A stretch of DNA of 43,725 bases from Pseudomonadota bacterium (lineage in GTDB: Bacteria; Pseudomonadota; Alphaproteobacteria; Micropepsales; Micropepsaceae). Positions 1 to 43,725 of this stretch are shown here, piece after piece; position 1 is the stretch's first letter, and each line of letters starts with the position of its first letter. The notes below the pieces were generated by a model, which was not told the DNA's origin, did no database searches, and saw only the letters and a list, made by a program, of their open reading frames with translations. Location: contig JAJZGY010000014.1 in NCBI GenBank assembly GCA_021804785.1, positions 1 through 43,725 on the forward strand, given 5' to 3'. The position numbers and the translations under genes were made by a program.

Positions 1-1
1 G

Positions 2-358
2 CATCCTTTAGCCGTTGCGGCCGGACTGGCGGCGCAGGCTGTCTTGCGTGAGGAAGATGTTTACCGTCGCGCCCGTGAACTGTCTGCATTTTTTGAAGAA
101 GCAATGCATAGTCTTCGTGGCGAGCCCTACGTCACAGATGTTCGCAACCTGGGTCTAGCTGGCGGATTGACGCTTGAAACACATCGTGATGGTCCGGGCG
201 TGCGCGGATATTCTCTGTTTTTGGCGGCCTATGAGAAAGGCGTTGCCATCCGCTCGAATGGGGACACGATTGCGATCGCACCGATTTTGACAAGTGATAG
301 ACAGGATATCGAAGAGATCGTTGATTTGGTTCGTCAGAGCCTACGCTCGCTGGGCTAA
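2..358 (+). CDS. Class III PLP-dependent aminotransferase, C-terminal part (5' end outside window)
   Basis: The reading frame is open from the first bases of the window and ends at TAA 356-358. It begins with HPLAVAAGLAAQA, which matches the conserved stretch just after the PLP-lysine region of class III (omega-amino acid:pyruvate type) aminotransferases, where GHP is followed by a long helix. The rest fits the small C-terminal domain, including RNLGLAGGLTLE and the closing SDRQDIEEIVDLV helix. Such enzymes move an amino group from an amine or omega-amino acid to pyruvate or 2-oxoglutarate in the cytoplasm. The catalytic lysine lies upstream of the window, so activity and substrate cannot be judged. 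It lies directly before a stretch of decayed genes. The family call is fairly secure; the substrate is unknown. Confidence 0.75.
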   Translation, partial: HPLAVAAGLAAQAVLREEDVYRRARELSAFFEEAMHSLRGEPYVTDVRNLGLAGGLTLETHRDGPGVRGYSLFLAAYEKGVAIRSNGDTIAIAPILTSDRQDIEEIVDLVRQSLRSLG

Positions 359-718
359 GTTTTTCATCGTCAGATAGGTATAATCTGCAACCAACACAAC
401 GGCACCCCAAACTTGATGTTCAAGCTCGCCTTATCACGCGTTAGTTTGAGCGAAAGCGAAAGTCTACAAATCTGCGGCACTTCCGTTCGGTGCCCTGGTG
501 CTGTTCGCTTTTATGATCAGCCGGGTGCGATACTTTCCCGTCTCTAAATCATCGTGATCATCTCAAGCGGCCAAGCGCCTCGCGGGACCACCATTATAAT
601 GGCTATAAAAAGTGGAGTTCCATTCAATCACAGATGCCTACTTCCTTCCAAAGGCAGGTTGACCTCTCAAAGCATTGGGAGATGGATAGGAGGTTTGACA
701 TGTAACGTGGCGATCGAG
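359..718. other. Gene-free stretch between aminotransferase and MBL-fold pseudogene
   Basis: I see no convincing gene here. A short plus-strand frame (554-898) has no recognisable family and overlaps the end of the pseudogene on the other strand, so I do not call it. The tract is AT-richer than the genes around it and has no obvious terminator hairpin with a T-run. Confidence 0.4.
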
Positions 719-1620
719 CTACAAGCCGCAGATCTGAATGATAAGGGACAGTTTATACCCGACGATTTTCAGCAGGGACTCAGCGTAATGGAGGCACTCC
801 GGAACCATTACCTTCGTGAGATCATCCCCGAGAACGATATCACCGTTGAAGTGTGCCGCGGCACGCGCACGCCAGTCATCCTCGCCTCCGGGCTGTAGTG
901 GCGGGACATAGTGGGTAAGCAGAAGAGTCTTCACGCCTTCCTTTTGGGCGGTACGGCCGGCTTGCTCGACAGTGGAATGATAGTCGAGGATGTCCTGAAC
1001 GTGGCGCGAGGGAACGCGCCGGACAAGATCGTCACGGATAACAGTCTGCACATAAACCCCAGCATCTTTGTACAGTGCGTGGAGGCCTTCACAGGGGATG
1101 GTATCGGCGGCGATCGCCGCCACGGCAGCCCCACAGGTAATGCAGTAACCCAGAGTAGGCCTGACCGGTGGATGCTCGGTAGGGTGCGCCCCGAGTTCAC
1201 ATGAGCGGATTCGGACTACATCGACCGGGCCAAGTTCGGTAACAGCAAGGTTGGGTCCGCGTTGAGGTCGGCGTGATGCTCCAACTGGTAACCTACGTCA
1301 GAAGCTAGCATGGCGAGCGCTGCCTCAACCAGCGCGTTCGTTCCCTTCGGCCCCTAGATCGACAGCGGTCACGGTATCGGACTCATGACCCAGTGGCTGG
1401 TGATCACATCATTCGGATCACAGATATGATCAGACCGCATATGGGCAATCGCAACCGCGTTAAGCGTCTGTGGCAGGACGCCTGCACCTGCCAAGCGCAT
1501 CACTGTGCCACGACCACAGTCAGTCAGGATCGTGGCGTCACCAGCGCGCACGAAGGTAGCGGGTCCGGCCCGCCTCGGGTCCGGAATCGGCGAACCGGTA
1601 CCCAGTAGGATCACGTCCAT
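719..1620 (-). pseudogene. Decayed metallo-beta-lactamase-fold hydrolase (RNase Z-like subgroup)
   Basis: Translated from ATG 1620 (AAGGAA lies a few bases upstream), the minus strand begins MDVILLGTGSPIPDPRRAG, typical of RNase Z/arylsulfatase-like MBL proteins, and continues to ITSHWVMSPIP. It then meets an in-frame TGA and, a few codons later, a TAG just before GPKGTNALVEAALAML. A frameshift follows near 1258-1265, after HHADLN. The third frame carries VRPTLGYCITCG, then LLLTHYVPP and NGDIVLGDDL, the normal C-terminal metal-site region. The metal motif HxHxDH reads HMRSDH, so the second His is Arg. Two stops, one frameshift and a lost metal ligand make this a pseudogene. The last ~20 codons to 719 no longer look like the family. 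Confidence 0.85.
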
Positions 1621-1787
1621 GCCGTATTCCTTACTTGCCCTTCCCGGATAAAGTGGAACGCATACTGCCGATGTATCCAGCGCCCTTGGTGGTGATGAAG
1701 CCGCTCTGGGACGAGTAAATCTAGGACGGAAAGCTGGCGGAGAAGAACAAGGCGGCATACTCTTAGGGCTATGTCGAGGGGGACTAC
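1621..1787 (+). pseudogene. Coding-like remnant with three in-frame stops, unidentified
   Basis: In the same frame as the epimerase that follows, this tract reads PFPDKVERILPMYPAPLVVM, then KPLWDE, stop, I, stop, DGKLAEKNKAAYS, stop, GYVEGDY, and then the epimerase ATG. The composition (Met-Tyr-Pro, Trp-Asp-Glu, charged Lys-Glu-Lys stretch) is protein-like rather than random. I read it as the C-terminal end of a decayed upstream gene. I do not recognise the family. Its 5' end is lost where the divergent MBL-fold pseudogene begins at 1620. Confidence 0.4.
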
Positions 1788-2786
1788 ATGAGAATATTCG
1801 TCACCGGCGCCTCAGGGTTCGTGGGCGGAGCCTATACCAAGGAAGCAGTAGCCCATCATGACGTAGTGGCTATGTCTCGTTGCTTGGCGTCGGATGCAAA
1901 GCTCGTGGCTCTTGGCGCCACGCCAGTGCGTTGCGACCTGAATAATGTTGGGCCGGAACATCTGAAAGACTGTGAGGTGGTGATGCACTGTGCCGCCCAC
2001 GTCGAAGAGTGGGGTCCATGGTCCACCTACTGGCGAACGAATGTGGAAGGGACACAGAGACTACTCAGTGTGGCGAGGAAGGCAGGTGTAGGGCGCTTCG
2101 TACACATTGGCACCGAAGCTGCTTTATTAAAGGGTCAGGATCTGATGGAAGCCGATGAGACCTACCCGCTTGCACTATCTTCACCATTTCCTTATTCGCG
2201 CACCAAGGCCTACGCAGAGAAGGCAGTGCGTGAAGCCAGTGATCCTATAAACGGCTTCGAAACTATCGTGATCAGGCCGCGCTTCGTCTGGGGCCCCGGC
2301 GACGAGACGCTACTGCCCGTACTGAGGCGAATGAGCGAGAATGGGCAATTTGTATGGGTTGACGGAGGGCGGCACAAAACTTCCACCACCTATATCGGCA
2401 ACTTGGTTTACGCAATGGAACTGGCGCTGGCCAAGGGCAACAGCGGAGAAGCTTATTTCGTCTTGGATGATGGTGGGCCTGTGTCGTTCCGTGAATTCCT
2501 CCCAAAACTGGCGGAAGCTGCGGGGTTCCAACTTACTGGCCGCGAGGTATCGGCGTGGATGGTACGCAGCATGGCCTTCTTGGCTGAGAAAGCGTGGCGG
2601 GCACTAGCGCTTTCCGGGGCGCCTCCACTCACCCGGTTTGGCGCCAATATCCTTTCGCACGAATGCATTCTTGTCGATGCCAAGGCGCGCATGCACATGG
2701 GCTATGACCCACCATTTACCCGCAGCCAGGGCTTCTCTGTCCTGACTGCAGCTTCCACAGGCGGCCGCCCTGGCCAATCTGTGTAG
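1788..2786 (+). CDS. NAD(P)-dependent epimerase/dehydratase (extended SDR, 3-beta-HSD-like)
   Basis: This 332-residue protein begins with the Rossmann motif VTGASGFVGG (GxxGxxG, residues ~5-14), as in extended short-chain dehydrogenases. The catalytic Tyr-Lys pair is in PYSRTKAYAEKAV (~residues 139-151), and VIRPRFVWGPGDE matches the family's substrate-domain border. Members oxidise, reduce or epimerise sugar nucleotides, or act on 3-beta-hydroxysteroid-like and other alcohols. The lack of sugar-nucleotide genes nearby and the catabolic setting favour a hydroxy/keto substrate, but this is inference. It is a lone plus-strand gene, convergent with the minus-strand operon that ends at 3050. No good Shine-Dalgarno is needed to choose the start because the Rossmann strand begins right at this ATG. 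Confidence 0.8.
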   Translation: MRIFVTGASGFVGGAYTKEAVAHHDVVAMSRCLASDAKLVALGATPVRCDLNNVGPEHLKDCEVVMHCAAHVEEWGPWSTYWRTNVEGTQRLLSVARKAGVGRFVHIGTEAALLKGQDLMEADETYPLALSSPFPYSRTKAYAEKAVREASDPINGFETIVIRPRFVWGPGDETLLPVLRRMSENGQFVWVDGGRHKTSTTYIGNLVYAMELALAKGNSGEAYFVLDDGGPVSFREFLPKLAEAAGFQLTGREVSAWMVRSMAFLAEKAWRALALSGAPPLTRFGANILSHECILVDAKARMHMGYDPPFTRSQGFSVLTAASTGGRPGQSV

Positions 2787-3049
2787 GCTTCATCAGCCAA
2801 CCGTACTGGAAGGTGAGCGTCACCTGAATGGTGTCAGAACGATTCTGATATTGCGTTAGGAGAGACTCTGGTTGTGGCCATCTCCAGGAGCCTTGGCAGA
2901 ATTCATCTGACCGCGTATCGCGGCAACCACAAGGGCCTTGGTATCAACAATGTGGAAGTCCGCCAACCATCACCGAGGGCATGGACGCTCCAACCATAGC
3001 TAAGGCCACACTTGATAGAGCGAAGGGGCTGGCGTGTCATGGCGCAAAG

Positions 3050-3847
3050 CTATTTGCCACGAAACACTGGACGGCGCTTTTCACGAAAAGCCCGCAGCCC
3101 CTCGGCAAAATCCTCGCTTGCCGCGCATAGGAGCTGATTGCGGTTTTCTATCGCCATGGCCGCTTCAAGGCTTGGTGCGTCGACTGCAAGTCCTAGCCCT
3201 TCCTTCGTCATCCGCAGCCCAATCGGGGAGGTCGCGAGCATGTCATCGACATAGGACTGTGCCACCGAAGGAAGCGCATCGTCCGCCACAACTTCAGAAA
3301 CTAAACCTGTCGCAAGCGCACGACGGGCATCAATGAACCGTCCGGTCATCATCAGCTCGGACGCGACCGAAAGGCCGACAACACGTGGGAGGAAATAGCT
3401 CACCCCCATATCGCAGGAAGACAGCCCTAGGCGAATGAACGCAGCATTCATCTTCGCACTTTCGCCAGCCAATCGGATATCGGAAGCTAGCGCAAAGGCA
3501 AAGCCTCCACCCGATGCCGCGCCATGTATCAGAGCGACGATAGGCTGAGGACAACGCCGCATGCGCAGATAGACATCTGCAAGATAGCCCTGAAAGCCGA
3601 AGCCTCCACCAAACGGAGGTTCCTCACCACCATGCGCCTTGATGTCCAGTCCGGCACAAAATGCCCGCCCAGCGCCACGCATGACTACAATCCGACAGCT
3701 GCGATCGTGAAAAAGCCGACCAAAGTAATCTGACAGCTCACCCACCATATGTGTGGTAATGGCATTAAGCGCCTGTGGCCGATTAAGGGAAAGCCAGTGT
3801 ACGTCGCCCCGCACCTCAACTGCGACTGTTTCATAAGCGTACGTCAA
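3050..3847 (-). CDS. Crotonase-family protein (enoyl-CoA hydratase/isomerase superfamily) with atypical active site
   Basis: This 265-residue crotonase has the CoA-binding and oxyanion-hole segments RAFCAGLDIKAHG (~61-73) and HGAASGGGFAFAL (~109-121). The start is TTG 3847, preceded at about 5 nt by GGAGG. Both catalytic glutamates of classical enoyl-CoA hydratase (rat Glu144 and Glu164) appear replaced: the position after GGGF is Ala117, and the QPE glutamate aligns with Phe137 in MNAAFIRLGL. Instead there is SSCDMGVSYFLPR with Asp146, a pattern seen in a distinct crotonase subgroup. The reaction may therefore be isomerisation, ring cleavage or C-C hydrolysis instead of hydration. It is the last gene of the block A minus-strand series, 104 nt after the acyl-CoA dehydrogenase. 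Confidence 0.8.
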   Translation of the reverse strand: MTYAYETVAVEVRGDVHWLSLNRPQALNAITTHMVGELSDYFGRLFHDRSCRIVVMRGAGRAFCAGLDIKAHGGEEPPFGGGFGFQGYLADVYLRMRRCPQPIVALIHGAASGGGFAFALASDIRLAGESAKMNAAFIRLGLSSCDMGVSYFLPRVVGLSVASELMMTGRFIDARRALATGLVSEVVADDALPSVAQSYVDDMLATSPIGLRMTKEGLGLAVDAPSLEAAMAIENRNQLLCAASEDFAEGLRAFREKRRPVFRGK

Positions 3848-3951
3848 AGGCGCCTCCGGATTTTGCTTTCAAATCGCCAATCGGAAAGTTCGCACCCAAT
3901 CAGTCAGAATAGCTGTGACCGCCGGTCTGGTGAATTGGCACGCCAAGCGTA

Positions 3952-5094
3952 TCATAGGCTGCGCGAAATGACTTCCTTCATGATTTCGGAGGTGCCTCCG
4001 TAGATACGTTGTACCCGGGCGTCCCGCCACAGCCTGGCGATGTTGTATTCGTTCATGTATCCCGCCCCGCCATGAAGCTGGAGCGCAGCATCAACGGCGC
4101 GCCACTGCAGCTCAGTGTGCCAGAGCTTAGACGCAGACGCCTCCGGCGCATCCAGCTTTCCTTGAATATGACGTTGAATGGCCCAATCCAAATGCGCCCA
4201 TCCCACCTGAAGCTGAGCCGCAAGATCCGCCAGAGTGAACTTCGTATTCTGAAATTCAAATACAGTTGTGCCAAATGCCCGACGCCCCTTTGTAAAAGCT
4301 ACAGCTTCATCAAAAGCACGCTGTGCACCCGCCTGCCCGGCGATGGCAATGGAAAGCCGTTCCTGCGGCAGCTGACGCATGAGGTAAGAGAAACCCCGAC
4401 CTTCTTCGCCCAACATATTCGTTGCCGGCACGCGAACATGATCAAAGAAAAGCTCGGATGTATCCGCCGACTTTTGGCCAATCTTGTCGAGATTACGCCC
4501 CTTTTTGAACCCCTCCCGACCGGCCTCTACTAAAATAAGCGAAATCCCTCGGCTTTTGGCTGCTGGATCGGTCTTGGCGACCACAACCACAACATCAGCA
4601 TTTTGACCGGCAGAGATGTAGGTTTTGGACCCATTAACAACATAATGGTTGCCATCGCGAACAGCGGTCGTGCGGATTGACTGCAAATCTGATCCGGTAT
4701 CGGGCTCCGTCATCGCGATCGCTGCGATAGCTCGACCGGCAACCATCTCGGGCAACCAGAGACGCTTTTGTTCCTCCGATCCATAGTTCACGAAGTAGTC
4801 GACAAGAATGTCCGATTGCAGTGAGAGATTCGCAGAACTCCCCGCGTAGGCGACTTCCTCGGTGACGACCGAGTTGAACCGGAAATCAAGGCCCATACCC
4901 CCGTATTGTTCAGGAACCTGGGGACATAGAAGACCTGCTTCACCAGCTTTGGCATAGAATGGGCGATCGACGATGCCGTCTTCTTCCCATTTGTCGAGAC
5001 AGGGCATCATTTCCCGGTCGAGGAATTTGCGTACCTGATCGCGGAATACCGCGTGGGACTCATCGAAGATAGAACGCCGGGCTGTATCGAGCAT
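3952..5094 (-). CDS. Acyl-CoA dehydrogenase, IVD-like base position
   Basis: This 380-residue FAD-dependent acyl-CoA dehydrogenase introduces an alpha,beta double bond into an acyl-CoA and passes electrons to ETF. The FAD-binding middle domain shows AIAMTEPDTGSDLQSIRT (~residues 131-148) and GSKTYISAGQ. The C-terminal motif is RIYGGTSEIMKEVI: the usual MCAD-type catalytic Glu (YEGT) is Gly. A glutamate at LPQERLSIA (~residue 250) sits where isovaleryl-CoA dehydrogenase has its base Glu254, so activity is expected, with preference for branched or bulky acyl-CoA plausible. It follows the SDR by 36 nt and precedes the crotonase in the same operon. Confidence 0.88.
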   Translation of the reverse strand: MLDTARRSIFDESHAVFRDQVRKFLDREMMPCLDKWEEDGIVDRPFYAKAGEAGLLCPQVPEQYGGMGLDFRFNSVVTEEVAYAGSSANLSLQSDILVDYFVNYGSEEQKRLWLPEMVAGRAIAAIAMTEPDTGSDLQSIRTTAVRDGNHYVVNGSKTYISAGQNADVVVVVAKTDPAAKSRGISLILVEAGREGFKKGRNLDKIGQKSADTSELFFDHVRVPATNMLGEEGRGFSYLMRQLPQERLSIAIAGQAGAQRAFDEAVAFTKGRRAFGTTVFEFQNTKFTLADLAAQLQVGWAHLDWAIQRHIQGKLDAPEASASKLWHTELQWRAVDAALQLHGGAGYMNEYNIARLWRDARVQRIYGGTSEIMKEVISRSL

Positions 5095-5130
5095 CGCTTA
5101 ACTTTCTTTGTCCCGTACCCATAAGTTGGA

Positions 5131-5913
5131 TCAGCTACACCCCGTTACGCCACCGTCAACTGGAAGTACAACACCGGTGACATAGGCGCCCGCACGCGAA
5201 CACAGAAATAACGCGGCTCCACCAATATCGTCCAGCTCTCCAACACGCTTCATCGGGATAGTTGCCAGGATTTCCTCTTCCATGAGGTCCAACATTGGTG
5301 CCAACATTTTGGAGGTGAACGCTCCTGGGGCTATCGCATTTACGGTAATGTTGTCCTTTACCAAACGCGATGCAAGTACGCGAGTCATTTGATGCAGGCC
5401 GGATTTGGAGACGGCATAGGATATCGCGTCAAAGACCGGAGAAACCCGCAGACCGTCGATTGACCCAATGTTGACCACCGATGAGGGTATCACAGCACTT
5501 GCACGGATTCTCAGGAGTGGCAGAAGAGCTTGGGTCAGGAAAAAAGCTGACTTTAGGTTAAGGTCCAGGACCTTATCCCAGCCCGATTCAGGAAAGCTCT
5601 CCACCGGAGCTCCCCATGTGGTGCCCGCGTTGTTCACCAGGATGTCCAGTGCCACTTCGGACTTGCCCAGGTTATCTGCCAACCTCTGGATTTCCTCAAG
5701 CCGGGAAATGTCCGCTGGGAGAGGGACGCACTGACCAAAACTTGAAAGCTCCTCGCTCGTCGCCTGGCACGCCGCAGCTTTTCGCGACGTCACATATACC
5801 TTGGCCCCACCTTGCACCAGTGCGGTAGCTATCATTTTCCCAATACCGCTCGTACCACCGGTGACCAGCGCCACCTTGCCGTCAACCCCAAAAAGTCTCT
5901 GAATTGCATTCAT
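5131..5913 (-). CDS. Short-chain dehydrogenase/reductase (classical SDR)
   Basis: This classical SDR has 260 residues. The cofactor motif is VTGGTSGIGK (~residues 17-26), the structural motif is LVNNAGTTWG (~90-99), the catalytic Ser lies in VNIGSIDG, and the catalytic Tyr/Lys in YAVSKSG. The C-terminus AYVTGVVLPVDGGVTG is usual for the family. An Arg in TSRKAAA after the second strand suggests NADP(H). It resembles RhlG/FabG-type 3-hydroxyacyl or ketone reductases. Its ATG overlaps the stop of the upstream MBL-fold gene by ATGA, so the two are translationally coupled. It most likely interconverts a hydroxyl and a keto group on the pathway intermediate. Confidence 0.85.
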   Translation of the reverse strand: MNAIQRLFGVDGKVALVTGGTSGIGKMIATALVQGGAKVYVTSRKAAACQATSEELSSFGQCVPLPADISRLEEIQRLADNLGKSEVALDILVNNAGTTWGAPVESFPESGWDKVLDLNLKSAFFLTQALLPLLRIRASAVIPSSVVNIGSIDGLRVSPVFDAISYAVSKSGLHQMTRVLASRLVKDNITVNAIAPGAFTSKMLAPMLDLMEEEILATIPMKRVGELDDIGGAALFLCSRAGAYVTGVVLPVDGGVTGCS

Positions 5914-6800
5914 TGGACGTCTAAGAGCGGACGAAATCCAGTCCCCTCTTCAGCCACCCGCACCGCGTGGCGACCTGCGAAGTGAGCCGGAAAAACAAGC
6001 GCATGCGTTTCTGCAGCTTCCTGTAGTACCGTCCGACGAGTTTGCCGAGCGGTAGCACCATCCTCGCAGAACGCGCTGTTCCAGTCGGGATGATAGATCT
6101 GCATCGGGCTATGCATGATATCACCAATGAACATCGCCCGATCACCAGCAGACTCTGCGCGCAGATACATGTGGCCGGGCGTATGGCCAGGCCCCGAAGC
6201 AAGCGTGAGCCCTCTAGCCACAACATGCCCCTCCCCGACCAATTCATGCCTGGCAAGGTCCAGGATGGGCTGAACGCTGTCCTCGAAGACATTCTGGTTG
6301 ACGTATCGTCCACCCTCAGAGGCATGCCCCTGGAGAGGGTCCCAATAGGTGCGGTCAACTTTTGGCAGGATATACTTTGCATTGGGAAACGTTGGGAGCC
6401 ATTGGCCATCAACTTGCCGGGTGTTCCATCCAACATGATCGATATGAAGATGGGAGCAGACCACGATGTCGATATCTTCTGGACAAAATCCCGCTTTCTC
6501 CAAATTGGAAAGATAAGGAGTTTGAAGGTCACTGAAAATTGGGATCCCAGGGCGGGATTTACCATCACCGGAGCAGCTGTCCACGAGTATGCGCTGCCCG
6601 TCCACGTCCAGAAGCCAGCTCTGTACAAAGCCGACAATCATGTTGGAAGCTGGATGATAGTGATCCGGTACGATCTGGGCTGCATGAAGCCGGAAGGCTT
6701 CATCGCTATAGCCAGGGAAAAGGAATTGCGGGGAAGAAAACTCCCCCGCCCACTCCTCGATCCTATGCACTACGATGTCGCCGACGCGGAACTTGTCCAT
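5910..6800 (-). CDS. MBL-fold hydrolase (lactonase/glyoxalase II-like)
   Basis: This intact 296-residue metallo-beta-lactamase-fold protein has the full di-zinc motif HLHIDHVG (HxHxDH, ~residues 117-122). Downstream ligand regions are GPGHTPGHMYLR and the Asp in FIGDIMHSP. The closing motif PAHFAGRHAV carries the last His. Members hydrolyse lactones, thioesters or esters; the family includes quorum-quenching lactonases and glyoxalase II. Lying between a TonB receptor and an SDR, it may open a lactone or cleave an ester or thioester of the imported compound. There is no signal peptide, so it acts in the cytoplasm. It is 35 nt downstream of the receptor. This gene keeps every ligand that the pseudogene at 719-1620 has lost. 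Confidence 0.82.
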   Translation of the reverse strand: MDKFRVGDIVVHRIEEWAGEFSSPQFLFPGYSDEAFRLHAAQIVPDHYHPASNMIVGFVQSWLLDVDGQRILVDSCSGDGKSRPGIPIFSDLQTPYLSNLEKAGFCPEDIDIVVCSHLHIDHVGWNTRQVDGQWLPTFPNAKYILPKVDRTYWDPLQGHASEGGRYVNQNVFEDSVQPILDLARHELVGEGHVVARGLTLASGPGHTPGHMYLRAESAGDRAMFIGDIMHSPMQIYHPDWNSAFCEDGATARQTRRTVLQEAAETHALVFPAHFAGRHAVRVAEEGTGFRPLLDVQ

Positions 6801-6835
6801 TTTCTTCAGGCGAGCTCCGCGCCCGCTCCCCTCTT

Positions 6836-9115
6836 CTAGAAATCGTACCCTAGCGTCACACCAAACGTACGCGGTGGCATCAACGATCCCACGCGAATGC
6901 TGCCATAAAGCGGCGCCGTGATGATGTCATTAGCGAGCGCATATTGGTCGGTAAGGTTGCGCACCCAAAGCGTAGCTGAAACATGATCATTTCCTGCCGG
7001 TATAAACCGTACGAGCGCGTTGACGAGCGCATAAGCCCCCTGCACCGCATCCTGATTATTGTACTCGTTGAAGTAAACCTTGTCCTGCCAAGTCATATCC
7101 GCATGAAGTTGCGCTGTACCAAGCTTTGAAAGATGAACAGTATATGTAGCACCGCCACCAAACGAGAAGTCTGGTGCGTTGGGTAGCGTATTACCTTTCA
7201 AGCTGACTAGGCCGGGACTGTTCGCACAGGCAGGATAGACCGGTCCCGGAGGAATGCCTTGACGATAATATGCTGTGCAGAAATTCGTGAACTTCGCATT
7301 AAGATAGGTGCCATAGGCGTTAAGAGTAAGTGCATCAGTTGGATTCGCGGTGACGTCGAACTCAACGCCGTAATTGCGCGCCGCAGCAGCGTTCCGGGTC
7401 TCGACGATGCTATTCGCATTCACGAAGCTAACCTGAAGGTCCTTATAGTCGTAGTAAAACGCTGCCGTATCAAACTGGAGCCGATCATTCAGGGCGCTGA
7501 CCTTCACCCCACCTTCGTAGTCCCAAACGTATTCGGGGTTGATAACAGGGTTCTGGCTACCGATGTTGATGGTACCAGACTTGAAGCCACGGGTAACAGT
7601 CGCATAGAAATTCAGATTGTCGGTGGGTTGATACTGCAGGGTGAATTTGGGAGTGACCGCGCCCCAGCCACGACTTTTGTCGGTGGGTACATTGATGCCT
7701 TCCGCCTGAAATACAAACGACCCCATACCGGCCTTGTGCTCATAATTATAGCGAGCGCCGGCAGTTACTTTTAGTTTGGGCGTAATCTTGTACGTACCCT
7801 GCATATATATGCCGTAAGCATTGGTGCTCGTGGCACCTAGCTGGCGGTAATACATGCTATCGAAATAGTTCGCTGGCAAATTTGTGCCAAGAAGCCCATT
7901 GAAGTAAACAGCAAGATTGGTTGTGGGGACCAATACCTCACCATCAAGCCGTTCGTGGAAATACATGGCGCCAGCGAGCAATTCGAGCTTTTTCCACTCA
8001 TAGTCAGCCGTGAATTCCTGGCTAAACGTTTCACTATGCTCGAAGTAGTTGTTCTGCCCGAACATGTTGACACTTGCGGCATCCAGATCATCGCGATTGA
8101 AGCGCTGGAAATTGCGGTATGCAGTCGTGGACGTAAATGTCAGCGCACCAGGTGTCCAAGTGACGATGGAGGTGATACCTTCATTTTCACGCCGGTTTAT
8201 CGGTTCCTGATCAGAATAGATGTTTCGTAGGTTGGGCGGCAACCCGAGGCTCGCATAATAGCCAAATATAGTCTGCCCACCAGGGAGGTAGTTAAAGGCG
8301 AGCTTATTCTCCGGAACTACCGTTGTACCAAAGTAATGGAAAGCATAGTTGTGGTCATGTTCACGGAAATATTCCGCTACCAGCTCCACGTCCAAATCCG
8401 ACCTCGGCTTCCATTCCAAGGTTCCGCGATACGCCTGGGAGCGTTGGTTGTCGATCGCGGCGCCGGTAAAGAGGTTTTTGCCATAGCCACCATGAGACTG
8501 AATGTCCGTGGCTAGGCGCCCCATCAAGGTGCCACTGTCATTTAGCGGCCCACTAACCGCACCCTCAAAACTGAAAAGGCTGTAGTTGCCCGCAGTTACG
8601 TGAGCGTAACCGGTCAGATAATCCGTCGGCTTAGCGGTCACAAGATTGATTGCACCTGCAGTGGCACCACGCCCATAGGTAGTACCCTGCGGACCACGGA
8701 GCACCTCCACGCGGGACAAATCATAAAACCCCAGCAATTGCGCAGCCGGACGGGCAATCATTGCACCATCTTCCAGCACGGCCACCGCGCCATCACCGCC
8801 CAGGTCGATACTGGTCATACCAATACCGCGAATAAATATGCGTGCAACGCCGAATTGATTTCCGACCGACAGATTGGGCACCATTGCCTGCAGATCGGCA
8901 ATGTTCTGGATGCCGCCCGGACCGATCTTGTTCGCTGAAATCACTGACGCCGCCACAGGAGCATCTTTTAGTGTCTGATGGGTTTTGGTCGCGCTTACTA
9001 CGACCTCTTCGATCTTCTGAGTGGTTGCTATTGCAGCAGGACCCAAGATCAGAGCAATGCCCGCAACTGAGGCGAAAAGTACCGCACGATAGGTCTTTTT
9101 ACGTTCAACGCCCAT
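6836..9115 (-). CDS. TonB-dependent outer-membrane receptor
   Basis: I choose ATG 9115 (759 residues) over an in-frame TTG at 9142, because the ATG begins a proper signal peptide (ERKK, then AVLFASVAGIALILG) and an AAGGGGG tract lies upstream. After the cleaved leader comes a TonB box-like IEEVVVSATK and the plug domain (PVAASVISA, then VEVLRGPQGTTYGRGATAGA), then a ~600-residue beta-barrel ending in GVTLGYDF with the terminal aromatic residue. Sphingomonads and related bacteria use such receptors to import organic growth substrates as well as iron chelates. Its place between a CoA ligase and degradative enzymes argues for substrate uptake. Its promoter carries an operator-like repeat also found before the mutase gene. 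Confidence 0.92.
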   Translation of the reverse strand: MGVERKKTYRAVLFASVAGIALILGPAAIATTQKIEEVVVSATKTHQTLKDAPVAASVISANKIGPGGIQNIADLQAMVPNLSVGNQFGVARIFIRGIGMTSIDLGGDGAVAVLEDGAMIARPAAQLLGFYDLSRVEVLRGPQGTTYGRGATAGAINLVTAKPTDYLTGYAHVTAGNYSLFSFEGAVSGPLNDSGTLMGRLATDIQSHGGYGKNLFTGAAIDNQRSQAYRGTLEWKPRSDLDVELVAEYFREHDHNYAFHYFGTTVVPENKLAFNYLPGGQTIFGYYASLGLPPNLRNIYSDQEPINRRENEGITSIVTWTPGALTFTSTTAYRNFQRFNRDDLDAASVNMFGQNNYFEHSETFSQEFTADYEWKKLELLAGAMYFHERLDGEVLVPTTNLAVYFNGLLGTNLPANYFDSMYYRQLGATSTNAYGIYMQGTYKITPKLKVTAGARYNYEHKAGMGSFVFQAEGINVPTDKSRGWGAVTPKFTLQYQPTDNLNFYATVTRGFKSGTINIGSQNPVINPEYVWDYEGGVKVSALNDRLQFDTAAFYYDYKDLQVSFVNANSIVETRNAAAARNYGVEFDVTANPTDALTLNAYGTYLNAKFTNFCTAYYRQGIPPGPVYPACANSPGLVSLKGNTLPNAPDFSFGGGATYTVHLSKLGTAQLHADMTWQDKVYFNEYNNQDAVQGAYALVNALVRFIPAGNDHVSATLWVRNLTDQYALANDIITAPLYGSIRVGSLMPPRTFGVTLGYDF

Positions 9116-9160
9116 AAAACGCAGCCCCCCCTTATACGCCAAATACTGGCGGTCTATATA

Positions 9161-9176
9161 TCTACCGAGCAGTATG
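9161..9176 (-). promoter_or_regulatory. Operator-like inverted repeat before TonB receptor
   Basis: Read on the minus strand this is CATACT-GCTC-GGTAGA, an imperfect inverted repeat with a 4-nt centre. It begins 14 nt after a TTGACGC box. The mutase promoter has TATACC-CAGT-GGTACA at nearly the same offset from an identical TTGACGC. I infer binding of the block A TetR protein. Confidence 0.4.
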
Positions 9177-9197
9177 ATAAATTAGATTTTGCGTCAA
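9171..9197 (-). promoter_or_regulatory. Putative promoter of the TonB-receptor gene
   Basis: On the minus strand, TTGACG (9197-9192) is followed after 15 nt by CATACT (9176-9171). The spacing is a little short for a sigma70 promoter, but the region is AT-rich and lies about 55 nt upstream of the chosen ATG. The -10 overlaps the operator-like repeat. Confidence 0.4.
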
Positions 9198-9245
9198 GCG
9201 GGGATATGACGGGTTTAGGACAGTGACTGCTCGCTTCTAGCTGCT

Positions 9246-10859
9246 CTAGCTGCGGAATTGTTCTCGCCGCAGCCTTAAGCCGGCTACTTCGCGGTCCCAG
9301 GTATCTGTGGTTACGCCCTCACCACGTAGCACAGCCTTTTGAACCTTCGCAGAGGGCGTCTTGGGCAAGTCGTCAAGGATCCTGATGTAGCGAGGAACCA
9401 TGAAATAAGCCATTCGTTCTGCGAGAAATCCGATGAGCTCCGCCGGATCTATAATCTGACCCGGTACCGGTGCGATCACCGCCATCACCTCATCTTCCGA
9501 AAGATCACTTGGTACGCCAATAACAGCGGCTTCGCGCACGCTGGGATAGGCTACGATCTCAGCCTCTACTTCAAAGGACGAGATATTCTCTCCCCGGCGA
9601 CGGATGGTATCCTTGAGCCGATCGACGAAATAAAAGTATCCATCCTCGTCGCGGCGGAAGCCGTCACCGGTATGAAACCAGCCGTTGCGCCATGCCCGGG
9701 CTGTCGCCTCCGGGTTCTTGTGGTAACCGCTGTTCATAGCCCATGGCCTGTCCGTCCGCAGGATCATCTCACCGACTTGTCCGACTGGAACTTCGCACTC
9801 GTTTTCGTCAACGAGGCGTACCTCAACTCCCCTACGCGGCCGACCGCAGGTACCGCGCTTTGTCGGGTTGGGTTCCGATACAATCGGTGAGGAAATCTCT
9901 GTCATGTTGAATATGGTATAAACGTCAATACCAAAGCGTTCCGAAAACGGGGCGGCGTCGTCAGTTAATGGTACCATGAGTGCGAGGCGCACTTTATGAT
10001 CCCTGTCCGCTGCAGCCTGAGGACGCTTCATCAAGAATGTCGCCATGACCCCTAGCAGGAAAATGGCGGTGCACTTGGTTTGCTTGACAAAATCCCAGAA
10101 GGTGTCGGTAGAATAACTTTCCATCATGGCGATTGAGCCACCACGCGCAAACATCACAAATGGAAGTCCCATCCCACCAATGTGAAATAAAGGCATATTT
10201 ACGAGGAAGCGGTCTTCTGCGGTCACCATTGCCCAAGAGTCTGGGCCTGCGTTGGTGTAAAGATGCAGATAGGAAGACAGCACACCTTTTGAAGGGCCGG
10301 TTGTTCCGGAGGTGTAGATGATCGACTGTGTGTCCCATGGCTCAATAGGCCGATCCGGCTCGACCAACACACCCAGGGATCGTGCAAGTGTCTCAAACGC
10401 GCTGACTCGCAAGCCGGAAGGTACCGAACCTTCACCGACCAGTACCACGTGCTGAAGATTAGGCGCTTGAACATCAGCCAGGCGCTCTACCAGGGTGCCA
10501 TGCGCAACCAGAATGCTGGCGTCGGAATTGTTGAGGACGTGCTGGAGAATAGTGCCACGATAGGCTGTATTGAAGGGGACAAACACTGCCCCCAGATAGT
10601 TAATGGCAAATTGGATCAATAGTCCTTCCCTGCCATTCGGCAGCCATACAGCCACATGGTGGCCCCGCGCCACACCCAGCTGCTGCAATCCGGTTGCCAC
10701 CTTGATCACACGGTGGCGGAATTCAGAAAAGCTCCATTCCTCACCATCAGCGAAGACGACAAAGGTTTGCTCGGGCTTTTCACGCGCCCAGCGATCCATC
10801 AGATAGCGGGACACGCAAAGCTCGCGCGCCGGAACGCGCGGATCGCTGTGACCTGGCAT
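9246..10859 (-). CDS. AMP-forming acyl-CoA ligase (CaiC/FadD-like)
   Basis: This 537-residue member of the adenylate-forming ligase family has the phosphate-binding loop IIYTSGTTGPSKGV (~residues 185-198). The hinge region reads GWFHTGDGFRRDEDGYFYF and then RLKDTIRRRGENIS, and the C-terminal catalytic Lys is in PSAKVQKAVLR. It makes an acyl-AMP and then the CoA thioester. Its overall style recalls CaiC-type ligases for short or branched acids. In block A it most likely activates the carboxylic acid that the mutase then rearranges. It ends 130 nt before the TonB-receptor start and begins at an ATG with GGGGGAG just upstream. Confidence 0.88.
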   Translation of the reverse strand: MPGHSDPRVPARELCVSRYLMDRWAREKPEQTFVVFADGEEWSFSEFRHRVIKVATGLQQLGVARGHHVAVWLPNGREGLLIQFAINYLGAVFVPFNTAYRGTILQHVLNNSDASILVAHGTLVERLADVQAPNLQHVVLVGEGSVPSGLRVSAFETLARSLGVLVEPDRPIEPWDTQSIIYTSGTTGPSKGVLSSYLHLYTNAGPDSWAMVTAEDRFLVNMPLFHIGGMGLPFVMFARGGSIAMMESYSTDTFWDFVKQTKCTAIFLLGVMATFLMKRPQAAADRDHKVRLALMVPLTDDAAPFSERFGIDVYTIFNMTEISSPIVSEPNPTKRGTCGRPRRGVEVRLVDENECEVPVGQVGEMILRTDRPWAMNSGYHKNPEATARAWRNGWFHTGDGFRRDEDGYFYFVDRLKDTIRRRGENISSFEVEAEIVAYPSVREAAVIGVPSDLSEDEVMAVIAPVPGQIIDPAELIGFLAERMAYFMVPRYIRILDDLPKTPSAKVQKAVLRGEGVTTDTWDREVAGLRLRREQFRS

Positions 10860-10959
10860 TACTCCCCCGTTTCAATCGCAGGCCCTCCATTTTCTTACGG
10901 AGAGCGCTAAAATTCTACTGATGGGAATAATTTTGTGCAAGTCTTGGAGGGCCAGGATT

Positions 10960-11589
10960 TCAGCCCTTTTGTGGCTTGAACCTCACGATTCGCTCCACCG
11001 CATCCAATGCGTGGCGGATGACTTCACTGGGCGTGCGCTGCCCCTCGGGATTGTACCAAAGAGAAATCCAGCTAAGCAGTCCACCAATCCAGACTGCCGT
11101 CATCGCCGGGTCTGCGATGTCAAACTCCCCGGCCTTCTTTCCCTCTTCCAGGAGTTGCGCAACTTTTTGGTCAAAGCGATGACGCAGATCGCGGATTCGC
11201 CTTGCGTCAGCGGGCGCAAGGTTCTTCTCCTCGCGCTGGTAGACCACAATAAATTCCTGGTTTTCGATGATGATCCTGGCGGTTCGCTCGACGAGGAGCT
11301 TCATGCGTGCGGTCAGCGTACCCTTTGCTGCCAGGGCCTCCGCTTGAACGTCAAGCGCCAGGGTGATGCCGCGCTGACAGATCTCGGAAAGGATCTCGCC
11401 CTTGTTGCGGTAATAAGAATATATGAACGGTTTGGTAACATTCAAACGTTCACTGACTTGATCAAGCGTGGTGGTCGTATAGCCCTGATTGAAGAAAAGG
11501 TGGCACGCCTCCTCAAGGATGAGGCGACGCTTGTAGGCAGCGATTTCAACCTTCAGTTTTTTGGGCTTACGAATCGCGCGAACTGCCAA
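10960..11589 (-). CDS. TetR/AcrR-family transcriptional regulator of block A
   Basis: This 209-residue TetR protein has an N-terminal Lys/Arg-rich arm (RKPKKLKVE) and then a helix-turn-helix domain: RRLILEEACHLFFNQGY, TTTTLDQVSERLNVTKPFI and YSYYRNKGEIL (~residues 22-68). The C-terminal ligand domain has no recognisable specificity. The start is a TTG; an in-frame stop lies a few codons upstream and no ATG is available. It lies between the Fe-ADH and ligase genes on the same strand, so it is probably a local repressor released by a pathway CoA ester. The matching inverted repeats at the TonB-receptor and mutase promoters are its best candidate operators. Confidence 0.85.
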   Translation of the reverse strand: MAVRAIRKPKKLKVEIAAYKRRLILEEACHLFFNQGYTTTTLDQVSERLNVTKPFIYSYYRNKGEILSEICQRGITLALDVQAEALAAKGTLTARMKLLVERTARIIIENQEFIVVYQREEKNLAPADARRIRDLRHRFDQKVAQLLEEGKKAGEFDIADPAMTAVWIGGLLSWISLWYNPEGQRTPSEVIRHALDAVERIVRFKPQKG

Positions 11590-11657
11590 ACCAACCCCCC
11601 GAGCCTATGGACTCAGGGTACTTACCATGAATTGCGTCCGATGTTGTAAAATTGCGC

Positions 11658-12833
11658 TCAGCCCGCCGCGATCCGCAGGATTTCCATGACCTCCTCCGGA
11701 CCATTGACCGGGCGCGGATTGGTCCGCGCCCACAAATCTTCCATTGTGTAACGGGCGACCTTGTCGAACTGCGATTGATCCACATTCACGCTTTTCAGGG
11801 TCCGTGGCATGCCGAGGCTGCGAATGAACTTGTCTGCAGCGTCTGCAGCTGACGCGCCCGCCTTGCCAAGCCCTGCGGCAATGCGCTTTTGTCTCTCGCC
11901 ATTCACTGCCGCATTCCAGGCCAGTACATAAGGCGCCATTACGCAGGAGGTATAACCGTGGGGAACACCGCAGGTTCCACCCAATACGTGGCCAATGGCG
12001 TGGCTGGCTCCCATAGGTATTCCACCAATCACCGGGATCATCGACTGCCAGGCACCAATCTGGCACTTGAGGCGACCGTCAAGATCGGCCGGATTGGACT
12101 TCACCCGAGCGAGACCCTCCGACAGCAGACGCAAGGCGCTGTCTGCCATTCCATCCGCGAAATCATTGGACAAAAACGATCCCAAGGTCTCCATGGCATG
12201 ATCGAGAGAGCGCACACCCGTCGACATCCACAACCACTCCGGGGTGTGGACGGTAATTGCGGGGTCGAGAATAACTGAGATGGGTGCCATTAGCCGGTGC
12301 TCGTATCCCTGCTTCAACTGGATCCGCTCGTCGGTGGCGCCTGACAAGGTATTGAATTCGCCGCCCGACAAGGTGGTCGGAATGGCAATCATTCGAACAT
12401 CCGGGCCTTCATATTGAGGCCTTTGCAAAACGCCCTTTTCGTCGACATAAATGTGATAGGGCTCGAGATCTTCAGGTTTGCGTAGATTATGCTTGAGGCA
12501 CAGAAGCATGACGGCCGAAGCATCATTGACCGAGCCACCACCTACGGATACGACGAGGTCAGCCTTCACCTCGCGTGCATGTTCCGCCGCCCGAATAACG
12601 GCAGAACGCGGGGCATGAGGAGGCATGCCATCATGCGTTGCTGCATGACGCTTTCCAAGTGCCTTCTCGATACGGGCAATCTCGTCCGTATTCTTGTTCA
12701 GATTAGTGCTGACGTGGAGAAAGACGCGCTTTGCGTCCAAGCGATCGACCTCGGCAGCCAAGGCCTCAGCGGCCGGCCGACCCAGCGAAACGTTTTCCAT
12801 CGCTGTCCAGATGATCTGACTTTGTGCAACCAT
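11658..12833 (-). CDS. Iron-type alcohol dehydrogenase / maleylacetate reductase-like oxidoreductase
   Basis: This 391-residue group III dehydrogenase has the NAD-binding GGGSVNDA motif (~residues 97-104), PTTLSGGEFN, and a C-terminal helical domain with SHAIGHVLGGTCGVPHG. The segment STGVRSLDHAMETL resembles maleylacetate reductases: the metal-binding Asp of classical Fe-ADHs (Asp196 of FucO) aligns with Arg, while the His residues of the site remain. It could therefore be a metal-independent reductase of a keto acid or aldehyde instead of a true iron ADH. The start ATG has GGGAGGA 5 nt upstream. It is transcribed divergently from the mutase genes across a 142-nt shared promoter region and heads the minus-strand series of block A. 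Confidence 0.82.
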   Translation of the reverse strand: MVAQSQIIWTAMENVSLGRPAAEALAAEVDRLDAKRVFLHVSTNLNKNTDEIARIEKALGKRHAATHDGMPPHAPRSAVIRAAEHAREVKADLVVSVGGGSVNDASAVMLLCLKHNLRKPEDLEPYHIYVDEKGVLQRPQYEGPDVRMIAIPTTLSGGEFNTLSGATDERIQLKQGYEHRLMAPISVILDPAITVHTPEWLWMSTGVRSLDHAMETLGSFLSNDFADGMADSALRLLSEGLARVKSNPADLDGRLKCQIGAWQSMIPVIGGIPMGASHAIGHVLGGTCGVPHGYTSCVMAPYVLAWNAAVNGERQKRIAAGLGKAGASAADAADKFIRSLGMPRTLKSVNVDQSQFDKVARYTMEDLWARTNPRPVNGPEEVMEILRIAAG

Positions 12834-12873
12834 AGCATCCTCCCACTATCGCAAATCCGACAGGCAAACGGCC

Positions 12874-12901
12874 TTGACGCGGCTTGCATGTTATATATAC
12901 C
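12874..12901 (+). promoter_or_regulatory. Putative promoter of the acyl-CoA mutase genes
   Basis: TTGACG (12874-12879) is followed after 16 nt by TATACC (12896-12901), about 75 nt upstream of the mutase ATG. The -10 overlaps the inverted repeat at 12896-12911, as expected for repression by promoter occlusion. Confidence 0.5.
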
Positions 12902-12911
12902 CAGTGGTACA
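12896..12911. promoter_or_regulatory. Operator-like inverted repeat in the Fe-ADH/mutase divergent promoter
   Basis: TATACC-CAGT-GGTACA: the inner arms TACC/GGTA are perfectly inverted around a 4-nt centre. It lies in the 142-nt region between two divergent starts and overlaps the mutase -10. A similar element precedes the TonB-receptor gene. I infer binding of the TetR protein encoded at 10960-11589. Confidence 0.45.
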
Positions 12912-12975
12912 TTATTTATACGATCAGTCAACTTCCTTGCAGGCATGGTGCCAAGGAACCCCCCGGGAAAACCGC

Positions 12976-14607
12976 ATGACAGACACACCATCGCGAACCT
13001 GGAAGACAGCGTCCGGCATCCCCCTGAAATCCTCCTATTGCAGAGAGGACATCCCGCAATGGTACCTGCCTGAGATAAATAAGGCACCGGGCGAATTGCC
13101 CTATCAGCGTGGGGCATTTGCACAGGGCTACCGCTCGAAGCCCTGGCGCATATTCCAGCTTTCCGGTTTTGGTAAACCTGAAGACGAGAACGAACGGATC
13201 AAATTCCTTCTCGCGCATGGCGAAACCGGCTTCCTGATGGAACATGATCGCAACACCGCTGACCATATGTACAATGTGGACCACCCCGATGTACTTGCCC
13301 GACCACAGGATGTCGGACTTACCGGAGCGGTCATGCAAAGCATACGCGACATCGATATCTGCCTCTCCGACTTACCGATCTCAACAACATTCGGGCATGC
13401 AGGTGGAGCTGTAGTTCAGCACGCACCCTTTGCACTCGCAGGGTACTGGACGGTCGCTAAAAGGCGTGGACTCAGCCTCGAAACCCTGCCAGGTACCGGG
13501 CAAAGTGATTTTTTTCTGACCTATCATGGCTGCGTCCCCAAGCATCAGATCCCGACTGCAGCCGGGCTGCGCTTTAACGCCGACATCATCGAGTTCTGTT
13601 ACAAATATGTTAAACGCTGGGTGCCGGTATCGATTGCAGCCTATAATGGCGCGGATACCGGACTGAACGCCTATCAGGAACTCGGGGCGCTCTTTGCTAA
13701 CGCTGTCGAATATCTCGACGAAATCAAGCGCCGTGACTCGATGCCACTCGAGGCAGCCGCGAAGGCGTGCGGAGGCGTGAATTTTCGCCTGTCGATGGAT
13801 CTCTTCGAGGAAGCTTCCAAGATCCGCGCCGGTCGCAAAATGTGGGCGGACTTGCTGGAACGCCGATATGGCATAAGCGACGCCAAAGCGCGGCAGCTGC
13901 GCATTCACTGCGTCACGTCCGGTTCCAACATGACCTACCAGCAGCCGCTGAACAACATTGTACGCGGCACACTTATGGCACTTGCGGGGGTATTGTCTGG
14001 TATCCAGTCGCTTGGTATCTCGGGCTATGACGAAGCCCTCTCAATTCCCTCGGAACATGCACACCAGATGTCAGTGCGTATCCAGCAAATTCTTCAGCAC
14101 GAAACGAACGTCCCGGCGGTGGTTGATCCGCTGGGGGGCTCCTACTATATCGAGTCCTTAACGGCCGAGCTGATAGAACGCGCGTGGTCCTTCTTCGACG
14201 AGATCCAGTCTCGTGGTGGCTTTCTCGAAACGCTCAATACCGGCTGGTTACATCACTGCGCCCACGAAAATCAGCATGAGGATTTTCTTGCCCAGGAACG
14301 CAAGGAGCGCATTATTGTTGGCGTCAACGACTTCAGGGCAGATATCTCGCCGTTTGAGGTGGATGGCTTTGTGGGCGTAAACGATGCATTCGACGTCGCC
14401 ATGCAACGATTGAAGGATGTCCGGGCTACGCGCGCACAAAGGCCTGCCGCCCAGGCACTGCACAATCTGGAGCGAGTCTGCCGCAATTCGGAAAACATCA
14501 TGCCTGCAATGATGGATGCCCTGGATGCGGAGGTTACGCTGGGTGAAATCGGTGATGTGTGGCGCAGTGTGCTCGGGGACTGGGTTGCCCCCCAGATCAC
14601 GATTTAG
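12976..14607 (+). CDS. B12-dependent acyl-CoA mutase, large (substrate-binding) subunit, divergent subfamily
   Basis: This 543-residue TIM-barrel subunit of the methylmalonyl/isobutyryl/2-hydroxyisobutyryl-CoA mutase family catalyses radical 1,2-carbon-skeleton rearrangement with adenosylcobalamin bound by the separate small subunit. Family landmarks: PYQRGAF, FQLSGFG (~61-66), PGTGQSDFF (~172-180), GLRFNADI (~198-205), LFEEASKIRAGR, GYDEA and VDPLGGSYY. Key positions differ. Leu62 aligns with MCM Tyr89 (Phe in isobutyryl-, Ile in hydroxyisobutyryl-CoA mutase). Arg199 matches MCM Arg207. Tyr223 is kept but Asn224 replaces MCM His244. There is also an extra Gly/Ala/His-rich stretch at ~140-151. 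ATG 12976 is chosen over upstream in-frame codons because the family N-terminus begins here. The substrate is unknown; a branched or hydroxy/keto acyl-CoA is plausible. Confidence 0.88.
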   Translation: MTDTPSRTWKTASGIPLKSSYCREDIPQWYLPEINKAPGELPYQRGAFAQGYRSKPWRIFQLSGFGKPEDENERIKFLLAHGETGFLMEHDRNTADHMYNVDHPDVLARPQDVGLTGAVMQSIRDIDICLSDLPISTTFGHAGGAVVQHAPFALAGYWTVAKRRGLSLETLPGTGQSDFFLTYHGCVPKHQIPTAAGLRFNADIIEFCYKYVKRWVPVSIAAYNGADTGLNAYQELGALFANAVEYLDEIKRRDSMPLEAAAKACGGVNFRLSMDLFEEASKIRAGRKMWADLLERRYGISDAKARQLRIHCVTSGSNMTYQQPLNNIVRGTLMALAGVLSGIQSLGISGYDEALSIPSEHAHQMSVRIQQILQHETNVPAVVDPLGGSYYIESLTAELIERAWSFFDEIQSRGGFLETLNTGWLHHCAHENQHEDFLAQERKERIIVGVNDFRADISPFEVDGFVGVNDAFDVAMQRLKDVRATRAQRPAAQALHNLERVCRNSENIMPAMMDALDAEVTLGEIGDVWRSVLGDWVAPQITI

Positions 14608-14613
14608 GGTACC

Positions 14614-14619
14614 AGGAGG
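14614..14619 (+). promoter_or_regulatory. Strong Shine-Dalgarno that fixes the TTG start of the mutase small subunit
   Basis: AGGAGG lies 5 nt before TTG 14625. No ATG exists nearby, and the longer in-frame ORF would run back into the large-subunit gene, so this site decides the start. Confidence 0.75.
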
Positions 14620-14624
14620 TACGA

Positions 14625-15050
14625 TTGAAGAATTCTGCACGCATTCTTATCGCCAAGACAGGACTTGATGGTCATTGGCGCGGCGCCTCGTTGGTCGCCC
14701 GCGCCTTGCGCGAGGCAGGTTTCGACGTGGTGATGGCCGGTATGAGCAGCTGGGAAGAGATCGTCCAGGCTATTTCCGACAAGGAAGTCGACCTCTTGGG
14801 AATTTCGATCGGCGGACACATGGAGGTCGCCGAGCGTGCAATTGCAGAGGCCCGCAAAGTCCGCCCGGACCTGCCTGTGATGGTGGGGGGCGTGGTACCG
14901 CCATGGGCAAAGAAGAAACTCGAGGCACAGGGCGTCGAGGTTTACCCTCCAGGCTCCCAGATGAGCGAGATCACCGAAGGCGCACAGCGTCTGACCGGCT
15001 ATCGGGCCGAACCAATGCCAGGTTCGGACACCGGCCGGTCCCAGGCGTGA
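14625..15050 (+). CDS. B12-binding small subunit of acyl-CoA mutase
   Basis: This 141-residue cobalamin-binding Rossmann-like domain starts at TTG 14625 behind AGGAGG. The signature DxHxxG reads DGHWRG (residues 15-20), with His17 as the lower axial ligand of cobalt. The later segments LLGISIGGH and VMVGGVVPP match the SxL and GG motifs that hold the nucleotide tail. It forms the active heteromer with the large subunit encoded 17 nt upstream. The size and stand-alone nature match IcmB/HcmB-type subunits. No MeaB/IcmF-type GTPase chaperone is encoded in the window, which is unusual for mutase operons; it may be elsewhere in the genome. Confidence 0.92.
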   Translation: MKNSARILIAKTGLDGHWRGASLVARALREAGFDVVMAGMSSWEEIVQAISDKEVDLLGISIGGHMEVAERAIAEARKVRPDLPVMVGGVVPPWAKKKLEAQGVEVYPPGSQMSEITEGAQRLTGYRAEPMPGSDTGRSQA

Positions 15051-15444
15051 GTAGTGTTTGCATCGATCACGTGCATCAATGTGGCCGATGCACCCAAGAT
15101 GGTGGCGAGGGCCTTGCATGTATCATCCATCGCGGCACCAGCAGGTAACCGAGTAAGGCATTGATTTTATGGTGTAGGAGACCGTCAGATGCTCACTGCG
15201 CTCGGCCTGGTTCACTGCGCTAGGATCAGCCAAAATACCTGGTAAGCAGAGAATTTATTCCAGGGAAATCGGGAAATTTCCTCCGTTGTCAGGAAATTTG
15301 ACGGGCTGAATCAGGGAACTTGGCACATTGGGGACCCGCGTCAGCTTCGACGCCGCTCGTCGCAACCCGGTGGTCTCGGTCCCCGGTTCCTTCAGCCGCG
15401 TGGCCAGATCGTCCTGCCCCTACCCACTGCGCAAGCGAAGATAA
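15051..15444. other. Gene-free stretch with decayed sequence
   Basis: No gene is supported. Short repeats of GGGAAAT/GGAAATTT occur at about 15264-15300, including the palindrome GGAAATTTCC. The stretch leads into mobile-element debris. Confidence 0.35.
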
Positions 15445-15570
15445 GCAACGGCCATCGCCCTGTTCATGCGCCTGCCATCGGCCACGCCTGAGGCATTCGA
15501 CGGGCTACCTGATAAAGCCGGCGCCGGCGCCTGGGATACGCTAGCGGCAATGGTGGAGCAGGCCATCTGA
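15445..15570 (+). pseudogene. Coding-like remnant upstream of the integrase fragment, unidentified
   Basis: A frame opening after TAA 15442-15444 reads ATAIALFMRLPSATPEAF, then DGLPDKAGAGAW, then a helix ending AAMVEQAI and TGA 15568-15570. It overlaps the first codons of the integrase fragment the way small ORFs overlap integrase genes in integrative elements. The sequence looks like the C-terminal end of a small helical protein. I do not recognise the family, and the 5' part is missing. Confidence 0.3.
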
Positions 15571-15800
15571 AGGCGAGAATACGATTAACTCACGTCATTG
15601 ACGACGGGAATCGCCACGGCAACGTTCACCTCTATTTTCGACAGGAGGACAGCGCAAAAAATCACCTTACAGATATACCTGGTTCGGAGGCCTTCATGCA
15701 GGCTTATAACGGAGCACTCTCGAGTCGATACCACAAGCTTGCTCATAATCATCTGAGCGCAGTCCTGATCGCTTCCGCCGTCACCTATTTGTTCAATTGA
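15567..15800 (+). pseudogene. N-terminal fragment of a tyrosine-type site-specific integrase
   Basis: The frame from CTG 15567 reads KARIRLTHVIDD, then RHGNVHLYFR, then DIPGSEAFMQAYNGALSS. This resembles the start of the many phage/ICE tyrosine recombinases that begin ARIRLKYVN, a DRHGK..YFRR segment and a LPG..EFM.AYQAAL segment. Similarity ends near 15725; the remaining ~25 codons to TGA 15800 look unrelated. No catalytic domain (Arg..HxxR..Tyr) follows, because the TetR gene on the other strand begins its 3' end at 15809. The usual start codon is CTG here. It is a dead remnant that marks past insertion of an integrative element between blocks A and B. Confidence 0.55.
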
Positions 15801-15808
15801 GCAGGACC

Positions 15809-16459
15809 CTAGGCCGCCTGCAGCAGAGCAGCCGCCGTGTGCACGATATCCTGAAGTGTTTCTTGCGATTTCCAGGTCGGGTGACTATTGACCGGATCGG
15901 CTAGCATCAACTCGCGTTGCGCCAGCAGCGCGCCGATATAAGCGGCCATGAACAAGAAGCGTCGGTTCTGTTGCGCCCGCGTCAGATGCGATAGCATGCG
16001 GCGCAGATGGCCCAGGCAGCGCTGATAACCCTCGTTCCAGCGGCCCTCGAGTGTGCGATCGATGAGATCACTACTGAAGAGCGAAAGCTGATAAAGATAG
16101 CGATTGAAGAAGCTGCCATACTCTGTGTCTTCATCCGCGAACTGGGCGCAGGGAAGAACGATGGCCGCCACAGCGTCCTCGACGCCAACTGGCCCGCCCG
16201 CAGCCTCCAATGTAGCCAGGTAGCCATGCCGTCTAGCTTCAATCCGCTCAGCCCCGTCGATTAGGATCTCGCGGATCAGATTGTCCTTGGTAGTGAAATA
16301 ATAGGCTACCACCCCCAAGTTTCGCTGTCCGGCCGCCATGGCGATCTCGCGGACTGAGACATCATGCACACCGCGTTCTGCAAACAGGCGACGGGCGACC
16401 TGTTTGATCAGTAATTTTGACGATGTGTCGCGTTCGGCCGAGCGCTGATTGACAGGCAT
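15809..16459 (-). CDS. TetR/AcrR-family regulator of block B
   Basis: This 216-residue TetR protein has a DNA-binding domain at the N-terminus: LLIKQVARRLFAERG, then VSVREIAMAAGQRNLG and VAYYFTTKDNLIREIL (~residues 17-66). The YYF.TKDNL turn after the recognition helix is typical. The C-terminal half carries no assignable ligand signature. It is divergent from the block B operon, and a near-perfect inverted repeat lies in the 78-nt gap between the two start codons, so autorepression and repression of the operon are likely. The inducer would be a CoA thioester or free substrate of the pathway, by analogy with other TetR regulators of acyl-CoA degradation. Confidence 0.87.
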   Translation of the reverse strand: MPVNQRSAERDTSSKLLIKQVARRLFAERGVHDVSVREIAMAAGQRNLGVVAYYFTTKDNLIREILIDGAERIEARRHGYLATLEAAGGPVGVEDAVAAIVLPCAQFADEDTEYGSFFNRYLYQLSLFSSDLIDRTLEGRWNEGYQRCLGHLRRMLSHLTRAQQNRRFLFMAAYIGALLAQRELMLADPVNSHPTWKSQETLQDIVHTAAALLQAA

Positions 16460-16476
16460 GCAGAACTGGATATCAA
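16449..16476 (+). promoter_or_regulatory. Putative promoter of the block B operon
   Basis: TTGACA (16449-16454), 16-nt spacer, TATCAA (16471-16476). It overlaps the first codons of the divergent TetR gene and is followed at once by the inverted repeat at 16477-16492. The -10 match is weak. Confidence 0.35.
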
Positions 16477-16492
16477 TAAGTCGTTCGACTTA
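16477..16492. promoter_or_regulatory. Inverted-repeat operator between TetR and block B operon
   Basis: TAAGTCG-TT-CGACTTA has 7-nt perfect arms around a 2-nt centre. It is the only such palindrome in the short divergent region, exactly where a TetR dimer would block both promoters. Confidence 0.6.
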
Positions 16493-16537
16493 AAATACCC
16501 GGCCGCAAAAATATCCGTACGACAAGTGGGAGGGCTT

Positions 16538-18556
16538 ATGAGCAAGCTGCTTGAATCTTTCGAGGTGATGGGTCTTCGGTTCAAGAACCGCATCATCCAC
16601 GCGCCCACCACGCTGAACATGTCGGATCCTCAGGGCTATGCCACGCGGCGTCTGACCGCGGCCTATGGCTCGATCGCACGAGGCGGCTATGCAGCCACCG
16701 TCGTTGGGGCGACCTGCGTACGTCGCGACGGGCTGATCAACGAGCGCATGCTTGGCCTTTACGACGACGACTATGTGCTGGAATTCCGCGACACGGTGGC
16801 GGAAATCAAGAACAACGAATCGCTAGCCGGCATTCAGCTGTTCTATGGCGGACTCATTCCCGGCCTTGGCGCCACGGTGCCGCTGAAGCCCGGGAAGGGC
16901 TGGATTCCCGGCACCGTCTCTTGGGGACCATCGAACAAATACTTCATTGGCAATCCGCGGTGCGACGTGATTCCGACGGAGGAATATGAGGCCATCGTCG
17001 AGAGCTATGCGCAGGCCGCGCGGCGGGCAAAGGAGGCGGGCTTCGACTTCCTCTCCTTCCACTTCTGCCACGGCTCCCTGCCTCACGCCAATCTTTCTCT
17101 GCTGTCTAACCAAGAGCGTACCGACAAATATGCCGATCGCTTCCTGATGTGCGAGGAGATCATCCAGCGTACCCAAGTGCTGTGCGGCAAGGACTTCCCG
17201 ATCATTCCGCGCCTGTGCGTCGACGAGAACCTGAAGGGCGGCTTCGACATCGCCTATTTTGTCGAGCACTATGCGCCACGGCTTCATGCCCTGGGCATCG
17301 CCGTACTGGACTGCACTTTCGGCTCCATGCTGATGGCGGAAAGCCGCCGACCCGACCGCCACTCTACCGAATTCATCGGCCCATCCTTCTACACGCCCAA
17401 GGTGGTGAACAAGGAAAACATCCAGACGCTGCGCCGGCTATTGCAGGAAAAGGGTATCGACATGCCTCTGATCGGCTCGGCCAATCTGATCACACCGGAC
17501 AATTTGCGCACCATGGTGGACGAGGCGGGCGCTGACTTTGCCGGCGTGTGCAGACTGTCGCTGGACGATCCTGATTTTCCCAACAAGATTATCGAGGGAC
17601 GGGAAGACGAAATCCGGCTGTCCACCCACACCGGCGCGTCTTTGCTGCAAGGCAACATCTTTGGCAAGGGTTGGGCCGGATCGGCGCAGAATCCGATGTT
17701 CGGACGCGAGGACGAATACCGCATCATCCCTACCAACCGACCGAAGAAGATCGTAATCGTCGGCGGCGGCTCGGGCGGCATGGAATACGCTATCACGGCG
17801 CAAGAAATCGGCCACGACGTCCTAGTGTTAGAGAAATCCCAAAGCCTCGGCGGCGCGATGGACTGGGCCGGCAACTATCCCAACCTGCCCAACATGGAGA
17901 TGCTACGCAACCAGCCTAACTATCATCGCAAAATGATGGATAAGTGGCAGGTGCCGGTACGACTTGGGGTGGAAGCCACCACCGAAACCGTGCTAGCGGA
18001 AAAGCCGGATGTCATCGTCATCGCCACTGGTGCACGTGCGTTCCTGCCCGACATTGAGGGTCTGGATGCGGCACGCCGATCGGGCTTTGCTGTGACCATC
18101 GACGAGGTGATGGCCCGCGATGTGCCCGCCCGGGTGGGCGGCAGCGTGGTGATCTGGGGTGCCGGAGAGGGGGGCGAACTCGCGCTCAACCTAATGTTGG
18201 GCGGTGCCAAGGTGCGCTTGCTGGACGCCCTGCCCTCCTATTCGCCAGCCAACTACATCGGTTCGCGCGCCATGGTAATCGCCGGCATGCTGGCCCATTT
18301 CGGCATTGAGATCGAAACGGGCTGGAACCTGAGCTCCGTCGCCGGCAAGACCGCGACCTTCGCCAGCAAGGAAGGCAGCCAGATTGATGTCAGTGTCGAC
18401 ACTCTGGTGCTCTGCCAAGGCCGCGTCGCCAATGACGAGCTGGCGGTCGACCTGCGTGGCAAAGGCCTGCCGGTGCAGGTTATCGGCGATGCCCGCAAGC
18501 CGCGATCCTACGCCAATGCCATCCACGAAGCGGCCTATCTGGTGCGCCAGCTATAA
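16538..18556 (+). CDS. Old Yellow Enzyme / 2,4-dienoyl-CoA reductase-like flavoprotein lacking the Fe-S cysteines
   Basis: This 672-residue protein has two parts. Residues ~1-350 form an FMN-binding TIM barrel (NRIIHAPTTLNM, the active-site region HFCHGSLPHANLSLLSNQ, PLIGSANLITPDNL). Residues ~395-672 form an FAD/NAD(P)H domain (KIVIVGGGSGGMEYA at ~402-416, VIVIATGAR). The layout is that of dienoyl-CoA reductase FadH, trimethylamine dehydrogenase and BaiH. In those, a CxxCxxxC(x11-12)C motif between the parts holds a [4Fe-4S] cluster that links FAD and FMN. Here that stretch reads STHTGASLLQG, then GSAQNPMFG, with no Cys. I prefer ATG 16538 over GTG 16526, with GGGAGGG just upstream. First gene of block B; probably reduces an enone or dienoyl-CoA. 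Confidence 0.85.
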   Translation: MSKLLESFEVMGLRFKNRIIHAPTTLNMSDPQGYATRRLTAAYGSIARGGYAATVVGATCVRRDGLINERMLGLYDDDYVLEFRDTVAEIKNNESLAGIQLFYGGLIPGLGATVPLKPGKGWIPGTVSWGPSNKYFIGNPRCDVIPTEEYEAIVESYAQAARRAKEAGFDFLSFHFCHGSLPHANLSLLSNQERTDKYADRFLMCEEIIQRTQVLCGKDFPIIPRLCVDENLKGGFDIAYFVEHYAPRLHALGIAVLDCTFGSMLMAESRRPDRHSTEFIGPSFYTPKVVNKENIQTLRRLLQEKGIDMPLIGSANLITPDNLRTMVDEAGADFAGVCRLSLDDPDFPNKIIEGREDEIRLSTHTGASLLQGNIFGKGWAGSAQNPMFGREDEYRIIPTNRPKKIVIVGGGSGGMEYAITAQEIGHDVLVLEKSQSLGGAMDWAGNYPNLPNMEMLRNQPNYHRKMMDKWQVPVRLGVEATTETVLAEKPDVIVIATGARAFLPDIEGLDAARRSGFAVTIDEVMARDVPARVGGSVVIWGAGEGGELALNLMLGGAKVRLLDALPSYSPANYIGSRAMVIAGMLAHFGIEIETGWNLSSVAGKTATFASKEGSQIDVSVDTLVLCQGRVANDELAVDLRGKGLPVQVIGDARKPRSYANAIHEAAYLVRQL

Positions 18557-18568
18557 CGGAGCACTGAC

Positions 18569-19426
18569 ATGACTGGAAGGTTGGACAGGCGCATCGCCCT
18601 CATCACCGGTGGCTGTTCGGGCATCGGGCGGGCGGCGGTCGAACGCTTTGTGGCGGAGGGCGCGAAGGTCGTTATAGCCGACATCCAGGACGACAAGGGC
18701 AAGAGCCTTGAAGCGCGCTTTGCCTCTCGCGCAATCTATTTGCACTGTGACGTAACACGCGAAGCGGACGTTGCGGCCAGCGTGACCGCGGCGGAGGAGA
18801 CGTTCGGCGGCCTCGACATCCTGTTCAACAATGCAGGTGCCGGCGGCCCGCCCACCGGCCTCATCGACATGGACGTGGCCGCCTGGGACGCTTCCATGGA
18901 CCTGCTGCTGAAGGCGCCGATGCTGGGCATGAAGCATGCAGCGCCGCTGATGATCAAGCGCGGCGGCGGCTCCATCATCAACACCGCCTCCATCGCGGCG
19001 CTAGAAGCAGGCTGGGGCATAGCTTACGGCACGGCCAAAGCAGGCGTACTGCACCTGACCAAACTGGCGGCAGCGAACCTTGCCAAACACAATATCCGCG
19101 TCAACGCGATCTGTCCCGGCGTGATAGTCACTCCCATCTTCGGCGTGTCGATCGGCCTGTCGCGGGCGGTTTCCGACCAGATGACGGGCACGCTGACCGA
19201 GGCCGCGGCGCAAATGCAGCCGATTGCGCGCGCCGGCCAGCCCGAAGATATCGCCGCTGCCGCGCTCTACTTTGCCAGCGACGATGCGAGTTTCGTGACC
19301 GGTTCGTATCAGGTGGTCGATGGTGGCCTCACCGTGGGCCAGCGTATCGCCTGGAACGAAGGCGCCGTCCTTCCTATTCACCAGGCGCTGGCGGCGGCGG
19401 CGCCTGACCACGCAGACAAGGATTGA
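18569..19426 (+). CDS. Short-chain dehydrogenase/reductase (classical SDR)
   Basis: This classical SDR has 285 residues. The cofactor loop is ITGGCSGIGR (~12-21), followed by VIADIQDDKG, whose Asp after the second strand favours NAD(H). NNAGAGG is at ~89-95. The catalytic Ser is in INTASIAAL and the Tyr/Lys in AYGTAKAG. The substrate loop is long, with an insertion after ICPGVIVTPIFG. It likely oxidises a secondary hydroxyl to the ketone during ring or side-chain degradation. CGGAG precedes the ATG by 8 nt; 12 nt separate it from the flavoprotein gene, and its TGA is 5 nt before the next ATG. Confidence 0.87.
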   Translation: MTGRLDRRIALITGGCSGIGRAAVERFVAEGAKVVIADIQDDKGKSLEARFASRAIYLHCDVTREADVAASVTAAEETFGGLDILFNNAGAGGPPTGLIDMDVAAWDASMDLLLKAPMLGMKHAAPLMIKRGGGSIINTASIAALEAGWGIAYGTAKAGVLHLTKLAAANLAKHNIRVNAICPGVIVTPIFGVSIGLSRAVSDQMTGTLTEAAAQMQPIARAGQPEDIAAAALYFASDDASFVTGSYQVVDGGLTVGQRIAWNEGAVLPIHQALAAAAPDHADKD

Positions 19427-19431
19427 ACGCC

Positions 19432-19860
19432 ATGAACGCAAAAGACGACACGCAGCCCACCATCGTGCCCTATCTGAAGCGCGACGAGAGCGGAAAACCC
19501 TACCTAGCGGGTTCCAAATGCACGGCCTGCGGCCATGTATTTGTAGGCGAGAGGACGGTATGCGCCAAATGTACGGCGCGCGGGCAGATGGTGTCGGTAC
19601 ATCTCGCCGAGACTGGCAAGCTTTATGTCTACACGATCATTCATCGCAGCTTTCCGGGCGTGAAGACGCCCTTCGTCGACGTCATCGTCGATCTGGACGA
19701 CGGCGCCCATCTGAAGGGCACGCTGGTGGGTGTCAAGCCCGAGCCTGAAGCGATCGCCTTCGATCTGCCTGTCAAGATCGCCTATCGCGAAGCCGAACCG
19801 GTGAACAAGCCCGGTAAGCCACACCTATCCTACGTTTTCGAACCCGCATTGGAGGCCTAA
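19432..19860 (+). CDS. DUF35-type zinc-ribbon/OB-fold protein, thiolase partner
   Basis: This 142-residue protein has an N-terminal rubredoxin-like zinc ribbon, with Cys at residues 30, 33, 44 and 47 (CTACG and CAKC), and then an OB-fold (VYTIIHRSFPGVKTPFVDV, ~65-85). DUF35 proteins form complexes with SCP2-type thiolases or thiolase-like aldolases and are needed for CoA-substrate binding in steroid side-chain, HMG-CoA synthase and acetone carboxylase-linked systems. The thiolase gene begins 3 nt downstream, the standard arrangement. An in-frame TTG at 19423 overlaps the previous stop; ATG 19432 with AAGGA upstream is preferred. Confidence 0.9.
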   Translation: MNAKDDTQPTIVPYLKRDESGKPYLAGSKCTACGHVFVGERTVCAKCTARGQMVSVHLAETGKLYVYTIIHRSFPGVKTPFVDVIVDLDDGAHLKGTLVGVKPEPEAIAFDLPVKIAYREAEPVNKPGKPHLSYVFEPALEA

Positions 19861-19863
19861 GCC

Positions 19864-21012
19864 ATGTCGGACGTCTATGTCGTCGGAATTGATATGATCC
19901 GCTTCGGCCGCTACCCCGAGCGTACAGTGCCGAGCCTTGCTGCGGAAGCGACACTGATGGCACTGGACGATTGCGGCCTTTCCATCCGTGACATGCAGGC
20001 GCTTTACTGCGGCAATCTCGGCCAGGCGTCCGGCATGGTAGGCCAGCGCATGCTGGCGGAGATCGGGCAGACCGGCATTCCCGTCACCAACGTTGCGAAT
20101 GCCTGCGCCACCGGTGCCACCGCGTTTCGCGATGCTTGGATGGCAATCAAGGCAGGAATCTACGACATCGTACTGGCCGTCGGCGTGGAGCAAATGGGCA
20201 AAGGCCTGCTGGGCGGCAGTGCCAGCGAACCATCGCCAGAGGGGCTGATCGGCTCGGGCAGCATGCCTGCGATGTTCTCGCAGATCGGTATCGAACATGC
20301 GCGCAAATACGGCACCACCTTTGCACAATTCTCCGGCGTCTCGGTGAAAAACCACTGGCACTCGACGATGAATCCCAAGTCCATGTACCGCATGGAAACG
20401 CCGCTACAGGAGGTTATGGCAGCGGAGATGATCGCCTGGCCCAACACCAAGCTGATGTGTTCGGTCAATGTCGACGGCTCGGCTGCAGCTGTACTCGTGT
20501 CCGAAGCAAAGATGCGACAGCTTGGGCTGGTCGGTCGGGCGATCAAGGTACGCGCCTCGGAAATGAGCTCGAACCCTTTCCAAGACCGCCAGATGGCGAT
20601 GCCCGATTTCAGCAGCGCCACACGGCTCGCCGCCCGGCGCGCCTATGAGATGGCCGGCGTCGGTCCAGAGGACATCAGCCTGGTCGAGCTGCACGACTGC
20701 TTCGCCACGGCGGAGATCGTGCACTACGAAAATCTCGGCCTATGCACGGACGGCGAGGCCGGCCGGCTGATCGACGATGGCGAAACCCGGCTCGGCGGCC
20801 GCATCCCAGTCAACGTTTCTGGCGGGCTGTTGTCGAAGGGCCATCCCCTCGGCGCCACGGGTATCGCCAACATCTACGAGATCGCAACCCATTTGCGCGG
20901 CGAGGCCGGCGACAGGCAAGTCAACGGCGCCCGCCTGGGCCTCACCCATGTCGTCGGCGGCGGTCCGGGCATGGGCACCGCCTGCGCGATCCACGTCCTC
21001 GAAAAGGTCTGA
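19864..21012 (+). CDS. SCP2/SCPx-type thiolase (acetyl-CoA acyltransferase family)
   Basis: This 382-residue protein keeps the catalytic residues of SCP2-type thiolases. The nucleophilic Cys is in NACATGATAF (Cys81). HDCFATAEI (~280) and GGLLSKGHPLGATG (His near 327) follow, and GMGTACAIHV carries the last Cys. Ltp2-type retro-aldolases lack the nucleophilic Cys, so true thiolytic cleavage of a 3-ketoacyl-CoA is more likely here than a retro-aldol reaction. It works with the DUF35 protein just upstream and would close each round of the block B pathway by releasing acetyl-CoA or propionyl-CoA. The next gene begins 4 nt downstream. Confidence 0.88.
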   Translation: MSDVYVVGIDMIRFGRYPERTVPSLAAEATLMALDDCGLSIRDMQALYCGNLGQASGMVGQRMLAEIGQTGIPVTNVANACATGATAFRDAWMAIKAGIYDIVLAVGVEQMGKGLLGGSASEPSPEGLIGSGSMPAMFSQIGIEHARKYGTTFAQFSGVSVKNHWHSTMNPKSMYRMETPLQEVMAAEMIAWPNTKLMCSVNVDGSAAAVLVSEAKMRQLGLVGRAIKVRASEMSSNPFQDRQMAMPDFSSATRLAARRAYEMAGVGPEDISLVELHDCFATAEIVHYENLGLCTDGEAGRLIDDGETRLGGRIPVNVSGGLLSKGHPLGATGIANIYEIATHLRGEAGDRQVNGARLGLTHVVGGGPGMGTACAIHVLEKV

Positions 21013-21016
21013 CGCC

Positions 21017-21907
21017 ATGGACAGCTTTGCCGGCAGCGTCGCGGTTGTCACCGGCGGGGCCAGCGGCCTCGGGTTCGCCCTGGCGCAAGAAGCCCAGGCC
21101 CGCGGCTGCAAGCTGGTGATCGGCGACATCCGCGAGGATGCGCTGAAGCAAGCCGAAGCCCGGCTGGCGCAGAGCGGCGAAGTGCTCGCCGTCCGGACCG
21201 ATGCCTCCAGAGCCGAAGAGATGGAGGCTTTGGCTGCATCGGCAACTGAGCGCTTCGGCAAAGTCAATCTCCTGTTCAACAATGCTGGCGTATTTGCCTC
21301 CGGCATCACCTGGGAGGTCTCGGTCGAAGAGTACGACTGGGTGATCGGCGTCAACCAGCGCTCGGTCATTTACGGCATCCGCGCTTTCGTACCGCGCATG
21401 ATCGCACAAGGTGATCCCTGTCACGTCATCACCATCGCCTCGGGCGCGGGTATAACCGTCAATCCCGGCTTCTGTACCTATTCGATGACTAAGCATGCGG
21501 TGGTCGCGCTGACAGAAGCCCTTTATCTCGATCTGGCCGCACAGAAGATAGCCAATGTTGGCGTGACGATCGTAATGCCCGGCATGAGCCAGTCCGGCAT
21601 CATGTCGCCGGAGAAAACAACGCCCGGCGCGCTGGAAGCCGAAGTCGGACGACGCAAGGACAATCCCGTTCTGAGTGCGCTGGAAGCGCTGATGACACAG
21701 GGCGTCGCCCAGGGCCTTCCGGCAGCAGAGCTGGCACGCATGGTTTTCGACGCAGTGGCGACGGGCGAGCTCTACGTCCTTCCCGCCTTTGGCGACGACA
21801 ATAACCGCGCCTTTGCCAACATGGTCGGCGCCGGCCGGGCAAACGGCCAAAATCCCTATCCGCCGGTTCTGGAAGGTCTTCTGGCAAGGCTCAAGGAATT
21901 CGAATGA
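21017..21907 (+). CDS. Short-chain dehydrogenase/reductase, C-terminally extended
   Basis: This 296-residue SDR begins at ATG 21017, 4 nt after the thiolase stop; longer in-frame extensions would lie inside the thiolase gene. Motifs: VTGGASGLGF (~10-19), VIGDIRED (NAD-type Asp), NNAGVFASG (~87-95), the catalytic YSMTK and PGMSQSGI. The C-terminus lacks the usual TGxxxxVDGG ending and has a helical tail (NPYPPVLEGLLARL), as in SDRs acting on bulky or polycyclic substrates. Its stop overlaps a possible ATG (21904) of the next gene. Probable role: oxidation or reduction of a ring hydroxyl or keto group. Confidence 0.85.
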   Translation: MDSFAGSVAVVTGGASGLGFALAQEAQARGCKLVIGDIREDALKQAEARLAQSGEVLAVRTDASRAEEMEALAASATERFGKVNLLFNNAGVFASGITWEVSVEEYDWVIGVNQRSVIYGIRAFVPRMIAQGDPCHVITIASGAGITVNPGFCTYSMTKHAVVALTEALYLDLAAQKIANVGVTIVMPGMSQSGIMSPEKTTPGALEAEVGRRKDNPVLSALEALMTQGVAQGLPAAELARMVFDAVATGELYVLPAFGDDNNRAFANMVGAGRANGQNPYPPVLEGLLARLKEFE

Positions 21908-21951
21908 GCGCTGCCGGCGATGCGACGGCGCACCATACTGGGAGTTGGAAG

Positions 21952-23121
21952 ATGTCTTATTTCTTGAACGAAGATCAGAGGCTGATGCGCGATGTGGCGG
22001 CGAAATTCGCCCGCAACGAACTGATGCCCATTGCCAATCAGATCGACCTGACGGAGACGACGCCAGAATGGGTGACCAACCGCTGTGGCGAACTCGGCTT
22101 TCTCGGCGTCTTCATTCCCGAAGCATATGGCGGGCTCGGGTCCGATCTGACCACAGCGTGCCTGATCCTTGAAGAGATTGCCAAGGCGAGCCCGGCCTTC
22201 GCGGGACTGCTTTCGGTAGAAATGATACTCTGCCCCGAAGTTGTGCGTATCCTCGGCAACGAAGAGCAGAAGCAGCGCTTGCTGCCTGCGTCGGCCTCGG
22301 GCGAGCGCGTGATGGCGTATTCGCAGACCGAACCCGCCGGCGCCGCCAATGTCGCTTTCCACCAGACCCGTCTGACACAGGACGGCAATGGCTATCGGCT
22401 CAACGGCCACAAATTGTTCTGCACGCAAGGCCATGCCAAGACCTATCTCGTGATGTGCCGCACCGAGAAGGACGGCGCGCAGGGCTATGGCTGCGTCATC
22501 GTGGAGGCCGAAGACGAAGGCTTTCAGGTGCAGAAATACGAGGAGAAACTGGGTTGGCGCGGCACCAATACCGGTCCGATCGCATTCACCGAAGTCGCCA
22601 TCTCGGCCGATGACATACTCGGCAACATCCTCAGCGGCGGTCCCGATCACGCCCCCGCCAACCAGGTCAGTTTCATCGGCCATGCCGCGACCTCGCTGGG
22701 CTGCATGGAGGGTCTGTTCGACCTGACGAAGGAGTATGTGCTGCAGCGCGAGCTTTATGGCGAGCCAATGACGCGACTGTCGCCCGTGACCGACCGCATG
22801 GCGCAGATCTGGACCAAGATCGAGGCCTGCCGCTCCCTGCTCTACATGTCAACCCGCATGCACGACGAAGGCGGTCTCACATTGCCGATGGGCAGCGCCT
22901 GCAAGGCCTATATCTGCGAGACTGCTTTTGAATGCACCAGCCAGCTTCTGCAAATGTGGGGTGGCAGCGGGATAATGCATTCGACAGGCGTCAATCGCTA
23001 CATGCGCGACGCCCGGGCTAAAATGGTGGCCGAGGCGACAACCGAAATGCATCATTCCATCATCGCCGGCACGATCGGTCTGGGCGGCCCCTTCGCCTCT
23101 CTCGCCGACCGTCTGGGCTGA
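21952..23121 (+). CDS. Acyl-CoA dehydrogenase
   Basis: The 389-residue form starting MSYFLNEDQRLMRDV fits the family N-terminus, with GGGAG nearby. An in-frame ATG at 21904 overlapping the previous stop would add 16 residues and cannot be excluded. FAD-domain motifs are AYSQTEPAGAANVAF (~122-136) and NGHKLFCTQGHA. The C-terminus has QMWGGSGIMHSTGVNRYMRDA, then MVAEATTEMHH, in which Glu sits where MCAD has its catalytic Glu376 (EAT in place of EGT). It desaturates the acyl-CoA made by the ligase encoded next. Electrons would go to ETF, which is not encoded in the window. Confidence 0.87.
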   Translation: MSYFLNEDQRLMRDVAAKFARNELMPIANQIDLTETTPEWVTNRCGELGFLGVFIPEAYGGLGSDLTTACLILEEIAKASPAFAGLLSVEMILCPEVVRILGNEEQKQRLLPASASGERVMAYSQTEPAGAANVAFHQTRLTQDGNGYRLNGHKLFCTQGHAKTYLVMCRTEKDGAQGYGCVIVEAEDEGFQVQKYEEKLGWRGTNTGPIAFTEVAISADDILGNILSGGPDHAPANQVSFIGHAATSLGCMEGLFDLTKEYVLQRELYGEPMTRLSPVTDRMAQIWTKIEACRSLLYMSTRMHDEGGLTLPMGSACKAYICETAFECTSQLLQMWGGSGIMHSTGVNRYMRDARAKMVAEATTEMHHSIIAGTIGLGGPFASLADRLG

Positions 23122-23141
23122 TCACCAGGGGACCGAAAGAC

Positions 23142-24686
23142 ATGACTGATACGCACCCGTCCCAATATCCCGTCTCGCCGCTGATCAACGCGCTAATACG
23201 TGACCACGACCGTTACATTGTCGAGATGGTGGGCGAGAAGCCCTGGACTGGCGGCGAGATACTGGCGGCCATCAGCACGCTATCGCAGGCGCTTCAAGCT
23301 CATGGGGTCAAGGACGGCGCGCGCGTCGCTCTACTCGCCGGCAATTCGATCGAAGTGCTGCTGTTGCACAACGCGCTGGGCTTTGCCGGCGGCTGCCTAG
23401 TGGCGATGCATCCGATGGGCTCGGCGGACGACCACCTCTTTGCCATCGAGGACGGTGAGGTGGACGTGTTGCTTTACGACCCCAAGAAGTTCGGCCCCCG
23501 CGCGGCCGAACTGCAAGCGCGCACCAATCGGCTGAAATCGGTACTCTCGCTCGGTCCCGGCGAGATCGGAACCGACCTTCTCGCAGAGGCGAAGAAGCTA
23601 GCTCCGGGGCCGCTGGTAGCCCCTCAGCTCGATCCGTCGACGATCACGCGGCTGTCCTATTCCGGCGGCACGACGGGCAAGCCCAAGGCCATCCCCGGTA
23701 GCCCACGCGTGGGCGCGATGGCCTTGCAGATCATGCTGGCGGAATGGGAATGGCCGGTCGAGCCTCGCGTTCTGGCTGTGGTGCCGCTCAGCCACGCCGG
23801 TGGCAGCCTGTTCGGCCCGGTGGTGCTGAAGAATGGCACTATGGTGGTGATGACAGGTTTCGAGCCCGGCGCCGTGCTCAAGGCGATCCAGGACTACAAG
23901 ATCACCTGCACCATGCTGGTGCCGACAATGATCTATGCCCTGCTGGATCATCCCGATTTCAACAGATACGACCTGTCCAGCCTGCAGACGGTCTTCTACG
24001 GCGCCTCCCTGATGTCGCCGGCGAGGCTAAAAGAAGGGCTGGAGCGCATCGGGCCGGTGTTCTTCCAGTTTTATGGCCAGGCCGAAGCGCCGATGACGGT
24101 ATTCACCCTGCGTAAGTCCGAGCATGACCCGAACAATCCCCTGCGCTTGGCCTCCTGCGGCAGGCCGGTGCCCTGGCTTAATGTGGCACTGCTAGGCGAC
24201 GCCAACCAGCCGGTTGCCGATGGCGAACCCGGCGAGATCTGCGTGCGCGGACCACTCATCATGGACGGCTACCTCAACCGCGACGAGCTCAACAAGGAAA
24301 CCTTCGCCGGGGGCTGGCTTCATACTGGTGACGTGGCGGTCAAGGATCCAGACGGCTTTTACCGCATCGTTGACCGCAAGAAAGACATGATCGTCACCGG
24401 CGGATTCAATGTCTTCCCCAGCGAAGTCGAGAACGTGATCGCGCATCATCCTGCGGTAGCGCAGGTGTCGGTGTTCGGCACGCCGGACGATAAATGGGGT
24501 GAAGCGGTTACCGCCGCTGTCGTCCTGCGACCGGGGCAGAGCGTGGACCCCGAGACGCTGCGTGCTCTGGTGCGCAAACACAAAGGGCCCATCCAGGCAC
24601 CGAAGCGGATAGAGTTTGTGGAAGCGATCCCACAGACCGCGGTGGGCAAGCCAGATAAGAAGGCGCTGCGCAAGCAGTTCGCCTGA
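23142..24686 (+). CDS. AMP-forming acyl-CoA ligase (FadD-like)
   Basis: This 514-residue adenylate-forming ligase has the P-loop RLSYSGGTTGKPKAI (~167-181), an FYGQAEAPM motif in the acyl pocket region, the hinge GWLHTGDVAVKDPDGFYRI and then DRKKDMIVTGGFNVFP, and the C-terminal Lys in TAVGKPDKKALRK. It activates the block B acid to its CoA ester. It is the last gene of the seven-gene operon, 20 nt after the dehydrogenase with AGGGGA before its ATG. It differs clearly from the block A ligase, so the two clusters probably activate different acids. Confidence 0.9.
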   Translation: MTDTHPSQYPVSPLINALIRDHDRYIVEMVGEKPWTGGEILAAISTLSQALQAHGVKDGARVALLAGNSIEVLLLHNALGFAGGCLVAMHPMGSADDHLFAIEDGEVDVLLYDPKKFGPRAAELQARTNRLKSVLSLGPGEIGTDLLAEAKKLAPGPLVAPQLDPSTITRLSYSGGTTGKPKAIPGSPRVGAMALQIMLAEWEWPVEPRVLAVVPLSHAGGSLFGPVVLKNGTMVVMTGFEPGAVLKAIQDYKITCTMLVPTMIYALLDHPDFNRYDLSSLQTVFYGASLMSPARLKEGLERIGPVFFQFYGQAEAPMTVFTLRKSEHDPNNPLRLASCGRPVPWLNVALLGDANQPVADGEPGEICVRGPLIMDGYLNRDELNKETFAGGWLHTGDVAVKDPDGFYRIVDRKKDMIVTGGFNVFPSEVENVIAHHPAVAQVSVFGTPDDKWGEAVTAAVVLRPGQSVDPETLRALVRKHKGPIQAPKRIEFVEAIPQTAVGKPDKKALRKQFA

Positions 24687-25180
24687 TAACTGCAGAAAGG
24701 AGGCACTCCGAGGCCAAGTTTTTTTGAAGTGACCTGCCTCCACGACGTGATCCGCCGCCTGCGATGTTGGCTTGTCCTCAACATTTCCACCATATCTGAT
24801 CCTGCCTGCCGAAGGGCCCAGAGGGGCAGCGACAGAGGTCAGATCAGGGCATTCGACGCTGGCGGAAGATATAGGTAAGCACAACGCCTCCGCCAAACCG
24901 CGATGTAGGCGGTCAGTTGTCAACAGACCTCCATTTCATTGGTAGCCTTGGCGGTCCGCTGATGTGCCGTGATGGAGAACTCTCGCTCGACGTCGCGCCC
25001 GCTAACTTGCCCGCAGAGACCACGGTTTGCGTCCATCTCGACCAATCCGGCCAGCAAACCGCGACTTAGGAACGACCGAACCCGGCGTCAGGGTTTGGCA
25101 AACGGAGAATGGCCCCTGAATGGGGTTGGAAAGCCTGGAGGGTATCCAAAGCCCGGCAAATGAGGAGAGCTCGGACTGGG
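24687..25180. other. Gene-free stretch between block B and tRNA-Arg
   Basis: No gene is supported. Just after the ligase stop, GGAGGCA and TGCCTCC form a 7-bp inverted repeat around a T7 tract, which might act as a weak terminator or be the end of a lost insertion sequence. The rest shows no recognisable protein fragment. Confidence 0.35.
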
Positions 25181-25257
25181 TGGTGTCGCCGACAGGATTC
25201 GAACCTGTGGCCCCGAGATTAGGAATCTCGTGCTCTATCCTACTGAGCTACGGCGAC
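25181..25257 (-). tRNA. tRNA-Arg (anticodon CCU)
   Basis: On the minus strand the cloverleaf is complete. The acceptor is GTCGCCG (25257-25251) paired with CGGCGAC, the D-stem is GCTC/GAGC, the anticodon stem is CGAGA/TCTCG with loop TTCCTAA (anticodon CCT), the variable loop is 5 nt, the T-stem is ACAGG/CCTGT with loop TTCGAAT, the discriminator is A, and the CCA end is encoded. It reads the AGG arginine codon. Its 3' end faces block B, the orientation expected if an island had entered at this tRNA, but I find no second copy of the 3' end to prove it. Confidence 0.95.
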
Positions 25258-25619
25258 GTCGAAAGTCCTGATACACTCTCTGTGGTGCTCCGCCAATCGC
25301 GAAGACATTGCCTCGCCCCTCACTGCGCGCAGCTCCGACCGGACGAAAGGGGCCCCTCCTCCACAGCCTGCAGTCAGCAGCTACCCCTCCACCTATGGCT
25401 TGAAGGCTTGAATTTAACTCCTGCAGACGCCCGCTTGGGCGAGCTTCCACGAGCCCTCGATTTGGACTTAGGGGCATCGTCACTCGTCAGCTCGGAGGCG
25501 CGTGACTGTCCGGCCCAAGGCGACGTACGCTTGTGTGGCTGCCTGGCGGGTGGACCGCGAATTTCCCTCTCCACCGCAACCCGCACAGCGAGGACTGATT
25601 CTCTTCTCCAGTCCAATCA

Positions 25620-25667
25620 GGATGTGCTGAGCCCCAAAGACCCCTCTGAGGATACCTCAGCACATCC
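25620..25667. repeat. Perfect 12-bp inverted repeat with 24-nt loop
   Basis: GGATGTGCTGAG (25620-25631) and CTCAGCACATCC (25656-25667) are exact reverse complements. The loop contains a small CCTC/GAGG hairpin. No T-run follows, so it is not a standard terminator. It could be an RNA structure, a recombinase or protein-binding site, or a miniature-element remnant. Confidence 0.6.
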
Positions 25668-26276
25668 CAGGCCAGTGATGTCCTAGAATTGTCACACCCC
25701 GTTTTGACCAGCATGAGGGCGCGTTTCGCGGGCTCCGCCCGACCAGATTTACCGATCAAAGTGGCTCACGCGTCGCGCAGACTTCCGCGGCGTAGCCGGG
25801 GCGTGAGCAACAGGCTGGGAGGTCTGAAAGCCCTTGCACCGCTACAAAGACATGCGTCCTGTCCTGCCCGTCGACGCGCTTTACCCACTGCCCTTAGCGT
25901 CTAGATCAAGACTTGGCGCCAAATCCTGCGCGCAAAATCTCCCAAAAGGAGAAGCATTTCCAAAAGGATGCCGCATCGTGGCGTGGCAGTCGGCCCTCCG
26001 CGCTCGCAGGACCGCGGCTGCGCCGCTGCAGGCTTTACGGCCAGGGTCCATGCACCTTGTCCACGTCCTGAACACAGCTAAGCCTATCCTCTTAAATCTC
26101 TGGGGGGAGATGGTAGTGGCGCAGCGTTTGCCTTATATACCCGCCGCCCTTGGGCAGGTTGGCGCAGCGCATTTGGGGGCGAGGCCGGCCAACTTGCTGC
26201 CGCATATTTGACAAAAGCCCCAAGCATAAGGGCGCCCCACGCCGTCGCACAGAGCGGCGCGGCAGGGCCGATCGGC

Positions 26277-26295
26277 GAGGATCCCCGGGATCCTC
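26277..26295. promoter_or_regulatory. Near-perfect 19-bp palindrome upstream of the GH18-GT2 gene
   Basis: GAGGATCCC-C-GGGATCCTC: 9-nt arms around a single base, ending 56 nt before ATG 26352. With no loop it is more likely a dimeric protein-binding site than an RNA hairpin. This is a suggestion from position and symmetry only. Confidence 0.3.
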
Positions 26296-26351
26296 CGTCA
26301 AGATCAGTCAGTCGCTCTGGTCTAGAACTTGGCCTTCGGGGCAAAACGCGT

Positions 26352-29300
26352 ATGACAGAAAAGCCGGTTTTTTTCGACGCGAGCGGCAAGCGCGCGGTGC
26401 GAATTTCTGCGATCGGGTGGACCGTAGCCATCGTCTCCACGCTGGTTGGAATGTATTTTCTTGCCAGCCTCTTTGTGACGTCACCGCTGTCGGGCCTCAA
26501 GATGCCCGGACAGCTGGTGGCGATCAAAACCGCGGCGCTCGAGCGCAAAGCCGAGGCACCCGGCCTTATCGACCTGGCAGAATCGATGGCGCAAAGGCTG
26601 CGCGCCCGGCGAGCGCACCTCGCGGCCTTGCGCCGGCTGCGTAACGAGCGGCGCATGCACGCGCTTCCGCTCTCGCGTGCCATGCTGCCACACAAGGGCC
26701 GGCCGCTCTCGATTGCGTTTTTTCCCAGTTGGGCGTCAGCCGATAACGTTTATCCCGCGCTCAAACATGCCTTGCCGCGACTCGATGCCATCATGCCTAC
26801 CTGGCTTAATCTATCGGCGCCCAATGCCACACTGAGCACAAGTTTCAGTGAGCGCCTTTATCAATATGTGCTGCGCAACAAGCCCAACACGGCCATCGTA
26901 CCAGTCCTGCAAAATGCCTCAGGCGGTGCCTTTCATGGCAAGGAGCTGGCGAGCCTTCTAGCCAATCCGGTCAGGCGTAAGGCACTGGTCAACAGCGTCA
27001 CCCAGTTCATCGCGTCTCACCACCTGCAGGGCATCTGCGTGGATTTCGAGAATGTACCGCATCATTCCTATCATGATCTGTGGCTGTTCCTCGCGGAGCT
27101 GCACCAGCAGTTTCGTCCGCATGGCTGGACCATAGCCCAGGCGGCACCTTTTGATGACAGTTCCTGGCCATTCGCCGCCTATGCACGTGTGATCGACTAC
27201 ACCGTGCTCATGGCCTATGACGAGCATACCCTGACGGACAATCCCGGCGCTGTTGCCGGGCAAGGCTGGTTTGAATCCCAGCTCGACAAACGCATGAAGG
27301 TGCTGGCGCCCAGCCACACCATCATCGCCATAGGCGCGTATGGCTATGACTGGAACAAGGATGGTACCTACGAACTCAGTTTCCAGCAGGCGATGATCGA
27401 TGCCCATGATGCGGGCGCCGACGTGCGCTTCGACGGTGCCACCAACAACCCGCATTTTTCGTATGACCAGAACGGCGAGCGTCACGACGTCTGGTTCCTC
27501 GACGCAGCCACCGCCTTCGACGACATTCACGCTGCGGACATCTATCAGCCGGCAGGCTATGCGGTGTGGCGTATGGGTTCGGAAGATCCCGCCGTGTGGA
27601 GCGTCATGGGCCGCCGCTATGGAGCACCGGTCCCCAACACCCTTTACCGGATTCCGTTCGAAAGCGACATTGATACCGAAGGCGCAGGTGAAATTCTGCG
27701 CGTCGAAGCAGAGCCCCAGACCGGTAGCCGCACCCTCGAAATCGACAGTCAGACCGGCGATATCGATGACGAGCACTACACCCGCCTTCCCTCTACTTAT
27801 GTGGTGCGCCAGTTTGGTGCCCATTACGGCAAGGAAGTGGCGCTGACCTTCGATGACGGCCCGGATCCGGAGTGGACGCCCAAAATTCTGCACATCCTGA
27901 AAAAAATGCACGTTCCGGGGACCTTCTTCATCATCGGTGCCAATGCTGAAGCAAATCCGGGACTCGTCCAGGATCTCGTCGGCGACGGTGAAGAGGTTGG
28001 TGATCACACTTACACCCACCCCAACCTTGCCGACACTGCCAACGAAGGCACGCGGCTGGAGCTGAACACCACACAGCGTCTGTTCGAGGCATTAACCGGT
28101 CGTTCCTTGCGCCTTTTCCGTCCACCATATCTTGGCGATGCCGAACCGTCGGACGTTGACGAGCTCATCCCCGTCGAGGTCGCCCAGGATCTGGGTTACA
28201 TCACTGTCGGCGAACACGTCGATCCGCGTGACTGGGCGCGGCCGGGAACGCAAACCATCATTTCCCGGGTAATGCAGGAGATTCATCAGTCGAACCGCCA
28301 CAATCGCTATCCCACCAACATCATCCTGCTGCATGATGGTGGTGGCAATCGCGCTCAAACCGTGGCGGCACTGCCGGTGATCATCGATCGCCTGCGTGCC
28401 CAGGGATACCATTTCGTCCGCGTCTCTGACCTGGCCGGACTGACACCCAAGGAGGCCATGCCGCCGCTGCCAATGACGGTGCAGCTTCTGACCGATCGCG
28501 TGGTATTCCTGACCATGAGCACCATCGGCCATGCGCTCTACTGGTGTTTTCTGGCTGCTATCTTACTCGGCATCGGGCGCATGGTGATGCTGGTTGGCCT
28601 GGCGCTGTGGCGCCGCAGCTCGACGAAGGCGGAATTCGCTGCACCACCGGCAGAAGAGCCATTTGCGGTATCGGTGATCATTCCGGCCTATAACGAGGAA
28701 AGTGTCATTCTGCGCACAGTGCGCGGCATACTCAATCAGACCTATCGCCGGCTGGAGCTGATCGTCATCGACGATGGCTCCAAGGACAATACCAGCGGTG
28801 TCTTGCAGGAGGCCTTTGGCCAGGATCCGCGCCTCAGCCTGGTGCGTGTACAAAATGGCGGCAAAGCCCGCGCGCTCAATACGGGTCTTGCGACGGCCAA
28901 GGGCGAGATCATCGTGGCCATGGACGCCGACACCGAGTTCGCCCGCGACACCATAGCCCGTCTCGTGCGCTGGTTCAGCGACGCGCACATCGGCGCGGTC
29001 GCCGGCAATGCAAAGGTTGGCAATCGCATCAACATGATCACACGCTGGCAGGCTCTGGAATATGTCGTGTCACAGAATCTGGAACGGCGGGCGCTCGCAG
29101 CACTGGGCACCTTGACCGTGGTTCCAGGTGCGGTGGGCGCCTGGCGCAAATCGGTGCTGACCGAACTCGGCGGCTTCCGCATGGATACGCTCGCCGAAGA
29201 TCAGGATCTGACGATTGCGGTGCAGCGCGCCGGCTGGCAGATCAAGTTCGACTCCTCGGCAATTGCCTGGACCGAAGCCCCGACGACGGTGCGTGGCCTT

Positions 29301-29798
29301 GCCAAGCAGCGCTTCCGCTGGGCCTTCGGCACCCTGCAATGCCTGTGGAAGCACCGCGACATGACCTTCAACCGCCGCTACGGCGCCCTTGGCATGGTTG
29401 CGCTTCCATCGGTGTGGATGTTCCAAATCATTCTCACCGCGCTCGCGCCGCTTGCCGACCTGCTGCTCGTCTGGCAGCTCGCCTGGCAGTATCTCGCCTA
29501 CGTCCAGCATGGCAGCGAGTACAACGATACCAGTCTCAAGCTCACACTGGTCTATTATGGGATCTTCGTTGTCGTTGACATGACCTCCGCAATTGTCGGG
29601 TTCCTCCTCGAAAAGCGGGAACAGTGGAGCCTGTTATGGTGGCTGATGCTGCAGCGCTTCGGCTATCGTCAGATCATGTACTACGTCGTGGTGCGGTCCT
29701 TGTGGAGCGCCGTGCGCGGGGTCGTGGTGGGCTGGAACAAGATCGAACGTACCGGCACGGTGCGGGTCCGTGAAGTACCGGAACAGCCTTCCGCCTGA
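26352..29798 (+). CDS. Three-domain polysaccharide enzyme: GH18 + NodB deacetylase + GT2 synthase
   Basis: This 1148-residue inner-membrane protein begins at ATG 26352; the longer frame lacks features. Order: TM1 (~20-43); periplasmic GH18-like domain (~118-430) with the catalytic VDFEN (Asp231, Glu233); polysaccharide deacetylase domain (~490-705) with TFDDGPD (Asp501/Asp502) and HTYTH (His552, His556); TM2 (~721-753); cytoplasmic GT2 domain with VIIPAYNEE (~774), MDADTEF (~857) and QRFRW (~986-990), typical of processive synthases; then C-terminal TM segments (~1012-1048, 1065-1087). The GT2 would polymerise and export an N-acetylhexosamine chain that the periplasmic domains deacetylate and trim. 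This is the job split between PgaC and PgaB in PNAG systems, here in one chain. The product is inferred. Confidence 0.9.
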   Translation: MTEKPVFFDASGKRAVRISAIGWTVAIVSTLVGMYFLASLFVTSPLSGLKMPGQLVAIKTAALERKAEAPGLIDLAESMAQRLRARRAHLAALRRLRNERRMHALPLSRAMLPHKGRPLSIAFFPSWASADNVYPALKHALPRLDAIMPTWLNLSAPNATLSTSFSERLYQYVLRNKPNTAIVPVLQNASGGAFHGKELASLLANPVRRKALVNSVTQFIASHHLQGICVDFENVPHHSYHDLWLFLAELHQQFRPHGWTIAQAAPFDDSSWPFAAYARVIDYTVLMAYDEHTLTDNPGAVAGQGWFESQLDKRMKVLAPSHTIIAIGAYGYDWNKDGTYELSFQQAMIDAHDAGADVRFDGATNNPHFSYDQNGERHDVWFLDAATAFDDIHAADIYQPAGYAVWRMGSEDPAVWSVMGRRYGAPVPNTLYRIPFESDIDTEGAGEILRVEAEPQTGSRTLEIDSQTGDIDDEHYTRLPSTYVVRQFGAHYGKEVALTFDDGPDPEWTPKILHILKKMHVPGTFFIIGANAEANPGLVQDLVGDGEEVGDHTYTHPNLADTANEGTRLELNTTQRLFEALTGRSLRLFRPPYLGDAEPSDVDELIPVEVAQDLGYITVGEHVDPRDWARPGTQTIISRVMQEIHQSNRHNRYPTNIILLHDGGGNRAQTVAALPVIIDRLRAQGYHFVRVSDLAGLTPKEAMPPLPMTVQLLTDRVVFLTMSTIGHALYWCFLAAILLGIGRMVMLVGLALWRRSSTKAEFAAPPAEEPFAVSVIIPAYNEESVILRTVRGILNQTYRRLELIVIDDGSKDNTSGVLQEAFGQDPRLSLVRVQNGGKARALNTGLATAKGEIIVAMDADTEFARDTIARLVRWFSDAHIGAVAGNAKVGNRINMITRWQALEYVVSQNLERRALAALGTLTVVPGAVGAWRKSVLTELGGFRMDTLAEDQDLTIAVQRAGWQIKFDSSAIAWTEAPTTVRGLAKQRFRWAFGTLQCLWKHRDMTFNRRYGALGMVALPSVWMFQIILTALAPLADLLLVWQLAWQYLAYVQHGSEYNDTSLKLTLVYYGIFVVVDMTSAIVGFLLEKREQWSLLWWLMLQRFGYRQIMYYVVVRSLWSAVRGVVVGWNKIERTGTVRVREVPEQPSA

Positions 29799-29903
29799 GG
29801 CATGACCATCTTTTGTCACACCCCGGCATGCAGCAGCAGCGGCCCTCAATCGTTGGGTTCATAGCGCGAGAACGTCGCGCACCGAGCATCAGGGAGGACC
29901 ACT

Positions 29904-30614
29904 ATGCAGAGTGTCAGGACCGTGAAACTTTTAGGGATGGCTTTTTTGTGTGGCGCCATGACAGCCGGCTGTCCCGCGCTGGCTGGAGGACTGCTCGGCG
30001 GTGGGATGATTGGCGGTGGGATGATTGGCACTAACATGTCGGCCAATCTTGGCGCCAGCATGGGCCCCGCCATGGGTGCCACCGGCGGCCTGTCCGCCTC
30101 AGGCGCCATGAACAGCTCGATGGCAGGACCCAGCCCTAGCGCCAGCGCCAATCTCGGCGCCAGTGCCAATACGGGCCTCAACGGACCCAATCCTGGCACA
30201 GCTGGCCAGACCGCAGCGAGTCTGGCCGCCGCCGGACAGTCCACTGCGAGCAACGTCATCAGCGCGGGTGAAACCAGCGCCATGAGCGGGCTCAACACTG
30301 CCGCAAACAGTAGTGCCGCCGCGGCCGGTTCCCTCACTACGGCCACAGGGGCAGTTCAGGATGGCATCAACGCCGGCGCCAGCACTGCCGCAACCGCTCC
30401 TCTTAGCCAAGGCACGCTTTCTGCGGGACAGAGCGAATCCGGGGGGATCCAGACCGCCGCGACACAGCTTGCACAAGGTAGCGACACGCTGTCCTCAAGC
30501 GCCAGTGGCGGTGCCACAGCCAGCGGTGGGAAAACGCAAAACTCCCCCTCCGCAACGCGGCAGCCAACACCGAGCAATGCCAGCCATGGCCGCCCCGGCA
30601 CCTCGCAGAGCTGA
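29904..30614 (+). CDS. Secreted low-complexity Gly/Ala/Ser/Thr/Asn-rich protein, unknown function
   Basis: This 236-residue protein has a clear start: GGGAGGA precedes the ATG. Residues 1-~27 form a signal peptide (VKLLGMAFLCGAMTAGCPALA), which could be cut by signal peptidase I at ALA or be a lipoprotein leader with Cys at TAGC. The mature part is repetitive: GGGMIGGGMIG, then ANLGASMGPAMGA and ASANLGASANTGL, then Ala/Ser/Thr/Asn-rich sequence to the end, with a Lys/Pro/Ser tail. It has almost no aromatic residues and no catalytic motif. It follows the polysaccharide synthase gene by 105 nt and may be a surface or matrix protein, which is a guess from location and composition. Confidence 0.7.
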   Translation: MQSVRTVKLLGMAFLCGAMTAGCPALAGGLLGGGMIGGGMIGTNMSANLGASMGPAMGATGGLSASGAMNSSMAGPSPSASANLGASANTGLNGPNPGTAGQTAASLAAAGQSTASNVISAGETSAMSGLNTAANSSAAAAGSLTTATGAVQDGINAGASTAATAPLSQGTLSAGQSESGGIQTAATQLAQGSDTLSSSASGGATASGGKTQNSPSATRQPTPSNASHGRPGTSQS

Positions 30615-30630
30615 GATAAAGGTTCCTGGG

Positions 30631-30658
30631 GATGGGCCGGCACAAAAGCCGGCCCATC
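30631..30658. terminator. Strong hairpin between convergent genes
   Basis: GATGGGCCGGC (30631-30641), loop ACAAAA, GCCGGCCCATC (30648-30658): an 11-bp perfect GC-rich stem between the + gene ending at 30614 and the - gene ending at 30700. There is no T-run on either side, so it is a terminator-like or RNA-stabilising hairpin and not a canonical intrinsic terminator. Confidence 0.6.
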
Positions 30659-30699
30659 CATCGGCCCGCGCGCCTGATGCACGGGCACGGAAATGACAG

Positions 30700-31752
30700 T
30701 CAGCGGTAACTGTCGTTGACGGCGGCAAGCGCCTTGGACCCGGGGCAGAGCTCGCGCTCTCCCAGCTGGTTGAGCGGAAGTTTCGTTGTACCCAGAGCGG
30801 CATGAAGATCTTCCGCTTCGGGATCAAGAAAGAGCAGTCCGGTCACAACTTCCCCGCGTGCATGATGCTCCTGCAGATAAGCCATCGCTTTGGCGCGATC
30901 ACGCGGGTCGTAATCGGCCTGGAGTTTGGACAGCTTGAGCAGGGAACCATCGTGCTGGTGCACGGTCACGACCTCACCGGGGGCGTAATCGACAGTAATT
31001 TCCGCCTTGCTCTCGATGACGTCGATACGGTTGACCGCTTCGTTATGGGCTCGCACGAAATCATATGACTTTGTCGACTGCGGATTGTTATTGAACTGCA
31101 CGCATGGAGAAATGACGTCCAGCACCGCCACGCCCCGATGGGACAGAGCGGCCTTCAGCAATGGCACCAGCTGTTTCTTGTCACCGGAAAAGGATCGAGC
31201 CACAAAGCTTGCACCCAAGACCAGCGCCATGGAGACCAGATCGATGGGCGCATCGTGATTAACGGCGGTCTTGCTCTTTGAGCCCTTGTCAGCGGTGGCC
31301 GAGAACTGACCTTTGGTCAGGCCATAGACGCCATTGTTTTCGCACACATAGACCATGTTGACGCCGCGGCGCATGGCGTGAGCGAATTGGCCAATGCCGA
31401 TGGATGCGGAGTCGCCGTCACCGGAGACACCGAGATAGATAAGATCGCGGTTCGCAAGATTGGCGCCAGTGAGCACGCTGGGCATGCGCCCATGTACAGA
31501 ATTGAAGCCGTGGCTCTGCCCAAGAAAATAATCCGGGGTTTTGGACGAGCAGCCGATACCGGACAGCTTGGCCACCCGATGGGGCTCGATCGACAGCTCG
31601 AAACAGGCCTGGATGAGTGCAGCTGAAATTGAGTCGTGGCCGCAGCCGGCGCAGAGCGTGGAAATACGCCCTTCATAATCGCGATGGGTAAAACCAAGGG
31701 CGTTGGTTGGGATGTCCCTGTGGTGCAGCTTTGGCTTGGCGATATAGGTCAT
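30700..31752 (-). CDS. korB: 2-oxoacid:ferredoxin oxidoreductase, beta subunit (KorB-like)
   Basis: This 350-residue thiamine-pyrophosphate subunit has CAGCGHDSIS (~35-44), the GIGCSSKTPDYF segment, and the TPP motif GDGDSASIGIGQFAHAMRRG with VYVCENNGVYGLTKG (GDG...NN, ~108-145). With KorA it decarboxylates 2-oxoglutarate or a related 2-oxoacid to the acyl-CoA and reduces ferredoxin. It follows korA by 62 nt, and AAGGAAC precedes its ATG. The GltD-like gene upstream in the operon supplies ferredoxin-type domains, so electrons can reach NAD(P). The substrate (2-oxoglutarate, pyruvate or a branched 2-oxoacid) cannot be fixed from sequence by eye. Confidence 0.87.
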   Translation of the reverse strand: MTYIAKPKLHHRDIPTNALGFTHRDYEGRISTLCAGCGHDSISAALIQACFELSIEPHRVAKLSGIGCSSKTPDYFLGQSHGFNSVHGRMPSVLTGANLANRDLIYLGVSGDGDSASIGIGQFAHAMRRGVNMVYVCENNGVYGLTKGQFSATADKGSKSKTAVNHDAPIDLVSMALVLGASFVARSFSGDKKQLVPLLKAALSHRGVAVLDVISPCVQFNNNPQSTKSYDFVRAHNEAVNRIDVIESKAEITVDYAPGEVVTVHQHDGSLLKLSKLQADYDPRDRAKAMAYLQEHHARGEVVTGLLFLDPEAEDLHAALGTTKLPLNQLGERELCPGSKALAAVNDSYR

Positions 31753-31814
31753 AGGGACGTTCCTTCATCAAGCCTGTGTTGCGTGCATGTGCTGATATTG
31801 TGCAGATACGGCAT

Positions 31815-33647
31815 TCATTCCGCAGCTTCCTTCCGACCGAGCAGGGTCATGCGCTCTGCCACCGAATTTACGATAAACCGAGCGGTGATCGGCGTACCGT
31901 CATAGTGCAGCACTGCAATTAATCTCGCCGGATCGATCGCGCATTCGTTCACGATCATTTTGAGCAGTTGGGAATCGCGGTTCTGCTCGATCACGAAGAC
32001 CTGCTCATGGTCGTGAATGAAGTCTGTCACAGCGTCACTGAAGGGGAAGGCTCTGACGCGCAGCGTATCAAGATGCAGACCCTGTGCCTCCAGCCTCGCG
32101 AGCGCCTCGTCCATCGCAGGCGCCGTCGAACCATAGTAGATGGCACCAAACCGCGCAGTCTCAGAGGCGTTACGGCGCAGAGGTGCCGGTACCAGCGTTG
32201 CCGCCGTGTCAAATTTGCGCAGCAGGCGCTGCATGTTGTCGACATAGACCGCGCCCTCTTCGCTATAGCGGGCGTAGCGGTCACGCGAGGTGCCACGGGT
32301 AAAATAAGCTCCCCGCGTCGGATGGGTCCCAGGCAGCGTGCGATAGGGTATACCGTCACCGTCAACATCGAGGTAGCGCCCGAAATCACGCCCGGCTTCC
32401 AGCTCGTCCGCAGTCATGATCTTGCCACGGTCGTAGCGCCGTGAATCATCCCACGACAGAGGCTGACACAGCCAGTCGTTCATGCCGATGTCGAGATCCA
32501 TCATCACGAAGACAGGTGTTTGTAGCCGCTCAGCCAGATCGAAGGCAATCGAGGCAAACTCAAAGCTCTCCCGCGGATCTTCTGGAAACAGCAGCACATG
32601 CTTGGTGTCGCCGTGGCTGGCGTAGGCGGCAAGCATGATGTCGGACTGCTGGGTACGGGTAGGCATGCCGGTCGATGGGCCCCCGCGCTGGATGTCGAAC
32701 ACGACAGCGGGAATCTCGGCAAAATAGGCCAAGCCGAAGAATTCCTGCATCAGCGAAATTCCAGGTCCGGAGGTCGCCGTAAAGCTGCGTGCTCCGTTCC
32801 AGCCTGCACCGATGACTGTCCCGATGGCAGCAATTTCGTCTTCGGCCTGCACGATGGCGAATTTGTTCTCGCCGGTCTCCTTGTCAACCCGCAGCAACTT
32901 GCAGTGACGCATAAACGCCTCTGCGAGCGAGGTAGAGGGCGTAATGGGGTACCAGGCACAGACAGTCGCGCCGCCATAGACTGCACCAAGAGCCGCCGCG
33001 TCATTGCCGCCGATGAAGATGCGTTCGCCAACCTTGTCACTGCGCATCACCTTGAGCGCGCAGGCGCCGGCAAGCTGCTCCGCCGCGTAGTCATGGCCCA
33101 GCGCTATTGACTTCATGTTGAGGGCAATGAGCTTGTCTTTACCCTTGAACTGCTTGCCAATCAGGTTCTCGACAACCTCCGGCTCAAAACCGAGCAAAGC
33201 CGAGAGGGCCCCCAGATAGATCACATTCCTGAGCAGCTGGCGCTCGCGCGGAATGGTGCCTTCGAGTGAATTGGAGAGTGCGGTAAGCGGCACACCAAGA
33301 ACCACGATGTCGTCACGGAATTTGGATGCGGGCATCGGTTTGGTGGAATCATAGAGCAGATATCCACCCGGCTCGATCTCTGCAACATCACTATCCCAGG
33401 TCTGCGGATTGAGGGCAATCATCAGATCGACGCCACCACGACGGCCAAGCCAGCCCTCACCTGAGACACGCACTTCGTACCAGGTTGGCAGGCCCTGAAT
33501 GTTTGACGGGAAAATATTGCGCGAGGCCACCGGTACGCCCATGCGCAGGATGCAGCGCGCAAAAAGCTCGTTGGCGCTGGCAGATCCGGACCCGTTAACG
33601 TTGGCGAATTTGACGACGAAGTCGTTGACAGCTGCCATTGGCGTCAT
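31815..33647 (-). CDS. korA: 2-oxoacid:ferredoxin oxidoreductase, fused gamma-alpha subunit (KorA-like)
   Basis: This 610-residue protein has a gamma domain first (NGSGSASANELFARC, ~14-28; RRGGVDLMIALNP) and then the alpha pyrimidine-binding domain (GGNDAAALGAVYGG, AWYPITPST, TSGPGISLMQEFFGLA, RGGPSTGMPTRT) and the C-terminal transketolase-like domain. ATG 33647 or ATG 33638 are both possible; a GTG at 33770 would add 41 residues and overlap the upstream gene, and these lack family features. It lies 106 nt downstream of the GltD-like gene and upstream of korB. The gamma-alpha fusion without an own ferredoxin domain is typical of aerobic Kor enzymes. Confidence 0.87.
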   Translation of the reverse strand: MTPMAAVNDFVVKFANVNGSGSASANELFARCILRMGVPVASRNIFPSNIQGLPTWYEVRVSGEGWLGRRGGVDLMIALNPQTWDSDVAEIEPGGYLLYDSTKPMPASKFRDDIVVLGVPLTALSNSLEGTIPRERQLLRNVIYLGALSALLGFEPEVVENLIGKQFKGKDKLIALNMKSIALGHDYAAEQLAGACALKVMRSDKVGERIFIGGNDAAALGAVYGGATVCAWYPITPSTSLAEAFMRHCKLLRVDKETGENKFAIVQAEDEIAAIGTVIGAGWNGARSFTATSGPGISLMQEFFGLAYFAEIPAVVFDIQRGGPSTGMPTRTQQSDIMLAAYASHGDTKHVLLFPEDPRESFEFASIAFDLAERLQTPVFVMMDLDIGMNDWLCQPLSWDDSRRYDRGKIMTADELEAGRDFGRYLDVDGDGIPYRTLPGTHPTRGAYFTRGTSRDRYARYSEEGAVYVDNMQRLLRKFDTAATLVPAPLRRNASETARFGAIYYGSTAPAMDEALARLEAQGLHLDTLRVRAFPFSDAVTDFIHDHEQVFVIEQNRDSQLLKMIVNECAIDPARLIAVLHYDGTPITARFIVNSVAERMTLLGRKEAAE

Positions 33648-33753
33648 TGCTGCACGTCCCGCGGGATGGCCCCTGACGCGTCCTTCATACGGGTCGCAGC
33701 CTTTAATGCAAATTGTCCGGTCATCGCCCCCAGCAACCTCAAAGAAGTGCCCC

Positions 33754-35592
33754 TCAGCATGAGCAGGCACTCGCCTGCGCCGTTTCGAGATAGAACTTTT
33801 TCATGTCCCAGGCGCCTGTGGGGCAACGCTCGGCGCACAATCCGCAATGCAGACAGACATCCTCGTCCTTGACCATCACCCGTCCGGTCTTCAGCGCATC
33901 GGAGACATAAAGGTCCTGTGTCAGGTTCAGTGCCGGAGCCGTCAGCATTTTGCGCAGATCGGGTTCGGCCGTGTTGGGCGTGAAGGTGATGCAGTCCATC
34001 GGGCAGATATCGACGCAGGCGTCGCACTCGATGCACAGGCCCCGTTCGAATACCGTTTCCACATCGCAATTCAGGCAGCGCAACGCTTCCTTGAAACCAA
34101 GCTCCCGGGTAAAGCCGAGCTCGACTTCGATGTTCACATTGTTGAGCGTAAGCTCATGGGGTGCATGTGGCACCTTGAAGCGCAGGTCGAGTGACACATC
34201 ATTGTCGTAGGACCATTCGTGAATGCCCATTTTCTGGCTGGTCAGCGTCACGTACGACGGCGGACGTTCCGCCTTGAGGTCCTGCCCCTCGCAGGCCATG
34301 TGGATCGATACCGCAGCGGCGTGACCATGGGCCACCGCCCAGATGATATTCTTGGGTCCAAACGCCGCATCCCCTCCAAAGAAAACCTTCGGATGGGTCG
34401 ATTGCATGGTCAGCTCATCGACCACCGGCATGTCCCAGCGGTCGTCGAATTCAAGCCCGATGTCCCGCTCGATCCAGGGAAATGCGTTTTCTTGGCCGAC
34501 GGCCACCAGCACATCGTCACAGGGCATATGCACATCGGGCTCACCACTTCGAACCAGCTTGCGGCGACCTTTGGCGTCGAACTCGGCCTTCACCTTCTCG
34601 AACAGAACCCCGGTGAGCTTGCCTCCTTCGTGGGTGAAGGATTTCGGCACCATGTAGTTATGGATCGGGATGCCTTCGCCCATGGCGTCGTCTTTTTCCC
34701 AGGGGCTCGCCTTCATCTCTTCGAAGCCCGAGCGCACCACCACCTGGACATCTTCGCCGCCCAGACGGCGCGCGGTGCGACAGCAGTCCATGGCAGTATT
34801 GCCACCACCCAGAACAATCACCCGTTTGCCGATGCGGTCGATGTGCCCAAAGGAGACCGAGGACAACCAGTCAATGCCGATATGGATGTTGGCTGCACCC
34901 TCGTCGCGCCCCGGAATCTCCAGATCGCGGCCGCGCGGCGCTCCCGAACCGATAAAGACCGCGGCGTAGCCCTCAGCGAGCAGCGCCTTCAGGCTTTGCA
35001 CGCGCTCGCCAAACCGTGTCTCCGGCTGAAGTGCAAGGATGTAATTGCACTCCTCGTCGAGGACGCTTTCGGGCAGGCGAAATTTTGGAATCTGGGTGCG
35101 CATCATCCCGCCGGCCTTTGGGTCGGCATCGTAGATGACGCAGCTGTAGCCCAGCGGCAGCAAGTCGCGGGCGACCGTTAGCGAGGCCGGACCGGCTCCA
35201 ACCAACGCGATGCGCCTGTCGTTCCTGTGCGACGCGGGCTTGGGCATCCGATTGACAACTTCGCCCTTGTTGTCGGCGGCCACCCGCTTCAGGCGACAGA
35301 TCGCCACAGGTTCGGCTTCCACCCGTCCACGGCGACAGGCAGGCTCGCACGGCCGGTCACAGGTACGCCCCAGCACTCCCGGAAAGACGTTGGAGCGCCA
35401 GTTGATCATATAGGCGTCGCCATAGCGCCCCTCGGCAATCAGCCGAATATACTCAGGCACCGGAGTGTGTGCCGGGCATGCCCACTGGCAATCGACAACC
35501 TTGTGGAAATACTCGGGATTATTGGTGTCGGTGGGCGCCGTAGCTTGTGACGGCGTAGCATCGACGCGCCCTGCGGCGATGGTGATACTCAT
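33754..35592 (-). CDS. GltD-like FAD/NAD(P) oxidoreductase with C-terminal ferredoxin domain, probable Kor electron partner
   Basis: This 612-residue protein has an N-terminal Fe-S helical domain (CQWACPAHTPVPEYI, then CDRPCEPACRRG), two Rossmann nucleotide-binding motifs (VGAGPASLTVARDL for FAD; VLGGGNTAMDCCRTA for NAD(P)H), and a C-terminal region with Cys clusters RCLNCDVETVF, CIECDACVDICPMDC and CLHCGLCAERCP, the last two fitting two [4Fe-4S] clusters. GltD-type proteins normally feed glutamate synthase from NADPH. Here the gene lies upstream of korA and korB, so it probably carries electrons between the 2-oxoacid oxidoreductase and NAD(P). ATG 35592 is preferred; a GTG at 35625 would add 11 residues. 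Confidence 0.82.
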   Translation of the reverse strand: MSITIAAGRVDATPSQATAPTDTNNPEYFHKVVDCQWACPAHTPVPEYIRLIAEGRYGDAYMINWRSNVFPGVLGRTCDRPCEPACRRGRVEAEPVAICRLKRVAADNKGEVVNRMPKPASHRNDRRIALVGAGPASLTVARDLLPLGYSCVIYDADPKAGGMMRTQIPKFRLPESVLDEECNYILALQPETRFGERVQSLKALLAEGYAAVFIGSGAPRGRDLEIPGRDEGAANIHIGIDWLSSVSFGHIDRIGKRVIVLGGGNTAMDCCRTARRLGGEDVQVVVRSGFEEMKASPWEKDDAMGEGIPIHNYMVPKSFTHEGGKLTGVLFEKVKAEFDAKGRRKLVRSGEPDVHMPCDDVLVAVGQENAFPWIERDIGLEFDDRWDMPVVDELTMQSTHPKVFFGGDAAFGPKNIIWAVAHGHAAAVSIHMACEGQDLKAERPPSYVTLTSQKMGIHEWSYDNDVSLDLRFKVPHAPHELTLNNVNIEVELGFTRELGFKEALRCLNCDVETVFERGLCIECDACVDICPMDCITFTPNTAEPDLRKMLTAPALNLTQDLYVSDALKTGRVMVKDEDVCLHCGLCAERCPTGAWDMKKFYLETAQASACSC

Positions 35593-35625
35593 ATGCTGAA
35601 CGCAACTCCATACCGGGCCGTTCAC

Positions 35626-36080
35626 CCTTGCCGCTGCGGATAGTCCGTGACGGCATCAAGAGGTATGGAGCGACCACCTACTGGCGAATCATATTAGTCA
35701 GCTACGCCGCGCGCGCAATATGTGCGTAGCAACATTGCGTGTACGGAAAACGGAATATGCCCACTTCTCCAGAAGGCCAGCCCGCTTTCTTGCCTGGGCC
35801 CCACCTACCTGGGGCTCCTCGAGGCCGGTGGTCCATCCCCAAGAGGCAGGAGACCGGGAGCCGCCGCGCCTGAGCGGAAGCACCCTCAAGGCTCACGCCG
35901 CCCCAGGGTTCACACTGGGGACACGCACGCCCAGCCCGCCCTTTCCATGGGGGTAAGGGCTGCCGGGTTCGTTGATATTTTATCCGTGTACGGATAGATG
36001 TCGGGCGCTTCACGGCCAGCGCCTCAGCGCCATCGTCGCGCAAAGTCAGGCCGCTCCCCGGCCGATGCCCGTCGGCGCCT
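35626..36080. other. Gene-free GC-rich stretch with several inverted repeats
   Basis: No protein gene is supported. Stems visible by eye include CCCCAG/CTGGGG (35901-35920), TGAGC/GCTCA (35871-35895) and a nested pair GGCTCC..CCGG / GACCGG..GAGCC (about 35811-35862). This density suggests a structured RNA or mRNA leader/trailer. I could not match it to tmRNA, RNase P RNA or 6S RNA with confidence. Confidence 0.35.
35981..35996. promoter_or_regulatory. Inverted repeat, candidate operator
   Basis: TATCCGT-GT-ACGGATA: 7-nt perfect arms around a 2-nt centre, in the AT-rich edge of the gene-free stretch downstream of the PPK2 gene. It has the size and symmetry of a dimeric repressor site and would sit just upstream of any minus-strand transcript of the structured region. 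Confidence 0.4.
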
Positions 36081-36878
36081 CTACGCGGCGACCAGCGCCC
36101 TCATCGCGTCAGTGAAGGTGAACACCACTTTCTCATCGGGCGTTGCGAGGGATTTGCTTTTCCCGCGATAGGAAAAGCTATTTAGCAGATCGCGAATGAG
36201 TTCGAGACGAGCGGCCTTCTTGCTATCCGCATGCACAACGTGCCAGGACGCCGCCGCATGCGAGGTCTTGTGCAACATCACGTCACGGGCCTTGCTGTAG
36301 TCCTTCCAGTGCTTTTGCGCTGCCTCGTCGATCGGCGAGATCTTCCACTGCTTCAGCGGGTCCTCGCGTCGTTGCTCAAGGCGGCGCTTTTGCTCCGCCC
36401 GGGAGATGTCGAGATAATATTTGCGCAGATGCAGACCGTCACGCACCAGCATGGCCTCGAACGGCACCACCATTTGCAGAAATGTGTCGACCTGGTCTTT
36501 GCTCGCAAAGCCCATCACCCGTTCGACGCCCGCGCGGTTGTACCAGGAACGGTTGAAAACGACGAACTCCGAAGCCGCCGGCAGATAGGGAACAAAACGC
36601 TGGAAGTACCATTGCGTCTCTTCGGTGCTAGAGGGCTTGCTCGGCGCATGGACGCGGGTTTCGCGCGGGCTCATATGTTCGGTCAGCCGCTTGATAGTTC
36701 CATCCTTGCCCGCCGTATCGCGCCCTTCCAAAATGACCAGGACACGGGAACCGTCGGCAATCAGCTGGCGCTGCAATTTGACGAGTTCGACCTGCAGCTC
36801 ATAGAGACTTCGCTGATAATGTTTGTCCTGCTGCGGATCCTCGTCAAAATCGCCTGTGTCCTGCTTGTGCTTGCCCAC
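36081..36878 (-). CDS. ppk2: Polyphosphate kinase 2 family protein
   Basis: This 265-residue protein has the Walker A-like VILEGRDTAGKDGTI (~46-60), the lid-region HMSPRETRVHA, FNRSWYNRAGVERVM (Walker B-type Asp/Arg region) and the YYLDISRAEQKRRL helix of PPK2 enzymes, which transfer phosphate between polyphosphate and nucleoside di- or monophosphates. The start is GTG 36878 with GGAGGAGGG 8 nt upstream. A further in-frame GTG at 36926 would overlap the ABC ATPase gene and lacks a site. It lies 4 nt after that gene, so it is the last gene of the importer operon. The class (ADP, AMP or GDP use) is not assigned. Confidence 0.9.
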   Translation of the reverse strand: MGKHKQDTGDFDEDPQQDKHYQRSLYELQVELVKLQRQLIADGSRVLVILEGRDTAGKDGTIKRLTEHMSPRETRVHAPSKPSSTEETQWYFQRFVPYLPAASEFVVFNRSWYNRAGVERVMGFASKDQVDTFLQMVVPFEAMLVRDGLHLRKYYLDISRAEQKRRLEQRREDPLKQWKISPIDEAAQKHWKDYSKARDVMLHKTSHAAASWHVVHADSKKAARLELIRDLLNSFSYRGKSKSLATPDEKVVFTFTDAMRALVAA

Positions 36879-36882
36879 TCTC

Positions 36883-37668
36883 TTAGCCCTCCTCCAGTGA
36901 TCGTATGAGCAAGAGCTCGCGACCACCCTGATCGTTCAGGCGCAAAGCTCCCACTCCAAAGACCTCGGCGAGCACCTCGTCGCTGAGCGCTGCCGCCGGT
37001 GCGCCAGCCGCCACGATCCTGCCCGCTTTCATGACAAGCAGACGGTCGCAGAAACGCACCGCCAGCGCCAGATCATGCAGCGTCACACAGACCGCGGTGC
37101 CGCGCCCGGCCTCTTCGCGCAGCAGCTGCATCAGCTGCAGCTGATGGCCTGGATCCAGATGGGCGGCCGGCTCATCGGCGAGAAGTACCGGTGCCTGCGT
37201 GGCCAGGGCCCGGGCGAGCAGCACCCGTGCCCGTTCGCCCGCAGAAATCCCATCCATGCGCCGGTCCGCGAGCCCGGTCGCATCGCAACGGGCAAGCGCC
37301 TTTGCGATGGCCTCTTCGTCGGCCCCCCGCAACCGCTTGAGTGAAGCTTCGTGCGGCAGCCGGCCCAGAGCCACGACGCGTCGCGCCAGCATCGGCCAGT
37401 GGGCCTCATTGCTTTGCGGCAGATAGGCCAGGGCACGGGCGCGGTCCTGGGCATCCCATTGCCGCAGCGACCGGCCCAGAAGCGTAACCTCTCCCGAGCC
37501 CGGCACCAGAAGGCCGAGACCGAGGCGCAGCAGCGTGGTCTTGCCGGCGCCATTAGGACCGACCAGTCCGGTTACCTGCCCGGGAACAAAACCGCAGCTG
37601 ATGCCGTTGATGACCTGGCGCGCGCCATAGCTGAGCTGAACATCGACAAATTGCAGCGCCGCGCTCAT
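36883..37668 (-). CDS. btuD: ABC transporter ATP-binding protein, BtuD/FecE type
   Basis: This 261-residue ATPase has Walker A GPNGAGKTT (~38-46), the Q-loop LPQSNEAHWPM, the signature GISAGERARVLLARAL (ISAGE in place of LSGGQ), Walker B APVLLADEPAAHLD and the switch His in CVTLHDLALA. It powers import by the FecCD/BtuC-type permease encoded upstream, with which it shares an ATGA overlap. The short C-terminal extension (GGRELLLIRSLEEG) is unremarkable. Cargo is probably a corrinoid, by the type of its binding protein; a siderophore is the alternative. Confidence 0.88.
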   Translation of the reverse strand: MSAALQFVDVQLSYGARQVINGISCGFVPGQVTGLVGPNGAGKTTLLRLGLGLLVPGSGEVTLLGRSLRQWDAQDRARALAYLPQSNEAHWPMLARRVVALGRLPHEASLKRLRGADEEAIAKALARCDATGLADRRMDGISAGERARVLLARALATQAPVLLADEPAAHLDPGHQLQLMQLLREEAGRGTAVCVTLHDLALAVRFCDRLLVMKAGRIVAAGAPAAALSDEVLAEVFGVGALRLNDQGGRELLLIRSLEEG

Positions 37669-38687
37669 GGCGCACCGCGCAGCTGAAATATCAGCCAGAT
37701 GAAGAAGGGAGCCCCGATCATCGCTGTCAGGACCCCGAGCAGCAATTGTCCATCCGGGGCGATCAGGCGCACGGCAACATCGGCAGCAGCCACGAGAGCC
37801 GCGCCCCCGAGCGCCGACGGCACGATCAGCCGCGATGGCTCATGACCGTAAAGCGGCCTTAGCAGGTGGGGCACCACCAGACCAACAAAGCTGACCGCAC
37901 CGGCCGCCGCGGTCGCAGCTCCGGTGGCGAGCGCAACGCCCAGAATGATGCGCCGCCGGATTCCATGCACATCGACACCAAGACTGTGCGCAGCCTCTTC
38001 GCCGAGGGTGAGCGCATCAAGCCCACGCCCCGCACTCAGCAGGAGGCCCATGCCAATCGCCACCAGCGGCGCGGCAAAATAAAGGTCAGCAGGAGTGCGA
38101 TCATTGAGCGACCCCAGCATCCACATCACCATCTCGCTCATGGCGTAGGGATTGGGTGCCATGGACAATGCAAGGGCGGTCAGAGCCGTTGCCAGGCTGG
38201 CGACGGCAACGCCAGCCAGCACCAGCGCCATGGTCCCGGCACCACTGCGCGACAGGGCGTAAAGGATCGCCGCCGCAACGAGGGCGCCGCCAATGGCAAA
38301 GCCCGGCAGAAACATCAGGCTGGTCCCGGTCCAGCCAAAATAGAGCGCTACAACTGCACCCAGTCCGGCGCAGGAGGTCACGCCCGTGACCCCCGGTTCG
38401 GCCAGCGGATTGCGGAACAGACCCTGCAGCGCCGCTCCGCTCGCACCCAGGGCTGCTCCGACGAAGAGAGCCAGAAGCGCCCGCGGCAAACGGATGTCGC
38501 GGGCGATCACTGCGGCAAAGCCGTGGCCCTGGACCAGACCAAGCACGAGCGCGCTAGCCGACAGATGTGAGGGACCGAGCAGAAACGAAACCCCGGCTGC
38601 ACCAAGCGCCAGGACGGCGAGAGCGATGGTGACTGGCAGGCTGGGCAAGCGACCCGGCCGGGCAACGGATTTGAGGGCATAAGCCAT
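37665..38687 (-). CDS. btuC: ABC transporter permease, BtuC/FecCD family
   Basis: This 340-residue permease has about ten hydrophobic helices. FecCD landmarks are RLPRALLALFVGAALGASGAA (~residues 63-83), the following LFRNPLAEPGVTGVTSCAG, the GEEAAHSLGVDV coupling region and VGLVVPHLLRPLYGHE near the end. It forms the dimeric membrane channel of a type II importer. It lies 9 nt after the binding-protein gene and overlaps the ATPase gene by 4 nt, so the three are one transcription unit with ppk2. Confidence 0.9.
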   Translation of the reverse strand: MAYALKSVARPGRLPSLPVTIALAVLALGAAGVSFLLGPSHLSASALVLGLVQGHGFAAVIARDIRLPRALLALFVGAALGASGAALQGLFRNPLAEPGVTGVTSCAGLGAVVALYFGWTGTSLMFLPGFAIGGALVAAAILYALSRSGAGTMALVLAGVAVASLATALTALALSMAPNPYAMSEMVMWMLGSLNDRTPADLYFAAPLVAIGMGLLLSAGRGLDALTLGEEAAHSLGVDVHGIRRRIILGVALATGAATAAAGAVSFVGLVVPHLLRPLYGHEPSRLIVPSALGGAALVAAADVAVRLIAPDGQLLLGVLTAMIGAPFFIWLIFQLRGAP

Positions 38688-38696
38688 CGCCGCTCC

Positions 38697-39536
38697 TTAG
38701 CGAGGGGCGGTGGCGCGGGCAAGTCGGGCAAGGCGCAGCGCGATCCTGCCGAGCCAGGGCCCCGCGCACAAAAGCCCGCGCAGGTTGACACGCACGATGC
38801 GGGTCTGCCCCTTGAGCGCAGCCAGTGCCGGGTCCTCCAGGGCAGCGTCAGCAAGGGATGGCGTAGCGTCCTTCGCCTGATTGAGGATGAGAAGGGCGGG
38901 CCTGGCCGCAATCACCGCCTCGAGCGGGATCGTGCCCTGACGCGAGCGCGCCAGGTCGGGCGCGGAATTGGTGAGCCCGGCGGCGCCCATGAGGGCGTCA
39001 ATGATGGCGCCAGAGGGAGCATAGGCGTTGGGTTCGTAGATCAGCGCCGGTATCGGGGGATGGGGGGCCACGACCCTGGCCGCCGCCAGATTGTTGGCCA
39101 TCGCAGACAGCAGGGCGTGGGCGCGCCCCGGCACGCCGAGGACCCGCCCGAGCAGGCGGGTGACGCCGCGGACCTGCGCAAGGCTGTGCGCCCATGGCAC
39201 CTCAAACACCCGCACACCGGCGGCCCTCAGCTGCACCGCGAGGCGCGGATTGACCCCCTGATAGAGGAGGACAAGATCCGGTCTGAGAGTCAGCACTTCT
39301 TCAGCATTGGGCCTGATGCGCCGGAGGGAGCCGATGCGGCCAGCAATATTGGAGATCTCCGGGTGCATGGCGCCGGCAAGTTCGCTCAGCGCGGCAATCC
39401 GCGCCGCCGGTACGAGCCGGAAGAGATATTCGTCAGTGCACAGATTGGTGGAGACGATGCGCTGGGGCAGCGCCTGCGCACAGGCTGGTGCAAACGCCAT
39501 GAGCATCGCAGCGAGCAACCTATGACAACAGCGCAT
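38697..39536 (-). CDS. btuF: Periplasmic binding protein, BtuF-like (probable corrinoid ABC importer)
   Basis: This 279-residue protein starts at ATG 39536; upstream in-frame codons would overlap the divergent protease gene. The signal peptide is RCCHRLLAAMLMAFAPACAQA. The mature start LPQRIVSTNLCTDEYLFRLV matches alphaproteobacterial BtuF-type proteins (RIVS.N.CTD). Other landmarks are VLTLRPDLVLLYQG, the long central helix and ARPALLILNQA. Such proteins deliver vitamin B12 or related corrinoids to BtuCD. This matters here because the window encodes a B12-dependent mutase, although that lies 24 kb away. No cobalamin riboswitch fits: only 55 nt separate this start from the divergent gene. Confidence 0.78.
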   Translation of the reverse strand: MRCCHRLLAAMLMAFAPACAQALPQRIVSTNLCTDEYLFRLVPAARIAALSELAGAMHPEISNIAGRIGSLRRIRPNAEEVLTLRPDLVLLYQGVNPRLAVQLRAAGVRVFEVPWAHSLAQVRGVTRLLGRVLGVPGRAHALLSAMANNLAAARVVAPHPPIPALIYEPNAYAPSGAIIDALMGAAGLTNSAPDLARSRQGTIPLEAVIAARPALLILNQAKDATPSLADAALEDPALAALKGQTRIVRVNLRGLLCAGPWLGRIALRLARLARATAPR

Positions 39537-39591
39537 ATTGACCCATAAGTATGTCACTCCCCATATCCCGCTGAACCTCAGGAGACACCAC

Positions 39592-41454
39592 ATGTCCAGT
39601 TTTCGTCCCCTTCTTATCCTGATTGCGGCCGCCAGCGCCCTGCCCCTCGTGGCACAGGCGGCGACACCAACGGCCATTCTCAGGGCCAACAAGCGGGCCA
39701 TGGGGGGGGCCGACTGGGACCATGCAGCACTCAAGACACAGTATGCCTATTCTGGCGAGGGACTGACGGGCAAGACGGAGGAGATCGATGACCTCAAAAC
39801 CGGCGCCTTTGTCGAGAGCTACGAGCTTGGTCCGGCCAAAGGCGCCGATGGTTACGATGGCCACGATGCCTGGGCCCAGGATCTTTCCGGCACAGTGACG
39901 CTGCAAAATGGCGGTGAGCAAAAGGCGTTGGCCGTCAATCAGGCCTATCGCGCTGCCAATCTGTGGTGGCAACCGGACTTTGGCGGCGCCAGCATCGAGG
40001 ACCTCGGTCAGAGAAGTAAGGATGCCAAGCTCTATGACGTGTTAAAGATCACACCCAAGGGAGGCATCAGCTTTACCGCCTGGTTTGACGCCAAAACCCA
40101 TCTGCTGGCCCGCATCATCGAGCTGCGGGATGGTCGTCCCACGACCACACGCTTCTCGGACTATGAGACCGTCGATGGCGCCCGCATGCCCAAGAAGGTG
40201 CACATCAGCAATGGCGATGCCAAATATGATCAGCATGAAACCCTGATCAAGGCGGAGTTTCTGCCAGCCCAGCCAGCTGCGCGCTTCGCGCCCCCTGCCG
40301 AACAGGTCGATGACTTCAGCATTGCCGGCGGCGCGAGCCGAACCACCATCCCCTTTCGCCTCATCAACAACCACATCTATGCGGCAGTCAAAGTGGACGG
40401 CAAAGGTCCGTTCATGTTCATTTTTGATACCGGTGGCGTCAATCTCATCACCCCGCCAACCGCCAAGACCTTGGGTGTACGGGTCACGGGCGCCATCCAG
40501 GCCAGTGGCGCCGGCAAGGGCCACATGCAGGCCGGTTTGACCAAGATAGACAGCCTGCGCATCGGCGCCGCGACGATCAAATCGCAGCCCTTCATCGTCC
40601 TGCCCCTGAATGCGATGAGCGACGTCGAGGGTGTTGATGAGACCGGCATGATCGGCTTCGAGACATTCCGCCGCTTTGTCACACGCATCGATTATGGCCG
40701 GCATCTTCTGGAGCTGATCCGGCCCTCCGCCTTCAATCCGGTTGATGCCGGCACGCCCATTCCCATCCGCTTCAACGGCAACACCATTGAAGTCGAAGCC
40801 AGTTATGACGGCATCCGCGGCAATTTCACCATTGATACCGGCAATCGCGGCAGCCTCGACCTCGATACCCCGTTCGTCGCCAAATATGGGCTGCGGGCCA
40901 AAGCCCAGAGCGGGGTAGAAACAGCCACGGGCTGGGGAATCGGTGGGCCGACTTTCGGCTTTGTCATGCGCGGTGCCCCGCTCGAGATCGGCAGCATCAA
41001 GATTGCCCATCCAATCGTCTCCCTTTCCACCGACAAGTCCGGAGCGATGGCCGATCCCACGGTCGCGGGCAACATTGGTGCCGGGATTCTCAAGCGCTTC
41101 ATCGTAACCCTCGATTACGCTCATGCCCGCCTGTATCTGAAGCCTGTCACGACCAAGGTTGCAGATCTCGATACCTTTGACGAATCGGGTATGTGGATCA
41201 ACGATGGCTCAAACGGCTTTGTCGTCGCCAATGTCACCGGCGGCGGCCCAGCCCAGCAGGCTGGAATTCAAAAGGGCGATGTCATCGTTGCCGTTAATGG
41301 TAAGCCCGCCACCTCCATCCGGCTCTACGATCTGCGTAAGATGTTTCGCGATACCCCTCCAGGAACTGTCGAAGAACTGAGCGTTGAGCGTGACGGCGCT
41401 CGCAGGACCATCGCGCTGACACTTGCGGACATGCTATCTCGGCATGGCCCCTGA
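39592..41454 (+). CDS. Secreted retropepsin-like aspartyl protease with two DTG motifs and a C-terminal PDZ domain
   Basis: This 620-residue protein has a signal peptide (RPLLILIAAASALPLVAQA, cleavage near residue 23). Residues ~25-235 form an unassigned beta-rich domain. Two retropepsin-type domains follow: FMFIFDTGGVNL (Asp279) and FTIDTGNRGSLDL (Asp415). A PDZ domain is at ~536-610 (VTGGGPAQQAGIQKGDVIVAVNG). Two DTG halves in one chain imitate the pepsin-like active-site dimer. ATG 39592 with AGGAG 8 nt upstream is preferred to an in-frame TTG at 39538. It acts in the periplasm or outside. It is divergent from the importer operon across 55 nt. The substrate is unknown. Confidence 0.85.
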   Translation: MSSFRPLLILIAAASALPLVAQAATPTAILRANKRAMGGADWDHAALKTQYAYSGEGLTGKTEEIDDLKTGAFVESYELGPAKGADGYDGHDAWAQDLSGTVTLQNGGEQKALAVNQAYRAANLWWQPDFGGASIEDLGQRSKDAKLYDVLKITPKGGISFTAWFDAKTHLLARIIELRDGRPTTTRFSDYETVDGARMPKKVHISNGDAKYDQHETLIKAEFLPAQPAARFAPPAEQVDDFSIAGGASRTTIPFRLINNHIYAAVKVDGKGPFMFIFDTGGVNLITPPTAKTLGVRVTGAIQASGAGKGHMQAGLTKIDSLRIGAATIKSQPFIVLPLNAMSDVEGVDETGMIGFETFRRFVTRIDYGRHLLELIRPSAFNPVDAGTPIPIRFNGNTIEVEASYDGIRGNFTIDTGNRGSLDLDTPFVAKYGLRAKAQSGVETATGWGIGGPTFGFVMRGAPLEIGSIKIAHPIVSLSTDKSGAMADPTVAGNIGAGILKRFIVTLDYAHARLYLKPVTTKVADLDTFDESGMWINDGSNGFVVANVTGGGPAQQAGIQKGDVIVAVNGKPATSIRLYDLRKMFRDTPPGTVEELSVERDGARRTIALTLADMLSRHGP

Positions 41455-41545
41455 GGTGGCCCTCACGCGGGACGACCTTTGCTTTTGGGCCCTGTTCAGC
41501 CTAAATCAGCGTTCGTGACGCCAGCGTCAGAAAGAAGGACCTGCC

Positions 41546-43366
41546 ATGCCCATCTACCGCGCCCCGATCGATGATTTCCGCTTCGTGCTGCATGAATTGC
41601 TCGAGGTCGAAAGGCACCGGGACCTGCCTTATTTCGGCGAACTCTCGGCTGATCTGATCGATGACATCCTCACCAATGCCGCCAGGTTCTGCGAAGAGGT
41701 GCTGCAACCGATCAATCAGTCCGGCGACGAGGAAGGGGCGCATTTCGAAAACGGTGTGGTGAGGACACCCAAGGGCTTCAAGGAGGCCTACAGGGCCTAT
41801 TGCGAAGCCGGATGGGGTTCCATGGCCGGCCCCCAAAGCGCGGGCGGCGCCGGCATGCCCATGCTGATCTCGATGATGGTCGCGGAGATGGCGCAAAGTG
41901 CCAACCAGTCGTTTGCCATGTATCCGGGTCTGACGTCGGCGGCCGCGATGGCGCTCCATGCAACGGGCGCGGAGTGGATGAAGGCTTCGATCCTGCCCAA
42001 GATGATTTCAGGTGAATGGTGCGGCACCATGTGCCTGACCGAACCCCATTGCGGCACCGATTTGCGCCTCATGAAGACCCGTGCAATTGAACAGCCCGAC
42101 GGCACCTACCGCATGAGCGGCACCAAGATCTTCATCTCCGGCGGCGATCACGATCTCACCGACAACATCATCCACATGGTGATCGCGAAGATCCCCGAAG
42201 AGAACGGGCACATCCAAGATGATCTCTCGACGGTGAATTTCTTCATGGTGCCCAAGTTTCTCGTCAGTGAAGACGGCAAAATGGGCGCACGCAATGCCGT
42301 CAACACCGGCGGTATCGAAAAGAAGATGGGCATCAAGGCCCAGGCCACCTGCGTGCTCAATTTCGACGAAGCGGTTGCATTCCGTCTTGGACCCAAGCCA
42401 ACGCCGCCCAAGCCGGGAGAAAAGCGCAGCGCCTCTGCTGGCATGGCCGGCATGTTCGGGATGATGAATGCGGCTCGTCTGGGTGTCGGCATCCAGGGTA
42501 TCTCCGTTGCCGAGGTCGCCTATCAGAATGCCTATGCCTATGCCCATGAGCGCCGCGTCGGCCGCGCCCTCACTGGCCCCATGGATCCCGATCAGCCAGC
42601 CGACCTCGAAATCGTTCATCCCGACGTCAAGCGCATGCTGCTGCACGGCCGCAGCTTCATTGAAGGCGCGCGCGCGCTCGCCATGTGGACAACCATGAAC
42701 ATGACCGTGGCAAGTTCAAACCACCCGGACAAAGCGAAGGCGGAACTGCTGACTGATCTGATGACCCCGGTGATCAAGGCCTTCTTCACCGACATGGGTT
42801 ATGAAGTCGCTAACATGTCGATGCAGGTCTGGGGCGGGCATGGCTATATCCGTGACAATGGCATGGAACAGTTCGTGCGCGACGGACGCATCAACCAGAC
42901 CTATGAAGGGGCCAACGGAGTGCAGGCCATGGATCTGGTTGGCCGCAAGCTGGCGCGCAAGGGAGGTGCAGCCCCCATGGCGCTGCTGCAGGAGATCAAC
43001 AGCTTCATTGCCGAAAGCAAGGACGATGCTGCGATGGCCCCGTTTGTGGGCCCGCTCGAGCGCGGACTTTCAAGCCTGCAACAGGCGACGATGTGGCTCG
43101 CCTCCCATGCCATGCACAACCCCAACGACGCCGGCGCTGGCGCCGTCGACTATCTGCGCCTGATGGGTATCGTCTGCGTGGGCTGGATGTGGGCGCGTAT
43201 GGCCAAGATCGCGCAGACAAAGCTCGCCAAGGCTGAGGGCAATACCGAATTCTACAAGGCGAAGCTGGTGTCGGCGCGTTACTGGATGGAACGCATGATT
43301 CCGGAATGCCCCATGCTGGGCGAACGCATTGCGGCCGGCAGCGAAACCATCATGGCCTTTGTCTGA
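41546..43366 (+). CDS. Large (600-residue) acyl-CoA dehydrogenase, DmdC/FadE5-like
   Basis: This 606-residue member of the long acyl-CoA dehydrogenase branch has an N-terminal helical extension (DDFRFVLHELLEVERH). FAD motifs are MCLTEPHCGTDLRLMKT (~residues 159-175) and GTKIFISGGDHD. The C-terminal half has MQVWGGHGYIRDNGMEQFVRD and QTYEGANGVQAMDL, which holds the catalytic Glu in YEGAN, followed by an extra ~130-residue helical domain. The branch includes 3-methylmercaptopropionyl-CoA dehydrogenase and long-chain enzymes; the substrate cannot be chosen from sequence alone. AAGAAGGA precedes the ATG. It appears to be a single-gene unit followed by a GC-rich hairpin. Confidence 0.9.
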   Translation: MPIYRAPIDDFRFVLHELLEVERHRDLPYFGELSADLIDDILTNAARFCEEVLQPINQSGDEEGAHFENGVVRTPKGFKEAYRAYCEAGWGSMAGPQSAGGAGMPMLISMMVAEMAQSANQSFAMYPGLTSAAAMALHATGAEWMKASILPKMISGEWCGTMCLTEPHCGTDLRLMKTRAIEQPDGTYRMSGTKIFISGGDHDLTDNIIHMVIAKIPEENGHIQDDLSTVNFFMVPKFLVSEDGKMGARNAVNTGGIEKKMGIKAQATCVLNFDEAVAFRLGPKPTPPKPGEKRSASAGMAGMFGMMNAARLGVGIQGISVAEVAYQNAYAYAHERRVGRALTGPMDPDQPADLEIVHPDVKRMLLHGRSFIEGARALAMWTTMNMTVASSNHPDKAKAELLTDLMTPVIKAFFTDMGYEVANMSMQVWGGHGYIRDNGMEQFVRDGRINQTYEGANGVQAMDLVGRKLARKGGAAPMALLQEINSFIAESKDDAAMAPFVGPLERGLSSLQQATMWLASHAMHNPNDAGAGAVDYLRLMGIVCVGWMWARMAKIAQTKLAKAEGNTEFYKAKLVSARYWMERMIPECPMLGERIAAGSETIMAFV

Positions 43367-43402
43367 GGCCACACGCGGACAACCTGTCCTGACCTGATTC
43401 AC

Positions 43403-43434
43403 GCCCCCGCGCGGCCAACCCCGCGCCGGGGGGC
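43403..43434. terminator. GC-rich hairpin after the large acyl-CoA dehydrogenase gene
   Basis: GCCCCCGCGCGG, loop CCAACC, CCGCGCCGGGGGGC, followed by TTGCT. It is a strong imperfect stem 36 nt after the stop codon, with only a weak T-tract, and is a plausible terminator between the + gene and the convergent - gene. Confidence 0.5.
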
Positions 43435-43514
43435 TTGCTATGAGAACTCCGCTGCACGCGGTCCCGGCACAGGTGCTGCAGACAGTCACGTCGCATTGAG
43501 GCCCGCCGCTTGTG

Positions 43515-43725
43515 TTAAATGTACTTCTTGACCTTGGGCCAATAGCGTTCGAGCGGGATCTTCATGCCGCGCAGCACGTAAATCGGCCGATCGGTTTCAT
43601 AGGGCATGGCATAACGCGCGGTGATGAACCCCGCGACCTGGTAGGAGTGAAACAGCGTCGCATATTTTTTGGGGCTGCCGCCAATGATGATGATCACCCT
43701 GCCCGTGTGGCCGCGCGGCCCCCAC
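43515..43725 (-). CDS. GT39/PMT-like glycosyltransferase, C-terminal end (5' part outside window)
   Basis: The minus-strand frame runs open from the right edge to TAA 43517-43515. It reads WGPRGHTGRVIIIIGGSP, then YATLFHSYQ and AMPYETDRPIYVLRG, and ends PLERYWPKVKKYI. The GPRGH..G..I..GG segment and the MPYE..RPIYV.RG..PL..WP..K.Y ending are typical of the periplasmic C-terminal domain of ArnT-like membrane glycosyltransferases, which move a sugar from a lipid phosphate carrier to lipids or proteins. Only ~70 residues are in the window, so the donor and acceptor are unknown. Confidence 0.6.
   Translation of the reverse strand, partial: WGPRGHTGRVIIIIGGSPKKYATLFHSYQVAGFITARYAMPYETDRPIYVLRGMKIPLERYWPKVKKYI

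Follow-up and report, generated by a model that had tools for sequence, protein, structure and literature searches.

A predicted two-subunit B12-dependent acyl-CoA mutase of a separate clade with Leu and Asn at substrate-binding positions

Introduction

Acyl-CoA mutases dependent on adenosylcobalamin (AdoCbl) are among the few biological routes past a quaternary carbon, and to our knowledge few of their reactions are known. Homolysis of AdoCbl gives a 5'-deoxyadenosyl radical, after which the CoA-carbonyl group migrates. In methylmalonyl-CoA mutase (MCM), Tyr89 and Arg207 serve the substrate carboxylate and His244 binds the thioester carbonyl. In 2-hydroxyisobutyryl-CoA mutase (HCM), Ile90 makes room for a second alpha substituent and Asp117 binds the polar group of the substrate; the HCM numbers used here (Ile90, Asp117, Gln208 and His245) are those we assume to apply, the chain numbering of PDB 4r3u running 11 ahead. 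We take Xaut_5043/5044 to be the characterised pivalyl-CoA mutase (PCM), and located Xaut_5043 on pXAUT01. According to PMC7176365, HCM operons consist of hcl, hcmAB or rcmAB, meaH and usually a GntR regulator.

Here we describe a mutase locus in a 43,725-nucleotide stretch of a Micropepsaceae contig (the window). A preliminary description had drawn attention to its substrate-binding positions and suggested a new type of mutase. In our literature searches, which covered few subscription papers, we recognised among the papers listed none that treats the clade to which it belongs.

Results

The two subunits that had been proposed for positions 12976-15050 were both recovered by domain models:

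12976..14607, + strand: mutase large subunit, 543 aa (PF01642), carrying Leu62, Glu89, Val187 and Asn224
14625..15050, + strand: B12-binding small subunit (TIGR00640, 95.8 against 57.45 bits; PF02310)

The large subunit scored 437.5 bits with PF01642 (cut-off 22.1) and 350.5 with TIGR00641 (cut-off 303.8). The small subunit, earlier called canonical for its DGHWRG, does hold the DxHxxG B12 motif, as KTGLDGHWRG; its start is predicted from sequence to be a TTG behind AGGAGG. With the PF01642 barrel and the B12-binding domain both present, the pair is assigned by sequence to the superfamily of AdoCbl-dependent acyl-CoA mutases, its radical carbon-skeleton isomerase activity being predicted. The nearest fold neighbours of the large subunit were 4r3u and MCM, and HCM was the top PDB match by both fold and sequence; in the model, pLDDT falls below 50 in loops 63-65, 93-95 and 114-116.

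Residues were mapped with three MAFFT alignments and one profile-profile alignment to 121 HCM rows, and counted over the window and the best 120 of 7,837 homologues passing the E-value, which are 67-100% identical (n=121). Consistent with the preliminary description, Leu62 falls at the Tyr89 position of P. shermanii MCM and Asn224 at the His244 position in all four alignments. Both are invariant in the family, as are Tyr223, His311, Arg284 and Glu353 (121/121 each); Gln176 is also retained. Three further substitutions had been overlooked, each placed identically by all three MAFFT alignments: Glu89 at MCM Ala116/HCM Asp117 (119/121), Phe60 at MCM Arg87 (119/121) and Val313 at MCM Gln330 (120/121). 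Arg207, formerly thought to be kept as Arg199, is in fact replaced by a non-basic residue, Val187 in two of the MAFFT alignments and Cys186 in the other (residue 187 is V in 104, I in 16 and L in 1 of the 121), and Arg199 pairs with the Arg of 'PSMRII' in MCM and 'PSVRIV' in HCM. The extra stretch reported near residues 140-151 reduces to a two-residue insertion, the remainder being a replacement of the barrel strand around SVSMTMN by HAGGAVV. In two members, P0060 and P0062, Glu89 is exchanged for Lys and Phe60 for Leu, and position 87 is Arg, possibly marking a sub-type.

We then expressed each mutase type as the residues at MCM positions 89/116/207/244, of which the 207 column moves by one in one alignment. 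MCM and the ccr-linked ECM read Y/A/R/H, the IcmF-like row F/A/Q/H, HCM I/D/Q/H and PCM L/L/N/H; the window family reads L/E/V/N and is 25-32% identical to the labelled mutases. At the level of sequence, this combination matches none of the labelled types compared (MCM, ECM, IcmF-like, HCM and PCM, with the Streptomyces single-domain ICM and RcmAB outside the comparison). To that extent the suggestion that the enzyme fits no known type stands, but two of its grounds do not: the retention of Arg207, and Leu62 as an unprecedented residue, which we rejected on finding Leu at the Tyr89 position in 6/6 rows of the PCM clade (Xaut_5043 and five plasmid-borne relatives). Leu62 thus has a precedent among the labelled rows; Asn224 and the L/E/V/N set have none there. 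On these alignments the truly odd residue is this Asn in place of the thioester-binding His.

Affiliation with MCM is contradicted by the replacement of Tyr89, Arg207, His244, Arg87 and Gln330 alike (1req and 2xij, 27.0-29.8% identity) and by the equivalog model NF006944, with 319.8 against 876 bits. Nor does the enzyme match ECM, the ccr-linked mutase with Tyr89 and Arg207: the ccr gene of the genome adjoins a different mutase gene, on contig C60, which has the Y and R of ECM. This ECM-like gene (G000:C60:16414-19305) showed one in-frame stop in one search and was stop-free over a shorter stretch in another.

HCM and PCM, which have an aliphatic residue at the Tyr89 position, take a doubly substituted alpha carbon, and this favours an alpha,alpha-disubstituted substrate for the window enzyme. 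An acid at 117, as in HCM, favours a polar substituent, and with Arg207 lost, a carboxylate held as in MCM is less likely. Our preferred reading, held at close to even confidence, is that this mutase, which belongs to a deep clade of its own, would act on an alpha,alpha-disubstituted acyl-CoA and open it to beta-oxidation. The absence of Arg207, which makes a dicarboxylic substrate of the MCM kind unexpected, would also suit an ICM-like enzyme whose acyl-CoA substrate is linear or bears a single branch and is perhaps long or cyclic; the pocket (hydrophobic at residues 60, 62 and 187) would then reflect chain size and not double substitution. We regard this as unlikely: the IcmF-like row has Phe at the Tyr89 position and Ala at 116, the window's large subunit reached 125.1 against 1500 bits with the IcmF equivalog NF045497, and ordinary beta-oxidation is not known to need a mutase for mono-branched acyl-CoAs. 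That score, and a large subunit that stands alone at 543 aa, also set the enzyme apart from IcmF with its fused GTPase.

Upstream of the mutase genes lies a set of oppositely oriented genes:

12834..12975, no strand: divergent intergenic region between the alcohol dehydrogenase and large-subunit genes, putative shared control region
11658..12833, - strand: iron-containing alcohol dehydrogenase (PF00465/PF25137)
10960..11589, - strand: TetR-type regulator (PF00440/PF17932)
9246..10859, - strand: AMP-forming acyl-CoA ligase (PF00501; nearest NCBIfam model PRK06155)
6836..9142, - strand: TonB-dependent receptor (TIGR01783, 156.9 against 223.5 bits, below cut-off)
5910..6800, - strand: metallo-beta-lactamase-fold hydrolase (PF00753)
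5131..5913, - strand: short-chain dehydrogenase (from its translation)
3952..5094, - strand: acyl-CoA dehydrogenase (acyl-CoA dehydrogenase family models, every one below cut-off)
3050..3847, - strand: enoyl-CoA hydratase/isomerase (crotonase-family models; best NF006107, below cut-off)

The ligase scored 505.1 with NF004808 (cut-off 722). No MeaB gene adjoins the mutase; the genome has one, on contig C38, and a further G domain within its IcmF-like gene. The window also contains neither a P450 gene (the best P450 matches in the genome are 28-29%) nor a luciferase-type monooxygenase (LLM) gene. Assignment of the TonB receptor to the B12 receptor family was rejected (TIGR01779, 47.6 against 599.7 bits), as was a cobalamin riboswitch, the sole Rfam match in the window at gathering scores being a tRNA.

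A pattern scan of genome contigs, which picks up close relatives only, yielded 59 related loci; these include truncated ones and are not mutually independent. Neighbours were counted by tblastn with analyst-set identity thresholds, E 1e-8 and a 40% length rule, the MeaB, P450 and LLM queries being taken from three of the same 59 loci. Large- and small-subunit genes were each found in 57 loci, L056 and L058 carrying just a piece of the former. The alcohol dehydrogenase and the ligase each occur in 49 of the 59, TetR in 48, MeaB in 46, the TonB receptor in 39, enoyl-CoA hydratase in 34, P450 in 24, LLM in 19, the metallo-beta-lactamase-fold hydrolase in 15, a short-chain-dehydrogenase-related gene in 14 and acyl-CoA dehydrogenase in 12. 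Four loci (L032, L041, L044 and L055) have the full set, LLM-P450-TonB-ligase-TetR-alcohol dehydrogenase on one side and large subunit-small subunit-MeaB-acyl-CoA dehydrogenase-enoyl-CoA hydratase on the other. The divergent arrangement of alcohol dehydrogenase and large subunit within 700 bases recurs in 41/60 sequences (the 59 loci and the window), and the intergenic region is likely a shared control region; no TetR operator was resolved in these 60 sequences. Ten loci lack the alcohol dehydrogenase. In four of them (L028, L042, L056 and L058) little sequence surrounds the mutase gene or the sequence is cut off there, but L002, L015, L034, L048, L049 and L057 lack the alcohol dehydrogenase despite several kilobases on both sides of the mutase gene, so the layout is not universal. 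PDB relatives of the P450, ligase, alcohol dehydrogenase and LLM had no substrate class in common.

Some loci depart from this picture in their own ways. L057 (9604-11535) and L002 (3436-4434) have family members outside the usual cluster, near nitronate-monooxygenase/FabK-like genes, followed in L057 by a weakly CoA-transferase-like gene. In the metagenome-assembled genome REEB323, contigs L019 and L056 each carry part of the mutase gene, and the small-subunit gene is followed by a P450 gene. In two remoter members, L116 and L117 (63.4% and 62.0% identical), the small subunit is followed by a gene resembling aldehyde dehydrogenase, and nearby are genes for a luciferase-like monooxygenase, a PaaA-like protein and a hydratase; these genes were assigned by domain scan in L116 and by likeness of the listed starts only in L117. 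Directly upstream of their large subunits is a gene of about 241 aa (L116 10949-11674, - strand; L117 8301-9041, + strand), and Pfam and NCBIfam scans of the L116 protein gave zero matches.

A phylogeny of the large subunit, the check that the preliminary description had called for, placed the family in a single clade (100/100) in each of four trees. It stood apart from the HCM clade (100/100) in the second tree and from the PCM clade (100/100) in the fourth. The family stem measured 3.2 changes per column in the first tree and was split by the midpoint root in the other three (3.07 + 1.31, 2.31 + 0.22 and 2.3 + 0.38). IcmF-like and ECM-like rows were left out of the second tree, these together with Strep_L072, P0112 and Marino_L069 out of the third, and IcmF-like, ECM-like, Strep_L072, P0112 and pcm_L123 out of the fourth.

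The trees bear on a narrower form of the preferred reading, with which it overlaps: an HCM-like 2-hydroxyacyl-CoA mutase whose substrate would derive from a tertiary alpha-hydroxy acid of larger size, made by an oxygenase and the iron-containing alcohol dehydrogenase, with a 3-hydroxyacyl-CoA as product. Glu89 at HCM Asp117, an aliphatic residue at Ile90, a non-basic one at Gln208 and the rank of HCM as top PDB match all agree with such an enzyme. However, holding the family and HCM together gave p-AU 0.039, and Ile90, Asp117, Gln208 and His245 are each 121/121 in the HCM set (HcmAB, PDB 4r3u), against Leu/Glu/Val/Asn in the window family. The gene clusters differ as well, the hcl and GntR genes that PMC7176365 describes for HCM operons contrasting with a different type of AMP ligase and TetR in the window. 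Taken together, we consider this form rather unlikely.

A second narrower form is PCM-like, the substrate being a neo-acyl-CoA (2,2-dimethylacyl) with no hydroxyl, converted to a 3-methylacyl-CoA. PCM resembles the window enzyme in its two subunits (29.5% identity), its Leu at the Tyr89 position and operons that include TetR, MeaB and, in most cases, an AMP-binding ligase; in these operons the small-subunit gene precedes the large one, the reverse of the window's order. The fourth tree, to which five PCM-clade rows had been added, joins the two, but weakly (65/83), and the three others favour a different partner. In 6/6 PCM rows position 117 is Leu or Ile and His244 is kept, where the family has Glu89 and Asn224. 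Such a substrate seems distinctly unlikely.

The partner in those three trees (95/96, 98/93 and 92/93, each flagged as a meeting of long branches) is a second uncharacterised two-subunit type, the Sphingobium type, represented by L071 (4785-6506) and P0121-P0240; we know of no function on record for it. Its four positions read Val/Glu/Val/Gln, 121/121 each over L071 and the 120 homologues listed, against Leu/Glu/Val/Asn, likewise 121/121 in the window family for Leu and Asn. Both types have an aliphatic residue at 89, Glu at 117 and Val at 207 and have lost His244 (29.2% identity), and the L071 mutase is near P450, MeaB and TonB genes. The Sphingobium join was not rejected in the fourth tree (p-AU 0.434), nor the PCM join in the third, which had one PCM row (p-AU 0.207). 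Because the Sphingobium type is also aliphatic plus Glu, the residue pattern may mean something other than a doubly substituted substrate.

Twelve reference rows (MCM, HCM, IcmF-like, ECM-like and four unlabelled, with PCM and the Sphingobium type left out) were compared with six clade rows. At 25 positions that are near-invariant in the former (one residue in all rows or all but one), the latter have another fixed residue, including the equivalents of Arg87, His244 and Gln330; some of the 25 vary in PCM too. These switches, and the long stem in all four trees, would be compatible with a degenerate or repurposed large subunit that has lost mutase activity or performs other B12 chemistry. The intact B12 motif of the small subunit, the retained Gln176, Tyr223, His311 and Glu353, and the recurrence of the small-subunit gene (57/59 loci) and MeaB (46/59) make this very improbable.

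Discussion

What the data show directly is the family and its fold, the B12 motif, the clade, the pattern of residues and a gene cluster that recurs. For the preferred reading, an alpha,alpha-disubstituted acyl-CoA as substrate, we envisage the following course. A branched compound would be taken up by the TonB receptor and converted to a carboxylic acid by monooxygenases that vary by locus (P450, luciferase-type and others) together with alcohol/aldehyde dehydrogenases, and the ligase would form the CoA thioester. MeaB would load B12, from a local gene in most loci and from the general one of the genome in the window's case. The small subunit would place AdoCbl over the barrel, the radical formed on homolysis would take a hydrogen, and the CoA-carbonyl group would migrate from the crowded carbon to its neighbour, leaving the last steps to the acyl-CoA dehydrogenase and enoyl-CoA hydratase. 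Leu62 may give space to the second alpha substituent, like the Leu of PCM and the Ile of HCM; Glu89 may bind a polar substrate group, like Asp117 of HCM; and Asn224 may bind the thioester carbonyl where the labelled mutases have His. We infer that oxygenase, alcohol dehydrogenase, ligase, mutase, dehydrogenase and hydratase together suit the aerobic opening of a branched skeleton. Among the points against the preferred reading are the lack of P450 and LLM genes in the window, their presence in only 24 and 19 of the 59 loci, and the loops of low pLDDT in the model.

The new substrate proposed earlier is a fair inference from the deep clade and its own gene cluster. More tentatively, and at somewhat below even confidence, a bulky acyl-CoA with a quaternary carbon or a tertiary hydroxyl, perhaps derived from a terpenoid-like compound, may be unlocked here by radical chemistry in a new type of reaction, with Asn for His, an acid beside the migrating group and a rebuilt strand. 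Loss of the Arg87, Gln330 and His244 equivalents could instead signify altered CoA or cofactor binding and not a new substrate. If the reaction is new, it would show whether a thioester-binding His that is otherwise kept can be replaced.

Many of the 59 loci come from Halieaceae, both metagenome-assembled genomes and isolates, and named strains with the family are Kineobactrum sediminis F02, Haliea alexandrii LZ-16-2 and Pseudohaliea rubra DSM 19751. Of 142 genomes sampled within the window's class, 83 had some mutase match and three carried the family (the window's own at 100%, the others at 64% and 63%), the next mutase among the matches listed best first being 36% identical. All 427 plasmid records with a mutase match were below 60%, the top-ranked at 35.8%. 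This gap from 63% to 36%, with every plasmid match under 60%, indicates sharp limits to the family within these samples. A bounded clade, a recurrent cluster and named strains make a possible new mutase reaction directly testable.

Other features of the window were noted in passing. A separate catabolic cluster at 16526-24686 (+ strand) encodes a BaiCD-like OYE flavoenzyme, a short-chain dehydrogenase, a ChsH2-like OB protein (DUF35), a thiolase-like lipid-transfer protein, a further short-chain dehydrogenase, an acyl-CoA dehydrogenase and an AMP ligase; its membership in the mutase pathway was rejected, six of its proteins, searched with thresholds, being found in 0/59 loci. An ORF of 1196 aa at 26208-29798 (+ strand) fuses GH18-like, polysaccharide deacetylase and GT2 domains. 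Genes for an ABC importer of BtuCDF/FecCD type lie at 36883-39734 (- strand); its permease comes nearest to BtuC, with a score below cut-off. A three-gene set resembling 2-oxoacid:ferredoxin oxidoreductase lies at 30700-35625 (- strand) of the window and at 16770-21441 of L054, both times on the contig of the mutase.
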